From contig JAHBWH010000041.1 of the NCBI GenBank assembly GCA_019637115.1, forward strand, positions 1-51,679: a DNA stretch of 51,679 nt, in the 5' to 3' direction. The DNA comes from Myxococcales bacterium. Its GTDB lineage: Bacteria; Myxococcota_A; Polyangia; Polyangiales; Houyiibacteriaceae. The notes below the pieces were generated by a model. That model had not been told where the DNA came from and ran no database searches. It worked only from the letters and a program-made list of their open reading frames with translations. Shown here piece after piece: positions 1 to 51,679 of this stretch. Position 1 is the stretch's first letter. Each line of letters starts with the position of its first letter. The translations under genes and the position numbers were made by a program.

Positions 1-49
1 AATCACCCGCAGGGGTCGAGGGTGAACGCGTACCCCAAAACACGCGGCT

Positions 50-76
50 CCGTTGAAGAACTAGGTTCTTCAACGG
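50..76. terminator. 12-bp stem hairpin, probable terminator of an upstream gene
   Basis: CCGTTGAAGAAC at 50-61 pairs perfectly with GTTCTTCAACGG at 65-76 across a 3-base loop. There is no T-tract after it, which is common for terminators in high-GC genomes. It lies 170 bp before norC and upstream of the FNR-type site, so it most likely ends a gene left of the window. It could also act as an operator. Confidence 0.4.
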
Positions 77-171
77 GCTGCTAGGCCGCGTTTCGACCCA
101 CGCGACCAGGTGAGCGCGCAACGGCCGGGAGGCAGCGATTCCCCCGAGAGACCTCACACCCCCCGAATGAC

Positions 172-185
172 CTGACCCAGATCAT
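172..185 (+). promoter_or_regulatory. FNR/Dnr-type site upstream of norC
   Basis: The sequence CTGAC-CCAG-ATCAT matches the 5-4-5 architecture of CRP/FNR-family sites (FNR: TTGAT-N4-ATCAA). Its centre is about 67 bp before the norC ATG. The spacer CCAG is shared with the site at 9543-9556, and a related perfect palindrome precedes nirK. In many denitrifiers Dnr, NnrR or NNR of this family activate nir and nor genes in response to NO. No regulator gene is in the window, so the binding protein is inferred. Confidence 0.5.
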
Positions 186-245
186 GGTGGGGCCAGGGCG
201 GCGTCCTCAGACTCGATCTCGAACCGCGAATCGAGGAGCCGATCC

Positions 246-935
246 ATGCTCTCCAAGTCTGGCGCGCGTGCATTCTTCATCGGCGGTACTGCGCTGTGCA
301 GCATCGCCTTCATCCTGCTGACGCTCGACACGTTCAAGCAGATACCAAGCCAAACCAACGAGCACCTGCTCACCGAGTCCGCCATCCGCGGAAAGCACCT
401 CTTCGACCAGTCGAACTGCATGGGGTGCCACACGATCCTCGGAGAGGGCGCGTACTACGCGCCGGAGCTCACGCGCGTCTTCTCGCGACGCGGACCCGAG
501 TTCATCGAGGCGATGCTCCGCGACCCCGAGGCGATGTACCCGGGACGACGTCGCATGCAGCAATACGACTTCACCGACCAAGAGATCGCCGATCTGGTCG
601 CGTTCTTCGAGTGGGTCGACAAGATGGACCTGAACGGCTTCCCCGCCGACCCACCGCTCGCCTCGGTCGGCCGCGTCGCGCGCGGCGAGGGCGTCGCCGA
701 CGCGCGCCCCACGGTCTTCAACCAGATGTGCGTCGCGTGCCACTCGGTCGAGGGCCAGGGCGGCAGCGTCGGCCCGGCGCTCGACGGCGTCGGCGCGCGC
801 TTCGAGCGGGACTACCTCGCGCGATGGCTCTCGGACCCGCAGGCGGTGAAGCCCGGCACCACCATGCCCCGCCTGCCGCTCTCCGCGACGCAGCTCGACG
901 AGCTCACCAACTACCTCGCCACGTTGGAGAACTGA
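246..935 (+). CDS. norC: Nitric oxide reductase subunit C, di-heme variant
   Basis: This is the membrane-anchored cytochrome c subunit of cNor, which feeds electrons to NorB for reduction of NO to N2O. A single N-terminal membrane anchor (about residues 10-28) precedes the first heme site, C58-M-G-C61-H62, in a typical NorC context. At 229 aa it is longer than the usual ~150 aa because a second class I cytochrome c domain follows, with C162-V-A-C165-H166 and a possible Met ligand near residue 207. The extra heme may take electrons directly from a soluble donor. norB starts 7 bp after the stop, in one operon. The start at 246 is the only ATG that keeps the anchor intact. Confidence 0.92.
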   Translation: MLSKSGARAFFIGGTALCSIAFILLTLDTFKQIPSQTNEHLLTESAIRGKHLFDQSNCMGCHTILGEGAYYAPELTRVFSRRGPEFIEAMLRDPEAMYPGRRRMQQYDFTDQEIADLVAFFEWVDKMDLNGFPADPPLASVGRVARGEGVADARPTVFNQMCVACHSVEGQGGSVGPALDGVGARFERDYLARWLSDPQAVKPGTTMPRLPLSATQLDELTNYLATLEN

Positions 936-942
936 GGCCGCC

Positions 943-2340
943 ATGAAATACGAATCTCAGCGCATCGCGTACTGGTTCTTCGCGACCTGCATGCTCCTCT
1001 TCGGGCTGCAGATCGTCTACGGCTTCATCATGGCCTTCGCGCACGCGGGCCTCGACGGACTCCACGACTGGATCCCCTTCCACACCGCCCGCGCCACGCA
1101 CACGAACCTGCTCGTGATGTGGAACCTCTGCGGCTTCATGGGCGCCGCCTACTACATCATCCCCGAGGAGGTCGAGCGCGAGCTCTACTGGCCGACGCTC
1201 GCGAAGGTGCAGCTCGCTGCGCTCGTCGCCGTCGGCGTCACCGCGATCATCGGCTTCCACGTGGGCTGGTTCGAGGGGCGAAAGTTCCTCGAGATCCCGC
1301 GCCCGCTCGACTACCTCGTCGTCATCGACGTTCTGCTCTTCATCGCGAACATCGGGATGACGATCTGGAAGGGGAAGCGCATCACCACGACCTCCGCGGT
1401 GCTCTTCTTCGGCCTGCTCATGGCGGCCCTGCTCTACCTGCCGGGCATGATCCCGACCGACAACCAGACCGTCGACTCCTACTGGCGCTGGTGGGTCGTG
1501 CACCTCTGGGTCGAGGGCGTCTGGGAGCTGATCATGGGCGGCATCCTCGCCTTCCTGCTCATCAAGCTGACGGGCGTCGACCGCGAGGTCATCGAGAAGT
1601 GGCTCTACGTGATCGTCGGGCTCACGTTCCTGTCGGGCATCCTCGGCACCGGCCACCACTACTACTACATCGGCACCCCGAGCTACTGGCTCTGGATCGG
1701 CGGGCTTTTCAGCGCGCTCGAGCCCCTCGCCTTCCTCGGCATGGCCATCTACGGCATCACGATGGCCAAGAAGGGCGGGCGCAAACACCCGAACCGGACG
1801 GCCCTCGCGTGGACGGTGGGCTGCTGCGTGATGTCCTTCGTCGGCGCGGGCTTCCTCGGCTTCGCGCACACGCTGCCGCAGGTGAACATGTACACCCACG
1901 GCACGCTCGTGACGGCGACCCACGGGCACATGGCCTTCTGGGGCGCGTACGCGATGCTCGTCCTCGCGATCATCACCTACGCGATGCCGCTCCTCACGGG
2001 GCGCAAGCGCCACGACGCGCCGAGCGGCATCTTCGCCTTCTGGACCTCGAACATCGGGATGATCTCGATGACGATCGCCTTCGGCATCGCGGGCGTCACC
2101 CAGGTCACGCTCGAGCGCCGGATGGGCATGGAGTTCCTCGCGGTGCAGGAGGAGATCGAGATGCACTTCTGGGGCCTCATCATGGCCGCGACGCTCTTCA
2201 CCTTCGGCATCATCGCGTTCCTCTACGACTTCATCCGCTACGGGCTGCCGAAGGGTGAGATCGACGTGGCCGCGAGGTCGCCGGAGCCGGAGGCCGAGGA
2301 CGAGGGCGCGCTGGTCGCGGCGCCCGGAGCGGCCGAGTGA
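943..2340 (+). CDS. norB: Nitric oxide reductase subunit B
   Basis: This is the catalytic cytochrome b subunit of nitric oxide reductase (heme-copper oxidase superfamily) and reduces NO to N2O in the cytoplasmic membrane. The 465-residue protein is a 12-helix hydrophobic chain. Visible ligands are H53 in ATHTN (low-spin heme b), H187 in VHLW and the pair H238-H239 (non-heme FeB), and H327/H329 in THGHM (heme ligands). There is no N-terminal quinol-oxidase extension and norC is adjacent, so it is the cNor rather than the qNor type. The acidic, Ala-rich tail from about residue 440 is not part of the core. Its stop overlaps the norQ start (TGATG). Confidence 0.96.
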   Translation: MKYESQRIAYWFFATCMLLFGLQIVYGFIMAFAHAGLDGLHDWIPFHTARATHTNLLVMWNLCGFMGAAYYIIPEEVERELYWPTLAKVQLAALVAVGVTAIIGFHVGWFEGRKFLEIPRPLDYLVVIDVLLFIANIGMTIWKGKRITTTSAVLFFGLLMAALLYLPGMIPTDNQTVDSYWRWWVVHLWVEGVWELIMGGILAFLLIKLTGVDREVIEKWLYVIVGLTFLSGILGTGHHYYYIGTPSYWLWIGGLFSALEPLAFLGMAIYGITMAKKGGRKHPNRTALAWTVGCCVMSFVGAGFLGFAHTLPQVNMYTHGTLVTATHGHMAFWGAYAMLVLAIITYAMPLLTGRKRHDAPSGIFAFWTSNIGMISMTIAFGIAGVTQVTLERRMGMEFLAVQEEIEMHFWGLIMAATLFTFGIIAFLYDFIRYGLPKGEIDVAARSPEPEAEDEGALVAAPGAAE

Positions 2341-3149
2341 TGTCCCCGAGGAGCGCCGTGGCGGAGCTTCGTCCCGTGACCGAGCCCTACTACCGGGCCA
2401 CCGGCCGCGAGGTGGAGGTCTTCGGGGCCGCGCACGCGGAGCGCCTCCCGGTGCTCCTCAAGGGGCCGACGGGCTGTGGCAAGTCGCGCTTCGTCGAAGC
2501 GATGGCCGCCAAGGTCGGCCTGCCGCTCGTGACGGTGGCCTGCAACGACGAGACGAGCGCCGCGGACCTCCTCGGGCGCTGGCTCGTCCGCGGCGGCGAC
2601 ACCGTCTGGCAGGACGGGCCCGTGACCCGCGCGGTGCGCGAGGGCGCGATCCTCTACCTCGACGAGGTGGCGGAGGCGCGCGAGGACGTGATCGTGGTGC
2701 TGCACCCGCTGACCGACCATCGGCGCGAGCTGCACGTCGATCGACACGGCGAGACCCTGCGGGCGCCAGACTCCTTCTTGCTCGTCGCGAGCTTCAACCC
2801 CGGCTACCGACGCGGCCCCAAGGAGCTCAAGCCCTCGACCCGGCAGCGCTTCATCGGCATCGACTTCGACTACCCGGAGCCCACCGTAGAGGCCGAGATC
2901 GTCGCGACGGAGGCCGGCGTCGACCCCGCCATCGCCAAGCGTCTCGTCGTGCTCGCGCGCAAGGTCCGCGCGCTCTCCGAGCTCGGGCTCGCCGAGACGG
3001 TGTCCACGCGATTGCTCGTCGCGGCCGCGCGCCTCATCCGGGCGGGTGTCCCGCCGCGGGCGGCGTGCGGGCACGCGGTCGTGGCGCCGCTCACGGATGA
3101 TCGCGAGACGCGCCAGGCCCTGCAGGACGTGGCCGACCTGGTGTTCTGA
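2340..3149 (+). CDS. norQ: MoxR-type AAA+ ATPase NorQ (CbbQ/NirQ/NorQ family)
   Basis: This AAA+ chaperone ATPase works with the VWA protein NorD to insert the non-heme iron and activate NorCB. Walker A is GPTGCGKS (about residues 39-46) and Walker B is ILYLDEVAE (about 104-112). It has the CbbQ C-terminal helical extension. ATG at 2340 overlaps the norB stop. A GTG one codon earlier (2337) is possible but less likely. The order norC-norB-norQ-norD is the classical nor operon. It is 269 aa, the usual size for the family. Confidence 0.94.
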   Translation: MSPRSAVAELRPVTEPYYRATGREVEVFGAAHAERLPVLLKGPTGCGKSRFVEAMAAKVGLPLVTVACNDETSAADLLGRWLVRGGDTVWQDGPVTRAVREGAILYLDEVAEAREDVIVVLHPLTDHRRELHVDRHGETLRAPDSFLLVASFNPGYRRGPKELKPSTRQRFIGIDFDYPEPTVEAEIVATEAGVDPAIAKRLVVLARKVRALSELGLAETVSTRLLVAAARLIRAGVPPRAACGHAVVAPLTDDRETRQALQDVADLVF

Positions 3150-3208
3150 GGCCAGACGCCGCCCTTCGAGTACCAGGGCGGCGCGCGGACGAGAGAGGAG
3201 GCGCCGCG

Positions 3209-5107
3209 ATGAGCTGGGACGAGACGCTCTTCGGTTGGCTCTTCGGGGCCGCCAAGCGGCTCCGGGCGCCGCGGATCTCGGAGGAGGAGCTCGAGCGTCG
3301 CGCCGAGCTCGAGCCGCTCCGCGCGCGCCTTCGCCTGCTCGCCTCGGCGCTCGCCGAGCGCCCGATCACGGTGCACACCGCCGAGGGAGCGGGGAGCTGG
3401 CGGGGCGACGTGCTCTCGCTGCCCCTCCACCTCGACCTCGCGCGGACCCGGCACGAGAACGAGCTCGCCTACGTGGTGCGTGTCTCGTGGACGACCACCG
3501 CGATGCGGCTTGGCCTCGAGCTCCCGAGCGCCGCCGACGAAGCGACGCGCGCGCTCGAGGCCGCGGCGCACCTCGGCGCGGTCCAGGCCGCGCTCGAAGA
3601 GGAGCTCCCGGCGGCGGCGGAGGCGATGCGCGCGCTCCTGCTGCCGGCGCTCGCGCGACGCGCCGAGCGCGCGAGCCCCCGGCAAGCCGCGCTCGACGCC
3701 TGGGTCGCGAGCCAGCTCGACGTGCGCATCGAGGTCGGGCCCGCCGAGCGCGCCTTCGCGGACGCGGCGAGCTTGCTCGGCCCCGAGGGGCGGCTCGCGC
3801 GCTGGCGCGCGTTGCCAGGCCCCGCGACCGCCTTCCCGCTCCTCGGCGGGCTCGGCTCCGCCGCCGAGGGCGAGCTCGACGCGCGCCCCGGCGCGAGCGA
3901 GGAGGCGCTTCCGTCGGGGAGCGAGCGAGAGGGCAAGGCGCGCGAGCACATCCGCCGGGTCGAGCTCCCCGACGACCCGATCGAGGACAACCCGCTCGTG
4001 CACTCCTTCGAGAAGGTCCACACCGCCGAGGAGTACCAGGGCGGCGTGAAGAACCAGGACGGCGAGGACGAGCTCGCCGACCACGCGGAGGCGCTCGACG
4101 AGCTCGACATGCGCGAGGTGGTGCGCAGCCTCGAGCGCACCCGCTCGCTGCTGCGCGTCGACACGATGCTCGAAGGCACGGTCGGCGACGTCGACGATGA
4201 CGCGGCGGGGGGCGGCATCCCCTACCCCGAGTGGGATCGGCGCCGGGGCGGGTACCGCGAGGCGTGGTGCCACGTGAAGGCGGGCGCGCTCCCGTCACGG
4301 GTCGAGCGGCGCGCCGCAGAGGCCGAGGTGGCCCGCCGCGCCGCGGCGCTGCGACGAGAGCACGAGGCGCTGCGAGCCGAGCTCGAGCGGCTCGAGGCGT
4401 CGCGGCGCTGGCGGGGCCGCCAGCTCGATGGGCAAGAGATCGACGACGACGCCGTCGTCGACCGTCACGCCTGCGTGGCGGCCGGGTCGACCCCGCCCGA
4501 GCGCCTCTACCGCGCGCGCCGGCCCGCCGCGCCCTCGCTCGCGGCGCTCGTGCTCCTCGACGGGAGCCTCTCGACGGACGGCTGGGTCGACGACGTGCGC
4601 GTGCTCGACCAGGAGATCGACGCGGCCGTCGTGCTCGGTGAGGCGCTCGGCCACTTCAACGTCGAGCTCGCGATGGCGTCCTTCCACAGCCACACGCGAC
4701 GCGACTGTCGCTTCGAGGTGGTGAAGTCGTTCCGGGAGCCGTGGGAACGAGCGCGGCATCGGCTCGCAGACCTCGAGCCACGCGGTTACACGCGGATCGG
4801 CCCCGCGCTCCGCCACGCGACCCACCTGCTCGACGGGCTCGACGCGCGACGACGCCTCTTGCTGGTGCTCACCGACGGCAAGCCGAACGACTACGACCGC
4901 TACGAGGGCCGGCACGGCGTCGCCGACGTCCGGCAAGCGGTCCGCGAGGCCGAGGCCCGGGGGGTCTGGGTGCACGCCTTCGCGATCGACCGAGAGGCGC
5001 GCTTCCACCTGCCCCGCATGCTGGGCAAGGATCGCCACCACCTCCTGCGACACCCTCGCGAGCTGCCTCGGGCGATGGGCGAGGTCCTCACGACGATGCG
5101 CGCCTGA
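3209..5107 (+). CDS. norD: NorD, von Willebrand factor A protein for nitric oxide reductase activation
   Basis: This is the large cytoplasmic VWA partner of NorQ and is needed for NorCB maturation. At 632 aa it has the family's usual size. The C-terminal third (about 450-632) is a VWA domain with a MIDAS-like LLDGSLSTDGW near 450 and LTDGKPNDYDRY near 555. The N-terminal part is helical and charged. A 59-bp gap separates it from norQ, and the ATG at 3209 has a good Shine-Dalgarno sequence (GAGAGGAGG). It is the last gene of the nor operon. nirK follows after a 360-bp intergenic region with its own regulatory palindrome. Confidence 0.92.
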   Translation: MSWDETLFGWLFGAAKRLRAPRISEEELERRAELEPLRARLRLLASALAERPITVHTAEGAGSWRGDVLSLPLHLDLARTRHENELAYVVRVSWTTTAMRLGLELPSAADEATRALEAAAHLGAVQAALEEELPAAAEAMRALLLPALARRAERASPRQAALDAWVASQLDVRIEVGPAERAFADAASLLGPEGRLARWRALPGPATAFPLLGGLGSAAEGELDARPGASEEALPSGSEREGKAREHIRRVELPDDPIEDNPLVHSFEKVHTAEEYQGGVKNQDGEDELADHAEALDELDMREVVRSLERTRSLLRVDTMLEGTVGDVDDDAAGGGIPYPEWDRRRGGYREAWCHVKAGALPSRVERRAAEAEVARRAAALRREHEALRAELERLEASRRWRGRQLDGQEIDDDAVVDRHACVAAGSTPPERLYRARRPAAPSLAALVLLDGSLSTDGWVDDVRVLDQEIDAAVVLGEALGHFNVELAMASFHSHTRRDCRFEVVKSFREPWERARHRLADLEPRGYTRIGPALRHATHLLDGLDARRRLLLVLTDGKPNDYDRYEGRHGVADVRQAVREAEARGVWVHAFAIDREARFHLPRMLGKDRHHLLRHPRELPRAMGEVLTTMRA

Positions 5108-5404
5108 GATCGTCCGGAGAGACGCCGCGCGCGGGCGGACCTGCGGTGCAGTGAGCGTTCACGCATCGCGGGAGCTGAAACGCGGCCGAGATGCGGCGCG
5201 GGAGAGGCCCCTGACCACGAAGCCGCAGACCGAAGCGGTCACGTCGAGGCCGACCACGCGAAGCGCGCGGGCCTCTCCTCCGACGCGCCCTGCGAGGGAG
5301 CGGCGGACGACGGGCGGGCGGACGGCGGACACGCTGATGGGGCGCGCGGCGGAGCGAGAGGTAGGCATGAGCGTGCTCACCGAGCTGACGTCACTTCCGC
5401 CGAA

Positions 5405-5420
5405 CATGACGGCCGTCATG
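5405..5420. promoter_or_regulatory. 16-bp perfect palindrome in the nirK promoter region
   Basis: CATGACGGCCGTCATG is a perfect palindrome. Read as ATGAC-GGCC-GTCAT it has the 5-4-5 half-site layout of CRP/FNR-family operators and resembles the sites before norC and the radical SAM gene. Its centre is about 54 bp upstream of the nirK ATG. The rest of the 5108-5466 intergenic region shows no convincing gene; a 130-codon open frame there is Arg-rich and looks like a GC-rich artefact. Confidence 0.5.
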
Positions 5421-5466
5421 GTGCGTCGAGGGCACACGACGCAGCCTCGAAAGAGGAGGTGCCCTC

Positions 5467-6975
5467 ATGTCATCGCGAACGAAAATCATCTGCGTGCTCG
5501 GGGTGGCCCTCTCGATCTCCCTCGGCTGCGACCGCGCCGCTGACGCTCCCCCCGCCATCGAGATCCCGCCACCCGCCGACCCCACGGCGCTCCCCACCCC
5601 CGTAGAGCGCGTGAATCCCGACACGTTGCCGGTCATCGACGCGACCCTCGGCATCCCGCCGCTCGCCGCGCCGCCCACCGGCCGGAGCAGCCCCGCGAAG
5701 GTCCGCGTGGCGATCGAGGTCATCGAAGAGACGCGAGAGATCGCCGACGGCGCTCAGTTCAATTTCTGGACCTTCGGCGGCACGGTTCCGGGCCCGATGA
5801 TCCGCGTCCGACGCGGCGATTACGTCGAGCTCCAGCTCATGAACCACCCGAACAACACGATGCCGCACAACATCGATCTGCACTCGGTCACCGGCCCCGG
5901 CGGAGGCGCCACGAGCACCTTCACGGCCCCCGGTCACCGGACGCAGTTCTCGTTCCAGGCGCTGAACGCCGGCGTGTACATCTACCACTGCGCCACCGCG
6001 CCCGTCGGCATGCACGTCGCCAACGGGATGTACGGCCTCATCGTCGTCGAGCCCGAAGAGGGTTGGCCGGCGGTCGATCGCGAGTACTACGTCGTCCAGG
6101 GTGACTTCTACACCACCGGCGACTACCGCGCGGCGGGCCTCCAGCCCTTCGACATGCGCCGAGCGATCGACGAGAACCCCTCGTACGTGCTCTTCAACGG
6201 ACGCGACGGCGCCCTCACGGGCGAAGGCGCCCTCACGGCGAACGTCGGCGAGTCGGTCCGCATCTTCTTCGGCAACGGCGGCCCCAACCTCATCAGCTCG
6301 TTCCACGTGATCGGCGAGATCTTCGACCGCGTGTGGCTCGAGGGTGGCACGCAGGTCTCCCAGAACGTCCAGACCACGCTCGTCCCCGCGGGCGGATCGA
6401 CCATCGTCGACTTCGGCATCGAGGTGCCGGGCAACTTCATCTTGGTCGACCACTCGCTCCTGCGCGCGTTCAACAAGGGCGCGCTCGGCGTGCTCGTGGT
6501 GGCGGGCGAGGAGCAGCCGACCGTCTACTCCGGCCAGGAGATCGACGAGGTCTACCTCGGCGACCAGGCGCCCGAGATCGTCGCGGCGCGCGCGCAGGCG
6601 CCCGAGGGCGACGACCTCGCGACCCGCATGCACCGCGGCGAGGCCACCTACCGCGGCGTCTGCGCGGCCTGCCACCAACGCGGCGGCGAAGGCCTCGCGG
6701 GCGTGTTCCCGCCGCTCGCGGGCAGCGAGTACATGAACCGCTCCGACGAGGAGCTCGCGACCATCGTGCTCGCGGGCCTCTCCGGCCCCATCACCGTCAA
6801 CGGCCAACGCTACGACGGCGTGATGCCCGGCTTCCCGAACCTCACCGACCACGAGGTCGCGGACGTGCTCACCTACGTCAAGCGGACCTTCGGCCGCGGC
6901 GGCCCCGTGGCCAACGCGACGGTCGCCTCCGTGCGCACCTCGCTCCCGCAACCCGATCGAGCCGCGCACCCCTGA
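5467..6975 (+). CDS. nirK: Copper nitrite reductase with C-terminal cytochrome c domain, lipoprotein
   Basis: The enzyme reduces nitrite to NO, the substrate of the upstream NorCB. A lipoprotein signal (hydrophobic 8-20, lipobox SLGC, C21) anchors it outside the cytoplasmic membrane. Two cupredoxin domains follow. Type 1 copper ligands are H134, C175, H183 and M188; type 2 copper ligands include H139 and H174; H280 in SFHVIG belongs to the second domain. From about residue 385 a class I cytochrome c domain is fused, with C399-A-A-C402-H403, so electrons can enter through the heme. At 502 aa it is well above the ~340-380 aa of plain NirK. A strong Shine-Dalgarno sequence (GAGGAGG) precedes the ATG. 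Confidence 0.95.
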
Positions 6976-7066
6976 GCCCGACGCGGGAGGCGCGCCTCGG
7001 TCTTCCCCGACCGCTCGCCTCCCGCCGCTCGGCCTCCGCTCCTCCTCGCCTGCCTTGGAGCTCGCC

Positions 7067-7858
7067 ATGCCCCGTCGACGCACCCTCCGAAGGATCCTGC
7101 TGCTCGCCTCGCTCGGCCTGAGCGCGGCCCTCGCGGGCGTCGCGCAGGAGTCGGCGCGCACGCCGCTCGCGCAGATCGACGGCGACGTCCTCTTCCCCTT
7201 CTACGGCCGCGGTCGCGAAGAGAGCCAGGCCGTGCGCGTCCAGCGCTTCGCGCTCGAGGTCACGCCCGTCACGAACGCGCAGTTCCTCGACTTCGTCCGC
7301 CGCTCGGAGCGGTGGCAGCGCTCGAAGGCTCCGCGCCTCTTCGCGGACGAGACGTACCTCTCCCATTGGGACGGCGACCGCGAGCTGGGCGACGCGCGCC
7401 CCCAGCAGCCCGTGACGCACGTCTCGTGGTTCGCCGCGCGCGCCTATTGCGAGTCGATCGGCCGGCGCCTGCCCACCGAGCACGAGTGGGAGCTCGCCGC
7501 GCGCGCCGACGCGACGCGGCGCGACGCGGGCCGCGACCCCGCCTTCGTGCGCCAGATCCTCCAGTGGTACTCGCGCCCGCGGGGCGAGCTGCCGGACGTC
7601 GGCTCACGCGAGCCCAACGTCTACGGCGTGCGGGACCTGCACGGCGTCGTCTGGGAGTGGATCCTCGACTTCAACGCGGCGATGATCACCGCCGACGATC
7701 GCCAGCGCGACGACGCCCAATCCGCCCGCTTCTGCGGCGGCGGCAGCTTCGACGTCCAGGACAGCGCCGACTACGCGGCGTTCATGCGCTACGCATTCCG
7801 CTCGAGCCTGCGCGCGTCCTACGCCGTCCCGAACCTCGGCTTCCGCTGTGCCCGCTGA
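7067..7858 (+). CDS. Secreted FGE-sulfatase-fold protein associated with nirK
   Basis: The 263-aa protein has a Sec signal peptide (MPRRRTLRR n-region, hydrophobic 10-23, cleavage probably after AGVA). The rest is an FGE-sulfatase (SUMF1-like) fold, with PVTNAQFLDFV, LPTEHEWELAAR, VYGVRDLHGVVWEW, CGGGSF and the terminal NLGFRCAR. The segment after GGGSF, where true formylglycine-generating enzymes carry two catalytic cysteines, reads DVQDSADY, so oxidase activity is unlikely. A partner role in nitrite reductase or copper-site maturation is inferred from its position between nirK and the SCO gene. ATG 7067 was chosen over an upstream TTG because it gives a clean signal peptide. Confidence 0.82.
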   Translation: MPRRRTLRRILLLASLGLSAALAGVAQESARTPLAQIDGDVLFPFYGRGREESQAVRVQRFALEVTPVTNAQFLDFVRRSERWQRSKAPRLFADETYLSHWDGDRELGDARPQQPVTHVSWFAARAYCESIGRRLPTEHEWELAARADATRRDAGRDPAFVRQILQWYSRPRGELPDVGSREPNVYGVRDLHGVVWEWILDFNAAMITADDRQRDDAQSARFCGGGSFDVQDSADYAAFMRYAFRSSLRASYAVPNLGFRCAR

Positions 7859-7973
7859 CGATCGGCCTCTGCGCTCGCCTCGTTCGAGACGCTCGACCTC
7901 CCCGCTCATGGCCTCGCAGAAGACGAGGTCCTCCACCCGCCGCCCACCGCGCCGCAGCAGACAGGAGCCCATC

Positions 7974-8840
7974 ATGCGTACCTCTCTCACAAGTGCCCCC
8001 AACCCGAAGTTCGTTCCGGGTATCCGCGGCCCTCGGCGCGGATCTCGCTCGCCGACCTCCTCGAATAGGCTTCGGCCTGTCCAACGCCTGCGCGGCAAAC
8101 GACCTCCACGCCGATCATCCACGGCAACCTGGAACGAACTTCGGGTTGGGGGCACTAGCCTCTCCGCGCTCTTGCTCATCGCCTTCGGCTGTGGGGGTGA
8201 GCGCGCGCCGGAGCCATCGACGGCCTCGTCGGATCACGCCGACCACGCCGCGCACGCCGACCACGCCGCGCACGCCGACCACGCCGACCACGCCGCGCAC
8301 GCCGACCACGCGCACCACGACCACGAGCCCCTGCCCGCCCTCGACGCGCCGATGGAGGCATCCCTCCACGACCTCGAGGCCCGGTTCACCGACCCCGAGG
8401 GGCAGCCCCTCACCTTCTCCGACTTCGCGGGACACCCCACGCTCGTCGCGATGTTCTACGGGAGCTGCACGACCGTCTGCCCGCTCATCCTCGCCGATCT
8501 GCACCGCATCGACACCGAGGTCGGGAGCCCGGCGCTCCGCGTGGCCGTCGTCACCCTCGACCCCGAGGTCGACACCGCCGAGCGGCTCGCGGCGCTGCGG
8601 ACCGAGCGCTCGATGGACCCGGCGCGCTGGAAGCTCCTCCGCGGCGACGAAGAGGCCGTGCGGGACCTCGCGATGGCCATCGGCGTCCAGTACCGGCGCC
8701 TGCCGGACGGGAACTTCGCGCACAGCGCGCTCTCCGTCCTCCTCGACGGCGAAGGTCGCATGGTCATCCGCCACGAGGGCCTCGGCCGCTCCCTCGACCG
8801 CATCATCGCCAAGGCCCGCGAGCTGGCGGAGCGCTCATGA
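7974..8840 (+). CDS. SCO1/SenC-type copper chaperone with disrupted signal peptide
   Basis: This is a thioredoxin-fold copper or redox chaperone that could deliver copper to NirK. The core domain (about 125-285) has C-T-T-V-C in FYGSCTTVC and the later His in FAHSALSV, which together form the SCO copper site. Between the N-terminus and the core is a His/Asp/Ala-rich tract (8231-8327) likely to bind metal. The gene starts MRTSLT and continues after 165 bp with SLSALLLIAFGCGG, a lipoprotein signal. The inserted 55 codons (7992-8156) keep the frame but move the hydrophobic stretch to about residue 62. Whether export still occurs is unclear. The next gene overlaps by 4 bp (ATGA). Confidence 0.85.
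   Translation: MRTSLTSAPNPKFVPGIRGPRRGSRSPTSSNRLRPVQRLRGKRPPRRSSTATWNELRVGGTSLSALLLIAFGCGGERAPEPSTASSDHADHAAHADHAAHADHADHAAHADHAHHDHEPLPALDAPMEASLHDLEARFTDPEGQPLTFSDFAGHPTLVAMFYGSCTTVCPLILADLHRIDTEVGSPALRVAVVTLDPEVDTAERLAALRTERSMDPARWKLLRGDEEAVRDLAMAIGVQYRRLPDGNFAHSALSVLLDGEGRMVIRHEGLGRSLDRIIAKARELAERS
7992..8156. mobile_element. 165-bp MITE-like element with 26-bp perfect terminal inverted repeats
   Basis: The left end (7992-8017, starting AGTGCCCCCAACCCG) and the right end (8131-8156) are perfect inverted repeats of 26 bp. The similarity continues imperfectly for about 12 more bases on each side. The element is exactly 55 codons long and sits in phase between codon 6 (ACA) and an AGC codon of the SCO gene. 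Removing it would restore a continuous lipoprotein signal peptide. No clear flanking target duplication is visible and no transposase is encoded. It could be a MITE or a REP/BIME-type element; no second copy was noticed in the window. Confidence 0.7.
8231..8327 (+). repeat. Tandem GACCACGCC-type repeat coding a His-rich tract
   Basis: Imperfect repeats built from GACCACGCC and GCGCACGCC encode alternating Asp-His-Ala and Ala-His-Ala in the linker of the SCO protein. Such tracts are typical metal-buffering segments in copper proteins. The repeat unit is a whole number of codons, so length changes would not shift the frame. Confidence 0.7.
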
Positions 8841-9373
8841 TCCGGCTCGGCCTCGGCCCACGGATGATCGCCGACGGTCCCGCCGACGTCGTGGGCCGCC
8901 TCGCCGACTGCCACGCGCGCATCCGCCACCACCTCGAGGCCGCCCGCTTGCTCGCGGCCGCCGCGGAGCACGACGAGCGCCACCGCGCCACCGCGCGCGC
9001 CGTTCACTCCTACTTCACGCGCGCCTTCCCGCTGCACGTCGAGGACGAGGACGGCCTGATCGCGCCGGCCCTCGCGCGCGAGGACGATCCCGAGAGCCGC
9101 CGGCTGCTCGACACCCTCGGCGACCAGCACGCGCAGCTCGACGTTCTCCACGCGCTCCTCGTCGACGAGTGGTCGGCGTGGTGCGAGGAGGGCGCCCGCC
9201 CGGCGACCGACGCACATCGGAGCCTGCTCGCCCGCTTCGACGCGCTCGTGACGGCGCACCTCGAGCTCGAGGAGCGCGAGCTCTTCCCCCGCATCGCGGC
9301 GCTGCCGGAGCCAGCGCGCGAGGCGATCGTCACCGCGATGGCCGCGGCGCGGCGGGTGCGAGATCCGGCGTAG
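8837..9373 (+). CDS. Hemerythrin-like domain protein
   Basis: This is a predicted cytoplasmic four-helix bundle of 178 aa with a di-iron-type ligand pattern: H..RIRHH near residue 20, HVEDEDGL near 67, QHAQLDVLH near 97 and HLELEERELFPRI near 138. Family members bind O2 or NO or support iron-sulfur repair (RIC/YtfE-like proteins), which suits a denitrification island where NO is produced. The ATG overlaps the SCO stop codon (ATGA), so the two are translationally coupled. The exact function is not certain from sequence. Confidence 0.82.
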   Translation: MIRLGLGPRMIADGPADVVGRLADCHARIRHHLEAARLLAAAAEHDERHRATARAVHSYFTRAFPLHVEDEDGLIAPALAREDDPESRRLLDTLGDQHAQLDVLHALLVDEWSAWCEEGARPATDAHRSLLARFDALVTAHLELEERELFPRIAALPEPAREAIVTAMAAARRVRDPA

Positions 9374-9542
9374 CGCTGCGAAGCCTGCTGGCGTGTGGTG
9401 CGGCGCGGCGACCAGGGTCTCGCCCACGAGCAAAGGAGCGTGCTCGCCTCGCCCGCCCGCCCGTCCGTCGCAGTCACCTGTCGGGAACGGTCCCTTCGGC
9501 CGCGGGCGCGCTCGTGAGCAACCTCTCGGATTCCCCGCAAAG

Positions 9543-9556
9543 TTGATCCAGGTCAT
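9543..9556 (+). promoter_or_regulatory. FNR/Dnr-type site upstream of the radical SAM-hemG operon
   Basis: TTGAT-CCAG-GTCAT is close to the FNR consensus TTGAT-N4-ATCAA and shares its CCAG spacer with the norC site. It is centred about 60 bp before the ATG at 9610. A possible -10 element, CTCTAT, lies at 9583-9588, roughly where a class II activator site would place it. Confidence 0.6.
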
Positions 9557-9609
9557 GGGCGGCGGCGGGGGGGCGCCGCACCCTCTATTTCGAAGAAAGA
9601 GAGGTCTCC

Positions 9610-10689
9610 ATGCACCGGCCCGGCGCGCCCCCTTCGTTCGACGACTCCCCGTTCATCTTGTTCTGGGAGACCACGAAGGCCTGCGACCTCGTGTGCAAGC
9701 ACTGCCGCGCATGCGCGGTGCCCGACCGCGATCCCCGAGAGCTCACGACCGAGGAGGGCAAGCGCCTGCTCCGCGACGCGCACGAGCTCGGCACGAAGCT
9801 CGTCGTCCTCACGGGCGGCGATCCGGCGAAGCGTCCCGACCTGCTCGAGCTCGTCCGCTACGGCTCCGAGCTCGGGCTCCGCGTCGCGCTCACGCCGAGC
9901 GCCACCCCGCTCGTGACGCGCGCCTGGCTCCGCGACCTCCGCGACGCCGGGCTCGCCCGGCTCGCCATCAGCATCGACGGCGCCACGCCTTCCACCCACG
10001 ATCGCTTCCGCGGCGTCGTCGGCTCGTGGGCGCGCTCGCACGCGATCCTCTCCGACGCCTACGACCTCGGCCTGACCACGCAGGTGAACACGAGCGTGAG
10101 CGCGACCAACCTCGACGAGCTCCCCCGCCTCGCGGTGCAGCTCGCCGCGCTCGAGATCGAGCTCTGGAGCGTCTTCTTCGTCGTCCCCACCGGCCGCGCC
10201 GAGGGCAACGAGACGCTCTCCGGCGAGGCCGTCGAGAGCCTGCTCGAGTGGCTCGCGGTCCTCGCGAAGCGCGCGCCCTTCGACATCAAGACGACCGCCG
10301 CCCCCCAATACCGGCGCGTGCTGCTGCAGAACAAGCACGAGCGCCGCGACATCGTCGGCCTCCGCGACGGAATCGGTCGCGCGCCCCGCGGCATCAACGA
10401 CGGCCAGGGCGTGGTCTTCATCTCCCACATCGGCGAGATCCAGCCGAGCGGCTTCCTGCCCATCGTCGCCGGCACGCTCCGCATGCAGGGGCTGAAGCGC
10501 ACCTACCGAGAGAGCCCGCTCTTCCGCGCGCTCCGCGACGCCGACGGCCTCGGCGGCAAATGCGGCCGCTGCGAGTTCCGAAAGGTCTGCGGCGGCTCGC
10601 GCGCCCGCGCGTACGCGGTGACGGGCGATCCGCTCGCCGAAGATCCGAGCTGCGTCTACCAACCCAGCCAGAAGCGGAGGGCGTCATGA
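9610..10689 (+). CDS. Radical SAM/SPASM protein, heme-biosynthesis type
   Basis: This is a radical SAM enzyme of 359 aa. The N-terminal cluster motif is C-D-L-V-C-K-H-C near residues 26-33 (CxxxCxxC), and the SAM-binding glycines are in LTGGDP. The C-terminal SPASM-like domain is C-G-R-C-E-F-R-K-V-C with a further Cys near 351 for an auxiliary cluster. The fold and layout resemble NirJ/AhbD/PqqE-like enzymes, and it appears to be the family often annotated TIGR04053. Its 4-bp overlap with protoporphyrinogen oxidase and the FNR-type site upstream suggest a role in heme modification or synthesis for the denitrification enzymes. The substrate cannot be read from sequence. Confidence 0.85.
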   Translation: MHRPGAPPSFDDSPFILFWETTKACDLVCKHCRACAVPDRDPRELTTEEGKRLLRDAHELGTKLVVLTGGDPAKRPDLLELVRYGSELGLRVALTPSATPLVTRAWLRDLRDAGLARLAISIDGATPSTHDRFRGVVGSWARSHAILSDAYDLGLTTQVNTSVSATNLDELPRLAVQLAALEIELWSVFFVVPTGRAEGNETLSGEAVESLLEWLAVLAKRAPFDIKTTAAPQYRRVLLQNKHERRDIVGLRDGIGRAPRGINDGQGVVFISHIGEIQPSGFLPIVAGTLRMQGLKRTYRESPLFRALRDADGLGGKCGRCEFRKVCGGSRARAYAVTGDPLAEDPSCVYQPSQKRRAS

Positions 10690-12026
10690 GCCGCGTGGTC
10701 GTGGTGGGCGGCGGCGTGGCGGGGCTCGCGGCGACGTGGACGCTCCGCAAGCGGGGCGTCGAGGTCATCCTGCTGGAGCGTACGGATCGCGTCGGCGGGC
10801 TCGTCGAGACCGAGCGCGAGGGCGACTGGGTGCTCGAGCACGGGGCCGACGGCTTCCTCTCCGGCAAGGCCGACATGTTGGGGCGCCTCGATCGACTCGG
10901 TCTCGCGGACGAGCTGCTCCGCGGCGGCGACGCGCCCCGCACGGCCTTCGTCGCGGGCGCGCGCGGCTTCGAGCCCCTGCCCTCGTCGCTCTTCCGCTTC
11001 GAGCGCCGCGCGATCCTCGAGCTGCTCCGCTCGCGCCTCCTGAGCTTCCCCGCGAAGCTCCGCCTCCTCCTCGAGCCGCTGATCCCGCGCTCGTCGGGGG
11101 ACCTCTCGGTCGCGCGCTTCGTCGCGCGCCGCCTCGGGTCGGAGGTCGCCGACCGAATCATCGAGCCGATGCTGCGTGGGGTCTACGGCGCCCCCGCCGC
11201 CGAGCTCGGCGTGCTCGGCGCCATGCCGAAGCTCGCGCAGCTCGAGCGGCGGTACGGGAGCCTCGGCGCCGCGCTCTTCCTCGCGCCGCGCAACCAGACG
11301 CTCGGCGGCCTCGTCACGCTCCGCGGCGGCATGGAGAGCGTCCCGCGGGCCCTGGCCCAAGACGTGGCGGCGAGCCTGCGCCTGGGCGTCGACGCGAGCG
11401 CGATCCACCTCGAGCGAGATGGCCGCGTCCGCGTGCAGAGCGCGACCGACGGCGCGCTCGAGGCCGACGGCCTGGTGCTCGCGTGCCCCGCCCACGTGTC
11501 GGCGCGGCTGCTCGCTCCACACGACGCAGACCTCGGGGCCGAGCTCGCCGGTATCCGCTCCTCCGACGTCGACGTCGTCTCGCTCGGCTACGCCCCGGGC
11601 GCCATCTCGACGCCGCTCGACGGAACCGGTTTCCTCGTCGACCCCGCCCTCGGCCGCTCGCTGGTCGCATGCACCTGGTCGAGCCGCAAATGGTCTGGGC
11701 GCGCCCCCGAGGGCCACGTCCTGCTCCGCTGCGTGGTCGATGGGCGCAGCGTGCCGACCGACGAGCTCGCGGCGCTCGCCCGGCGCGAGCTCCGCGACCT
11801 GATGGGCGTCGAGGCGGAGCCCGTGCTCACCCGCGTCCGACGACGCGCGCAGGCGTTGCCGGTCTACGCGCCAGGTCACCACGAGCGAGTCGAGAGCGCG
11901 CGCATCCGAGCGCGGGCGCTCGGCGTCGAGCTCGCGGGCAACGCCTACGACGGCGTGGGCGTCCCCGACTGCATCGCGAGCGGGGCGAAGGCGGCAGACG
12001 CCGCCGCGACACGCCTCGCCGCGTAA
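10686..12026 (+). CDS. hemG: Protoporphyrinogen oxidase, FAD-dependent
   Basis: The FAD flavoprotein oxidises protoporphyrinogen IX (or coproporphyrinogen III) in heme biosynthesis. Of its 446 aa, the N-terminus is a dinucleotide-binding motif, [19 protein letters not shown], followed by the GG doublet of RVGGLVE. The C-terminal [15 protein letters not shown] is the second FAD motif of the HemY-type family. ATG at 10686 overlaps the radical SAM stop, so both are in one operon. It is the last gene before the BREX island, and a long tandem repeat follows directly. The symbol hemY is also used for this family. Confidence 0.92.
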
Positions 12027-12055
12027 CCTGGCAGCGACTCGCGCCGGAACACGGA

Positions 12056-12388
12056 CACAGACCCGAGACCCGGACGCGGGTTCGGACGCGGACGCGGACG
12101 CGGACTCGGACTCGCACTCAGACGCGGACTCGGACTCGCACTCAGACGCGGACTCGGACTCGCACTCAGACGCGGACTCGGATTCGGACGCGGACGCGGA
12201 CGCGGACTCTGACTCGGACTCTGACTCTGACTCGGACTCGGATTCTGACTCTGACTCGGACTCTGACTCGGACTCTGACTCGGACTCGGACTCTGACTCT
12301 GACTCTGACTCTGACTCTGACTCGGACTCGGATTCGGACTCGGATTCGGACTCGGATTCGGACTCGGATTCGGACTCGGCCCTTGGTA
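12056..12388. repeat. Tandem GACTCN hexamer repeat before brxE
   Basis: About 330 bp are built almost only from GACGCG, GACTCG, GACTCT and GATTCG hexamers. The first part contains three copies of a 24-bp higher-order unit (GACGCGGACTCGGACTCGCACTCA type). One + frame would read Asp-Ser repeats, but there is no start codon, signal or anchor, so it is not called as a gene. It fills the whole gap between hemG and brxE, where the promoter of the BREX operon is expected. Confidence 0.9.
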
Positions 12389-12404
12389 GGCTCGGTCCCC
12401 GCGC

Positions 12405-13010
12405 ATGACCGACCTGGCCACGAGCTCCCCTGCCCCGATCCCCGCGTCCACGTTGGACTTCGTGCTCGACGTGCAGTTCGCCGTCGCGTGGGCGGGCGAG
12501 GGGCTGAAGTCGGAGAAGCGGCAGGGCTGGTGGGCGTCGATGTTCGCGTTCGAGTTCGGCGGGGAGGCGCTCTTCGCCGACCTGCTGCCGAACACGCACC
12601 GCTGGGCCGTGCTGCGCGCGGCGCGGGAAGCGGCGCGGCGAAAGGACGCGGAGCTGCGCGCGAAGGCGGACGATCCGGACCGGCTGGTGTCGCTCTTTCG
12701 GCTGGGCTTCGCGCTCGACGAGGCGCTCGAGGAGCGTCTCGCCGACCGGGTGCACGACGACCCGCGGCGCGAGCACACGTCGCGCGCCCTGGCGGCGCTG
12801 ATCGACGCCGACTTCTCCCCCACGTCGTTCACGCGCTTCCTCGAAGGGTTGCTCGCGACGGTCGAGACAGAGGTCGACTTCACGCCGAGCCCGAGCGGGC
12901 GGCGCGTGGTCGGTGAGCCGCCAAAGGACGCGCGCCTGCTGGTGGCGAAGCTCGCGGGCGCCTTGCTGCCACTGGCGGACGCCTACCCCCTCCCCCATTT
13001 CAAGCGGTGA
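12405..13010 (+). CDS. brxE: BREX-6 protein BrxE
   Basis: This 201-aa protein opens the operon and lacks known catalytic motifs. The features seen are VDFVLDVQ-like and AVAWAGEG near residue 25, [13 protein letters not shown] near 43-55, and Arg/Ala-rich helices. Its position directly before brxA and the content of the whole locus match the type 6 BREX arrangement, whose defining small protein is BrxE. Its molecular role is unknown. Its stop overlaps the GTG start of brxA (GTGA). The only upstream sequence is the hexamer repeat, with no clear Shine-Dalgarno sequence. Confidence 0.82.
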
Positions 13011-13842
13011 CCGTGGTGCTCGAGACCCTCGAGGGACGCCCTCCCGTGCGCCCCTCCGAACAGCGCGAGCCGCACACGCGGCTGCTCAAATGCGCGCTCG
13101 AGATCGAGGAGTGCCGGGCCTATTGGTCGCGGCGCGTCGACGACGAAGCACCTACTGCGGAGCGCGCGTTCGAGGAGTTCTGGTTCGGCTCGCGCAGCCT
13201 CGCGCGGGTGCAGGTGCTCCTCTCGAACCTGAAGCTCCGCTTCGACACCTACCCCGACGCGCTCCGGGCCCTGCACCGCTGGTCGACGAGCCCCTCGCGC
13301 ATGTCGCCCGACACGCGCCGCACGATCTGCCACTGGCACCTCCAGCTCGCCGATCCGCTCTACCGCGAGTTCACCGGCCTCTTCCTGCCGGAGCGGCTCG
13401 CCTCGCCGCGCCCCGAAGTCACGCGCGACGTCGTGGTGCGCTTCGTGGCCGAGAGCGACGTCGACGGCCGGTGGACGCACGCGAGCCACGTCCAGTTCGC
13501 GAGCAAGCTGCTTTCCGCCGCCTACTCGGCCGGGCTGCTGCAGCGCACGCGCGATCCCCGACCGATCGTGGTGCCGCGCGTGCCCGACGACGCGCTCGAG
13601 TATTTCGTGCAGCTCCTCCGCCAGCTCGACTTCGCCGGCACCGTCACGCACAACCTCTACTTCGCCTCCGTCGGCCTCGCGGGCGGGCTGCTCGAAGAGC
13701 GCCTCCGCGCGCTCACGAACGTGGGCTTCGAGCGCCAGGGCAGCCTGATGTACCTCGACTACCGCTTCCCGACGGTGAGCGCGTGGGCGGACGCGCGCTT
13801 TCCCCGCGGCGAGGCGGCCGACGACCCGGCGGTCCTTCACCC

Positions 13843-13846
<4 letters not shown>
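13007..13846 (+). CDS. brxA: BREX protein BrxA (DUF1819)
   Basis: This is a core BREX component and a small helical DNA-binding protein in characterised systems. Its 279 aa show DUF1819-type features: LLKCALEIEECRAYW near 20-35, ICHWHLQLADPLYREF near 105-120, and the C-terminal NLYFASVGL segment. The GTG at 13007 overlaps the brxE stop by 4 bp. Two more GTG codons follow within 10 bp, so the exact start is uncertain by a few residues. It overlaps brxB by 4 bp, which indicates tight translational coupling. Confidence 0.88.
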
Positions 13847-14478
<632 letters not shown>

Positions 14479-14576
14479 CTTCCGGAGGGGACTGTCGCCA
14501 GGTCGCCAGCCCCTCACCCACTGGACCTGAAGTCCGGCGGGTCCCCCTCCCACGAGCCTCCGCTCATTCGTTCGCT

Positions 14577-14603
14577 GCGCGTGGGTCCCTAAACCCACTC
14601 GCG
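14577..14603. other. Hairpin in the brxB-brxC gap
   Basis: GTGGGT at 14581-14586 pairs with ACCCAC at 14593-14598. The stem extends through flanking GCGC and GCGC with one bulged T. The rest of 14479-14698 shows no gene. The hairpin could attenuate or process the transcript between brxB and brxC. Confidence 0.35.
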
Positions 14604-14698
14604 CCCCAGCCCGCCGCCACACCGCCCGACCCCGTTCCCCAAGTCAGCTCACCCTCGACGCGGCTCCGATGCTCGAGAGACACGAGAGGCATCTCGCG

Positions 14699-18310
<3,612 letters not shown>

Positions 18311-18351
18311 AGACGTTTGGCTATCGACCACTTGGAGCCGCGCCCGGCCTG

Positions 18352-18453
18352 ATGAAAAAGGATCTTCTCGAGGTCGCGCGGTACGGGGACCGGCTCTGGC
18401 CGCGAAGCGGGAGCCACGCCACCGGGGACGAACGAGGACGGAACCGACGATGA
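18352..18453 (+). CDS. Possible 33-aa leader ORF before pglX
   Basis: A short frame starts ATGAAAAAG, encodes a charged peptide (MKKDLLEVARYGDRLW near its start) and ends in a TGA that overlaps the pglX ATG (ATGA). The first codons are unusually A-rich for this region. There is no homology that I recognise. It may be a translationally coupled leader of pglX or chance. Confidence 0.22.
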   Translation: MKKDLLEVARYGDRLWPRSGSHATGDERGRNRR

Positions 18454-21400
18454 GCATGACGGGTGAGGCGAAGTCGCGGCTGGCGGCGGCGATTCGGGGG
18501 TTGCGGACGTACCTGGTCGGGGATCCGAAGGAGGCCGGGCTGGACGCGGCGCGGGGGGCGCTCGACGAGGCGCTGGAGGGGACGTACCGGCTCTCGCTCG
18601 ACGAGGAGAAGGCGGGGCTCGACGAGGCGGCGCGGCGACGGCGGGCGCGGCTCGTGGCCTGGCTGGAGGAGCAGGGCCGCGCGGACGAGACGGGCGGCAA
18701 AGCGAAGGCGTCGTCGAAGGGCACGAAGCTCGGCCGCGCGGAGGTCGCGCGGCACCTGCACGCGGCGGCGACGCAGGCGGCGTACACGCTCGTGCACCGG
18801 CTCGTCGTGCTGCGGCGGCTCGAGGCGCTGAAGCTGCGGCCGATCGCGGTGGTGACGGGCGGCTTCGAGAGCCGCGGCTACCGCGACTTCCGCGAGCTCG
18901 GCCCGCAGATCCGCGGCGGCGCGAGCGGCGCGTCGAGCGGGCCCTTCTCGGACGGGCTCGGGCGCGGGCTCTCCGGCACTGGCGGGCGCGACGAGACGGA
19001 GGGCTACGCGTTCTTGCTCGACCTCGTCTTCGCGGATCTCGCGACCGAGCTGCCGGGCGTGTTCGGGCCCGCGGGCGTCGCGGAGCTGGTGCCGGTGCCG
19101 GCCGCGGCGCTGCGGCGGGTGGTGGAGACGCTCGACGACCCGGCGCTGCAGAGCGCGTGGACGGACGACCTGGTGCTCGGCTGGGTCTACCAATATTGGA
19201 ACGACCCCGCGCGCGAGGCGCTCGACGACAAGCTCAACCGCGGCGGCAAGGTCGAAGGGCACGAGCTCGCGAGCAAGACGCAGCTCTTCACCGAGCGCTA
19301 CATGGTGGACTGGCTGCTGCAGAACAGCCTCGGCCCCAGGTGGCTCGCGATCTGCGCGCGGCACGGGTGGACCGCGGACCTGAACGCCGTCGGCCCGGAC
19401 GGCGCGTCGACGCTGCAGCGGCTCGAGGCGCGGCGCGCGGAGTTTCGGGAGCGGCGCGAGCGCGGCGAGGTCTCGCTCACCGAGCTCATGCCGCTGCACA
19501 CCGAGCTCGAGCGGCGCTGGGCCTACTACGTGCCGCAGCCGATCCCGGAGGATGCCGTTTCGAAAGCGCCGTCCTCGGTGCGCACGCTGAAGATCCTCGA
19601 TCCCGCGGTGGGCTCGGGGCACTTCCTCGTGGTCGCGCTCGAGCTATTGGTTGCGCTCTACGAAGAAGAAGCGCGGCATCGGGGGCTCTCGCTCGCGGCC
19701 TTCGTGCGGGGTGACGCGGCGTCGAAGGGCGCGGCGAGCGACACGGTCGGTGACTCCGACGACGACGGCAAGCGCCTCGCGGTGGAGCGCATCCTCTCCG
19801 AGAACCTGCACGGCATCGACCTCGACCCGCGCGCGATCCAGATCGCGGCCGCGACCTTGTGGATTCAAGGCAAGGCGCTCGCGCCGAAGGCCACGCCGCC
19901 ACGCCTGAACCTCGTGGCCAGCGACCTGCGCCTCGGCGCGTTGCGCCACGACGACCCCGCGCTCGTGGAGCTGCGCGCGGGGGTGGAGCGCGAGACGGGC
20001 ATGCCAGCGTCGCTCACCGACGCGGTGGTCGGCGCGCTCAAGGGCGCGGATCACCTCGGCAGCCTCTTGAAGATCGATCGCGCGGTGGAGGAGGCGCTCG
20101 ACGCGCACGAGCGCGCGCTCGGGCTCGGCGTGAAGTTCGCGCCCACGCAGACCTCGCTCTTCGGCGAGAGCACGCCCCAACAAGGGCAGATGGTCTTCGA
20201 CCGCGAGGAAGCGCGCGCCTCGCTGACGGAGCGGCTGGAGACGTTTCTCGCGCGCCACACCCGCGCGGACGACCTCGGCCTCCGCCTCCGCGGGGAGCAG
20301 CTCGCGGCGGGCGTGCGCCTCGCGCGGATGCTGGGGGAAGGGCAGTACGACCTGGTGGTGGCGAACCCGCCCTATCAGGGGACCGCGAAGATGGCGGACG
20401 CGAAGTACGTGGCCGCTCGGTATCCGCTGGGGAAGGCGGATTTGTACGCGGCGTTTCTGCTGCGCGGGCTGGAGCTGGTGCGGGAAGGTGGGGTCAGCGC
20501 GATGCTGACCATGCGGAACTGGATGTTCATCAAGCAGTACGCGGGGCTGCGGGAACATCTGCTTTCGACATTTGATCTTCGCGCGCTGTCCGACCTCGGC
20601 ACTGGAGCGTTTAGCAGTCGGTCGATGGACGACGTGATCTCTTCTGCGATGGTGATCTTTCGAGCCACGAGGCCGGAGGGTAGAACGGTCGCGCTTCAGA
20701 CCGGGCCGCTCGCGGATCCCCGCCGGGACGCGGAGAAGCCGCTGCGCCGCCGGACCGCATTGGAACATCAGGAAGGACGGTACGAGTTCGACCCCGCGGC
20801 GGTGAAGGTCGTACCGGAGTGGCCGCTGGTGTACTGGTGGGGAACCGACTTCATCGAGCTATTCACCCGGCATAGACCATTCGGCGTACTCGCCCCTGCG
20901 AACAAAGGCATTTGCACGGGAGACGACACGAGAACTCTGCGGAGAGCATGGGAGGTCTTCGTGCGTCGCAGGTGGCAACCAACGATTCATGGGGCCAAGG
21001 GAATCGCGTGGTTTGAGCCATGTCAACTTGCCATTGACTGGTCCGCCGGCGGTCTGCTATTTGGTGTAATGGAAGAGTCCGGGCGAGGCACGCGATTCCA
21101 GGGCAAGCAGTTCTACTTTCGTTCCGGCGTATCTTTCTCGATGATCGGGTCGAGGTTCGTAGCCAGAATCCACAGATTTCGCAGTGTCTTCGGCGACAAG
21201 GGATCATCCATTTTTCCATCTGATACCCGAGCTGCAGTCTGCGCCATGAACCGAAGCCTTTCGCGAGAAATACTGAACTCACTGAATCCGTCTATTAGCT
21301 TTCAAGTGGGTGACGTAAACCGTCTTCCCTGCCTATCCGTCGATGGCTCGCCGGTTATCGCGCGCCTTCTCGATAACGCCTTCACCCTTCACGAATCCCA

Positions 21401-23339
21401 CCGCGAACCCTCCGTCGAGTTCCGCACGCCCGGCCCCTCTCCCTGGCGCCACGCCCAAGCGTGGGCCCAGACCGCGGTCGACCGCCCCGAAGGCGCGCCG
21501 CTGCCGGAGTACGTCGAAGAGCTCGATCCGGAGCCGGCCAGCGATCACGTGAGCTTCGCGCTCGGGGTCGCGCTCGGGCGTTTTGGTGCGAACGGGGAAG
21601 GGATCGTGGATCCGAAGACGGGGCGGCCGGTGCCGGTGCCCACGCCGACCTTCTTGGGGGAGACGGACGTGGCGGCGGGGGCTGCGGCTCGAGCGGGTGC
21701 GACTCGGACGGGGAAGGCGGATCGCGCGACGGGAACGGACACGGAGACAGAGGCAGAGACCGAGTCCGCGCTTCGCGCGACGGGCACGGGCATGGGCACG
21801 GGCACGGGCACGGGCACGTCGACCGCCGCGAGCGCAGCCGCGGACGCCGACGGGCCGGACCTGCTCGTGCACGCGTTGCCGCACGGGCTGCTCTTCCTCG
21901 ATCGCACGCTCGACGACGCGGACCTGCGCGACGGGCTCGGGCATCCGGCGGCGAAGGGGCTGCACGAGGCGTGGGCGACGTACGGGCCTTCGCACGCTTC
22001 GCAGTGGACGACGCGGAGCTCGCTGCGCGACTTCCTCGCTTTGGACTTCTTCAAGGACGTCCACAAGGGGATGTACGAGAACCGGCCGATTCATTGGCCG
22101 ATCTCTTCCGAGAAGAAGACCTTCGTGACGTGGGTGAACATTCACCGGATGGACGCGCGGACCTTGAAGGTGCTGCTCGCGGATCACCTGCTGCCGCGGC
22201 TCACGCAGATCGAGGGCGAGCTGGCGGACCTGCGCGCCGCGCGGGACGGCGCGGATCGCAAAGCCGCGAAGACGGCGGAGAAGCAGCTTGGCAAGCTGCT
22301 GGCGGCCAAGGACGAGCTGGAGACGTTCGTGGCGGACGTGGCGCAATGCGCGGAGCGCGGCCCGTTGCCCATCGATCCGAAATGCCCGCCGCGCGAACGC
22401 GACGCGCCCTACGCTCCCGACCTCGACGACGGCGTGATGATCAACTCCGCCGCGCTCTGGAAGCTGCTCGAGCCGCAGTGGAAAGACCCGAAGAAGTGGT
22501 GGAAGGAGCTCGCGAGCGCAGCGCCCGCGCCGGAGGACCCGAAGAGCAAGGCGACGCTCGCGGCTGACCCCGCGAGCACATGGGTGGAGGGGGGCCCCGT
22601 CCGGGCTTTGCCCGGTGGGGGGAGGGGCGCCGGAACGCCCCTCCGAGCAGGAAAGGGCAAGGACTACGACTGGTCCCACCTCGCGATGCGCTACTTCCCC
22701 ACGCGCGTCGACGAGAAGTGCCGCCGCGATCCGAGCCTCGGCGTCGCCCACGGCTGCTTCTGGCGCTACCACCCCGAGCGCGCGTGGGCGTGGGAGCTGC
22801 GCCTGCAAGACGAGATCGGCACCGCGGAAGACGGGGGGCCCTTCCGGATTCGCGAGGCGCCGTACCGCCCGGGCGGACGTGACCTCGGTGACGGCGACCT
22901 CGGCGACTCGGGCGACGAAGCCCTCCGCGCCACCTTCCTCCGCGATCACCCCGAGCTCGCGATCGCCGCGCTCGAGAAAGAAGCGATCCGCCGCATGGGC
23001 CGCGGCGCCAAACGCAAACGCGTCGACACCTTCGAGCTCCACGAGCCCGGCCTGTGGAGCACGCACGCGGCGACCCTCTACGAGCTCGAGCTCAGCCTCA
23101 GCGAACGCCAAGGCCACCCGCTCACCATCCACGCCCCCGACGAGCCCGAAGCCCGCGCCGCCTACGAGCAGGCCCACCCCGAGGCCGTCTCGGACCGCAA
23201 GCACCGCCTGGCGGCCCTGAAGCCGCTGGAGCTGCTGGGGGACGGGGACGACGACGACGGTCCCGACGACGACGGTCCCGACGACGACGGTCCCGACGAC
23301 GACGGTCCCGACGACGACGGTCCCGACGACGGCGACTGA
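18450..23339 (+). CDS. pglX: BREX adenine-specific DNA methyltransferase PglX
   Basis: This methyltransferase marks host DNA at the BREX motif (N6-adenine). Of 1629 aa, methyltransferase motif I is D384-PAVGSGHF and motif IV is N639-P-P-Y642. The stretch coding about residues 705-1000 (20,560-21,450) is much less GC-rich, with codons rare elsewhere. It overlaps the expected target-recognition region, so it may have been exchanged. Downstream are low-complexity Thr-Gly repeats (21,780-21,820), a palindromic in-frame segment (22,601-22,644) and a C-terminal DDDGP tandem repeat. The gene ends 1 bp from the convergent NTase gene, and pglZ lies 4.1 kb further on. Confidence 0.93.
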   Translation: MSMTGEAKSRLAAAIRGLRTYLVGDPKEAGLDAARGALDEALEGTYRLSLDEEKAGLDEAARRRRARLVAWLEEQGRADETGGKAKASSKGTKLGRAEVARHLHAAATQAAYTLVHRLVVLRRLEALKLRPIAVVTGGFESRGYRDFRELGPQIRGGASGASSGPFSDGLGRGLSGTGGRDETEGYAFLLDLVFADLATELPGVFGPAGVAELVPVPAAALRRVVETLDDPALQSAWTDDLVLGWVYQYWNDPAREALDDKLNRGGKVEGHELASKTQLFTERYMVDWLLQNSLGPRWLAICARHGWTADLNAVGPDGASTLQRLEARRAEFRERRERGEVSLTELMPLHTELERRWAYYVPQPIPEDAVSKAPSSVRTLKILDPAVGSGHFLVVALELLVALYEEEARHRGLSLAAFVRGDAASKGAASDTVGDSDDDGKRLAVERILSENLHGIDLDPRAIQIAAATLWIQGKALAPKATPPRLNLVASDLRLGALRHDDPALVELRAGVERETGMPASLTDAVVGALKGADHLGSLLKIDRAVEEALDAHERALGLGVKFAPTQTSLFGESTPQQGQMVFDREEARASLTERLETFLARHTRADDLGLRLRGEQLAAGVRLARMLGEGQYDLVVANPPYQGTAKMADAKYVAARYPLGKADLYAAFLLRGLELVREGGVSAMLTMRNWMFIKQYAGLREHLLSTFDLRALSDLGTGAFSSRSMDDVISSAMVIFRATRPEGRTVALQTGPLADPRRDAEKPLRRRTALEHQEGRYEFDPAAVKVVPEWPLVYWWGTDFIELFTRHRPFGVLAPANKGICTGDDTRTLRRAWEVFVRRRWQPTIHGAKGIAWFEPCQLAIDWSAGGLLFGVMEESGRGTRFQGKQFYFRSGVSFSMIGSRFVARIHRFRSVFGDKGSSIFPSDTRAAVCAMNRSLSREILNSLNPSISFQVGDVNRLPCLSVDGSPVIARLLDNAFTLHESHREPSVEFRTPGPSPWRHAQAWAQTAVDRPEGAPLPEYVEELDPEPASDHVSFALGVALGRFGANGEGIVDPKTGRPVPVPTPTFLGETDVAAGAAARAGATRTGKADRATGTDTETEAETESALRATGTGMGTGTGTGTSTAASAAADADGPDLLVHALPHGLLFLDRTLDDADLRDGLGHPAAKGLHEAWATYGPSHASQWTTRSSLRDFLALDFFKDVHKGMYENRPIHWPISSEKKTFVTWVNIHRMDARTLKVLLADHLLPRLTQIEGELADLRAARDGADRKAAKTAEKQLGKLLAAKDELETFVADVAQCAERGPLPIDPKCPPRERDAPYAPDLDDGVMINSAALWKLLEPQWKDPKKWWKELASAAPAPEDPKSKATLAADPASTWVEGGPVRALPGGGRGAGTPLRAGKGKDYDWSHLAMRYFPTRVDEKCRRDPSLGVAHGCFWRYHPERAWAWELRLQDEIGTAEDGGPFRIREAPYRPGGRDLGDGDLGDSGDEALRATFLRDHPELAIAALEKEAIRRMGRGAKRKRVDTFELHEPGLWSTHAATLYELELSLSERQGHPLTIHAPDEPEARAAYEQAHPEAVSDRKHRLAALKPLELLGDGDDDDGPDDDGPDDDGPDDDGPDDDGPDDGD
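22601..22644. repeat. REP-like double hairpin inside pglX
   Basis: Two perfect hairpins lie next to each other in the reading frame. CCGGGC-TTT-GCCCGG spans 22601-22615, and the second has a 9-bp stem, GGAGGGGCG (22621-22629) with CGCCCCTCC (22636-22644). They encode a Gly/Pro/Arg-rich linker unlike the sequence around it. This looks like a palindromic repeat unit captured in the gene; no second copy was noticed here. Confidence 0.5.
23250..23324 (+). repeat. Five 15-bp units coding DDDGP at the PglX C-terminus
   Basis: Five exact copies of GACGACGACGGTCCC encode Asp-Asp-Asp-Gly-Pro repeats that form an acidic tail ending in DDGD. The unit is in frame, so copy number can change without a frameshift. 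Confidence 0.9.
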
Positions 23340-23340
23340 C

Positions 23341-24174
23341 TCAGCCCGCTTCGACGAGTCTCAGAAAGCGCTGAACGGAGCCGACGACGTCGGCCTGGGT
23401 CGCGGCGTCGAGCGTCCCGTGGATGAACTCGGCCGCCCCTCGTGGACCAGGTGCGTTCGTGCCGTGGAAGTCGTCCTCGAGGCAGGTGAGCGCCAGGGCG
23501 GCGTCTGGATCGCCAACGAGGGGAAGGAAACGGGTTGCGACGTCGGTGACGTCGTCGCCGTAGTGCTGGAGCACGTAGAAGAGATCGTAGGCATCTTTGT
23601 TCTCGGTCCTTCGGTGGAACGCCAACGCCTTGAGCACCATGTACGCGCCAGCACCGCAGACCCACACCTCTCGCGCCGCGTCCGCGCCGTCGAGGGTCCG
23701 ACCTTCGATCCGGATCTTCTCTCGATCCCGAAACGCGCATTGGAGCCCCGGGATCACGAACGCCGCGAAGTCACGCTCGAGGTTCTGCAGCTTGCCCCCC
23801 GTCGAACCACGGCTGGGCGGAATCAGAAAGTCGACGGTCACCCCGCCTTCTCCGACCCATCGCTGCCGCGTCGGCTTGCCGTCTTCGGTCTTGTCCATGG
23901 CGAACCCCGCGCCGCGCAAGCGTTCGCTCAAGGTCCGGTATTGCTCCTCGTCGAAGAGCGCGAGGCTGAGTCCGACGTCGAGATCGAGCGTGCCGACGTG
24001 GGGGTCGCCCTCTTCGGGCGGTGGAATGAGGAGTGAAGGAACGAGCCCGCCGACGATCACGAGCTCGTCCATGAGGTCGCCCACCTTCGTCGCGATGGTG
24101 AGGCAGGTCGCGCGGACGAGGTCGAGCTGCTCGTTCGAGTACGCGCTGGCGTGCTTGGGCTTGAGGGGCGGCAT
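23341..24174 (-). CDS. AbiEii-like nucleotidyltransferase (toxin candidate)
   Basis: The 277-aa protein has a DNA polymerase beta-type nucleotidyltransferase motif, VIVGGLVPSLL (G42-G43) followed by TLDLDV (D64 and D66), and a later KDAYDLFYVL. This pattern matches AbiEii/AbiGii toxins, which modify tRNA 3' ends in characterised cases. It is the second gene of a leftward two-gene operon, 9 bp after the AbiEi-like gene, and converges with pglX at a 1-bp gap. It could alternatively be a non-toxic NTase. Base composition looks less GC-extreme than brx genes, consistent with insertion of a separate module. Confidence 0.78.
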   Translation of the reverse strand: MPPLKPKHASAYSNEQLDLVRATCLTIATKVGDLMDELVIVGGLVPSLLIPPPEEGDPHVGTLDLDVGLSLALFDEEQYRTLSERLRGAGFAMDKTEDGKPTRQRWVGEGGVTVDFLIPPSRGSTGGKLQNLERDFAAFVIPGLQCAFRDREKIRIEGRTLDGADAAREVWVCGAGAYMVLKALAFHRRTENKDAYDLFYVLQHYGDDVTDVATRFLPLVGDPDAALALTCLEDDFHGTNAPGPRGAAEFIHGTLDAATQADVVGSVQRFLRLVEAG

Positions 24175-24183
24175 CGTCGAACG

Positions 24184-25233
24184 TCAGGCCCAGGTGGGCA
24201 TCAAGAGCTCCGAGCGCAACCGCTCCGCTGCCTCCGCCGCGCGTTCCGGATGCGCCTCGAGGTCGAGCGCGGCCTGAACCGGATGGACGCAGCGCACTTC
24301 GTCGTGGACACCGGCGCCAGCGAAGATCCCCGCGTCGTTGGGCACCACGAGCCAGAGGTTCGCGCCTCGCGGGTCCGCACGAAAACCGAGGCGCTCCTCG
24401 AGCTCCGGGTCGAGCTCCGACGCCAAGTAGAAGGTGGCGACTCGAAACGTCGCGAAGTGCGTCATCTGCCACGCCGCGGAGAGCCCGGTGGCCGCGTGCT
24501 CCACGGCGGCCTCGGCAAGGGTGTCCGCGACGAAGCGGGTCAGCGCGCTTCCCGTCCGCGCGGCGACGTGACCGCGAATCGACGTGTGCTTGTCGAAACG
24601 GTACTCGTCACGCCAGGCCTCGAAGAGAAGCGGCGGCTGGGGCACGCGGACGAGGCCGTCCTCACGGGTCACGAGCTGCTGTTCCTCCAGGCGCGAGAGC
24701 ACGCGGCTCACCAACCCTTGGCTCACCCCCGTTCGCTCCGCGAGCTCGTGCTGGGGGAAGGCGCCCTTCGGGTGCATCAGGAGCCAGCGGGTGATTCGCG
24801 CGCTCTTCGGCGCGAAGGCGCTGCTCGGACGGCCGCGCTTCGCGAACGCGTTGGGGTTCCCTTCGACGATCACCCGGAGGCCGGGCCCCGTGATGTGCGC
24901 GTTTCCGCTGAGGTCCAACCAGGACACCGCGGCGCTCTCACACACGCGCTTGCCGGCAGGCGTCATGAAGGGCACCACGACGAGGGGAATGGCCGCGCGG
25001 CGTAGCTTCTTCACCGACGAAACGAGGCTGGTGGCCGCCGTGCGAACGACTCCCGGTGAAGACGACGCCTCGACCCCCACCACGAAGAGCCGGTCCTTGG
25101 TGCGAAGGGCGAGGTCGACATGGGGGTCACCAACATCCGACGCGAGCTCCACTTCTTGCCGCGCGAGCGAGAGCGCGCCGGCCAAAGCGCTCGGCACCCG
25201 TTTCTCCCAACGTTTTCCGGCCGACGTCGGCAT
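24184..25233 (-). CDS. AbiEi-like antitoxin and autorepressor candidate
   Basis: The 349-aa protein precedes the NTase in the same operon. Its N-terminal half resembles an endonuclease-like fold common in large AbiEi-type regulators, with LFVVGVEASSSP near 50 and SWLDLSGNAHI near 105. A winged helix-turn-helix follows (about 130-180, HELAERTGVSQGLVSRVLSRL). The C-terminal part is mixed alpha/beta. Antitoxins of this group neutralise AbiEii and repress their own promoter through inverted repeats. A 54-bp palindrome starts 3 bp before its ATG, which fits that model. Confidence 0.72.
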   Translation of the reverse strand: MPTSAGKRWEKRVPSALAGALSLARQEVELASDVGDPHVDLALRTKDRLFVVGVEASSSPGVVRTAATSLVSSVKKLRRAAIPLVVVPFMTPAGKRVCESAAVSWLDLSGNAHITGPGLRVIVEGNPNAFAKRGRPSSAFAPKSARITRWLLMHPKGAFPQHELAERTGVSQGLVSRVLSRLEEQQLVTREDGLVRVPQPPLLFEAWRDEYRFDKHTSIRGHVAARTGSALTRFVADTLAEAAVEHAATGLSAAWQMTHFATFRVATFYLASELDPELEERLGFRADPRGANLWLVVPNDAGIFAGAGVHDEVRCVHPVQAALDLEAHPERAAEAAERLRSELLMPTWA

Positions 25234-25236
25234 CTC

Positions 25237-25290
25237 GTTTACTAAATAGACGATCTTTACCTCACAGTAAAGATCACTTGTTTGGTAAAC
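25237..25290. promoter_or_regulatory. 54-bp interrupted palindrome, operator of the AbiE-like operon
   Basis: The inner arms are ATCTTTAC (25253-25260) and GTAAAGAT (25267-25274). The outer arms are GTTTACTAAA (25237-25246) and TTTGGTAAAC (25281-25290, one mismatch). Both pairs share one centre. This AT-rich block stands out in the GC-rich surroundings. On the - strand, TTTACT and TATTTA with 17-bp spacing could be a promoter giving a nearly leaderless transcript of the AbiEi-like gene. Confidence 0.7.
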
Positions 25291-25301
25291 CAGCGCGGGC
25301 G

Positions 25302-25376
25302 GGCGCCGCGGTGGACCAGGCGCACCGCCACCTGGAGCAGAGCCGGGTCGCCCTGCTCTTCCCGCGCTTGCCCGAG
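25302..25376 (+). pseudogene. 75-bp duplicated fragment of pglZ
   Basis: Bases 25302-25376 match 28818-28892 inside pglZ at 74 of 75 positions, in the same orientation. The fragment codes GAAVDQAHRHLEQSR and onwards in one frame but has no start and diverges after LPE. It lies between the AbiE operator and the ImmA-like gene. It looks like a scar left when the insert entered next to, or recombined with, pglZ. The remaining bases up to 25492 show no gene; a TACCGT element 9 bp before the next ATG may be a leaderless promoter. Confidence 0.85.
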
Positions 25377-25492
25377 AGTCGATTGAACCTCGAGGCGGCG
25401 TCTCGCGTTCGTTTCCTCCAAGCGTTGCGGGCGCTTAGAGCCCGCGGAAGTCCGTCGAACGTGGCCCCCTCGCGTGCTACCGTGTCGGCTCC

Positions 25493-26863
25493 ATGACTTC
25501 GGTGGGCGAGCGCATTCGCGAGGCACGGGACGCGGCGAAGATGAGCGACGAGCTCCTCGCCAAGCTGGCCTGCGTGGAGCTCGAGGCGGTGCGGGCGGCG
25601 GAGGCGGGCGGGGACGCGCTCTCCGCCGCGGAGGTCGATCGGATCGCGCAGGTGTTCGGGGTTCGTCGACGAGACTTTCTCCGCACGGGCGCGGCGCATG
25701 CGCCCCTCACGCTGCTCCTTCGCTCGAGCCACGATGACGGGGTCGAGGCCGAGGTGGCGCGCGAGCTCTCGTCCGGGCTCGGGGAGTTCCTCCGCGTCGT
25801 GAGTGACGTGGCCGAGCTCGAAGCGGCGCTCGGTCGACCGAAGGTCACGCTTCCGAGGCCGCCGCGGCTGCATCGACCGCGCGGCGAGCACGCCGGAGAG
25901 CAGCTCGCGCGCTCGGTGCGCGCACACCTCGGGCTCGGCGACGCGAAGCGGATTTCGTCGATGCGACGCCTGGTGGACGAGCTGGGCGTTCGCGTGATCT
26001 GGGTGACGGAGGCGCAGCTCGACCGCCGTATCGACGGCGCGTCGACGCTCACGCCACGTCCCGCGATCCTCGTGAACCTCTTGGACCTCGAGCGCTTCCC
26101 GTGGCGCGCCCGGATGACGCTCGCGCACGAGCTCTGCCACCTGCTCTACGACTACAAGCGCGCGCGGCCGGCGCTGGTCAGCCCGCAAGTCGTGAAGTGG
26201 GGATCGATCGCCGAGATCGAGGAGCGCGCGCGCGCGTTCTCGGCGTGTTTGCTCGCGCCGACCACGGGGGTTCGTGCGTTGGTCGATGGGCTCGACCCCG
26301 CGAGCGACGAGGCGGTGCGACGGGTCGGCGAGCGTTTCGGCGTGGGCCAGACGGTGGCCATCAACCGGCTCCAGCACACCTTCCGACTCTCCGCGGAGAC
26401 ACGCTTGCAGATGCAGCGTCGTTCGGTGGTCTACGAAGCCGACTTCTCCGGCGACCTCGTCGAGCCACACGAGGTGGGGTTCCGAAACGGCGTGCTCGAA
26501 GCGTTGGTGCGCGAGGCGTTGCGCTCGAAGAAGGTGAGCGTGGTGAACGCACGCCAGCTGCTCGGGCTTCGCGCCTCGGAGCCGCTGCCCTTCGAGGAGC
26601 TCCCGCTCGAACGACGCGCTCCAGTCGTCGCAGATGGCGAGGACATCCGTCGGAAGGCGGAGCGGCTGCTCCACGAGAAGTGGCCCGGCCTCATGGCGAC
26701 GCACGCCGAACGGCGAGGGAACGCCTGGCAGGTGCAGGTCGTCGAGGGCGGCATTGGCCGTCGTGCGGTGCTCTGCGGCCACCTCGTGCTCTCGGCGAGC
26801 GGGGAGCTGCTCGAGTCGCGCCTTCAGCTCGACTCAACACGCTCCGACGCGTCATCCGCATGA
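25493..26863 (+). CDS. XRE-ImmA/IrrE-type metallopeptidase
   Basis: The 456-aa protein has an N-terminal helix-turn-helix-like segment (GERIREARDAAKMSDELLAKL, about 4-24) and a central M78 peptidase domain with the zinc motif H-E-L-C-H near 211-215 and a third-ligand region EERARAFSACLLAP. A distinct C-terminal domain (about 330-456) is of unknown function. ImmA-type peptidases cleave repressors or antitoxins when triggered by stress or phage. Its ATG-TGA overlap with the next gene ties it to the C39-like peptidase. It is placed inside the BREX locus, divergent from the AbiE-like operon. Confidence 0.85.
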   Translation: MTSVGERIREARDAAKMSDELLAKLACVELEAVRAAEAGGDALSAAEVDRIAQVFGVRRRDFLRTGAAHAPLTLLLRSSHDDGVEAEVARELSSGLGEFLRVVSDVAELEAALGRPKVTLPRPPRLHRPRGEHAGEQLARSVRAHLGLGDAKRISSMRRLVDELGVRVIWVTEAQLDRRIDGASTLTPRPAILVNLLDLERFPWRARMTLAHELCHLLYDYKRARPALVSPQVVKWGSIAEIEERARAFSACLLAPTTGVRALVDGLDPASDEAVRRVGERFGVGQTVAINRLQHTFRLSAETRLQMQRRSVVYEADFSGDLVEPHEVGFRNGVLEALVREALRSKKVSVVNARQLLGLRASEPLPFEELPLERRAPVVADGEDIRRKAERLLHEKWPGLMATHAERRGNAWQVQVVEGGIGRRAVLCGHLVLSASGELLESRLQLDSTRSDASSA

Positions 26864-27351
26864 TCGTGGCGCACCACGCGCAGTCCTTCGTCAACTCGTG
26901 CACCCCCGCGTGCGCCTGCATGATTCAGAAGCGCCGTGGGCTGTCGCCGACCGAGGCCGCGTTCCACGCGGGCGCACCGACAGCGGGATACGACGTTGAG
27001 CAGATCGTGGACGCGGCCTGGCTTTCGGGGGTTCGTAAGGCCTCGCTCGGACCTGACGAAGAAGATGAGCTGCGGGTCGCGGTAGACACGGGCGATTGGG
27101 CGGTCGTGAAGCTCGCGACGGCGCGGTACGGACCGTGGCTCGCGGCCCAGAAGCCACGCCGAACGTCGCGTCACGGCGACCTCTGGCAGCCCGGCGAGTG
27201 GGCCTACCACTCGGTCGTCGTCGTCGACTACGACGCGAGCTCGTGGAGCCTGCTCGATCCGTGGTTCTCCGCGACGGGTCAGCCGTTGATGATCCCGGAC
27301 ACGACATTCTCCGCGTGTTTCGCGGGCCTCGCCGTGATCGCGCAACGCTGA
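26860..27351 (+). CDS. C39-like (papain-fold) cysteine peptidase
   Basis: The 163-aa protein has the layout of a stand-alone papain-like or C39 peptidase: Q8 and C14 in HAQSFVNSCTPACACMI, H117 in WAYHSVVVVDYD and D133 in LLDPW. No signal peptide or transporter domain is present, so a cytoplasmic role is likely. Translation is coupled to the upstream ImmA-like gene (ATGA overlap). The pair may form a two-step protease switch. A bacteriocin-maturation role is less likely because no ABC transporter or precursor peptide is nearby. Confidence 0.7.
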   Translation: MIVAHHAQSFVNSCTPACACMIQKRRGLSPTEAAFHAGAPTAGYDVEQIVDAAWLSGVRKASLGPDEEDELRVAVDTGDWAVVKLATARYGPWLAAQKPRRTSRHGDLWQPGEWAYHSVVVVDYDASSWSLLDPWFSATGQPLMIPDTTFSACFAGLAVIAQR

Positions 27352-27485
27352 CGCGGAACCCGATGGCGCGGCGTCCGTTGGCGATGCGGTGAAGCAGCCC
27401 GTCTTCGGTAGACGACGACTTTCGCGTACGAATCCGAGGACTTTCGTGGCATCTTCGGCCTCCGGCGACGGGAGCGGGGTAGAGG

Positions 27486-30400
27486 ATGGAGTTGCAGGAG
27501 CAGGCCGCGACGGACGCGACGAAGAGCGCGCTCGGGCCGGTGTCGGAGGCGCTGCTGCGGGAGCTGCGGGAGTACACGCGCAAGCACGGCGTGGTGCTTT
27601 GGCTCGACGGCGCGAACCACTTCGGCGGCTTTGTCGACCGGCTGCTCGCGACGCGGCCACGCGAAGGCGAAGGGGGCGCGGAGGCCCGTGGTGACGGACG
27701 CGCGCATGGCTTCTCGGTCCGCGCCTTTCGCGGGAGCTACCTCGAGCTGATGCTCGCGCTCGACGGTGTGGCGGGTGGGGCGGCGAAGGTGCCGCTGCTG
27801 GTGCACCTGCCGGGGCTCGACGAAGAGTCCGTGAAGCTCACGCCGATCTACGAGCTCTACGCGGCGGGCACGCGGTTTCGGAAGGCGCTGCCGACGCTGA
27901 TCACCGAGGCGGCGGCCGGGCTGGTGAAGCCTGAGCGCATCTCCGCGGTCGCGAGCACGGCGTCCCTCGCGGAGGCGGACGCTTGGCTCGCGCGGGCGCT
28001 GCAGTCGTCCGAGGACGACGACGGCCGCGAGCTCCGCACGCAGCTCGACGCGCTGGGGCCCAAGGGCGTCATGGACGACCTGATCGGCGAGGGCTTCTTG
28101 ACGCCGCGCCTCGTCGAGCCCGAGGTCCGGAGCGCGATCGCGGAGCGGATGGCGACCTGGCTCGGGGTCGGCGACGCGTGGCGGGAGCTCTCGGTCGTCG
28201 GAGAAGTCGCGGGCGCGCGCCAGCACGCCGAGCACCTGGCCTTCGTCTTCGCGAGCTTCGCGATGGCGGTCGAGTACGTCGACGACCTGAGGCGTCCCCC
28301 GGTGCAGGAGCTGCTGGCGCCGCTCGCGAGGCTCCCGAAGCCACTGAAGGAGACGGGGCGCGAGCTGGCCAAGCACCTGCGCAAGCGCCACGACGCCTTC
28401 TACGAGCGCATCGCGAATGAGACGGAGGCGCTGATCCCGGAGGAGAAGCTCCGCGCGAAGGCGGAGGACCTGGGAGACGTCGACACCTTCCGCTTCGAGG
28501 AGGAGGTGCTGCTGCGCGCGGCGCTGGCGGCGCTCGACGGGGAAGACTTCGCGCGGGCGGCCGAGTGGGCGGAGCTTCGGCTCGGCGCGCGGGCCAAGAA
28601 GGCGGCGGGCAAGGCGGGCAAGGCGGGCAAGGCGGGCAAGGCGGCCCAGGCGGAGACGAAGCGCCGGAGCTCGACCTATTGGTTGCGCAAGAGCCCCGAG
28701 CGGCGCTCAGCGTGGCAGCTCGTGCTCGACGCGGCGCGGGTCGGGCTCGCGGCGCAGGCGGCGGGCGAGCTGCGCGCGAAGACCCTCGCCGACGCGCTCG
28801 CGGCCTACCGCACGCGCGGCGCCGCGGTGGACCAGGCGCACCGCCACCTGGAGCAGAGCCGGGTCGCCCTGCTCTTCCCGCTCTTGCCCGAGTACGAGTC
28901 GCTGCGCGCGCAGCTCGATCGGGCGCGCGCGGTGTGGCTGCGCTTCGCCGACGCCTGGGCCGCGTCGTTCAACGCGCTCTGCGAGGCCGAGGGCTTCCTG
29001 CCGCCGCCCGCCCTCCAGCAGCGCGCGCTCTTCGACGAGGTCGTGCGCCCGATGACGAAGGACGGCCTGACCGCGTACTTCGTGGTCGACGGGCTGCGCT
29101 TCGAGATGGGCGAGGAGCTCTTCCGCATGCTCGACGGGTCGGTCGCGGCGACGAGCGTGCGCCTCGACGCGCGGCTCGCGGAGCTGCCGACGGTGACGGA
29201 GGTGGGCATGAACGTGCTCGCGCCGGTCGCCGACGGTGGGCGGCTGCGGCCCTCACTCACGGCGGAGGACCGCGGGAAGGTTGTCGGCTTCTCGACCGGC
29301 GAGCTCGTGGTCGGGACGCCGGAGACGCGGCGGCGCACGATGCACGAGCGCGTCGGCGGTGGGCAGTGTCCGTGGCTCGAGCTCGACGAGGTGGTGAGCC
29401 GCGACGTCACCTCGCTTCGGCGGTCGGTGGCGCAGGCGAAGCTCGTGGTGGTGCACGCGATCGAGATCGACAAGGCCGGGGAGAGCGGCATCGGTCCTTC
29501 GGTCTTCGCGAGCAGCCTCGGGAAGCTGAAGGCGGCGTGGCGCTTGCTGCACGACGCCGGGGTGCGACGCTTCGTGTTCACCGCCGACCACGGCTTCCTC
29601 CTCCACGACGGAGTGCCGATCGCGGACGGCGGCACGATCGCGGTGCAGTCGCAGGGACGAAAGATCGACCCCCAACGCCGCCACGTCTTCACCTCGGCCG
29701 CGACCGACCACGAGGGCGAGGTGCGGGTCCCGCTCTCGGCCCTCGGCTACGAGGAGACGGGCGCGCACGTGCGCTTCCCGCGGACGACGGCGGTCTTCGA
29801 TCGCGGCGACCGGTCGAAGAGCAACTACGTCCACGGCGGCAACAGCCTGCAGGAGCGGGTCATCCCGGTGCTCACGGTGGTCCATCGCGCGGCCGCGGGC
29901 GCGACCACGCTCCGCTACGTGGTGCGCGGGTCGCGCGGGGAGCCCTTGGCCGGCCTGCAGTGCGTGCGCGCGGTGGTCGAGGTCGCCGCGCAGCGGAGCC
30001 TCGAGTTCGAAGGCGCGGCCGAGCTGGAGCTCGCCCTGCGCGCGACCGACGACGCGGTGCAGGCCGAGCTGGTGGACGTGCGCGGCGGGGGGCGGCGCAC
30101 CGACGCGGGCACGGTGCTCGCGCGGGTGGGACAGGAGCTCGAGATCTTCTTCCGGCTCGCGACGAGCCAGGCGGTGGAACGCGCGCAGATCGAGCTCTCG
30201 CACCCGAGCAAGATGGCGGACGTCGAGCCCGCGACCTTGGCGGAGTACTTCGAGGTGATGCCGCGGACCAAGGCCAAAAAGGGCGAGGTCGACGTCGACG
30301 TCGAGCATGATGCTGACGCTCGAACCGCCTCGACTCCGCCCGGGTCGGGGGCGTGGCTCGACGCCTTGCCGGAGGTGGCGCGGGGGGTCTTCTCGCACCT

Positions 30401-30566
30401 CGCTCAGCACGGCGCGATCACCGAGGAGGAGATCGTGCGCAAGCTCGGCAGCACGCGCGCGGCGCGACGCTTCGCGCTGCAGTTCGAGGTCTACGCGCAG
30501 CGCGTGCCCTTCGGGACGCGCATCGACTTCGTCGGCAACCTCAAGCGATACGTGAAGGTCTCATGA
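27486..30566 (+). CDS. pglZ: BREX protein PglZ (alkaline phosphatase-fold)
   Basis: This is a core BREX protein of the alkaline phosphatase superfamily, 1026 aa. The PglZ domain shows FVVDGLRFEMGEEL near 530 and VFTADHGFLLHD near 697, the usual metal-site segments. A Lys/Ala/Gly repeat (AGKAGKAGK) lies near 377. The last ~68 residues form a predicted winged helix (HLAQHGAITEEEIVRKLGS) that resembles the C-terminus of the large helicase ORF ending at 35631. brxD overlaps by 4 bp. The 134 bp before the ATG hold no gene but contain two GACTTTCG direct repeats (around 27,416 and 27,440). Confidence 0.93.
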   Translation: MELQEQAATDATKSALGPVSEALLRELREYTRKHGVVLWLDGANHFGGFVDRLLATRPREGEGGAEARGDGRAHGFSVRAFRGSYLELMLALDGVAGGAAKVPLLVHLPGLDEESVKLTPIYELYAAGTRFRKALPTLITEAAAGLVKPERISAVASTASLAEADAWLARALQSSEDDDGRELRTQLDALGPKGVMDDLIGEGFLTPRLVEPEVRSAIAERMATWLGVGDAWRELSVVGEVAGARQHAEHLAFVFASFAMAVEYVDDLRRPPVQELLAPLARLPKPLKETGRELAKHLRKRHDAFYERIANETEALIPEEKLRAKAEDLGDVDTFRFEEEVLLRAALAALDGEDFARAAEWAELRLGARAKKAAGKAGKAGKAGKAAQAETKRRSSTYWLRKSPERRSAWQLVLDAARVGLAAQAAGELRAKTLADALAAYRTRGAAVDQAHRHLEQSRVALLFPLLPEYESLRAQLDRARAVWLRFADAWAASFNALCEAEGFLPPPALQQRALFDEVVRPMTKDGLTAYFVVDGLRFEMGEELFRMLDGSVAATSVRLDARLAELPTVTEVGMNVLAPVADGGRLRPSLTAEDRGKVVGFSTGELVVGTPETRRRTMHERVGGGQCPWLELDEVVSRDVTSLRRSVAQAKLVVVHAIEIDKAGESGIGPSVFASSLGKLKAAWRLLHDAGVRRFVFTADHGFLLHDGVPIADGGTIAVQSQGRKIDPQRRHVFTSAATDHEGEVRVPLSALGYEETGAHVRFPRTTAVFDRGDRSKSNYVHGGNSLQERVIPVLTVVHRAAAGATTLRYVVRGSRGEPLAGLQCVRAVVEVAAQRSLEFEGAAELELALRATDDAVQAELVDVRGGGRRTDAGTVLARVGQELEIFFRLATSQAVERAQIELSHPSKMADVEPATLAEYFEVMPRTKAKKGEVDVDVEHDADARTASTPPGSGAWLDALPEVARGVFSHLAQHGAITEEEIVRKLGSTRAARRFALQFEVYAQRVPFGTRIDFVGNLKRYVKVS

Positions 30567-31869
30567 GCAATCCCGTCGAGCACGTCTTCGAGTCGCTGCG
30601 AAAGGGCCTCGTGCCCGAGCGCGGCATCGACACCTTCGCGGTCGGGGTGGACCGCCCGCGGGGAGAGCTCCACCGCCAGCTCGAGCTCGCGGCGAAGGGC
30701 GAAGGCACGATCAAATTCCTCCGCGGCGGCTACGGCTGCGGCAAGACCTTCATGGCGCGCCTCGCGATCTTGGACGCGCAGCAGAAGGGCTTCGCGACGA
30801 GCTTCGTAGTCGTCTCCGACAACGACCTGAAGTTCCACCGCTTCGACGAGCTCTACGGCAAGGTGATGGCGGAGCTGAGCACCGCCGTGTGTCCGCGCGG
30901 CGCCCTCGGCGACATCCTCGACCGCTGGATCGCGCGCATCGAGGACGCGCTGATCGAGGCGGGCGTGGACGAGGACGCGCCGGACTTCTCCGCGCGAGTG
31001 CGTAAGCGGCTCGACGAGGACCTCGCGTCGCTGACCGGCGGCAAGGCGCCGCAGGACTTCGTGCGGGTGATCCAGACCATCTTCGACCTCAAGGAGAAGG
31101 GCGAGATCGCGGAGGCCGGCGCGCTCATCTCGTGGCTGGCGGGCAGCGGCAACGTCTCGGCGAGCGCGAAGAAGGCGGCGAGCATCAAGGGCGACATCGA
31201 GAGCCGCGACGCGCTCGAGTACCTCCGTGGGGTGCTGGAGATCGTGAAGGCCGCCGGCTACGCGGGGCTCCTGATCGTGATCGACGAGGCGGAGACGATC
31301 CTGCGGACGCGCTCGGACTCGCGGCACAAATCGCTCAACGGGATCCGGCAGATCGCGGACGCCTCTGGCTCGTACCCCGGCCTCTTCTGGCTCTTCACGG
31401 GCACCCCGGAGTTCTTCGACTCGCGCCAAGGGGTCGCCGGTCTGACCGCGCTCCACGACCGGATCCGTTTCCTCAAGCAGGGCAAGTTCGCGAGCCCGCG
31501 GCAAGCACAGCTCGAGCTGGAGCCCTTCGACGCGGAGCGCCTGCGCGGCGTCGCGTTGCGGCTACGCGACCTCTACCCGGCGAAGGATCGGGACCGGCTC
31601 GAGCGGCTCGTCAGCACCGCGTTCATCGACCGCCTGGTGGCGGAGGTGACGAAGGGCTTCAAGGGCGACGTGGGCGTGGTGCCGCGGCAGTTCCTTCGCG
31701 AGTTCGTGAACGTGCTCGACAGCACGGACGACTTTGACGACTACGACCCCAACACCGAGTACGCGTTCACGCCCGAGCCGCTGAACGCCGAAGAGCAGCA
31801 TCGCCTGCACGGCGGTCAGGTCGAGGTGCCGGACGACGACGACGGCCCGGTGCCCGTCGAGGACGTGTG

Positions 31870-31873
<4 letters not shown>
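30563..31873 (+). CDS. brxD: BREX ATP-binding protein BrxD
   Basis: The 436-aa P-loop ATPase belongs to the BrxD (DUF2791-type) family. Walker A is GGYGCGKTFMA near 54-64, Walker B-like LLIVIDEAE lies near 236, and a sensor-like FWLFTGTPEFF near 275. In types 2 and 6 BREX, BrxD accompanies BrxHI and replaces the BrxL effector. Start and stop codons overlap both neighbours (ATGA with pglZ, GTGA with brxHI), so the three are co-translated. A role as motor or loader for BrxHI is inferred. Confidence 0.9.
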
Positions 31874-34671
<2,798 letters not shown>

Positions 34672-34684
34672 CCCTGGGGTGCCG

Positions 34685-35596
34685 ATGACCGTTCCGACCT
34701 ACGCCGAGATGATCGAGCCCTTGCTGCGTGTCCTTCACGAGCGTGGCCCATTGCGCGCGAGCGAAGCACGCCTGGCGGTCGCCGACCGCATGGGACTCAC
34801 GGAGCAGCAGCGTTCCGAGCTGCTGCCGAGCGGGGCGCACGCCCGCTACGCGCACCGTGTCGGCTGGGCGCAGGACAGCACGAAGCGACACGGTCTCACC
34901 ACCTCGGAGAGCTGGGGTACGTGGCAGCTCACCAAGGCGGGCCGAGAGCTGCTGGAGAAACATCCGCAGGGCCTCCCGGCGGAGGAGGTGCAGCGCATCG
35001 CCACGCAGAAGCGCAACCTCTCGATCGCGGAGATCTTGAGCGGTGAGCCTGAAGGCCCCCACCCGATCCCTCCCATCAGCAGCGAGAGTCCGGAAGAACG
35101 GCTCGAGGCGGCGCTACAAGAGATTCGCGCCACCGTCGCGCGCGAGCTGCTCGAGCGCATCCTTGCGGCACCTCCAGAGTACTTCGAGGGCCTCGTGCTC
35201 GAGCTCCTTCACGCGCTCGGCTACGGAACCTCGCGCAGCGATCTACAGCGCGTGGGCAAGAGCGGCGACGCGGGCATCGACGGAGTGATCGCGTTGGACC
35301 GGCTCGGACTGGAGAAGGTCTACGTCCAGGCCAAGCGGTGGCAAAGCAACGTCGGACGCCCTGAGTTGCAGGCCTTCTTTGGGGCCCTCGCGGGACAACG
35401 CGCGCGCAAGGGCGTGTTCATCACGACCGGCGGCTACACGCGCGAGGCGCTCGAGTTCGTTGCCACCGTGCAGGACTCGATCGTCGTCGTCGATGGGGCA
35501 CGCCTGACCGAGCTGATGATCGACTACGCGGTCGGCGTCGGGCATCGCGTCGTGAAGCTACCCCACGTCGACACGGACTTCTTCGAGCCCGCATGA
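34685..35596 (+). CDS. Mrr-type restriction endonuclease
   Basis: This is a probable type IV (modification-dependent) restriction enzyme, 303 aa. An N-terminal winged-helix Mrr_N-like domain (about 1-90, with WQLTKAGRELL) precedes the PD-(D/E)XK domain: FEGLVLELLHALGYG, GDAGIDGVI (Asp near 199) and VYVQAKRW (Q-x-K near 215-217). ATG 34685 lies 13 bp after brxHI, so it may be read through from the BREX operon. Such enzymes cut DNA with foreign methylation and would complement a system that marks host DNA. It converges with the large helicase gene. Confidence 0.87.
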   Translation: MTVPTYAEMIEPLLRVLHERGPLRASEARLAVADRMGLTEQQRSELLPSGAHARYAHRVGWAQDSTKRHGLTTSESWGTWQLTKAGRELLEKHPQGLPAEEVQRIATQKRNLSIAEILSGEPEGPHPIPPISSESPEERLEAALQEIRATVARELLERILAAPPEYFEGLVLELLHALGYGTSRSDLQRVGKSGDAGIDGVIALDRLGLEKVYVQAKRWQSNVGRPELQAFFGALAGQRARKGVFITTGGYTREALEFVATVQDSIVVVDGARLTELMIDYAVGVGHRVVKLPHVDTDFFEPA

Positions 35597-35630
35597 TCGG
35601 ACCCTCGGCGGAGCTTCACGCGAACGGGGG

Positions 35631-37745
35631 TCATCGCTTCGCCCGGTAGACCTTCACCCCGCTGGCTGTGCTCACCTCGATCACGAAGGGCAGTGTCCAC
35701 TTCTCGATGGTGACCGCGAAGCTCCTCGCGCGGCGCGGGCTGCCGAGCATGTTGACGAGCTCGGTCTCGCTGATGGAGCCGTGCAACTCCAGGTGCAGAA
35801 GCGCCTTGCGGTAGAGCGGGTCGTCGATCGCTGCGGCCCACGCAGGCACGTTCGGCGACGACGCCTCCGTGGTGACCGCAGCCAAGACCGGTTGCGACTT
35901 GCGCACCGGACGCCCTCGCGGCGGCTCGCTCTTCGGGGGCGGTTCGACCTTCGCGGGCGCGCGCAACGCCGCGAGGTGCTCGCGGTAGACCGGGGCTTGC
36001 ACCGCGCCCCGCACGCCGGGGACGAGCGCCTCGATGGCTTGGAGGATCTCGGCGGGTCGACGACGCCACGCCGCCGCCGTCACGGGCAGCACCTTCCACC
36101 CTCGGTCGCCGAGCACGTTCGCGCGATGCACGTGGCGCTCGAAGGGCGTGATGGGCTCGAGGCCCTCGTCGAGGAGCAGCCCGAGCACGAAGCGGTTCGG
36201 GTCCTTCGGATCGAGGATCGCGATCGGGACGCGGAAGCCCGACGCGCCGACGTCGAGCTCGTGCGGGATGCCCGCCGCCTCGAGCGCCAGCGCGACCTGC
36301 GCGCGCAGCGGCACGAAGCCCTCGACCGGGAGACGCGCGTGGGGGCGCAGCTCGCCGAGCTTGCCCGCAGACTCACGCACCAGCGAGAGCACGCGGTCGG
36401 CCTGCGCGCGCCTGCCTGCGGAACGATGGCGCGAGAACTCCAGGAACTGCTTGAAGAGGTAGGGCCCTGGGTTCTTCGCGGAGCCGATGCTCAAGAGGTC
36501 GGGGTCGAAGGAAGAGACCACGTAGCACTCGTGCTTGGCGCGCGAGATGGCGACGTTGAGGCGACGTTCGCCGCCCTTCTGCCCGAGCGGACCGAAGCGC
36601 GCCGGCACGTACTTCTCGCCCGAGACCTGACCCTTGCGACGCCGCTCCTGCGGGGCGTGACCGAGCGAGAAGAGGATCACGTCGCGCTCGTCACCCTGCA
36701 CGTTCTCGAGGTTCTTCACGAAGGGACGATCGTCGAGGTTCTCGACCCCCGTCGCGTCGTCCCAGAGGCGACCGAACGCGGTGTCCTTGGCGCGTCGACG
36801 CTCGATGGCGTCGAGGATGGTCTTGCGCTGCTTGAGGTTGAACGTGATCACGCCGAGGGTCGGCGCGTCCGGACGCGCGAGGAGCTCGTGGACCTGGTCC
36901 ACGACGCGCTCCGCCTCGGGCAGGTTCACGCCCGCGTCGTACGAGCCGTTCGGCACGTGGATCCACTTGAGCGCGCTCGGTGCGGCGGGGCCGGAGGTCG
37001 CCGGGATCGTCTGCAGATCGCCGCCGTACATCGCGTGGTTCGAGAACGCGATCAGCGCCTCGTCGCGGCAGCGGTAATGCCACTTCAAGCCAGCATGCGC
37101 GACCCGTGAGCGCGCGAGGGTGAGCAGCGACTCGGACGAGAGAAGATCGCGAATCGCCTCGGCCTCGGCCTCGACCTCGACACCGCCCTCGTCCTCGTCG
37201 TCGGTGCCTCCGCCGAGCGCGAAGTACGACGTCGGTGGCATCTGCTTCTCGTCGCCGGCGATGACCACCCGCTTGCCACGGAAGAGCGCGGGCAAGCCCG
37301 ACTCGACGGTGCACTGCGAGGCCTCGTCGATGACCACGAGATCGAAGAGCGCCTCGCGAGGGAAGAGCACCGCCATGGTCTCGGGCGAGAGGAGCCACAC
37401 CGGGACCGCGTCGAGCAGGCCGCGCGGCGCGAACCTGCGGACGAAGGTGCGGAGCGGCAGTAGGCGCCGCTTCTTCCGCGACTCCTTGAGCATCTCCTCG
37501 CGCGCCTTCTGCTCCTCGCTCTTGCGCTCGTAGCGGGCCGCCACGGGCAGCGCCTCGGCGCGTCGCACGTCGACCGACGCGACGATGCGCTCCGCCTGGA
37601 TGTCGCTGAGCTCGCTCTCGAGCTCGGCCAGGCGCTTGCCTTGCCGCTGCGTCTCGCGTTCCTCCGCTGGCGTACCGAGCTGCGCCAGCTCTGGTGTTCG
37701 CGCTTCGAGCGCGGCGAGCCAGGTCTCAGCCCAGGCACGAACCAC
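35631..37745 (-). CDS. C-terminal half of a split SF1 helicase, with Vsr-like and winged-helix domains
   Basis: The 704-aa frame carries the second RecA-like half of an SF1 (Upf1/AAA_11-AAA_12-like) helicase: VVIDEASQ near 136 (motif II), GDEKQMPP near 168 (motif III), NVQGDERD near 348 (motif V) and NVAISRAKHE near 400 (motif VI). Residues about 465-555 resemble Vsr/DUF559-like nucleases, but the usual RID is RVP and the IECDG segment is LLLDEG, so it is probably inactive. The last 65 residues resemble the PglZ C-terminus. GTG 37745 lies 4 bp after the stop of the other half. It has no Walker A and so cannot be a complete helicase alone. Confidence 0.82.
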   Translation of the reverse strand: MVRAWAETWLAALEARTPELAQLGTPAEERETQRQGKRLAELESELSDIQAERIVASVDVRRAEALPVAARYERKSEEQKAREEMLKESRKKRRLLPLRTFVRRFAPRGLLDAVPVWLLSPETMAVLFPREALFDLVVIDEASQCTVESGLPALFRGKRVVIAGDEKQMPPTSYFALGGGTDDEDEGGVEVEAEAEAIRDLLSSESLLTLARSRVAHAGLKWHYRCRDEALIAFSNHAMYGGDLQTIPATSGPAAPSALKWIHVPNGSYDAGVNLPEAERVVDQVHELLARPDAPTLGVITFNLKQRKTILDAIERRRAKDTAFGRLWDDATGVENLDDRPFVKNLENVQGDERDVILFSLGHAPQERRRKGQVSGEKYVPARFGPLGQKGGERRLNVAISRAKHECYVVSSFDPDLLSIGSAKNPGPYLFKQFLEFSRHRSAGRRAQADRVLSLVRESAGKLGELRPHARLPVEGFVPLRAQVALALEAAGIPHELDVGASGFRVPIAILDPKDPNRFVLGLLLDEGLEPITPFERHVHRANVLGDRGWKVLPVTAAAWRRRPAEILQAIEALVPGVRGAVQAPVYREHLAALRAPAKVEPPPKSEPPRGRPVRKSQPVLAAVTTEASSPNVPAWAAAIDDPLYRKALLHLELHGSISETELVNMLGSPRRARSFAVTIEKWTLPFVIEVSTASGVKVYRAKR

Positions 37746-37749
37746 CGCC

Positions 37750-40700
37750 TCACCAACCGTGGACCGGCGCCTCGGGCAGCGCGCGATGCAGCGCTCCGAG
37801 CAGCTCCAACGCTCCCGGAAGCAGACGCTGCGCGCGCTCGATCAAGCCGTCCGACTCGACCACACGCTCGCCTTCCTTGCGCAGCCCGCCGAGGAGCGCG
37901 GCGAGCGACGCGGCGGAGGGCGTCTCGCCGAGAGAGGTGAAGACCTGCGCCACTGGGACGGCCGCGGCCACGAGCGCGTCGTGTGCGTCGAGGTACGCGA
38001 GTCGTTCGTCGACGCGCGCGTCCCACTGCGCGACCGAGCTCGCGCTCCACTCCGTCGACCACGCGCCGACCGCGGCGAGCGCCGGTGCGCCCGCCAAGAG
38101 CATGTGGGCCTCCTCGCCGACGGTGCCGAGGCGCTCGACGAAGCCTCCGATCGCTCGAGATTCGCGAGGCAGCCGACGTTCGAGACCGAGCCTCGAGGCC
38201 GCGTCCACGATGCTCTGCCACACACGGCTCGCCGCGAAGCGGGCTTCGAGGTCCGCCACCAGACCTGCGTCGACGGCGTCCGCGGCGCGCTCCGGCAACG
38301 CGCGACGCAGCCACGCCCGAACCTGGCCTCGCGCCTTCCACCACGCCCACACGAAGAAGCGCGCGAAGCTGCCCGACCAGCGCTTCACGACCGCGAGCGA
38401 CGCGACCACCTCGTTGTCGAAGGTGAGCGTGACCGGCTCCTCGAAGCGAAGCATCGCCTCGCTGCCCGAGCGCCATGCGCGAACCGCGTCGGCCGCGGGC
38501 GCGACGCGGTCTGGCTGGCCGAGCGAGAGCAGCGAGCTGAAGAGCTCGAGGTCGGCGGGCGCCTGGCGTGCGGCGCGGCTCGTGCGGGCGGCGTGCAGCG
38601 CGTCGCGCGACGCGAGCAGCGCAGCCGGCGCGACGGGCAGCCGCTCCGCGAGGTGCTCGAGGTTCATCGCGCAGCGAAGGGCGTGTTGTACCTGAGCCTC
38701 GAGCGCCTGCAGGCGCGTGCGGTCGTAGGTCGCGAGGCTCTGGCGAGGGACGCTCCACCTACTGCCGGCGATCCAGAGTTCACGCAGCGGATGAAGGGAG
38801 CCGACCACGTCGAGGAGGTCGCCGAGCTGGGCCTTCGAGACACGCGCGAGTGCGTCGGAGCGAAGCGCGGGCACCTCGAGCCCCGACGCGAGCGCGTGCA
38901 GTTGCCCGATCGTCAGGTCCACCCCATCCGGCTTCCACGCGAGCAACTGACCGCGGCGGGCGAGCGCGTCGCGAACGCTGCGATGCTCGCGCTCGAGACG
39001 CTCGGCCTCCTTGGCGTCGAAGGGGCGCATGTCCGCGGAGTCGAGCCGCTCGGCGATCTGGGCGTAGAGCTCCTTGCGGTCCTCATGTACGTCGTGGACG
39101 AGCGCGAAGTCCTGCCGCAGGCCCACCGATGTGAGGCGTTGCGCGACCACGTCGATCGCCGCGCGCTTCTCGCACACCACGGCCACTCGCTCTCCGCGCC
39201 GCAGCGCATCCGCCACGAGGTTGACGATGACTTGGCTCTTGCCGGTGCCGGGCGGTCCGTCGACGACGGTCGCGGGGTTCTTGCGGCAGGTCGAGAGCAC
39301 CTCGCGCTGCGAGGGATCCGCGAGGATGACGGGGTGATCTGCGTCCTCCGAGGCGCGCGCCGCGTCGCCGACACCGTCGGCGAGCACGTCGGGCAGGAGC
39401 GCGTGCGCCGCGCCGAGAAGCGCCGCGACCGGACGACCCGGATCCTCGAGATCCGTGATGAGCCCGTCGTAGTCCTGCAGAAGGTCGGAGCTCGACTGCG
39501 GGAAGAGGCCCAGCACGGCGAGCTCTTCGAGCTCGAGCCCCGGCGGTCGCTCCTCCAGCTCCGGTCGCTCACGGAACGCACGCAGCTCGGTCGATTGTCG
39601 GGCGAGCGTGAGCCCGACTTCCTTCAGGCGCTGGATCACCTTCTCGGGCCCGGTACCGGGCTCAGCCGCGAGCTCGTCGAGCTCGTCCCCGAGCTCGTCC
39701 CCGAACGCGAAGCCGCGCTTGTGAAAGACGAGTCGCAGCAGCGATTGGTTGACGATCGGGTCCTCGTCCTTGCGCGGCTTGAGCTTGAAGCCGCGTGCGC
39801 CGGCGCCGTCGCGCTCGATGTCGACGGGGTAGAGCACGAGCGGGCCGCGCACGAGGTAGTTGCTCGATCGCGCCGCGCCTTGCTGCGCGACGACGCCCGT
39901 CACGAAGGGGTAGCCGACGTAGAGGTCGTGCGCGCCCGTCTCCTCGGCGCGCGATCGGTACTCGCGATCGAGCGCGAGGAGCTGCTCGGCGCTCGTCTTC
40001 GCCGCCGCGTGTCGGCCGGCGTCGGTGGCCTCGAGGAGCTTCGCGGTCTGAAGCTCGCCCACCTGCGTGAGCACGCGCTCGGCCAGGCCCACGCTGGTGT
40101 TCTCGAGCGAGTGGAGATCGAAGGTCTGACCGGAGCGAAGGCGCCGCACGCGCACGGAGGGGCTTCGACCGTCGCCCGAGACGAGCTGATCGCGCAGCCG
40201 CGCCAGCGCACGCATCAGCCCGGCCCGCGAGCCGTCGGGGCGAAGGCTCGGGCGCGATGGAGTCGACGCCAACCCCTGCGACCGAAGCGCGAGCGGCTCG
40301 TCGAGCGTGACGTTCTGGAGGTCGGCCTCGCAGCGCACACCGTGACGTCGCATGGCGTCGTTCAGGAGCGCGAGCGCCGGGGGCGTCGCGTGATCCGCGC
40401 CTGCGAGCTTGAGGAGCCGGCGCAGGGTCACGCTCGCGTCGCCTCGTCGGGCGATGCCTCGGAAGAAGAGGTCGACGACCTCGCGCACCTCGGACGCGCG
40501 CGGCGGCAGCGGGAGAGGCAACGGCGCGACGTCGGGAAGGGATACGCCGTGCGTGCGGAGAGTGACGGCGAGGAGACCGAGCCACTCGTCCTCGCAACCG
40601 AAGTACGCGCCGATGCTGCGAATTGCGCCCAGCTCGCGCGCGTCGACCACGCCATCCGCGAACATGACGCGCGTCAGCAGCTGAAAGAGCGGGTGCAGCA

Positions 40701-41823
40701 GCTCACGCCCGAAGACCGCCACGACGGGCGCCGTCTCGTGGAAGCGATCTCTCGCGACGGCCTGGTCGAGGAGCTCTTGCCAGCGTGGCACGCTGGCGCC
40801 GAGCTCGCGCTGGATCAGGTCGGCCTCTTCGTCCGCCAGGTCTCCGTCGGCCCATGCCACCAGCACCGCGGCGGCGAGCGCGCACTCGACGAGCTCCTGC
40901 GGCCGCTCGTCAAAGGAAGGCGGCTCGATGCTCGGAAGCCGATCGCCGAAGCCTACGAAGCGCAAGATCAGGTCGTCGACCTCGCGAACGTCGTGCGTGC
41001 CCGGCCCCTTCCCCGTCAGCTGCCGGTAGAGAGCGGTCTCCGAGAAGAGCTGGATCGCGTAGCCGCGCAACGGCGACTCGGGATGTGTGACGCCCTGGAT
41101 GAGGTCGGGTCGTCGCAAGCTGCTCTCGACGAGCTCGCGGCATTGCGCGAGGTAGGCCTCGACGTCGTAGGTCAGCACGTCGCCCGCGTCGCTCGCCTCG
41201 AGGATCATGAACGCCCGAAGCGCCGCGCCGACGTCCTGACAGGCCAGGAGCGCAAAGCGATCGGCGGTGAACTCGCAGAAGTGCGAGAACGCGCGGAGCA
41301 GGAAGAGCAGCTCGTCGGAGACACCGTCGGGCGCATGGAGGAGCGCGGTCAGGACCTGTGCGTTGGGGTGCGGCGCGCGGGGGCCGTGCGCGAGGTAATG
41401 CCCAAGCTCGTGCCCCATCACACTGAGCAAGGCGCCGTCGTCGAGCAGCGGGAGCATCCGCCCGTGGAGCTCGAGCAGGATCGGCCGCTCGCAGCCGTGC
41501 ATGCCTGCGTTCTCGGGCCCGTTGCGCTGGAAGAGCTCGATCTCGCCTTCGACCCCGAGCGTCCGCCGGGCGTCCTCCGCGATGCTCGCGGCGCGTGGCG
41601 CCATCGCGGGCGAGAGCCGCACCGTCGACGCGAGGACGGCACGGCGGATGGCCACGTCGTCGCGGGGACCGAGAGAGAGCGGCCCGGCTACGCGCTCGAG
41701 ACGCTCCCCAAGCTCCCCCTCGTAGCGCACCCGTACCGCGTCGACGTCGAGCTGCCGAATCGGGGTGCGCGGCGGCAAGGGTCGCGCCGCCGCGCGAGGA
41801 GGAAGAACGATGGCTTCGGTCAT
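37750..41823 (-). CDS. N-terminal half: M48-like peptidase, TerB-like domain and SF1 helicase Walker A region
   Basis: The 1357-aa frame has three parts. First is an M48-type zinc peptidase with HELGH near 138-142 and the third-ligand segment EFTAD near 184. Second is a TerB-like helical domain (about 310-420) with LVAWADGDLADEE and MFADGVVDARE. Third is an SF1 helicase region with Walker A GPPGTGKSQ near 853, after a DUF4011-like lead-in. It ends at TGA 37750 before motif II, which lies in the next frame. ATG 41823 was chosen over ATG 41907 because the extra 28 residues look like untranslated leader. The gene is divergent from the acyl-CoA dehydrogenase operon, 232 bp away. Confidence 0.82.
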   Translation of the reverse strand: MTEAIVLPPRAAARPLPPRTPIRQLDVDAVRVRYEGELGERLERVAGPLSLGPRDDVAIRRAVLASTVRLSPAMAPRAASIAEDARRTLGVEGEIELFQRNGPENAGMHGCERPILLELHGRMLPLLDDGALLSVMGHELGHYLAHGPRAPHPNAQVLTALLHAPDGVSDELLFLLRAFSHFCEFTADRFALLACQDVGAALRAFMILEASDAGDVLTYDVEAYLAQCRELVESSLRRPDLIQGVTHPESPLRGYAIQLFSETALYRQLTGKGPGTHDVREVDDLILRFVGFGDRLPSIEPPSFDERPQELVECALAAAVLVAWADGDLADEEADLIQRELGASVPRWQELLDQAVARDRFHETAPVVAVFGRELLHPLFQLLTRVMFADGVVDARELGAIRSIGAYFGCEDEWLGLLAVTLRTHGVSLPDVAPLPLPLPPRASEVREVVDLFFRGIARRGDASVTLRRLLKLAGADHATPPALALLNDAMRRHGVRCEADLQNVTLDEPLALRSQGLASTPSRPSLRPDGSRAGLMRALARLRDQLVSGDGRSPSVRVRRLRSGQTFDLHSLENTSVGLAERVLTQVGELQTAKLLEATDAGRHAAAKTSAEQLLALDREYRSRAEETGAHDLYVGYPFVTGVVAQQGAARSSNYLVRGPLVLYPVDIERDGAGARGFKLKPRKDEDPIVNQSLLRLVFHKRGFAFGDELGDELDELAAEPGTGPEKVIQRLKEVGLTLARQSTELRAFRERPELEERPPGLELEELAVLGLFPQSSSDLLQDYDGLITDLEDPGRPVAALLGAAHALLPDVLADGVGDAARASEDADHPVILADPSQREVLSTCRKNPATVVDGPPGTGKSQVIVNLVADALRRGERVAVVCEKRAAIDVVAQRLTSVGLRQDFALVHDVHEDRKELYAQIAERLDSADMRPFDAKEAERLEREHRSVRDALARRGQLLAWKPDGVDLTIGQLHALASGLEVPALRSDALARVSKAQLGDLLDVVGSLHPLRELWIAGSRWSVPRQSLATYDRTRLQALEAQVQHALRCAMNLEHLAERLPVAPAALLASRDALHAARTSRAARQAPADLELFSSLLSLGQPDRVAPAADAVRAWRSGSEAMLRFEEPVTLTFDNEVVASLAVVKRWSGSFARFFVWAWWKARGQVRAWLRRALPERAADAVDAGLVADLEARFAASRVWQSIVDAASRLGLERRLPRESRAIGGFVERLGTVGEEAHMLLAGAPALAAVGAWSTEWSASSVAQWDARVDERLAYLDAHDALVAAAVPVAQVFTSLGETPSAASLAALLGGLRKEGERVVESDGLIERAQRLLPGALELLGALHRALPEAPVHGW

Positions 41824-42055
41824 GGGCAAGAGCCGGTTGAAGATGCTCGCAGCACCGCCGACCTGACGCGAGCCTACGCGAGCCCTCTCGCGTTGCGCAT
41901 CCCCCAAACCAGGTAGATTCCCGGGGTCGCACCCGCAGTGCGACGGCCGTAGGTCGATTCCTCCTTCGATTCAGGCGCCTTGACGCGCGCCAACCCCACG
42001 CGCCACCGCGCTCCTCATGCTGTGCGGTGCCCGTGGATCCGCCGAGGTGACGACC

Positions 42056-43186
42056 ATGACGCAGACGCTCGCGCTCGGAGGTGAGCATCAGACGCTCTTG
42101 CGCGAGGTCGGTCGCTTCTGCGACGACCACGTGGCGCCTCGCGTCGCGCGTCCCGAGCGTCCGTGGCCCGACGAGAGCCTCCTCGTCGCGCTCGCGGAGG
42201 CCGACGCCCTCGGCATGGGCGGGGCCGACGACGCGCCGAGCGGGCTCGGGCTCTGGGAGACGATCACCGGCCCAGGCGGCACGCCGAGGGCGTCCCTCGA
42301 CCTGCTCTGGCGGATCGCGCGCGCGGACGCCGCGTTCGGCTACGCCCTCCACCAGCGCGCGCTCGGACGCGCGCTGGCGCGATGGCTCCGGCTCGCGTCG
42401 GATCCCGCGCGAGCCCTGGGGGTGGTGTGCAGCGGCCGGGTCGGGCTCGGTCGCCAGAGCTTCGCGCGCTGGCTCGATCATCGGCCGCTCGCGCCCGACG
42501 AGGGCGCCATCCTCGCGGACGTCTGGGGCTACGACGCGCCGCGCCTGCTCGTCCACGATCCCGCGCTCGAGGCGCTCGTCTGGCCCTCGCTCGACGACGC
42601 CGGTCAGCTCACTCTCTCGCTCTTCGAGCGCGACGCGCTCGCGCTCGACGCTTCGCCCGCGCACGGGCTCGACGGGCTCACGCTCGCAGAGGCGACGCCG
42701 CGGGGCGCCCCTGTCGCGCAGGCGACCGACGACGTCCGCGAAGCGTTCGTGGCCACCCTCGCGGCCCACCAGCTCGCGCTCCTCGCGATCTCCGCGGGCG
42801 CGACCGAGGCCGCCATAGGAGCCGCCACCAGCTTCGCGGCGATCCGCCGCCAGGGGGGCGCGCTCCTCCACCATCACCCCGCCGTGCTCGCGCACCTCGG
42901 CCGGGCGCGCGCCGCGCTCGAGAGCACGTCGCTCGTGCTCGCCGCGTTCGCCTCGCGCCCGCTCGACCTCCGCGCCGCGAAGCACGCGGTCGCGGCGAGG
43001 GCGCAGCTCCACCCTGCGCTCGCTGACGCCGTCAACGCGGCGCTGCAGGTCTTCGGTGGAGTCGGCTACATGCGTGACACGGGGATCGAGCGGCGGCTGC
43101 GGGACGTGAACCACCTGCGGGCCATGGCGGGGACGCCGCCCGAGCTGACGCTCTTGATGGGCGAGTGGGAGCGGATCGATGCCTGA
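42056..43186 (+). CDS. Acyl-CoA dehydrogenase-like protein, probable non-catalytic partner subunit
   Basis: The 376-aa protein has the acyl-CoA dehydrogenase fold, with LLREVGRFCDDHVAPR at the N-terminus and LQVFGGVGYMRDTGIERRLRD near the C-terminus. Where catalytic members have an EGT motif after the RD segment, this one reads MAGT, so the general-base Glu is missing. The next gene is a second dehydrogenase that keeps EGT. Adjacent unequal pairs of this kind form heterotetramers in mycobacterial FadE enzymes. ATG 42056 was chosen because GAGGTGA lies 6 bp upstream. Its 3' end overlaps the next gene by 8 bp. Confidence 0.82.
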   Translation: MTQTLALGGEHQTLLREVGRFCDDHVAPRVARPERPWPDESLLVALAEADALGMGGADDAPSGLGLWETITGPGGTPRASLDLLWRIARADAAFGYALHQRALGRALARWLRLASDPARALGVVCSGRVGLGRQSFARWLDHRPLAPDEGAILADVWGYDAPRLLVHDPALEALVWPSLDDAGQLTLSLFERDALALDASPAHGLDGLTLAEATPRGAPVAQATDDVREAFVATLAAHQLALLAISAGATEAAIGAATSFAAIRRQGGALLHHHPAVLAHLGRARAALESTSLVLAAFASRPLDLRAAKHAVAARAQLHPALADAVNAALQVFGGVGYMRDTGIERRLRDVNHLRAMAGTPPELTLLMGEWERIDA

Positions 43187-44666
43187 GCTCGAGCCTTGGC
43201 TGGAGCGGCTTCGCCGCGAGCTCCGCGGCGCCACCGCCCGCACGGACGAGAGCTCTCCGCGGTCGCACGGAACCAGCGGAGCGCGCGGAGCGAGTGGTTC
43301 GCGCGCCGCGCGCGAGGCGATCGACGGTCACGTCCCCGCCCACAGCCCGCTCTCGCCCGTCCGAGCGTTCGCGTCGCTCTCGCCACTCGTCCAGCCCCTG
43401 GTGCGCTACGAGGCGCTGGACCCCTGGGACCAAGACACCGCGTCGCTCCCGCGACCGCTCGCGGCCTACCGCCGGGCGATGCGGAGCTTCGCGCGGGCGC
43501 ACCTCGCGCCGGCCGCGCTCGAGGCCGACGCCGAGCCCCACGGCCCAGCAGCGCAAACCGTCCTTCGGGCCGCCGCCCGCGCCGGCCTGCTCTCCGACCT
43601 CCTCCCGCGCCCGTTGGGCGCGGGCTCACCGCGGCTCTTCCAGTACCCGCTGCAGATGCAGGCGGCGATCAAGACCGAGGAGCTCGCGGCCGTCGACGGC
43701 GGCCTGATGCTGCTCCTCTGCGCGAGCGGGCTCGGCGTCGCGCCCCTGTTGCTCTCCGGCGACCTCGGGCTCGTTCGCCGCTACCTGGTGCCGGCCTTCG
43801 CGCAGAGCCTCGGCGGTGAGCCGCACGTCTTCGCGTACGCGATCACCGAGCCCGCCGCAGGGTCGGACGTCGAGGAGGGGCACGGCGCGTCTACCTACAC
43901 GCCGGGCACCGTCGCGACGCCCACCGAGAACGGCTTCCGGCTCGACGGCCGCAAGATCTTCATCTCGGGTGGTGACATCGCACGGCAGGTCGTCGTCTTC
44001 GCGGGCCTGCGCGGCGAGGGCATGGAGTCGTTTACGGCCTTCCTCGTCCACGCCAACGACCCGGGCTACTCGGTCGTCCGCACCGAGCTGAAGATGGGCA
44101 TGCGCGCGTCCAGCGCCGCCGAGCTCTCCTTCGACGGCGTGCGCGTGCCGCGCGAGCGTGTCGTCGGCAAGCTCCGCGGCGGCTGGGCGCTCAACCGCGC
44201 GACGCTGAACATGTCGCGGCTGCCCGTCGCCGCGATGGGCGTGGGCTTCGCGCGGGCCGCCACGGAGCTCGCCACCGAGTTCGCTTGCCGGACCAGGCTC
44301 GGCGCGCGCCTGCTCGTCGACTACCAGGACGTCCAGCTCACGCTCGCGCGCATGCGCGCGGAGACTCAGGCCGCGCGCGCGATGGTCTGGCACGCCGCCA
44401 TGCGCCCCCAAGCGCTCCAGCGCGAGGCGTCGGCCGCGAAGGCCCACTGCACCGACGCCGCGATCGCGGTCACGACGCAGGCGATGGACCTCCTCGCCGA
44501 CCACGCGGCGCTGCACCGCGAGCGCGTCGAGAAGATCTACCGCGACGCGAGGCTCACGCAGATCTTCGAGGGGACCAACGAGATCAACCGCCTGGCGATG
44601 ATCGAGGACGAGCAGCGGGGGCTGCTCGACACGATCGACCGCCTTCGAGAGGAGCCCGAGCGATGA
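43179..44666 (+). CDS. Acyl-CoA dehydrogenase
   Basis: This is an FAD-dependent dehydrogenase of 495 aa, longer than the usual ~380-400 aa owing to an N-terminal extension rich in Ser/Arg. Motifs include AYAITEPAAGSD (substrate/FAD region), GRKIFISGGD, LSFDGVRVPRERVVG and IFEGTNEINR with the probable catalytic Glu near 465. It overlaps the upstream dehydrogenase-like gene and the downstream decarboxylase-like gene, which suggests one pathway acting on an unidentified acyl-CoA or acyl thioester. The substrate is not readable from sequence. Confidence 0.88.
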   Translation: MPELEPWLERLRRELRGATARTDESSPRSHGTSGARGASGSRAAREAIDGHVPAHSPLSPVRAFASLSPLVQPLVRYEALDPWDQDTASLPRPLAAYRRAMRSFARAHLAPAALEADAEPHGPAAQTVLRAAARAGLLSDLLPRPLGAGSPRLFQYPLQMQAAIKTEELAAVDGGLMLLLCASGLGVAPLLLSGDLGLVRRYLVPAFAQSLGGEPHVFAYAITEPAAGSDVEEGHGASTYTPGTVATPTENGFRLDGRKIFISGGDIARQVVVFAGLRGEGMESFTAFLVHANDPGYSVVRTELKMGMRASSAAELSFDGVRVPRERVVGKLRGGWALNRATLNMSRLPVAAMGVGFARAATELATEFACRTRLGARLLVDYQDVQLTLARMRAETQAARAMVWHAAMRPQALQREASAAKAHCTDAAIAVTTQAMDLLADHAALHRERVEKIYRDARLTQIFEGTNEINRLAMIEDEQRGLLDTIDRLREEPER

Positions 44667-45436
44667 TGGACCCCTTCCTGGCCGCGCCGCAGACCGCCCA
44701 CGACACCTCGGCCGGGCTCGTCGACCTGCCGATCCTCTACCACGACGCCACCAACGTCGTGGCGCTCTTCTCGGCCGACCAATCCGGCGCGGAGCGGCTC
44801 CTCGCCGGCACCGGCCTCCGCCCCGCGCTCACGCTGCGTGGGCGCGCGCTCGTCGCGCTGAGCTTCTACGAGTACCGGCACACCAGCGTCGGGCCCTACG
44901 ACGAGGTGGGCACGGCGATCTTCGCCGTGCGCGACGACGAGCCCGCGCCGCTGCTCGGGCCGCTCGACCTCTACCGCCCGCCGCGCCGGCGGCGACTCGG
45001 CGCGTGGGTCGTCGACCTGCCCGTCACGACGGGGATGGCGAACGCCGCGGGTCGCGAGATCTGGGGCTACCCCAAATTCGTCACGCGCATCGACTTCCTG
45101 CGCTCCGGTCCGCGCTTCTCGTGCGCGGTCGCCGCGCCCGAGGGCGGCAGCGCGCTCTGCGCGCTCGAGGGGACGATGGGCCGCGGCGTCGCCGCGCCAC
45201 CGCTCTCGGTCATGACCTACTCCGCGCTGCGCGGCGCGCTCATCCGCACGACCATCGACGTGCGGGGACCCACCCGGGCGCACGCGCCAGGGTCCCTGCG
45301 GCTCGACGTCGGCCCCTCGCGCCACCGCATGGCCGAGAACCTCCGCGCGCTCGGCCTCGAGCGCGCGGCGCCGAAGCTCGTGCTGGTCAACGACCGCTTC
45401 CGCGCGAAGCTCCACGCCGGCGAGCGCGTGCGCTGA
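44663..45436 (+). CDS. Acetoacetate decarboxylase-fold protein
   Basis: The 257-aa protein has the ADC fold with REIWGYPKF near 126-134, whose lysine corresponds to the Schiff-base lysine of acetoacetate decarboxylase. Other conserved parts are SFYEYRHTSVGPYDEVG and NDRFRAKLHAGER. ADC-like proteins also act as aldolases, dehydratases or unknown enzymes, so decarboxylation is not assured. ATG 44663 overlaps the upstream stop (ATGA), making it the third gene of the operon. Confidence 0.85.
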   Translation: MMDPFLAAPQTAHDTSAGLVDLPILYHDATNVVALFSADQSGAERLLAGTGLRPALTLRGRALVALSFYEYRHTSVGPYDEVGTAIFAVRDDEPAPLLGPLDLYRPPRRRRLGAWVVDLPVTTGMANAAGREIWGYPKFVTRIDFLRSGPRFSCAVAAPEGGSALCALEGTMGRGVAAPPLSVMTYSALRGALIRTTIDVRGPTRAHAPGSLRLDVGPSRHRMAENLRALGLERAAPKLVLVNDRFRAKLHAGERVR

Positions 45437-45538
45437 CGTCGAGCGCGCTCGTGGACCTGACCTGGGCCGGGCAGCCCACGCTCGATGGCATCGCCCCCGT
45501 GGCATCGCGTGCACCCACGTGGCACTCGGTTGGCATCC

Positions 45539-45606
45539 GCCGCCGAACGCGTCGGCGGCCGAAGCCCACGGCGACCTCCCGCGCGGCTCCCGGGGGCCGG
45601 CGGGCG
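45539..45606 (-). repeat. Hairpin-bearing 67-bp repeat, copy 1
   Basis: GCCGCCGA (45539-45546) pairs with TCGGCGGC (45552-45559). The next ~47 bp (starting CGAAGCCCACGGCGACCT) match copy 2 at 47096-47162 at about 83%. It begins 20 bp beyond the stop of the leftward lipoprotein gene, so it may end or stabilise that transcript. The remaining 45437-45625 sequence shows no gene. Confidence 0.65.
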
Positions 45607-45625
45607 GCGTGAGCCAGCGCGCTCG

Positions 45626-46930
45626 TCAGTCGAGGAGCTGGCAGCGGAGCGCTCGATCGCGCGCGAGCCGGCGCTGAGCCGCGCGCAGCGCCGTGACCCC
45701 GCACGCCTGGTCGTAGGTCGGAGCACAGCGCCGCTCCGCGTCGAGCGCCTCGAGGGCGACCTCGTACGCGCGCTGCGCGGCGCGCTCCGAGACGGGCGCC
45801 GGATCGAGCGTGTTGGCCACCCGCATCGCGGCGCTCGCTCGCTCGCGCTCGGGGCCCTCGGAGGCCGCCTGGACGCGCTGCGTCCCGAGTAGCTCGACCG
45901 GCGAAGCGCGGCGCCACACGCTCGGCGGCGCCCCAGCCAGGCTCACGTGGATCGCACCGTCGCGCGCCGCGGCGACCACGACGTCGTGCGCCCCGCACGC
46001 GAGCGGCGTCTCGTCCCCGCGGAGCACGCCGGTGCACATCACGCGGTCCGGGAAGTCGACCACCTCGATCTCCGCTCGGCCCGCGCGGATGCGGAGGTAC
46101 GGGCGCCAGTTCGTCGCGGACGCCCACACGCCTCCGTGGCCGATCCACGAGGGCGCGGCGGCGAAGGGCAAGAGATCGTCGGCGAGGGTCTGCACCGGAT
46201 CCGCGTTCGCGCAGGGACAGCGCGAGGCGGCGCACAAGCGGCGGCGATCGGCGAGCTCGTCGCGGACCGCGAGGAGGTCGATCGCCTGCTCGTCGGTGAG
46301 GCGCAGGGGGTCGATGCCGGCGCGCGCGAGCGCCGCGTGGATCGCGACGATGGCGCTCGTGGGATCGTCGTCCGGCCCGAGCTCCGCCGGCTCGCCGGTC
46401 TCCGCCTCTTCGTGCAGGAGATCGGAGAAGCCCATCCAGAGCGCCCGCTCGACGGCGTCGATCCGCCGCGTGCGTACCTGCAGCCCCGCCAGCTCCAGAG
46501 GCCAGCCCTCCCCTCCGAGCTGGACCTCGAGCGCGCCATCCGCCGGGCCGAGCCGCGCCATCGCTCCCTCGCCGACCTCCTCGGAGCAGTCGAGCGCACC
46601 GCCCTGCGTGACGGTTCCCTCGCAGATCGCCATGCCGCTCGCGTGGCCCGGGACGCCTTGCGAGAAGGCGACACGCATCGCGCCCTGCGCGTCGTTCCAG
46701 ACGCTCACGTAGAGCGCGGAGAAGGGCTCTCCCGGGGCGAGCCACTGACCGAGCAGCGCAGGGTCGAGCGGCGGCCGCGCGGCGGCGGCGGGGTCCGGCT
46801 CGGGCGGCGGAGAGATTGGCTCGGCGGGCGGCTCGGCGGGCGGCGTGCTGATCGCAGCCGGTGGCGCTCCGCCGCACCCCGCGAGCACGCTCCCGACCAG
46901 CGCGGCGCAAGGGACGATGTGTCGGTGCAT
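45626..46930 (-). CDS. Uncharacterised lipoprotein
   Basis: I do not recognise the family. The 434-aa product starts MHRHIVPCAALVGSVLAGCGG, with a clear lipobox (VLAGC). A Pro/Glu-rich linker (PPAEPPAEPISPPPEP) follows, typical of surface lipoproteins in myxobacteria. The body includes LAPGEPFSALYVSVW, a region with several Cys (CAASRCPCANAD) and a C-terminal Cys/Ala-rich helical part. ATG 46930 was chosen because it starts the signal peptide; the open frame extends further upstream without meaning. It is flanked by the two copies of the 67-bp repeat. Confidence 0.7.
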   Translation of the reverse strand: MHRHIVPCAALVGSVLAGCGGAPPAAISTPPAEPPAEPISPPPEPDPAAAARPPLDPALLGQWLAPGEPFSALYVSVWNDAQGAMRVAFSQGVPGHASGMAICEGTVTQGGALDCSEEVGEGAMARLGPADGALEVQLGGEGWPLELAGLQVRTRRIDAVERALWMGFSDLLHEEAETGEPAELGPDDDPTSAIVAIHAALARAGIDPLRLTDEQAIDLLAVRDELADRRRLCAASRCPCANADPVQTLADDLLPFAAAPSWIGHGGVWASATNWRPYLRIRAGRAEIEVVDFPDRVMCTGVLRGDETPLACGAHDVVVAAARDGAIHVSLAGAPPSVWRRASPVELLGTQRVQAASEGPERERASAAMRVANTLDPAPVSERAAQRAYEVALEALDAERRCAPTYDQACGVTALRAAQRRLARDRALRCQLLD

Positions 46931-47095
46931 CGAGCCCACGATACCACGCGAGATGCGCGCTGCGCGGCGCGCGGCTCCGCGCCCCGATGACGTCGCGTGA
47001 GCCTCGAGATGACCACGGCAGCGAGCACACCCACTGCCGTATCGGCTCCTCCGGGAGCACCTCGTCCACCAGATGCGCTCCGACACATCACGCCC

Positions 47096-47162
47096 GCCGC
47101 CGAAGCGTCGGCGGCCGAAACCCACGGCGACCTGTCGCGCTGTTCATGGGGGTCGGCGGGCG
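47096..47162 (-). repeat. Hairpin-bearing 67-bp repeat, copy 2
   Basis: GCCGCCGA (47096-47103) and TCGGCGGC (47108-47115) form an 8-bp perfect stem with a 4-base loop, followed by the sequence shared with copy 1. It overlaps the last codons of the DUF255 gene, and the hairpin begins about 29 bp after its stop, as a terminator would. Both copies have the same orientation relative to the leftward genes. Confidence 0.65.
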
Positions 47163-49642
47163 TCGGACGAGGGACCACGCACACCGCCAGATTGATGAGT
47201 CGGCTCGATCGCGGCGGCGCTCGACCCGCCCTGCGCTCGCGCGGCGACGAGCGGTCGGAGCTGACGGGCGAGCTCGCTCGGATCGCTCGTCGGCCGCTCG
47301 CAGCGGCCCAGCTCACAGACGTAGGCCGTCGGCGCGCCGCCGATCGCGACCTTCCCTCGCGCGGAGGGGAAGCGCTCGAGGGAGGCCGCGCTCGGCGCGG
47401 CGGCGAGGCGCACGATCGCGAGGCGGTCCTCGTGTGGGGCGATGGTCTGCCACAGCGCGCGCGTCCGCGCGTCCTCGGGATCGCCCACGAGCACGACCTC
47501 GCGGCGCGCGCCGAGCGCCGCCTCGCAGGCGGAGACCCAGCTCCCCGCGCGCGTGGGCTCGCGCGTGGCCGCTTCGGCGATCGCCGCGAGCGCGGCGCGA
47601 CCGCGCGTGATGGTCCCCCGGTCGCCCGTGTGCTCGCCAAGCTCGATGGTCGCGAGCGCCGCGACCACGCTCGGCGCCGGCACCTCTCCGTCACTCGCCT
47701 CGACCCGCCGCATCGGCACGTCTGCCCCCGCCGCGGTCGCCAAGAAGACCCCTCGCGCCGCGTCGAAGAAGTCTGCGTGCATCGCGCGCTCGACGTCGCC
47801 CGCGACCACGAGCCACCGGAGCTCGCCGGTGGCGTGGTGCAGGCGCAGCATCGCGCGCACGAGGTGCGCGTGGTCTTCGAGCGGCGCCGCGCCGAGGCTC
47901 AGCTCCCCGAAGACGCCGCGGCGGAGACGTCCTCCGCGCCAACAGCAGGCGACGAGCGCGTCGGCGGCCTCCGCCGCGAGGCGCACGTAGCGCGGCTCGG
48001 CGAGCCACCGCCCCGCCTCGGCGAGCGCGGCGATCGCCATCGCGTTCCACGCGACGAGGACCTTGTCGTCACGCGGAGGCGCGGGCCGACGCGTGCGCGC
48101 CTCGCGCAGCGGTCCGAGGGCGCGCTCGATCAACGCGCTCGCCTCGGGCTCGTCGAGCCCGAAGCGGACCCGCGCCGCGGCGTCCGAGATCCGCACGAGG
48201 GGCGCCGCTGGCGCGTTCGGCGCGAGCCCGAAGAGCGCGGCGACGCGCCCCGCGTCGGGACCACCATCCGCGCCGAAGGCTCCGGCGCCCGCCACCTCGA
48301 CGACCTCCTCGTAGGTCCAGCGGTGGTACGCGCCCTCACCGCCCGCGTCGTCGGCCGCGAAGCCCGCGGCGAAGGTCCCGTCGACGTTGCGCCACTCCCT
48401 CTCCCATCCGTCGAAGATCTCTCGCGCCACCTCGATGAAGGGTTCGGTCGCCGTCGCCCGCCCCGCCCGCAGGTAGAGCCCGGCGAGCAGCGCGTTGTCG
48501 TAGAGCGTCTTCTCGTAGTGCGGGCGCACCCACTGCGCGTCCTCGGTGTATCGGTGGAAGGTCCCGCCGAGCGGGTCGCGGATCGCGCCTCGGCGCATCG
48601 CGTCGAGCGTACGCGCGACGTGGGCCGTGCCGCTCTCGCGCCCCGTCCGCCGCGCGACGTCGAGCTCGGCCATCAGGAGCGTCACCCGCGGAAACTTCGC
48701 GCCCGACCCATAGCCGCCGAAGCGCTGGTCTCGGAGCCGCGCGAGCGCGGCGATCGCTCGCTCCCCGCGCCCGACGTCGAGCTCGGCGTCCGTGGGGCGG
48801 GCGTCGGCAGCGAGTGCCTCGAGGAGCGCACGCCCACGTCGCGCCGCGTGCTGCCCTTCCTCAGCGTAGAGCTCGCGGGCCTGCGCGAGCACGTCGAGCA
48901 ACCCGGGCATCCCCTCGCTCGCTTCGCGAGGGAAGTACGTGCCGCCGAAGAAGGGCTCGAGCGATGGCGTGAGCACGACGGTGAGCGGCCAGCCAGTCGG
49001 GATCCCCATCCGGCCGACGGCGTCCGTGTAGATCGCGTCCACGTCTGGGCGCTGCTCTCGGTCGACCTTGATGGGGACGAAGGACTCGTTGAGCCGCGAC
49101 GCCACCTCGTCGTCTCGGAAGCTCTCGCGATGCATCACGCCGCACCAATGGCAGGTGGCGTAGCCGATCGAGAGGAAGATCGGCCGGTCCGCGGCGCGCG
49201 CATGCGCGAAGGCCGCCTCTCCCCAGGGCCACCAACGCACGGGATCGTCGGCGTGGTCCTGCAGGTAGGGGCTCGGCTCGTCGGCGAGGGAAGCTCGCCC
49301 GGTCGTCGTCACCGTCGTCGGGCGCGCGCCCACGGCCTCGGAGCCGAGAGAGGCTCCTTCGGGTACGTCGCGACATCCACCGCAAGCCGCAAGCGAGAGC
49401 GCCACGAGAGCCCCGAGCACTCGCGTGCCCCGACGGCGCCGCCGCCGACGCAGCGCCGCCCCGAGCCGCGCGTTCCCTCCTCCGAGAGCCTCCGCGCTGC
49501 GGCCGCCGGGGGACCAGCCCGTGAGACCCGAGCGCTCGCGGAGGCCGCGAGGCGTCGCGGGCCTCGACGCGTGCGGACCTCGACCCGCGCGGGCCACGGC
49601 GCGCGCTCTCACTCCGCCGCGTCGTCCACGGGGAGCGGGCAC
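47144..49642 (-). CDS. DUF255 thioredoxin-domain lipoprotein (YyaL/SSP411-like)
   Basis: This is a thioredoxin-like N-terminal domain plus an alpha/alpha-barrel (six-hairpin) domain. The DUF255 signature is SPYLQDHADDPVRWWPW near 128 and YATCHWCGVMHRESF near 160. The long C-terminal barrel contains GGTFHRYTEDAQWVRPHYEK and similar conserved pieces. The N-terminus shows a lipobox, LSLAACGGC, which suggests export, unlike many homologues. The function is unknown; redox or carbohydrate roles have been proposed for the family. The start is uncertain: ATG 49642 overlaps the upstream radical SAM gene by 34 bp, and a GTG just before VLGALVAL is an alternative. Confidence 0.85.
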   Translation of the reverse strand: MPAPRGRRGGVRARAVARAGRGPHASRPATPRGLRERSGLTGWSPGGRSAEALGGGNARLGAALRRRRRRRGTRVLGALVALSLAACGGCRDVPEGASLGSEAVGARPTTVTTTGRASLADEPSPYLQDHADDPVRWWPWGEAAFAHARAADRPIFLSIGYATCHWCGVMHRESFRDDEVASRLNESFVPIKVDREQRPDVDAIYTDAVGRMGIPTGWPLTVVLTPSLEPFFGGTYFPREASEGMPGLLDVLAQARELYAEEGQHAARRGRALLEALAADARPTDAELDVGRGERAIAALARLRDQRFGGYGSGAKFPRVTLLMAELDVARRTGRESGTAHVARTLDAMRRGAIRDPLGGTFHRYTEDAQWVRPHYEKTLYDNALLAGLYLRAGRATATEPFIEVAREIFDGWEREWRNVDGTFAAGFAADDAGGEGAYHRWTYEEVVEVAGAGAFGADGGPDAGRVAALFGLAPNAPAAPLVRISDAAARVRFGLDEPEASALIERALGPLREARTRRPAPPRDDKVLVAWNAMAIAALAEAGRWLAEPRYVRLAAEAADALVACCWRGGRLRRGVFGELSLGAAPLEDHAHLVRAMLRLHHATGELRWLVVAGDVERAMHADFFDAARGVFLATAAGADVPMRRVEASDGEVPAPSVVAALATIELGEHTGDRGTITRGRAALAAIAEAATREPTRAGSWVSACEAALGARREVVLVGDPEDARTRALWQTIAPHEDRLAIVRLAAAPSAASLERFPSARGKVAIGGAPTAYVCELGRCERPTSDPSELARQLRPLVAARAQGGSSAAAIEPTHQSGGVRGPSSDARRPP

Positions 49643-51468
49643 GTCGGCGCATCCGAGACGACGCGGAGGGAGCGCGGCATACCGTGCGATCGCTGCGTGA
49701 TGTGCTGGACCGCGGGCGGGGGCGGCGGCGCGGGGTAGCCGCGTCGATGCGCGACCTTCGCGTAGAGGTCCTCGGCGAGCGCGCGGAGCGCGCCGGTCTG
49801 CAGGCCGCCTTGGAGCCGCAGCGTGTGCTTCGTGTGCTGCGTCTTCGCGGCGTCGGGCGTCCGAAACTCGACGCGGAGGAGCCCCGGCTGCTGGAGCACG
49901 CCGAGGCGTCGCGCCAGCGCCGACGCCACGAAGAGCGCCGGCGAGGCGACCTCGCTCGCGCGCTCCACCGCCGTGAGCGCGCCGGTCAGGCGGATGACGT
50001 CGCGACGCAGCGCCGCCGCAGCCGCGCGGACCTCGGGGCTCGGGCCGAAGAGCATCGTCGCCGAGAGCGTCGGCAGGGTCGAGCGCACGTTCTCCCGCAG
50101 CCGCTCGGCGCGCGCGACGAGCAGAGGGCTCTCGTCGTGCCGGAGGTTCTCGAAGCCCGTGAGCCAGACGCGCGCGAGGCGCATCGTGCTCGGCCCGAGC
50201 CGGCGGAAGTCCTCGTCGTAGATCTCACGCTGGATCTCCTCGACGCGCTCGGGACGCTCGAACTTGGGGTGCGAGAAGTGCATCGCGAAGCCATCCCAGC
50301 GACGGAGGTCGGGGTTGTCGCGGTAGGCCTCTCGGTAGCGCCCCTCGGCGACCACCTGCTGGTGGAAAGGCGTGCCCGGGAAGGCAAAGTAGATGAGGCA
50401 TTGGACGAGCCCCGGCTCGAGCGCCAGCAGCTCCTCGAGCTCCCCGCGGATGATCTCCTCGTCCTGGTAGGGGAAGCCGATGATCATCGACGTGAGCTGC
50501 CCACAGCCGACCGACTTGAGGTCGCGGTAGAGCTCGTCGAGCGGGCGTCCGCGCTGCTTGCCATAGCCGGCGGCCTTGCCCTCGAAGGCGTTCCAGATGA
50601 GGTCGAAGCCCATCTCGCCGATCTCGCGCCCGGTGAAGCGCGAGAGCCCGCGGACGCTGCCGAAACCGAGCATGCCGAACGACTCGCCACCCTCGCGCAC
50701 ACACTCGAGGAACTCGCGCGCGCGCTTGTGCTGGAGGAAGAAGTCCTCGTCGATCAGGGCGAAGCTGGTCATCTCGACGCCGTCAGCGCGCGCGCGATCC
50801 CGCGTCGCGACCAGGGCCTCGTAGATGTCGCGGCCGCAGCTACTGAAGCGGACGTAGCGGCGGTCGAAGAAGTGCGAGGTGCAGCAGAAGTCACAGCCGT
50901 TCGGGCAGCCGAGGCCGGCGGTCACGTGGCCCGACACCGTGGGCGGCTGCATGCCGAGCACCGAGATCGAGGGGATCGGCGCGTGCGGGTGGCGATAGGG
51001 CGTGTCGAGGGGCTCGCCGAGGAGCCGACGCATGAAGCCGATGCCCTCTTCGCGGCAGATCGAGTCGCCATAGGGAGCGAGGACGTCGTCGGGGAGCACC
51101 GTCCCATAGCCGCCCAGGATGATGTGTGCGCCCGGGGCGTGCTCGCGCACGAGCGCCACCATCGCGCGCACTTTGTGGAAGGTCGCGACGACGAAGTTGA
51201 TGCCGACGTGCGAGTAACGCCCCGTGCGCAGCTCGCGCACCAGCTCGCGCTCCGAGGGGTAGTGCAGGCAGACCGTCGGCGTCTCGAGGTTCTCGGCGAG
51301 GTAGTCGATCGCCCAGACGCGGATCACCTGCCGGAAGCTCAGGGGCCCCTGCGCGCGCGTCACCTGCGCGTGAAAGAGCTCCGCCCCCACCGAGTCCCCC
51401 TCCCCCGCACCACCAAAGGGGCGACAGACCCCAGTGAGCAAGAGCCGCTTCGTCGAGTCGTTGGTCAT
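49609..51468 (-). CDS. B12-binding-domain radical SAM protein
   Basis: The 619-aa enzyme has an N-terminal cobalamin-binding-like Rossmann domain (about 50-150, with ILGGYGTVLPDD). A radical SAM domain follows with C-P-N-G-C-D-F-C near 190 (CxxxCxxC), continued by IDEDFFL and IGFPYQDEEI. Such proteins often perform methylations or rearrangements in lipid or natural-product pathways; the substrate is unknown. The ~180-residue helical C-terminus is unassigned. ATG 51468 was chosen because MTNDSTKRLLLTGV begins the conserved part. Upstream ATGs at 51507 and 51564 remain possible. Confidence 0.85.
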   Translation of the reverse strand: MTNDSTKRLLLTGVCRPFGGAGEGDSVGAELFHAQVTRAQGPLSFRQVIRVWAIDYLAENLETPTVCLHYPSERELVRELRTGRYSHVGINFVVATFHKVRAMVALVREHAPGAHIILGGYGTVLPDDVLAPYGDSICREEGIGFMRRLLGEPLDTPYRHPHAPIPSISVLGMQPPTVSGHVTAGLGCPNGCDFCCTSHFFDRRYVRFSSCGRDIYEALVATRDRARADGVEMTSFALIDEDFFLQHKRAREFLECVREGGESFGMLGFGSVRGLSRFTGREIGEMGFDLIWNAFEGKAAGYGKQRGRPLDELYRDLKSVGCGQLTSMIIGFPYQDEEIIRGELEELLALEPGLVQCLIYFAFPGTPFHQQVVAEGRYREAYRDNPDLRRWDGFAMHFSHPKFERPERVEEIQREIYDEDFRRLGPSTMRLARVWLTGFENLRHDESPLLVARAERLRENVRSTLPTLSATMLFGPSPEVRAAAAALRRDVIRLTGALTAVERASEVASPALFVASALARRLGVLQQPGLLRVEFRTPDAAKTQHTKHTLRLQGGLQTGALRALAEDLYAKVAHRRGYPAPPPPPAVQHITQRSHGMPRSLRVVSDAPTCPLPVDDAAE

Positions 51469-51599
51469 GAGGCGAACGTAGTAGATCCCCCGCGACGCGA
51501 ACGTCATCCGTCGGTCATCCGGGCCTCGAGGGCACCTCCGATTGCGAGGGATCAATCGAAACAACTCGGGGGTGCCCGGTCGCGTGTATCTCGCGCAGC

Positions 51600-51679
51600 G
51601 CGCGCGTTCACGGCCACGACGGCCACGACGTCCGCGTGCGCGTCCACGTCCACGTCCACGACGTCCACGACGTCCACGA
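51600..51679. repeat. GTCCAC/GACGTCCAC short tandem repeat at the window edge
   Basis: The last 80 bases are made of GGCCAC, GTCCAC and GACGTCCAC units and run out of the window. The repeat lies upstream of the leftward radical SAM gene, in its presumed promoter region. Its full length cannot be seen. Confidence 0.75.

Follow-up and report, generated by a model that had tools for sequence, protein, structure and literature searches.

Within a pglX gene of a Myxococcales bacterium, the third codon positions change from almost uniform G or C to a mixture with many A and T and then return, which raises the question of whether this stretch records an exchange of the domain that reads DNA. A first-pass annotation had placed such a lower-GC block at 20560-21450, between the methyltransferase motifs and the C-terminal region, where a target-recognition domain (TRD) would fit, and had taken it for a probable exchange altering the methylated motif. 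The gene lies in a stretch of 51,679 nucleotides, analysed in full and called the window here, which also holds the complete BREX-6 gene set, brxE-brxA-brxB-brxC-pglX-pglZ-brxD-brxHI, with 8 of 8 genes in the expected order at 12405-34671 and three extra genes between pglX and pglZ:

12405..13010, + strand: BrxE (PADLOC BrxE, 193.9 bits)
13007..13846, + strand: BrxA (PADLOC BrxA, 346.8 bits)
13864..14478, + strand: BrxB, conserved part of the ORF at 12913-14478 (PADLOC BrxB, 286.1 bits, ORF aa 318-520; Pfam BrxB)
14669..18310, + strand: BrxC/PglY (PADLOC, 1744.9 bits; NCBIfam BREX_BrxC, 680.2 bits)
18450..23339, + strand: pglX, predicted BREX-6 adenine-specific DNA methyltransferase of 1629 aa (NF033455 BREX_6_MTaseX, 1830.4 bits, cut-off 900)
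20364..20375, + strand: catalytic motif IV NPPY, aa 639-642 of PglX (translation; Eco57I and N6_Mtase Pfam matches)
27486..30566, + strand: PglZ of BREX-6 (NF033443, 1038.1 bits)
30353..31873, + strand: ORF of BrxD, which probably starts further downstream (NF033438, 531.5 bits, match beginning at aa 75)
31867..34671, + strand: BrxHI helicase (PADLOC BrxHI, 1109.6 bits)

The translated PglX contains both DPAVGSG and NPPY, the motifs of gamma-class adenine methyltransferases, along with the Eco57I and N6_Mtase Pfam matches, and the NPPY motif has been described in PglX/BrxX (PMC11842806). The gene is the PglX of this BREX-6 operon; in a comparative study of BREX, Type 6 is placed under Type 1 as one of its subtypes (PMC12839542). 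Inside the operon, 23341-25233 (- strand) encodes an AbiEii-like nucleotidyltransferase (weak match, under the Pfam cut-off) and a MarR/wHTH protein, a stretch that is also found at ~74% nucleotide identity in L007, the sister locus used below. The stretch at 25263-27406, between pglX and pglZ, holds an HTH plus IrrE/M78-like protein (25493-26863) and has no counterpart at the corresponding place in L007. Directly 3' of BrxHI is a gene resembling Type IV methyl-directed restriction enzymes (34679-35596; mREase_IV, 306 bits), and at 35631-37745 (- strand) lies an ORF with matches to PDC-S37 and Hhe models, of which residues 623-700 weakly match the C-terminal end (875-954) of the PglZ profile. 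DDDGP tandem repeats at the PglX C-terminus (window 23250-23330) differ in L007, and the window's own genome has a second, distant PglX-like gene (G000:C223:42537-46043; 31-50% identity by piece).

The compositional change in pglX was delimited as a single maximal-scoring segment:

20553..21407, + strand: low-GC3 segment, codons 702-986 (maximal-scoring segment)

Here 101 of 285 codons end in A or T, and GC3 is 0.65 against 0.915 in the background, defined as codons 1-600 and from 1001; the segment scores 79.2, the best of 2000 permutations 22.1. Total GC falls to 0.505 at 21100-21299, with surroundings at ~0.72, and GC3 is back at background after ~21400. These measurements bear out the lower-GC block and its place between the methyltransferase motifs and the C-terminal region, the block starting downstream of NPPY. 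Inside the dip, aa 777-803 (20778-20858, 27 codons) keep the high GC3 of the core (observed minus expected, +0.02 in the window gene), so the low-GC3 block is really two blocks.

Only one close homologue of the window pglX was found: L007, from the MAG Myxococcota Prado145, which belongs to the same genus as the window organism. The two cores share 92% of their amino acids in aa 181-704 and 88% from aa 981 onward, and the intervening part falls into three segments:

20583..20777, + strand: cassette 1 (B1, aa 712-776), C-terminal edge of the methyltransferase (MTase) domain; 29% amino acid and 41% nucleotide identity to L007
20778..20858, + strand: hinge island (aa 777-803), MTase/TRD junction, probably native; 78% amino acid identity to L007 overall, 90% over aa 779-798
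20859..21389, + strand: cassette 2 (B2, aa 804-979/980), target-recognition domain; 38% amino acid and 49% nucleotide identity to L007

The right edge of the exchanged block is sharp, at 21390, and the left edge softer, at 20550-20597. Blastn against L007 aligns the flanks and a separate 66-nt HSP at the hinge (20775-20840, 92.4% identity), which is the only HSP within 20612-21389. The first-pass annotation had expected an exchange to appear as a loss of identity confined to the block, and uniform identity to a close homologue to speak against it; the flanks are ~90% identical to L007, and the drop is confined to the block.

Could the block nevertheless be orthologous in both genomes, having diverged in place under strong diversifying selection with no exchange? 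ConSurf ranks the TRD as the most variable region of BrxX (PMC11842806), as this reading would have it, but synonymous codons tell against it. Where the two proteins share a residue, the codon is identical in 81-83% of cases in the core (random expectation 56-58%), compared with 39% in B1 (random 31%) and 40% in B2 (random 36%), that is, near random inside the block and ~82% outside. Because selection on amino acids would not saturate synonymous sites, B1 and B2 differ in descent from those of L007, short of a mutation rate many-fold higher within the block; identical cassettes within otherwise different E. coli genes, described below, also count against divergence in place, which we regard as highly improbable. 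Going by the aligned sequences, B1 and B2 have evidently been replaced rather than accelerated in place. The earlier claim of a domain exchange in pglX is therefore upheld, whereas a single exchanged block fits the data less well than two cassettes on either side of a hinge that was kept.

Against two cassettes it can be argued that B1, hinge, and B2 were replaced at once as a single cassette and that the hinge seems native only through strong constraint. The codon test at the hinge has low power: 15 of 18 same-residue codons are identical to L007, where 0.57-0.58 would be expected from core usage and 0.73 from the hinge's own few codons, and since the latter expectation is already so high, the test alone does not prove the hinge native. 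Added to this core-like figure are a 92% nucleotide match to L007, like that of the core, and a core-like GC3 in the window gene, and it is likely, though less firmly shown than the replacement of B1 and B2, that the hinge of this gene was never replaced. Moreover, hinge residues vary across lineages, with a mean identity to the query of 0.49 at aa 781-800, and constraint alone would therefore not dictate the match to L007.

Relatives of the window gene bear on both points. We aligned 77 BREX-6 PglX homologues, leaving out duplicates, matches below 350 bits, and those that began beyond aa 450 or broke off short of aa 1000. Fifteen close pairs (aa 181-704 identity at least 0.85, every region measured, one same-gene pair excluded) were compared, and B2 nucleotide identity is below that of the core in all 15. 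The hinge (aa 779-797) is kept at 91% nucleotide identity or more in 7 of the pairs, which belong to the window's genus or to one of two groups of Nostocales, and was replaced with the rest in the other 8, as a single cassette would predict. Across the family, B1 and B2 identities are evidently unrelated to each other (Mantel rho -0.07, one-sided p 0.79; 2414 pairs, 70 taxa), while in the same set N- and C-terminal core identities correlate (rho 0.71, N vs C2) and B1 identity still follows core ancestry weakly (rho 0.29, p 0.002). Some B2 seem to be of more recent origin than the core around them; in L065/L042, for example, excess fourfold identity is 0.53 in B2 and 0.17 in the core. Two loci have unusual pglX genes: a Nostoc favosum PglX ORF (L086, 9922-12814) lacks in frame everything aligned to query aa 556-935, and with it NPPY, cassette 1, the hinge, and most of cassette 2, and a Polyangiaceae MAG (L046, 5821-13517) has a tandem pair of pglX-like ORFs.

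The two cassettes can also be followed in BREX-1 of E. coli. Megablast with an E. coli pglX query finds a match in 56 of 5426 genomes, with at least 80% query coverage in only 5; the remaining matches are flanks around an unaligned middle, or partial. Twelve intact alleles were compared, namely L194 and 11 of 13 that were fetched, the two broken ones being left out (L206 and L214, annotated as broken and adjoined by IS elements or their remnants). Their N-terminal parts are 95-100% identical. Cassette 1 begins after NPPY and runs up to the hinge, where cassette 2 takes over to cover the TRD and part of the spacer. L203 and L212 have cassette 2 in common (100% amino acid identity, BrxX 669-836) and differ in cassette 1 (27%, 586-640); L194 and L203 have cassette 1 in common (100%) and differ in cassette 2 (52%); and L211, L212, and L215 combine one cassette 1 with three different cassettes 2 (42-46%). 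A module search of the 5426 genomes gave the same pattern. One cassette 1 (at least 95.7% nucleotide identity) recurs in 8 genomes, paired with at least three cassettes 2, and another (at least 99%) in 7 genomes, paired with two; one cassette 2 is present in 4 genomes, of which two carry the first and two the second of these cassettes 1. On this allele comparison, cassettes 1 and 2 of E. coli evidently reassort independently across the hinge.

These hinge crossovers weigh against replacement in one piece. That reading can still point to a hinge type conserved even in E. coli (KIPGSPIAYW-like) and to a hinge that has, family-wide, part of the GC3 shift described below, and we consider it unlikely. 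The E. coli reassortment and the swap relative to the sister genome together suggest that BREX changes its target by recombination.

What the two cassettes correspond to in the protein was approached with an AlphaFold model of PglX aa 600-1060 (45-sequence alignment, mean pLDDT 83). Its best PDB matches are PglX/BrxX chains, among them 9ewz_C (Z 18.1, rmsd 3.8 over 375 residues); across the part modelled, the window PglX shares 21-23% identity with the solved chains. In the sequence alignment to 9ewz_C, B1 holds the loop matching BrxX 587-601 and B2 corresponds to the TRD. When E. coli BrxX was solved with DNA, this MTase-domain loop was seen to read base pair 6, and the TRD (651-837) base pairs 1-4, with hinge loops at 638-675 (PMC11842806). 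The B1 loop of the window allele (GTGAFSSRSMDDVIS) is common to L047, L068, and L069 and differs in the sister L007. The Type I HsdS chain 1yf2_A matches model residues 205-373 (Z 10.1, rmsd 3.3, 138 aligned), and of ten Type I methylase rows, eight go no further than model residue 198, with 5ybb_A and 7eew_A extending past the hinge. Since methylase rows end at 198 and HsdS starts at 205, the hinge (model 178-204) lies at the junction of an M-like and an S-like part. The proposed position of the block in a TRD is thus supported by sequence and by structure matches to solved PglX/BrxX chains and a Type I HsdS chain.

Does the composition of the block also record the exchange, as the first-pass annotation held in calling it a typical sign? 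Among homologues with more than 200 TRD codons, GC3 of the TRD is below same-gene codon-usage expectation in 75 of 75, AT-richer hosts included (L086 and L044, which lack much of the TRD, are out, and L116 and L123, one gene, are counted twice). Low GC3 is therefore not itself a mark of import, and recent import inferred from composition alone was rejected. The shift averages about -0.2, in hosts whose core GC3 ranges from 0.38 to 0.96. At aa 701-980 it is strong, with a family mean of -0.11 in the hinge and weak shoulders at aa 651-700 (-0.08) and 981-1056 (-0.07), and it all but vanishes in the variable regions at the N- and C-termini of PglX. Two controls agree. When the amino-acid-matched expectation was matched for the next base as well, 77 of 77 homologues, query included, were below it; and GC12-matched windows in BrxC, BrxD, BrxHI, PglZ, and the PglX core stay within 0.03 of zero, whereas matched TRD bins with at least 10 windows shift by -0.14 to -0.23.

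The same drop is seen in the L007 allele (TRD GC3 0.69 vs 0.93 expected), in Nostocales with core GC3 of ~0.40 (TRD GC3 0.20-0.26), and in 12 of 12 E. coli pglX alleles (-0.11 to -0.18). Among other PglX types, 10 of 12 are below expectation, some by just 0.05-0.08, and both exceptions are Lactobacillaceae. Of 30 MmeI_TRD loci, two were skipped, and GC3 is lower in 24 of the 28 with a usable core; for HsdS loci (one skipped) the figure is 16 of 28, measured against control ORFs picked by length, which are unreliable in GC-rich DNA.

It could still be that low GC3 by itself records a recent import from a low-GC donor, a reading compatible with the other explanations. The contrast in the window gene, 0.65 against 0.915, would suit it; a pool with GC3 near 0.2-0.25 and partial adjustment to the host would fit most rows, and such a pool would also fit the absent shift in the two Lactobacillaceae, with core GC3 of 0.23 and 0.29. 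However, besides the 75 of 75 homologues, the L007 allele, and the Nostocales, TRD GC3 follows that of the host with a slope of 0.84, and the shift is also present in the L082/L023 TRD, which is of about the same age as its core; GC4 in B2 is 0.52 there, compared with ~0.8, although an AT-rich ancestor at ~0.24 would also yield 0.52. We therefore hold a recent low-GC import to be doubtful. The shift at large may reflect either continual import from an AT-rich pool, partly adjusted to each host, or a bias that is actively kept up; either way, this part of pglX has lower GC3 in general, which is not evidence of recent import here. The literature searched gave no account of a general synonymous A/T shift in TRDs, and the shift is a warning that low GC3 in a TRD is not proof of recent import.

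Searches of partial scope found no donor. The best block match in a partial search of 282 sampled phylum genomes is 51% identical in amino acids; among PglX homologue loci the best B1 reaches 69% and the best B2 48%; the best-ranked plasmid match reaches 43%, with all 165 plasmid records below 60%; and a scan of viral contigs able to find close relatives only returned none. The partial genome, viral, and plasmid searches found no second carrier of the block of the window allele. Phase variation of pglX from silent cassettes was considered and rejected: no silent TRD cassettes were found in two draft genomes (98% and 89% complete), and at E 0.01 the window's own draft genome (98% complete, 434 contigs) has just pglX and one distant paralogue (27-29% identity), with no additional TRD copies.

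Taken together, the block is very probably the DNA-reading part of a BREX-6 PglX, exchanged by recombination as two cassettes around a conserved hinge. The exchange would most simply proceed by homologous recombination anchored in the conserved flanks. Cassette 1 would be the edge of the MTase domain with the loop for base pair 6, cassette 2 the TRD for base pairs 1-4, both by analogy with E. coli BrxX, and the conserved hinge would serve as the joint between them, so that each half could be replaced on its own. A new pairing should then yield a new 6-bp site that is methylated and restricted; we infer that the DNA site changes through exchange and that phage pressure drives it. With less confidence, though still in its favour, we extend this to a general view in which BREX specificity is a two-cassette combinatorial system, with MTase and TRD half-site readers exchanged independently by hinge crossovers, in BREX-1 and BREX-6 alike, new 6-bp sites arising from re-paired halves, and third positions shifted toward A/T in nearly all lineages tested.

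PglX sets the sites that BREX methylates and therefore which phages BREX can exclude. If specificity is made of two interchangeable halves, recognition sites would become predictable by halves from sequence, and natural hinge junctions would suggest joining points for working chimeras. Three hybrids in which a short E. fergusonii loop was placed into E. coli BrxX (loop 587-601) lost defence (PMC11842806); the natural exchange units in E. coli exceed that loop, extending from just after NPPY to the hinge.

The closest known systems are BREX-1 BrxX/PglX of E. coli HS and Salmonella (PDB 9ewz, 8c45), which are alike in fold and order, MTase domain-hinge-TRD-spacer with a variable TRD, but differ from the BREX-6 protein of the window by the low identity given above. 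In BREX-1, the MTase loop and the TRD jointly read a 6-bp site, engineering has changed specificity, and phase variation of pglX has been mentioned (PMC11842806, PMC11341690); that the pglX genes of E. coli HS and Salmonella diverge internally was already noted (PMC9009780). The parts of these published accounts available to us do not describe hinge reassortment of two cassettes.

A second likeness is to Type I HsdS, where two exchangeable DNA-reading units give specificity and a conserved segment joins them; cassette 2 of the window matches the HsdS fold (1yf2_A). The domain order in HsdS is TRD1-conserved-TRD2 (PMC12707154). In PglX, by contrast, a single methyltransferase polypeptide carries both units, the first of which belongs to the MTase fold and is not a second TRD. 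Type IIL/IIG methyltransferases such as MmeI and DrdV also join MTase and TRD in a single chain and match the PglX model in structure (5hr4_J, Z 10.9; 7lo5_A, Z 11.2), and MmeI resembles PglX in the lower GC3 of most of its usable TRD loci. These enzymes are not known to come with a BREX operon. MmeI differs further in carrying a nuclease (PMC11341690). In the literature searched, nothing describes two PglX cassettes reassorting around a hinge that is kept. Furuta and co-workers, whose work is among the references of PMC12839542, reportedly described TRD domain movement in methyltransferases, with specificity domains moving between genes. To such movement, PglX would add the pattern of two cassettes with a kept hinge.

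Follow-up and report, generated by a model that had tools for sequence, protein, structure and literature searches.

A giant M48 peptidase-TerB-SF1 helicase protein with a PglZ-type winged-helix tail beside a BREX type 6 locus in a Myxococcales bacterium

A Myxococcales bacterium carries, beside a BREX type 6 locus, a gene for a giant protein that joins a zinc peptidase to a nucleic-acid helicase and ends in a winged helix in common with the BREX-6 PglZ. Our analysis suggests a plug-in BREX effector that could cleave proteins once foreign DNA is sensed. The gene lies on the minus strand at 35631..41823 of the window (the whole stretch of DNA analysed, 51,679 nucleotides), and its domains run in the order M48 peptidase, TerB, a winged-helix-like unit, DUF4011, SF1 helicase, a probably dead Vsr-like fold and a winged-helix tail, with one frameshift breaking the frame. 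The window forms a single contig from a metagenome-assembled genome, assigned to Myxococcota by its nearest named relatives. We judge the chances evenly balanced that the giant is an accessory effector of BREX type 6, its relatives elsewhere being self-contained defence proteins.

The original prediction of a single protein split over two leftward frames is borne out. The first minus-strand frame (37750-41907) encodes 1385 aa from a TTG, with an ATG at 41823 as the likelier start, and the second (35631-37745) encodes 704 aa; intact homologues of about 1900-2100 aa occur in Myxococcota, Azoarcus-like Betaproteobacteria and Verrucomicrobiota. About 25 homologues can be aligned over most of the protein length, so the architecture is far from chance. 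In the closest relative, locus L013 (Prado145, 94-96% identical), the gene is one uninterrupted frame, and the window is two bases short of it at about 37745-37755, within the frameshift site (37740..37760, minus strand). Compared with L013, dN/dS is 0.20 in the 180 codons leading up to the break, 0.05 in the 200 codons that follow it and 0.08-0.10 over longer stretches of the giant. Because the relative is uninterrupted, two bases are missing and dN/dS is low on both sides, we read the two frames as a single gene that was either interrupted recently or misassembled. The frameshift may disrupt the window copy, or it may itself be an error of assembly. Two further split copies (L100 and L110) break at other places. 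Two separate genes, or a programmed frameshift, were ruled out as explanations, since the homologues are single-frame, these split copies are interrupted at different positions and two bases separate the window from its close relative.

The predicted series of M48, TerB, SF1 helicase, Vsr-like and winged-helix domains was right by Pfam and structure models. On the first frame Pfam recognizes Peptidase_M48 above its cut-off, DUF4011, AAA_11 with motif I and, weakly, TerB; on the second it recognizes AAA_11/AAA_12 with motifs II-VI, the division of helicase motifs that had been foreseen, and MTES_1575, a Vsr-like REase fold. The peptidase domain (41065..41535, minus strand; PF01435, 27.1 bits against a cut-off of 20.3) carries the marks of its family, namely HExxH as HELGH (41398-41412), the downstream E in ExxxD as the third-ligand motif EFTAD (41260-41274), and the fold in matching structures. 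An AlphaFold2 model covering residues 60-560 in the first frame (pLDDT 84, pTM 0.79) was compared with solved structures using VIA-align, and the best nine matches of this 501-residue model are all TerB or M48 chains, among them 2ou3 (Z 9.7), 3c37 and BepA (both Z 8.8) and ZMPSTE24 (Z 7.9). The HELGH/EFTAD region, which had been taken for a zinc peptidase, thus came out as an M48 fold (3c37, BepA, ZMPSTE24). Foldseek gave no significant match for the same two-domain model, but VIA-align did.

The TerB domain lies at 40588..40878 on the minus strand (PF05099; 2ou3 being its structural match). A scan limited to the N-terminal 501 residues scores it at 24.9 bits against a cut-off of 24.4, the complete first frame giving 20.3, and Pfam finds it in 21 of 25 giant homologues. 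TerB-like repeats had been proposed; the TerB assignment stands, but there is one domain and no repeat.

Most giant homologues keep HExxH, with losses in L104 (QELGH), L106-108 (HQLGH) and L111. Because of these losses, which amount to at least three changes on the giant tree, proteolysis is not essential family-wide. The M48 motifs are intact in every tailed giant that covers the region, and between the window and L013 the domain has a dN/dS of 0.08.

Downstream on the same minus strand, a helix-strand-helix-helix-strand unit (40279..40488, model residues 415-484), which is winged-helix-like by secondary structure only, lies between TerB and DUF4011 (39733..40032; PF13195, 41.7 bits). The first part of the SF1 helicase (39076..39315, AAA_11) holds motif I, GPPGTGKS, invariant in all giants, and the second (36510..37652, AAA_11/AAA_12) holds the conserved DEASQ, GDEKQMPP, VQGDERD and NVAISRAK motifs. 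Every giant examined retains intact motifs I, II, III, V and VI. The helicase motifs are the only catalytic ones kept in every giant and, with the repeated loss of the M48 site, they would fit a helicase or translocase that is the whole effector, stripping or unwinding phage nucleic acid, next to a peptidase that is regulatory (processing itself or a partner) or vestigial. We consider this unlikely, given that in the BREX-linked clade the M48 motifs are intact and under purifying selection.

The Vsr-like fold (36030..36299, minus strand) scores 34.6 and 38.8 bits in two scans with the MTES_1575 REase profile (PF18741), for which the Pfam cut-off is 38.2. Its catalytic D is replaced by P and its E by L. 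Across the family, 25 of 26 giants have P at the position of the invariant D and none has the E, both residues being retained in strict MTES_1575 relatives from the same class; judged from these alignments, the domain is probably catalytically dead in the giants. An active Vsr nuclease was rejected as a candidate on account of the lost catalytic residues. Detection of the fold is what favours a DNA-damaging effector whose Vsr-like domain still cuts DNA, and with the substitutions set against the intact residues of the strict relatives we regard that reading as very improbable. Because the nuclease is degenerate and the peptidase intact, proteolysis is the likeliest output in the BREX-linked clade, with the peptidase as its likeliest effector as far as sequence can tell. 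The SF1 motor, dead REase fold and winged helices likely form a nucleic-acid sensor. That DNA recognition triggers proteolysis, as originally proposed, is a reasonable hypothesis, since, with a degenerate nuclease fold, the peptidase alone remains as a recognizable effector domain.

The neighbouring locus had been called BREX, and its core genes identify it more precisely as type 6. On the plus strand it comprises brxE (12405..13010; PADLOC BrxE, E=6e-58), an ORF containing brxB (12913..14478; PF08747) whose true start is probably inside, brxC (14669..18310), recognized by position and homology and 52-61% identical to its counterpart in the phylum's other BREX-6 loci, and the methyltransferase gene pglX (18450..23339; PF07669). 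These are followed by BREX-6 pglZ (27486..30566; NF033443, 1038 bits against a cut-off of 400), with its own C-terminal winged helix at about 30321-30557, an ORF containing brxD (30353..31873; NF033438, 531 bits) and brxHI (31867..34671; PADLOC BrxHI). The window thus holds a PglZ above cut-off together with brxE, brxB, brxC, pglX, brxD and brxHI, which defines a type 6 locus. A gene for an Mrr-type IV REase (34679..35596, plus strand) comes next and is convergent with the giant.

In the window and in L013 the giant is convergent with the Mrr gene; in the window it is convergent to BREX and outside its operon. In a member of the Kofleriaceae (genome G036, locus L017) it sits inside the BREX-6 operon, between brxC and pglX, with a 4-bp overlap at each end. 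In L015 the giant shares its strand with brxHI and comes about 80 bp after it. Placement in or next to BREX-6 therefore recurs in three distinct arrangements from four genomes, all within the tailed clade. The operon-internal and same-strand positions, together with the tail common to PglZ, make the link to defence stronger than adjacency would. In further BREX-6 operons of the phylum such slots are occupied by different defence genes (SIR2-HerA, an OLD-like ATPase, PDC-S27 and HEC-02A), which fits the 'auxiliary effector' concept put forward for BREX in a 2026 survey (PMC12839542).

The tail itself (35634..35903, minus strand) matches positions 867-951 of the PglZ profile NF033443 (E=1.5e-10) and PDLC02548 (E=1.1e-10), and is also recognized by a custom profile and a structure model, in which the last 90 residues fold as a winged helix (pLDDT 84). 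By profile comparison the giant's C-terminal winged helix is homologous to the C-terminus of BREX-6 PglZ. Among the ORFs of the collected loci the tail profile matches only PglZ, the tailed giants and one 245-aa protein in L013, the start of which overlaps the stop of the giant. In 379 Myxococcota genomes the tail occurs 39 times; 33 occurrences are PglZ or fragments of it, and the other six are three giants, one ZorD-like protein, one ZorE-like protein and one unassigned fragment. Two of three plasmid matches of the tail are annotated as PglZ or phosphatase genes.

In a tree built without the tail, the tailed giants form one clade (SH-aLRT 99). BREX-6 adjacency is seen in 4 of 6 tailed giants and in none of about 18-20 tailless ones (Fisher p=0.0014 for 4/6 vs 0/18, or p=0.006 with the window/L013 lineage counted once, both values being uncorrected for shared ancestry). 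Two genomes with tailed giants, G144 and G145, lack a BREX-6 PglZ as assembled; the G145 assembly comprises 3.0 Mb and has the giant at a contig end.

Since the tail also ends ZorD-like and ZorE-like proteins, it looks like a shared adapter. The tailed SNF2 protein, which is ZorD-like at E=3.5e-162, belongs to a Zorya-like cluster lying immediately upstream of brxB-brxC within a BREX-6 locus, and the ZorE-like HNH protein stands behind ZorA and ZorB on a 4.2-kb contig without BREX genes. A possible, if tentative, extension is that the PglZ-type winged helix is a plug-in adapter that recruits unrelated effectors (the giant, the ZorD-like and ZorE-like proteins and the 245-aa protein) to BREX-6 or to the DNA it recognizes, by which BREX would gain a proteolytic arm.

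Giants are rare, being found in 18 of 379 Myxococcota genomes. A scan of plasmids for the giant returned one weak match to the helicase region. A phage-borne family was ruled out, no relative being present in the viral contigs scanned. LmuB-like ATPases are encoded upstream of the tailless giants in L019 and L014, and L098 has a gene homologous to that of L019. These are exceptions, in that no neighbour gene is widely recurrent among the tailless loci compared. This want of a partner is one of the features expected if the giant is a self-contained single-gene defence system, a cousin of Hhe and ProA that shares islands with BREX and has a tail recombined as a DNA-binding domain from a neighbouring pglZ. 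The helicase part, which matches the ProA, PDC-S37 and Hhe profiles, points the same way, as does the Azoarcus giant (L025), found in a defence island at a distance of about 10 kb from both a Pgl-type (BREX-2-like) locus and a GmrSD-like gene. We hold this reading to be rather doubtful in view of the overlapping, operon-internal position in G036, the same-strand position after brxHI in L015 and the excess of BREX-6-linked members in the tailed clade. Against the accessory-effector reading stand the convergent orientation in the window, the two genomes without a BREX-6 PglZ, the ZorE-like tail away from BREX and the losses of the M48 site.

If the giant is an accessory effector, its tail would dock it on a DNA feature or BREX sub-complex used by PglZ. 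The SF1 motor might then engage and move on unmodified or stalled foreign DNA, the dead Vsr fold serving it as a DNA-binding element. This movement could free the M48 peptidase by way of TerB and the inter-domain winged helix, and the freed peptidase would cut a phage or host protein, giving a second defensive layer after that of BREX and the neighbouring Mrr enzyme.

The original prediction knew of no described system with this domain order. This holds for the literature searchable, but the general idea of a peptidase-helicase defence protein is not new, because giants combining HEPN, a transglutaminase-like peptidase, an SF1 helicase, a Vsr REase and a wHTH are already on record from Anantharaman et al. 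2013 (PMC3710099), who proposed that cleaving proteins adds another line of defence. Those MTES_1575-type giants, which are related to Hhe, share with ours the single giant protein, the peptidase upstream of an SF1 helicase, the Vsr-like fold and the C-terminal wHTH. They differ in that here M48 and TerB replace HEPN and the transglutaminase-like peptidase, the nuclease residues are lost and the wHTH is PglZ-like; a Pfam scan of the giant found no HEPN, transglutaminase or DUF3320. The Hhe profile (NF042953) gives 75 and 285 bits on the giant, over the helicase and Vsr parts only and below its curated cut-off of 2000 for the whole protein.

The best profile matches over the DUF4011, helicase and Vsr regions are the anti-phage protein ProA (NCBIfam NF058533) and PADLOC PDC-S37, although against ProA the giant scores 134 and 395 bits, the cut-off being 1500, and leaves the first ~430, N-terminal positions of the profile unmatched. 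No paper explaining ProA was found in the literature searchable. BREX type 6 is a genomic neighbour or operon host that has the PglZ C-terminal winged helix in common with the giant, which is no described component of it; M48, TerB, Vsr and DUF4011 are all absent from the main text of the 2026 BREX survey (PMC12839542). The tailed ZorD-like and ZorE-like proteins of Zorya (L185, L186) are effectors of another defence system bearing a PglZ-type winged helix, but theirs is attached to an SNF2 helicase or HNH nuclease and the giant's to M48-TerB-SF1. Shango (PMC10250203) also links TerB to a helicase, with an ATPase, in phage defence, but uses three separate genes and has no reported M48 peptidase. 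Searches for ProA, for M48 with TerB and for BREX with a metalloprotease gave no prior description in the searchable literature, which mostly excludes subscription papers. None of the searchable papers describes the M48-TerB N-terminus, dead nuclease, PglZ-type tail or BREX-6 operon position, which to that extent are new.

The mechanism by which BREX stops phages is still a matter of debate, and the demonstration that PglZ is a nuclease is recent (PMC12205998). If our reading is true, a peptidase-helicase in the BREX-6 operon, tagged with the terminal domain of PglZ, would represent a protein-cutting branch of BREX, and searching for the tail would be a concrete route to further BREX effectors. 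The tail on Zorya effectors would then mean that one targeting module is exchanged among distinct defence systems.

The winged helix that ends the giant peptidase-helicase, shared with PglZ of BREX type 6, is also carried by other proteins. One is a ZorD-like SNF2 helicase (locus L185, positions 7308-10694, corresponding to G232:C1:3566307-3569693, minus strand), with ZorA- and ZorB-like genes upstream and brxB-brxC of a BREX-6 locus directly downstream. Another is a ZorE-like HNH protein (locus L186, positions 2396-3205, plus strand), where the PglZ-type winged helix stands in place of the C-terminal half; ZorA- and ZorB-like genes again lie ahead of it, on a contig of 4.2 kb (G360:C374). A third example is found in L013, the closest relative of the window, where the gene of a 245-residue tailed protein (5367-6104, plus strand) overlaps with its start the stop of the giant gene. 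The window has no space for a counterpart of this gene.

In L014 (941-8930, plus strand), which has a tailed giant and lacks BREX-6, genes for a DrmD-like helicase and for a 1531-residue LmuB-like/SMC-type ATPase lie upstream of the giant; the ATPase gene overlaps the start of the giant by 4 bp. A similar ATPase lies upstream of the tailless giant of L019, and L098 carries a homologous gene. In Azoarcus indigens (L193 506-16244, and L025) a JetC-like SMC ATPase gene is downstream of the tailless giant, and a Pgl-type locus, BREX-2-like by our reading, with a GmrSD-like gene is found approximately 8-10 kb upstream.

Within the window, the gap between pglX and pglZ (23341-26863) hosts one AbiEii-like, one MarR-like and one HTH plus M78 (RmrA-like) ORF, and is perhaps a toxin-antitoxin or accessory slot. 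The tRNA-Gln(CTG) called by ARAGORN at 46441-46536 (minus strand) is unusually long (96 bases) and located within coding-like sequence; the call may be spurious.

Finally, the same genome encodes a stand-alone M48 peptidase of 324 residues (G000:C6, L012 9787-10761, minus strand) that is 30% identical to the M48 domain of the giant. The two may have a common source.
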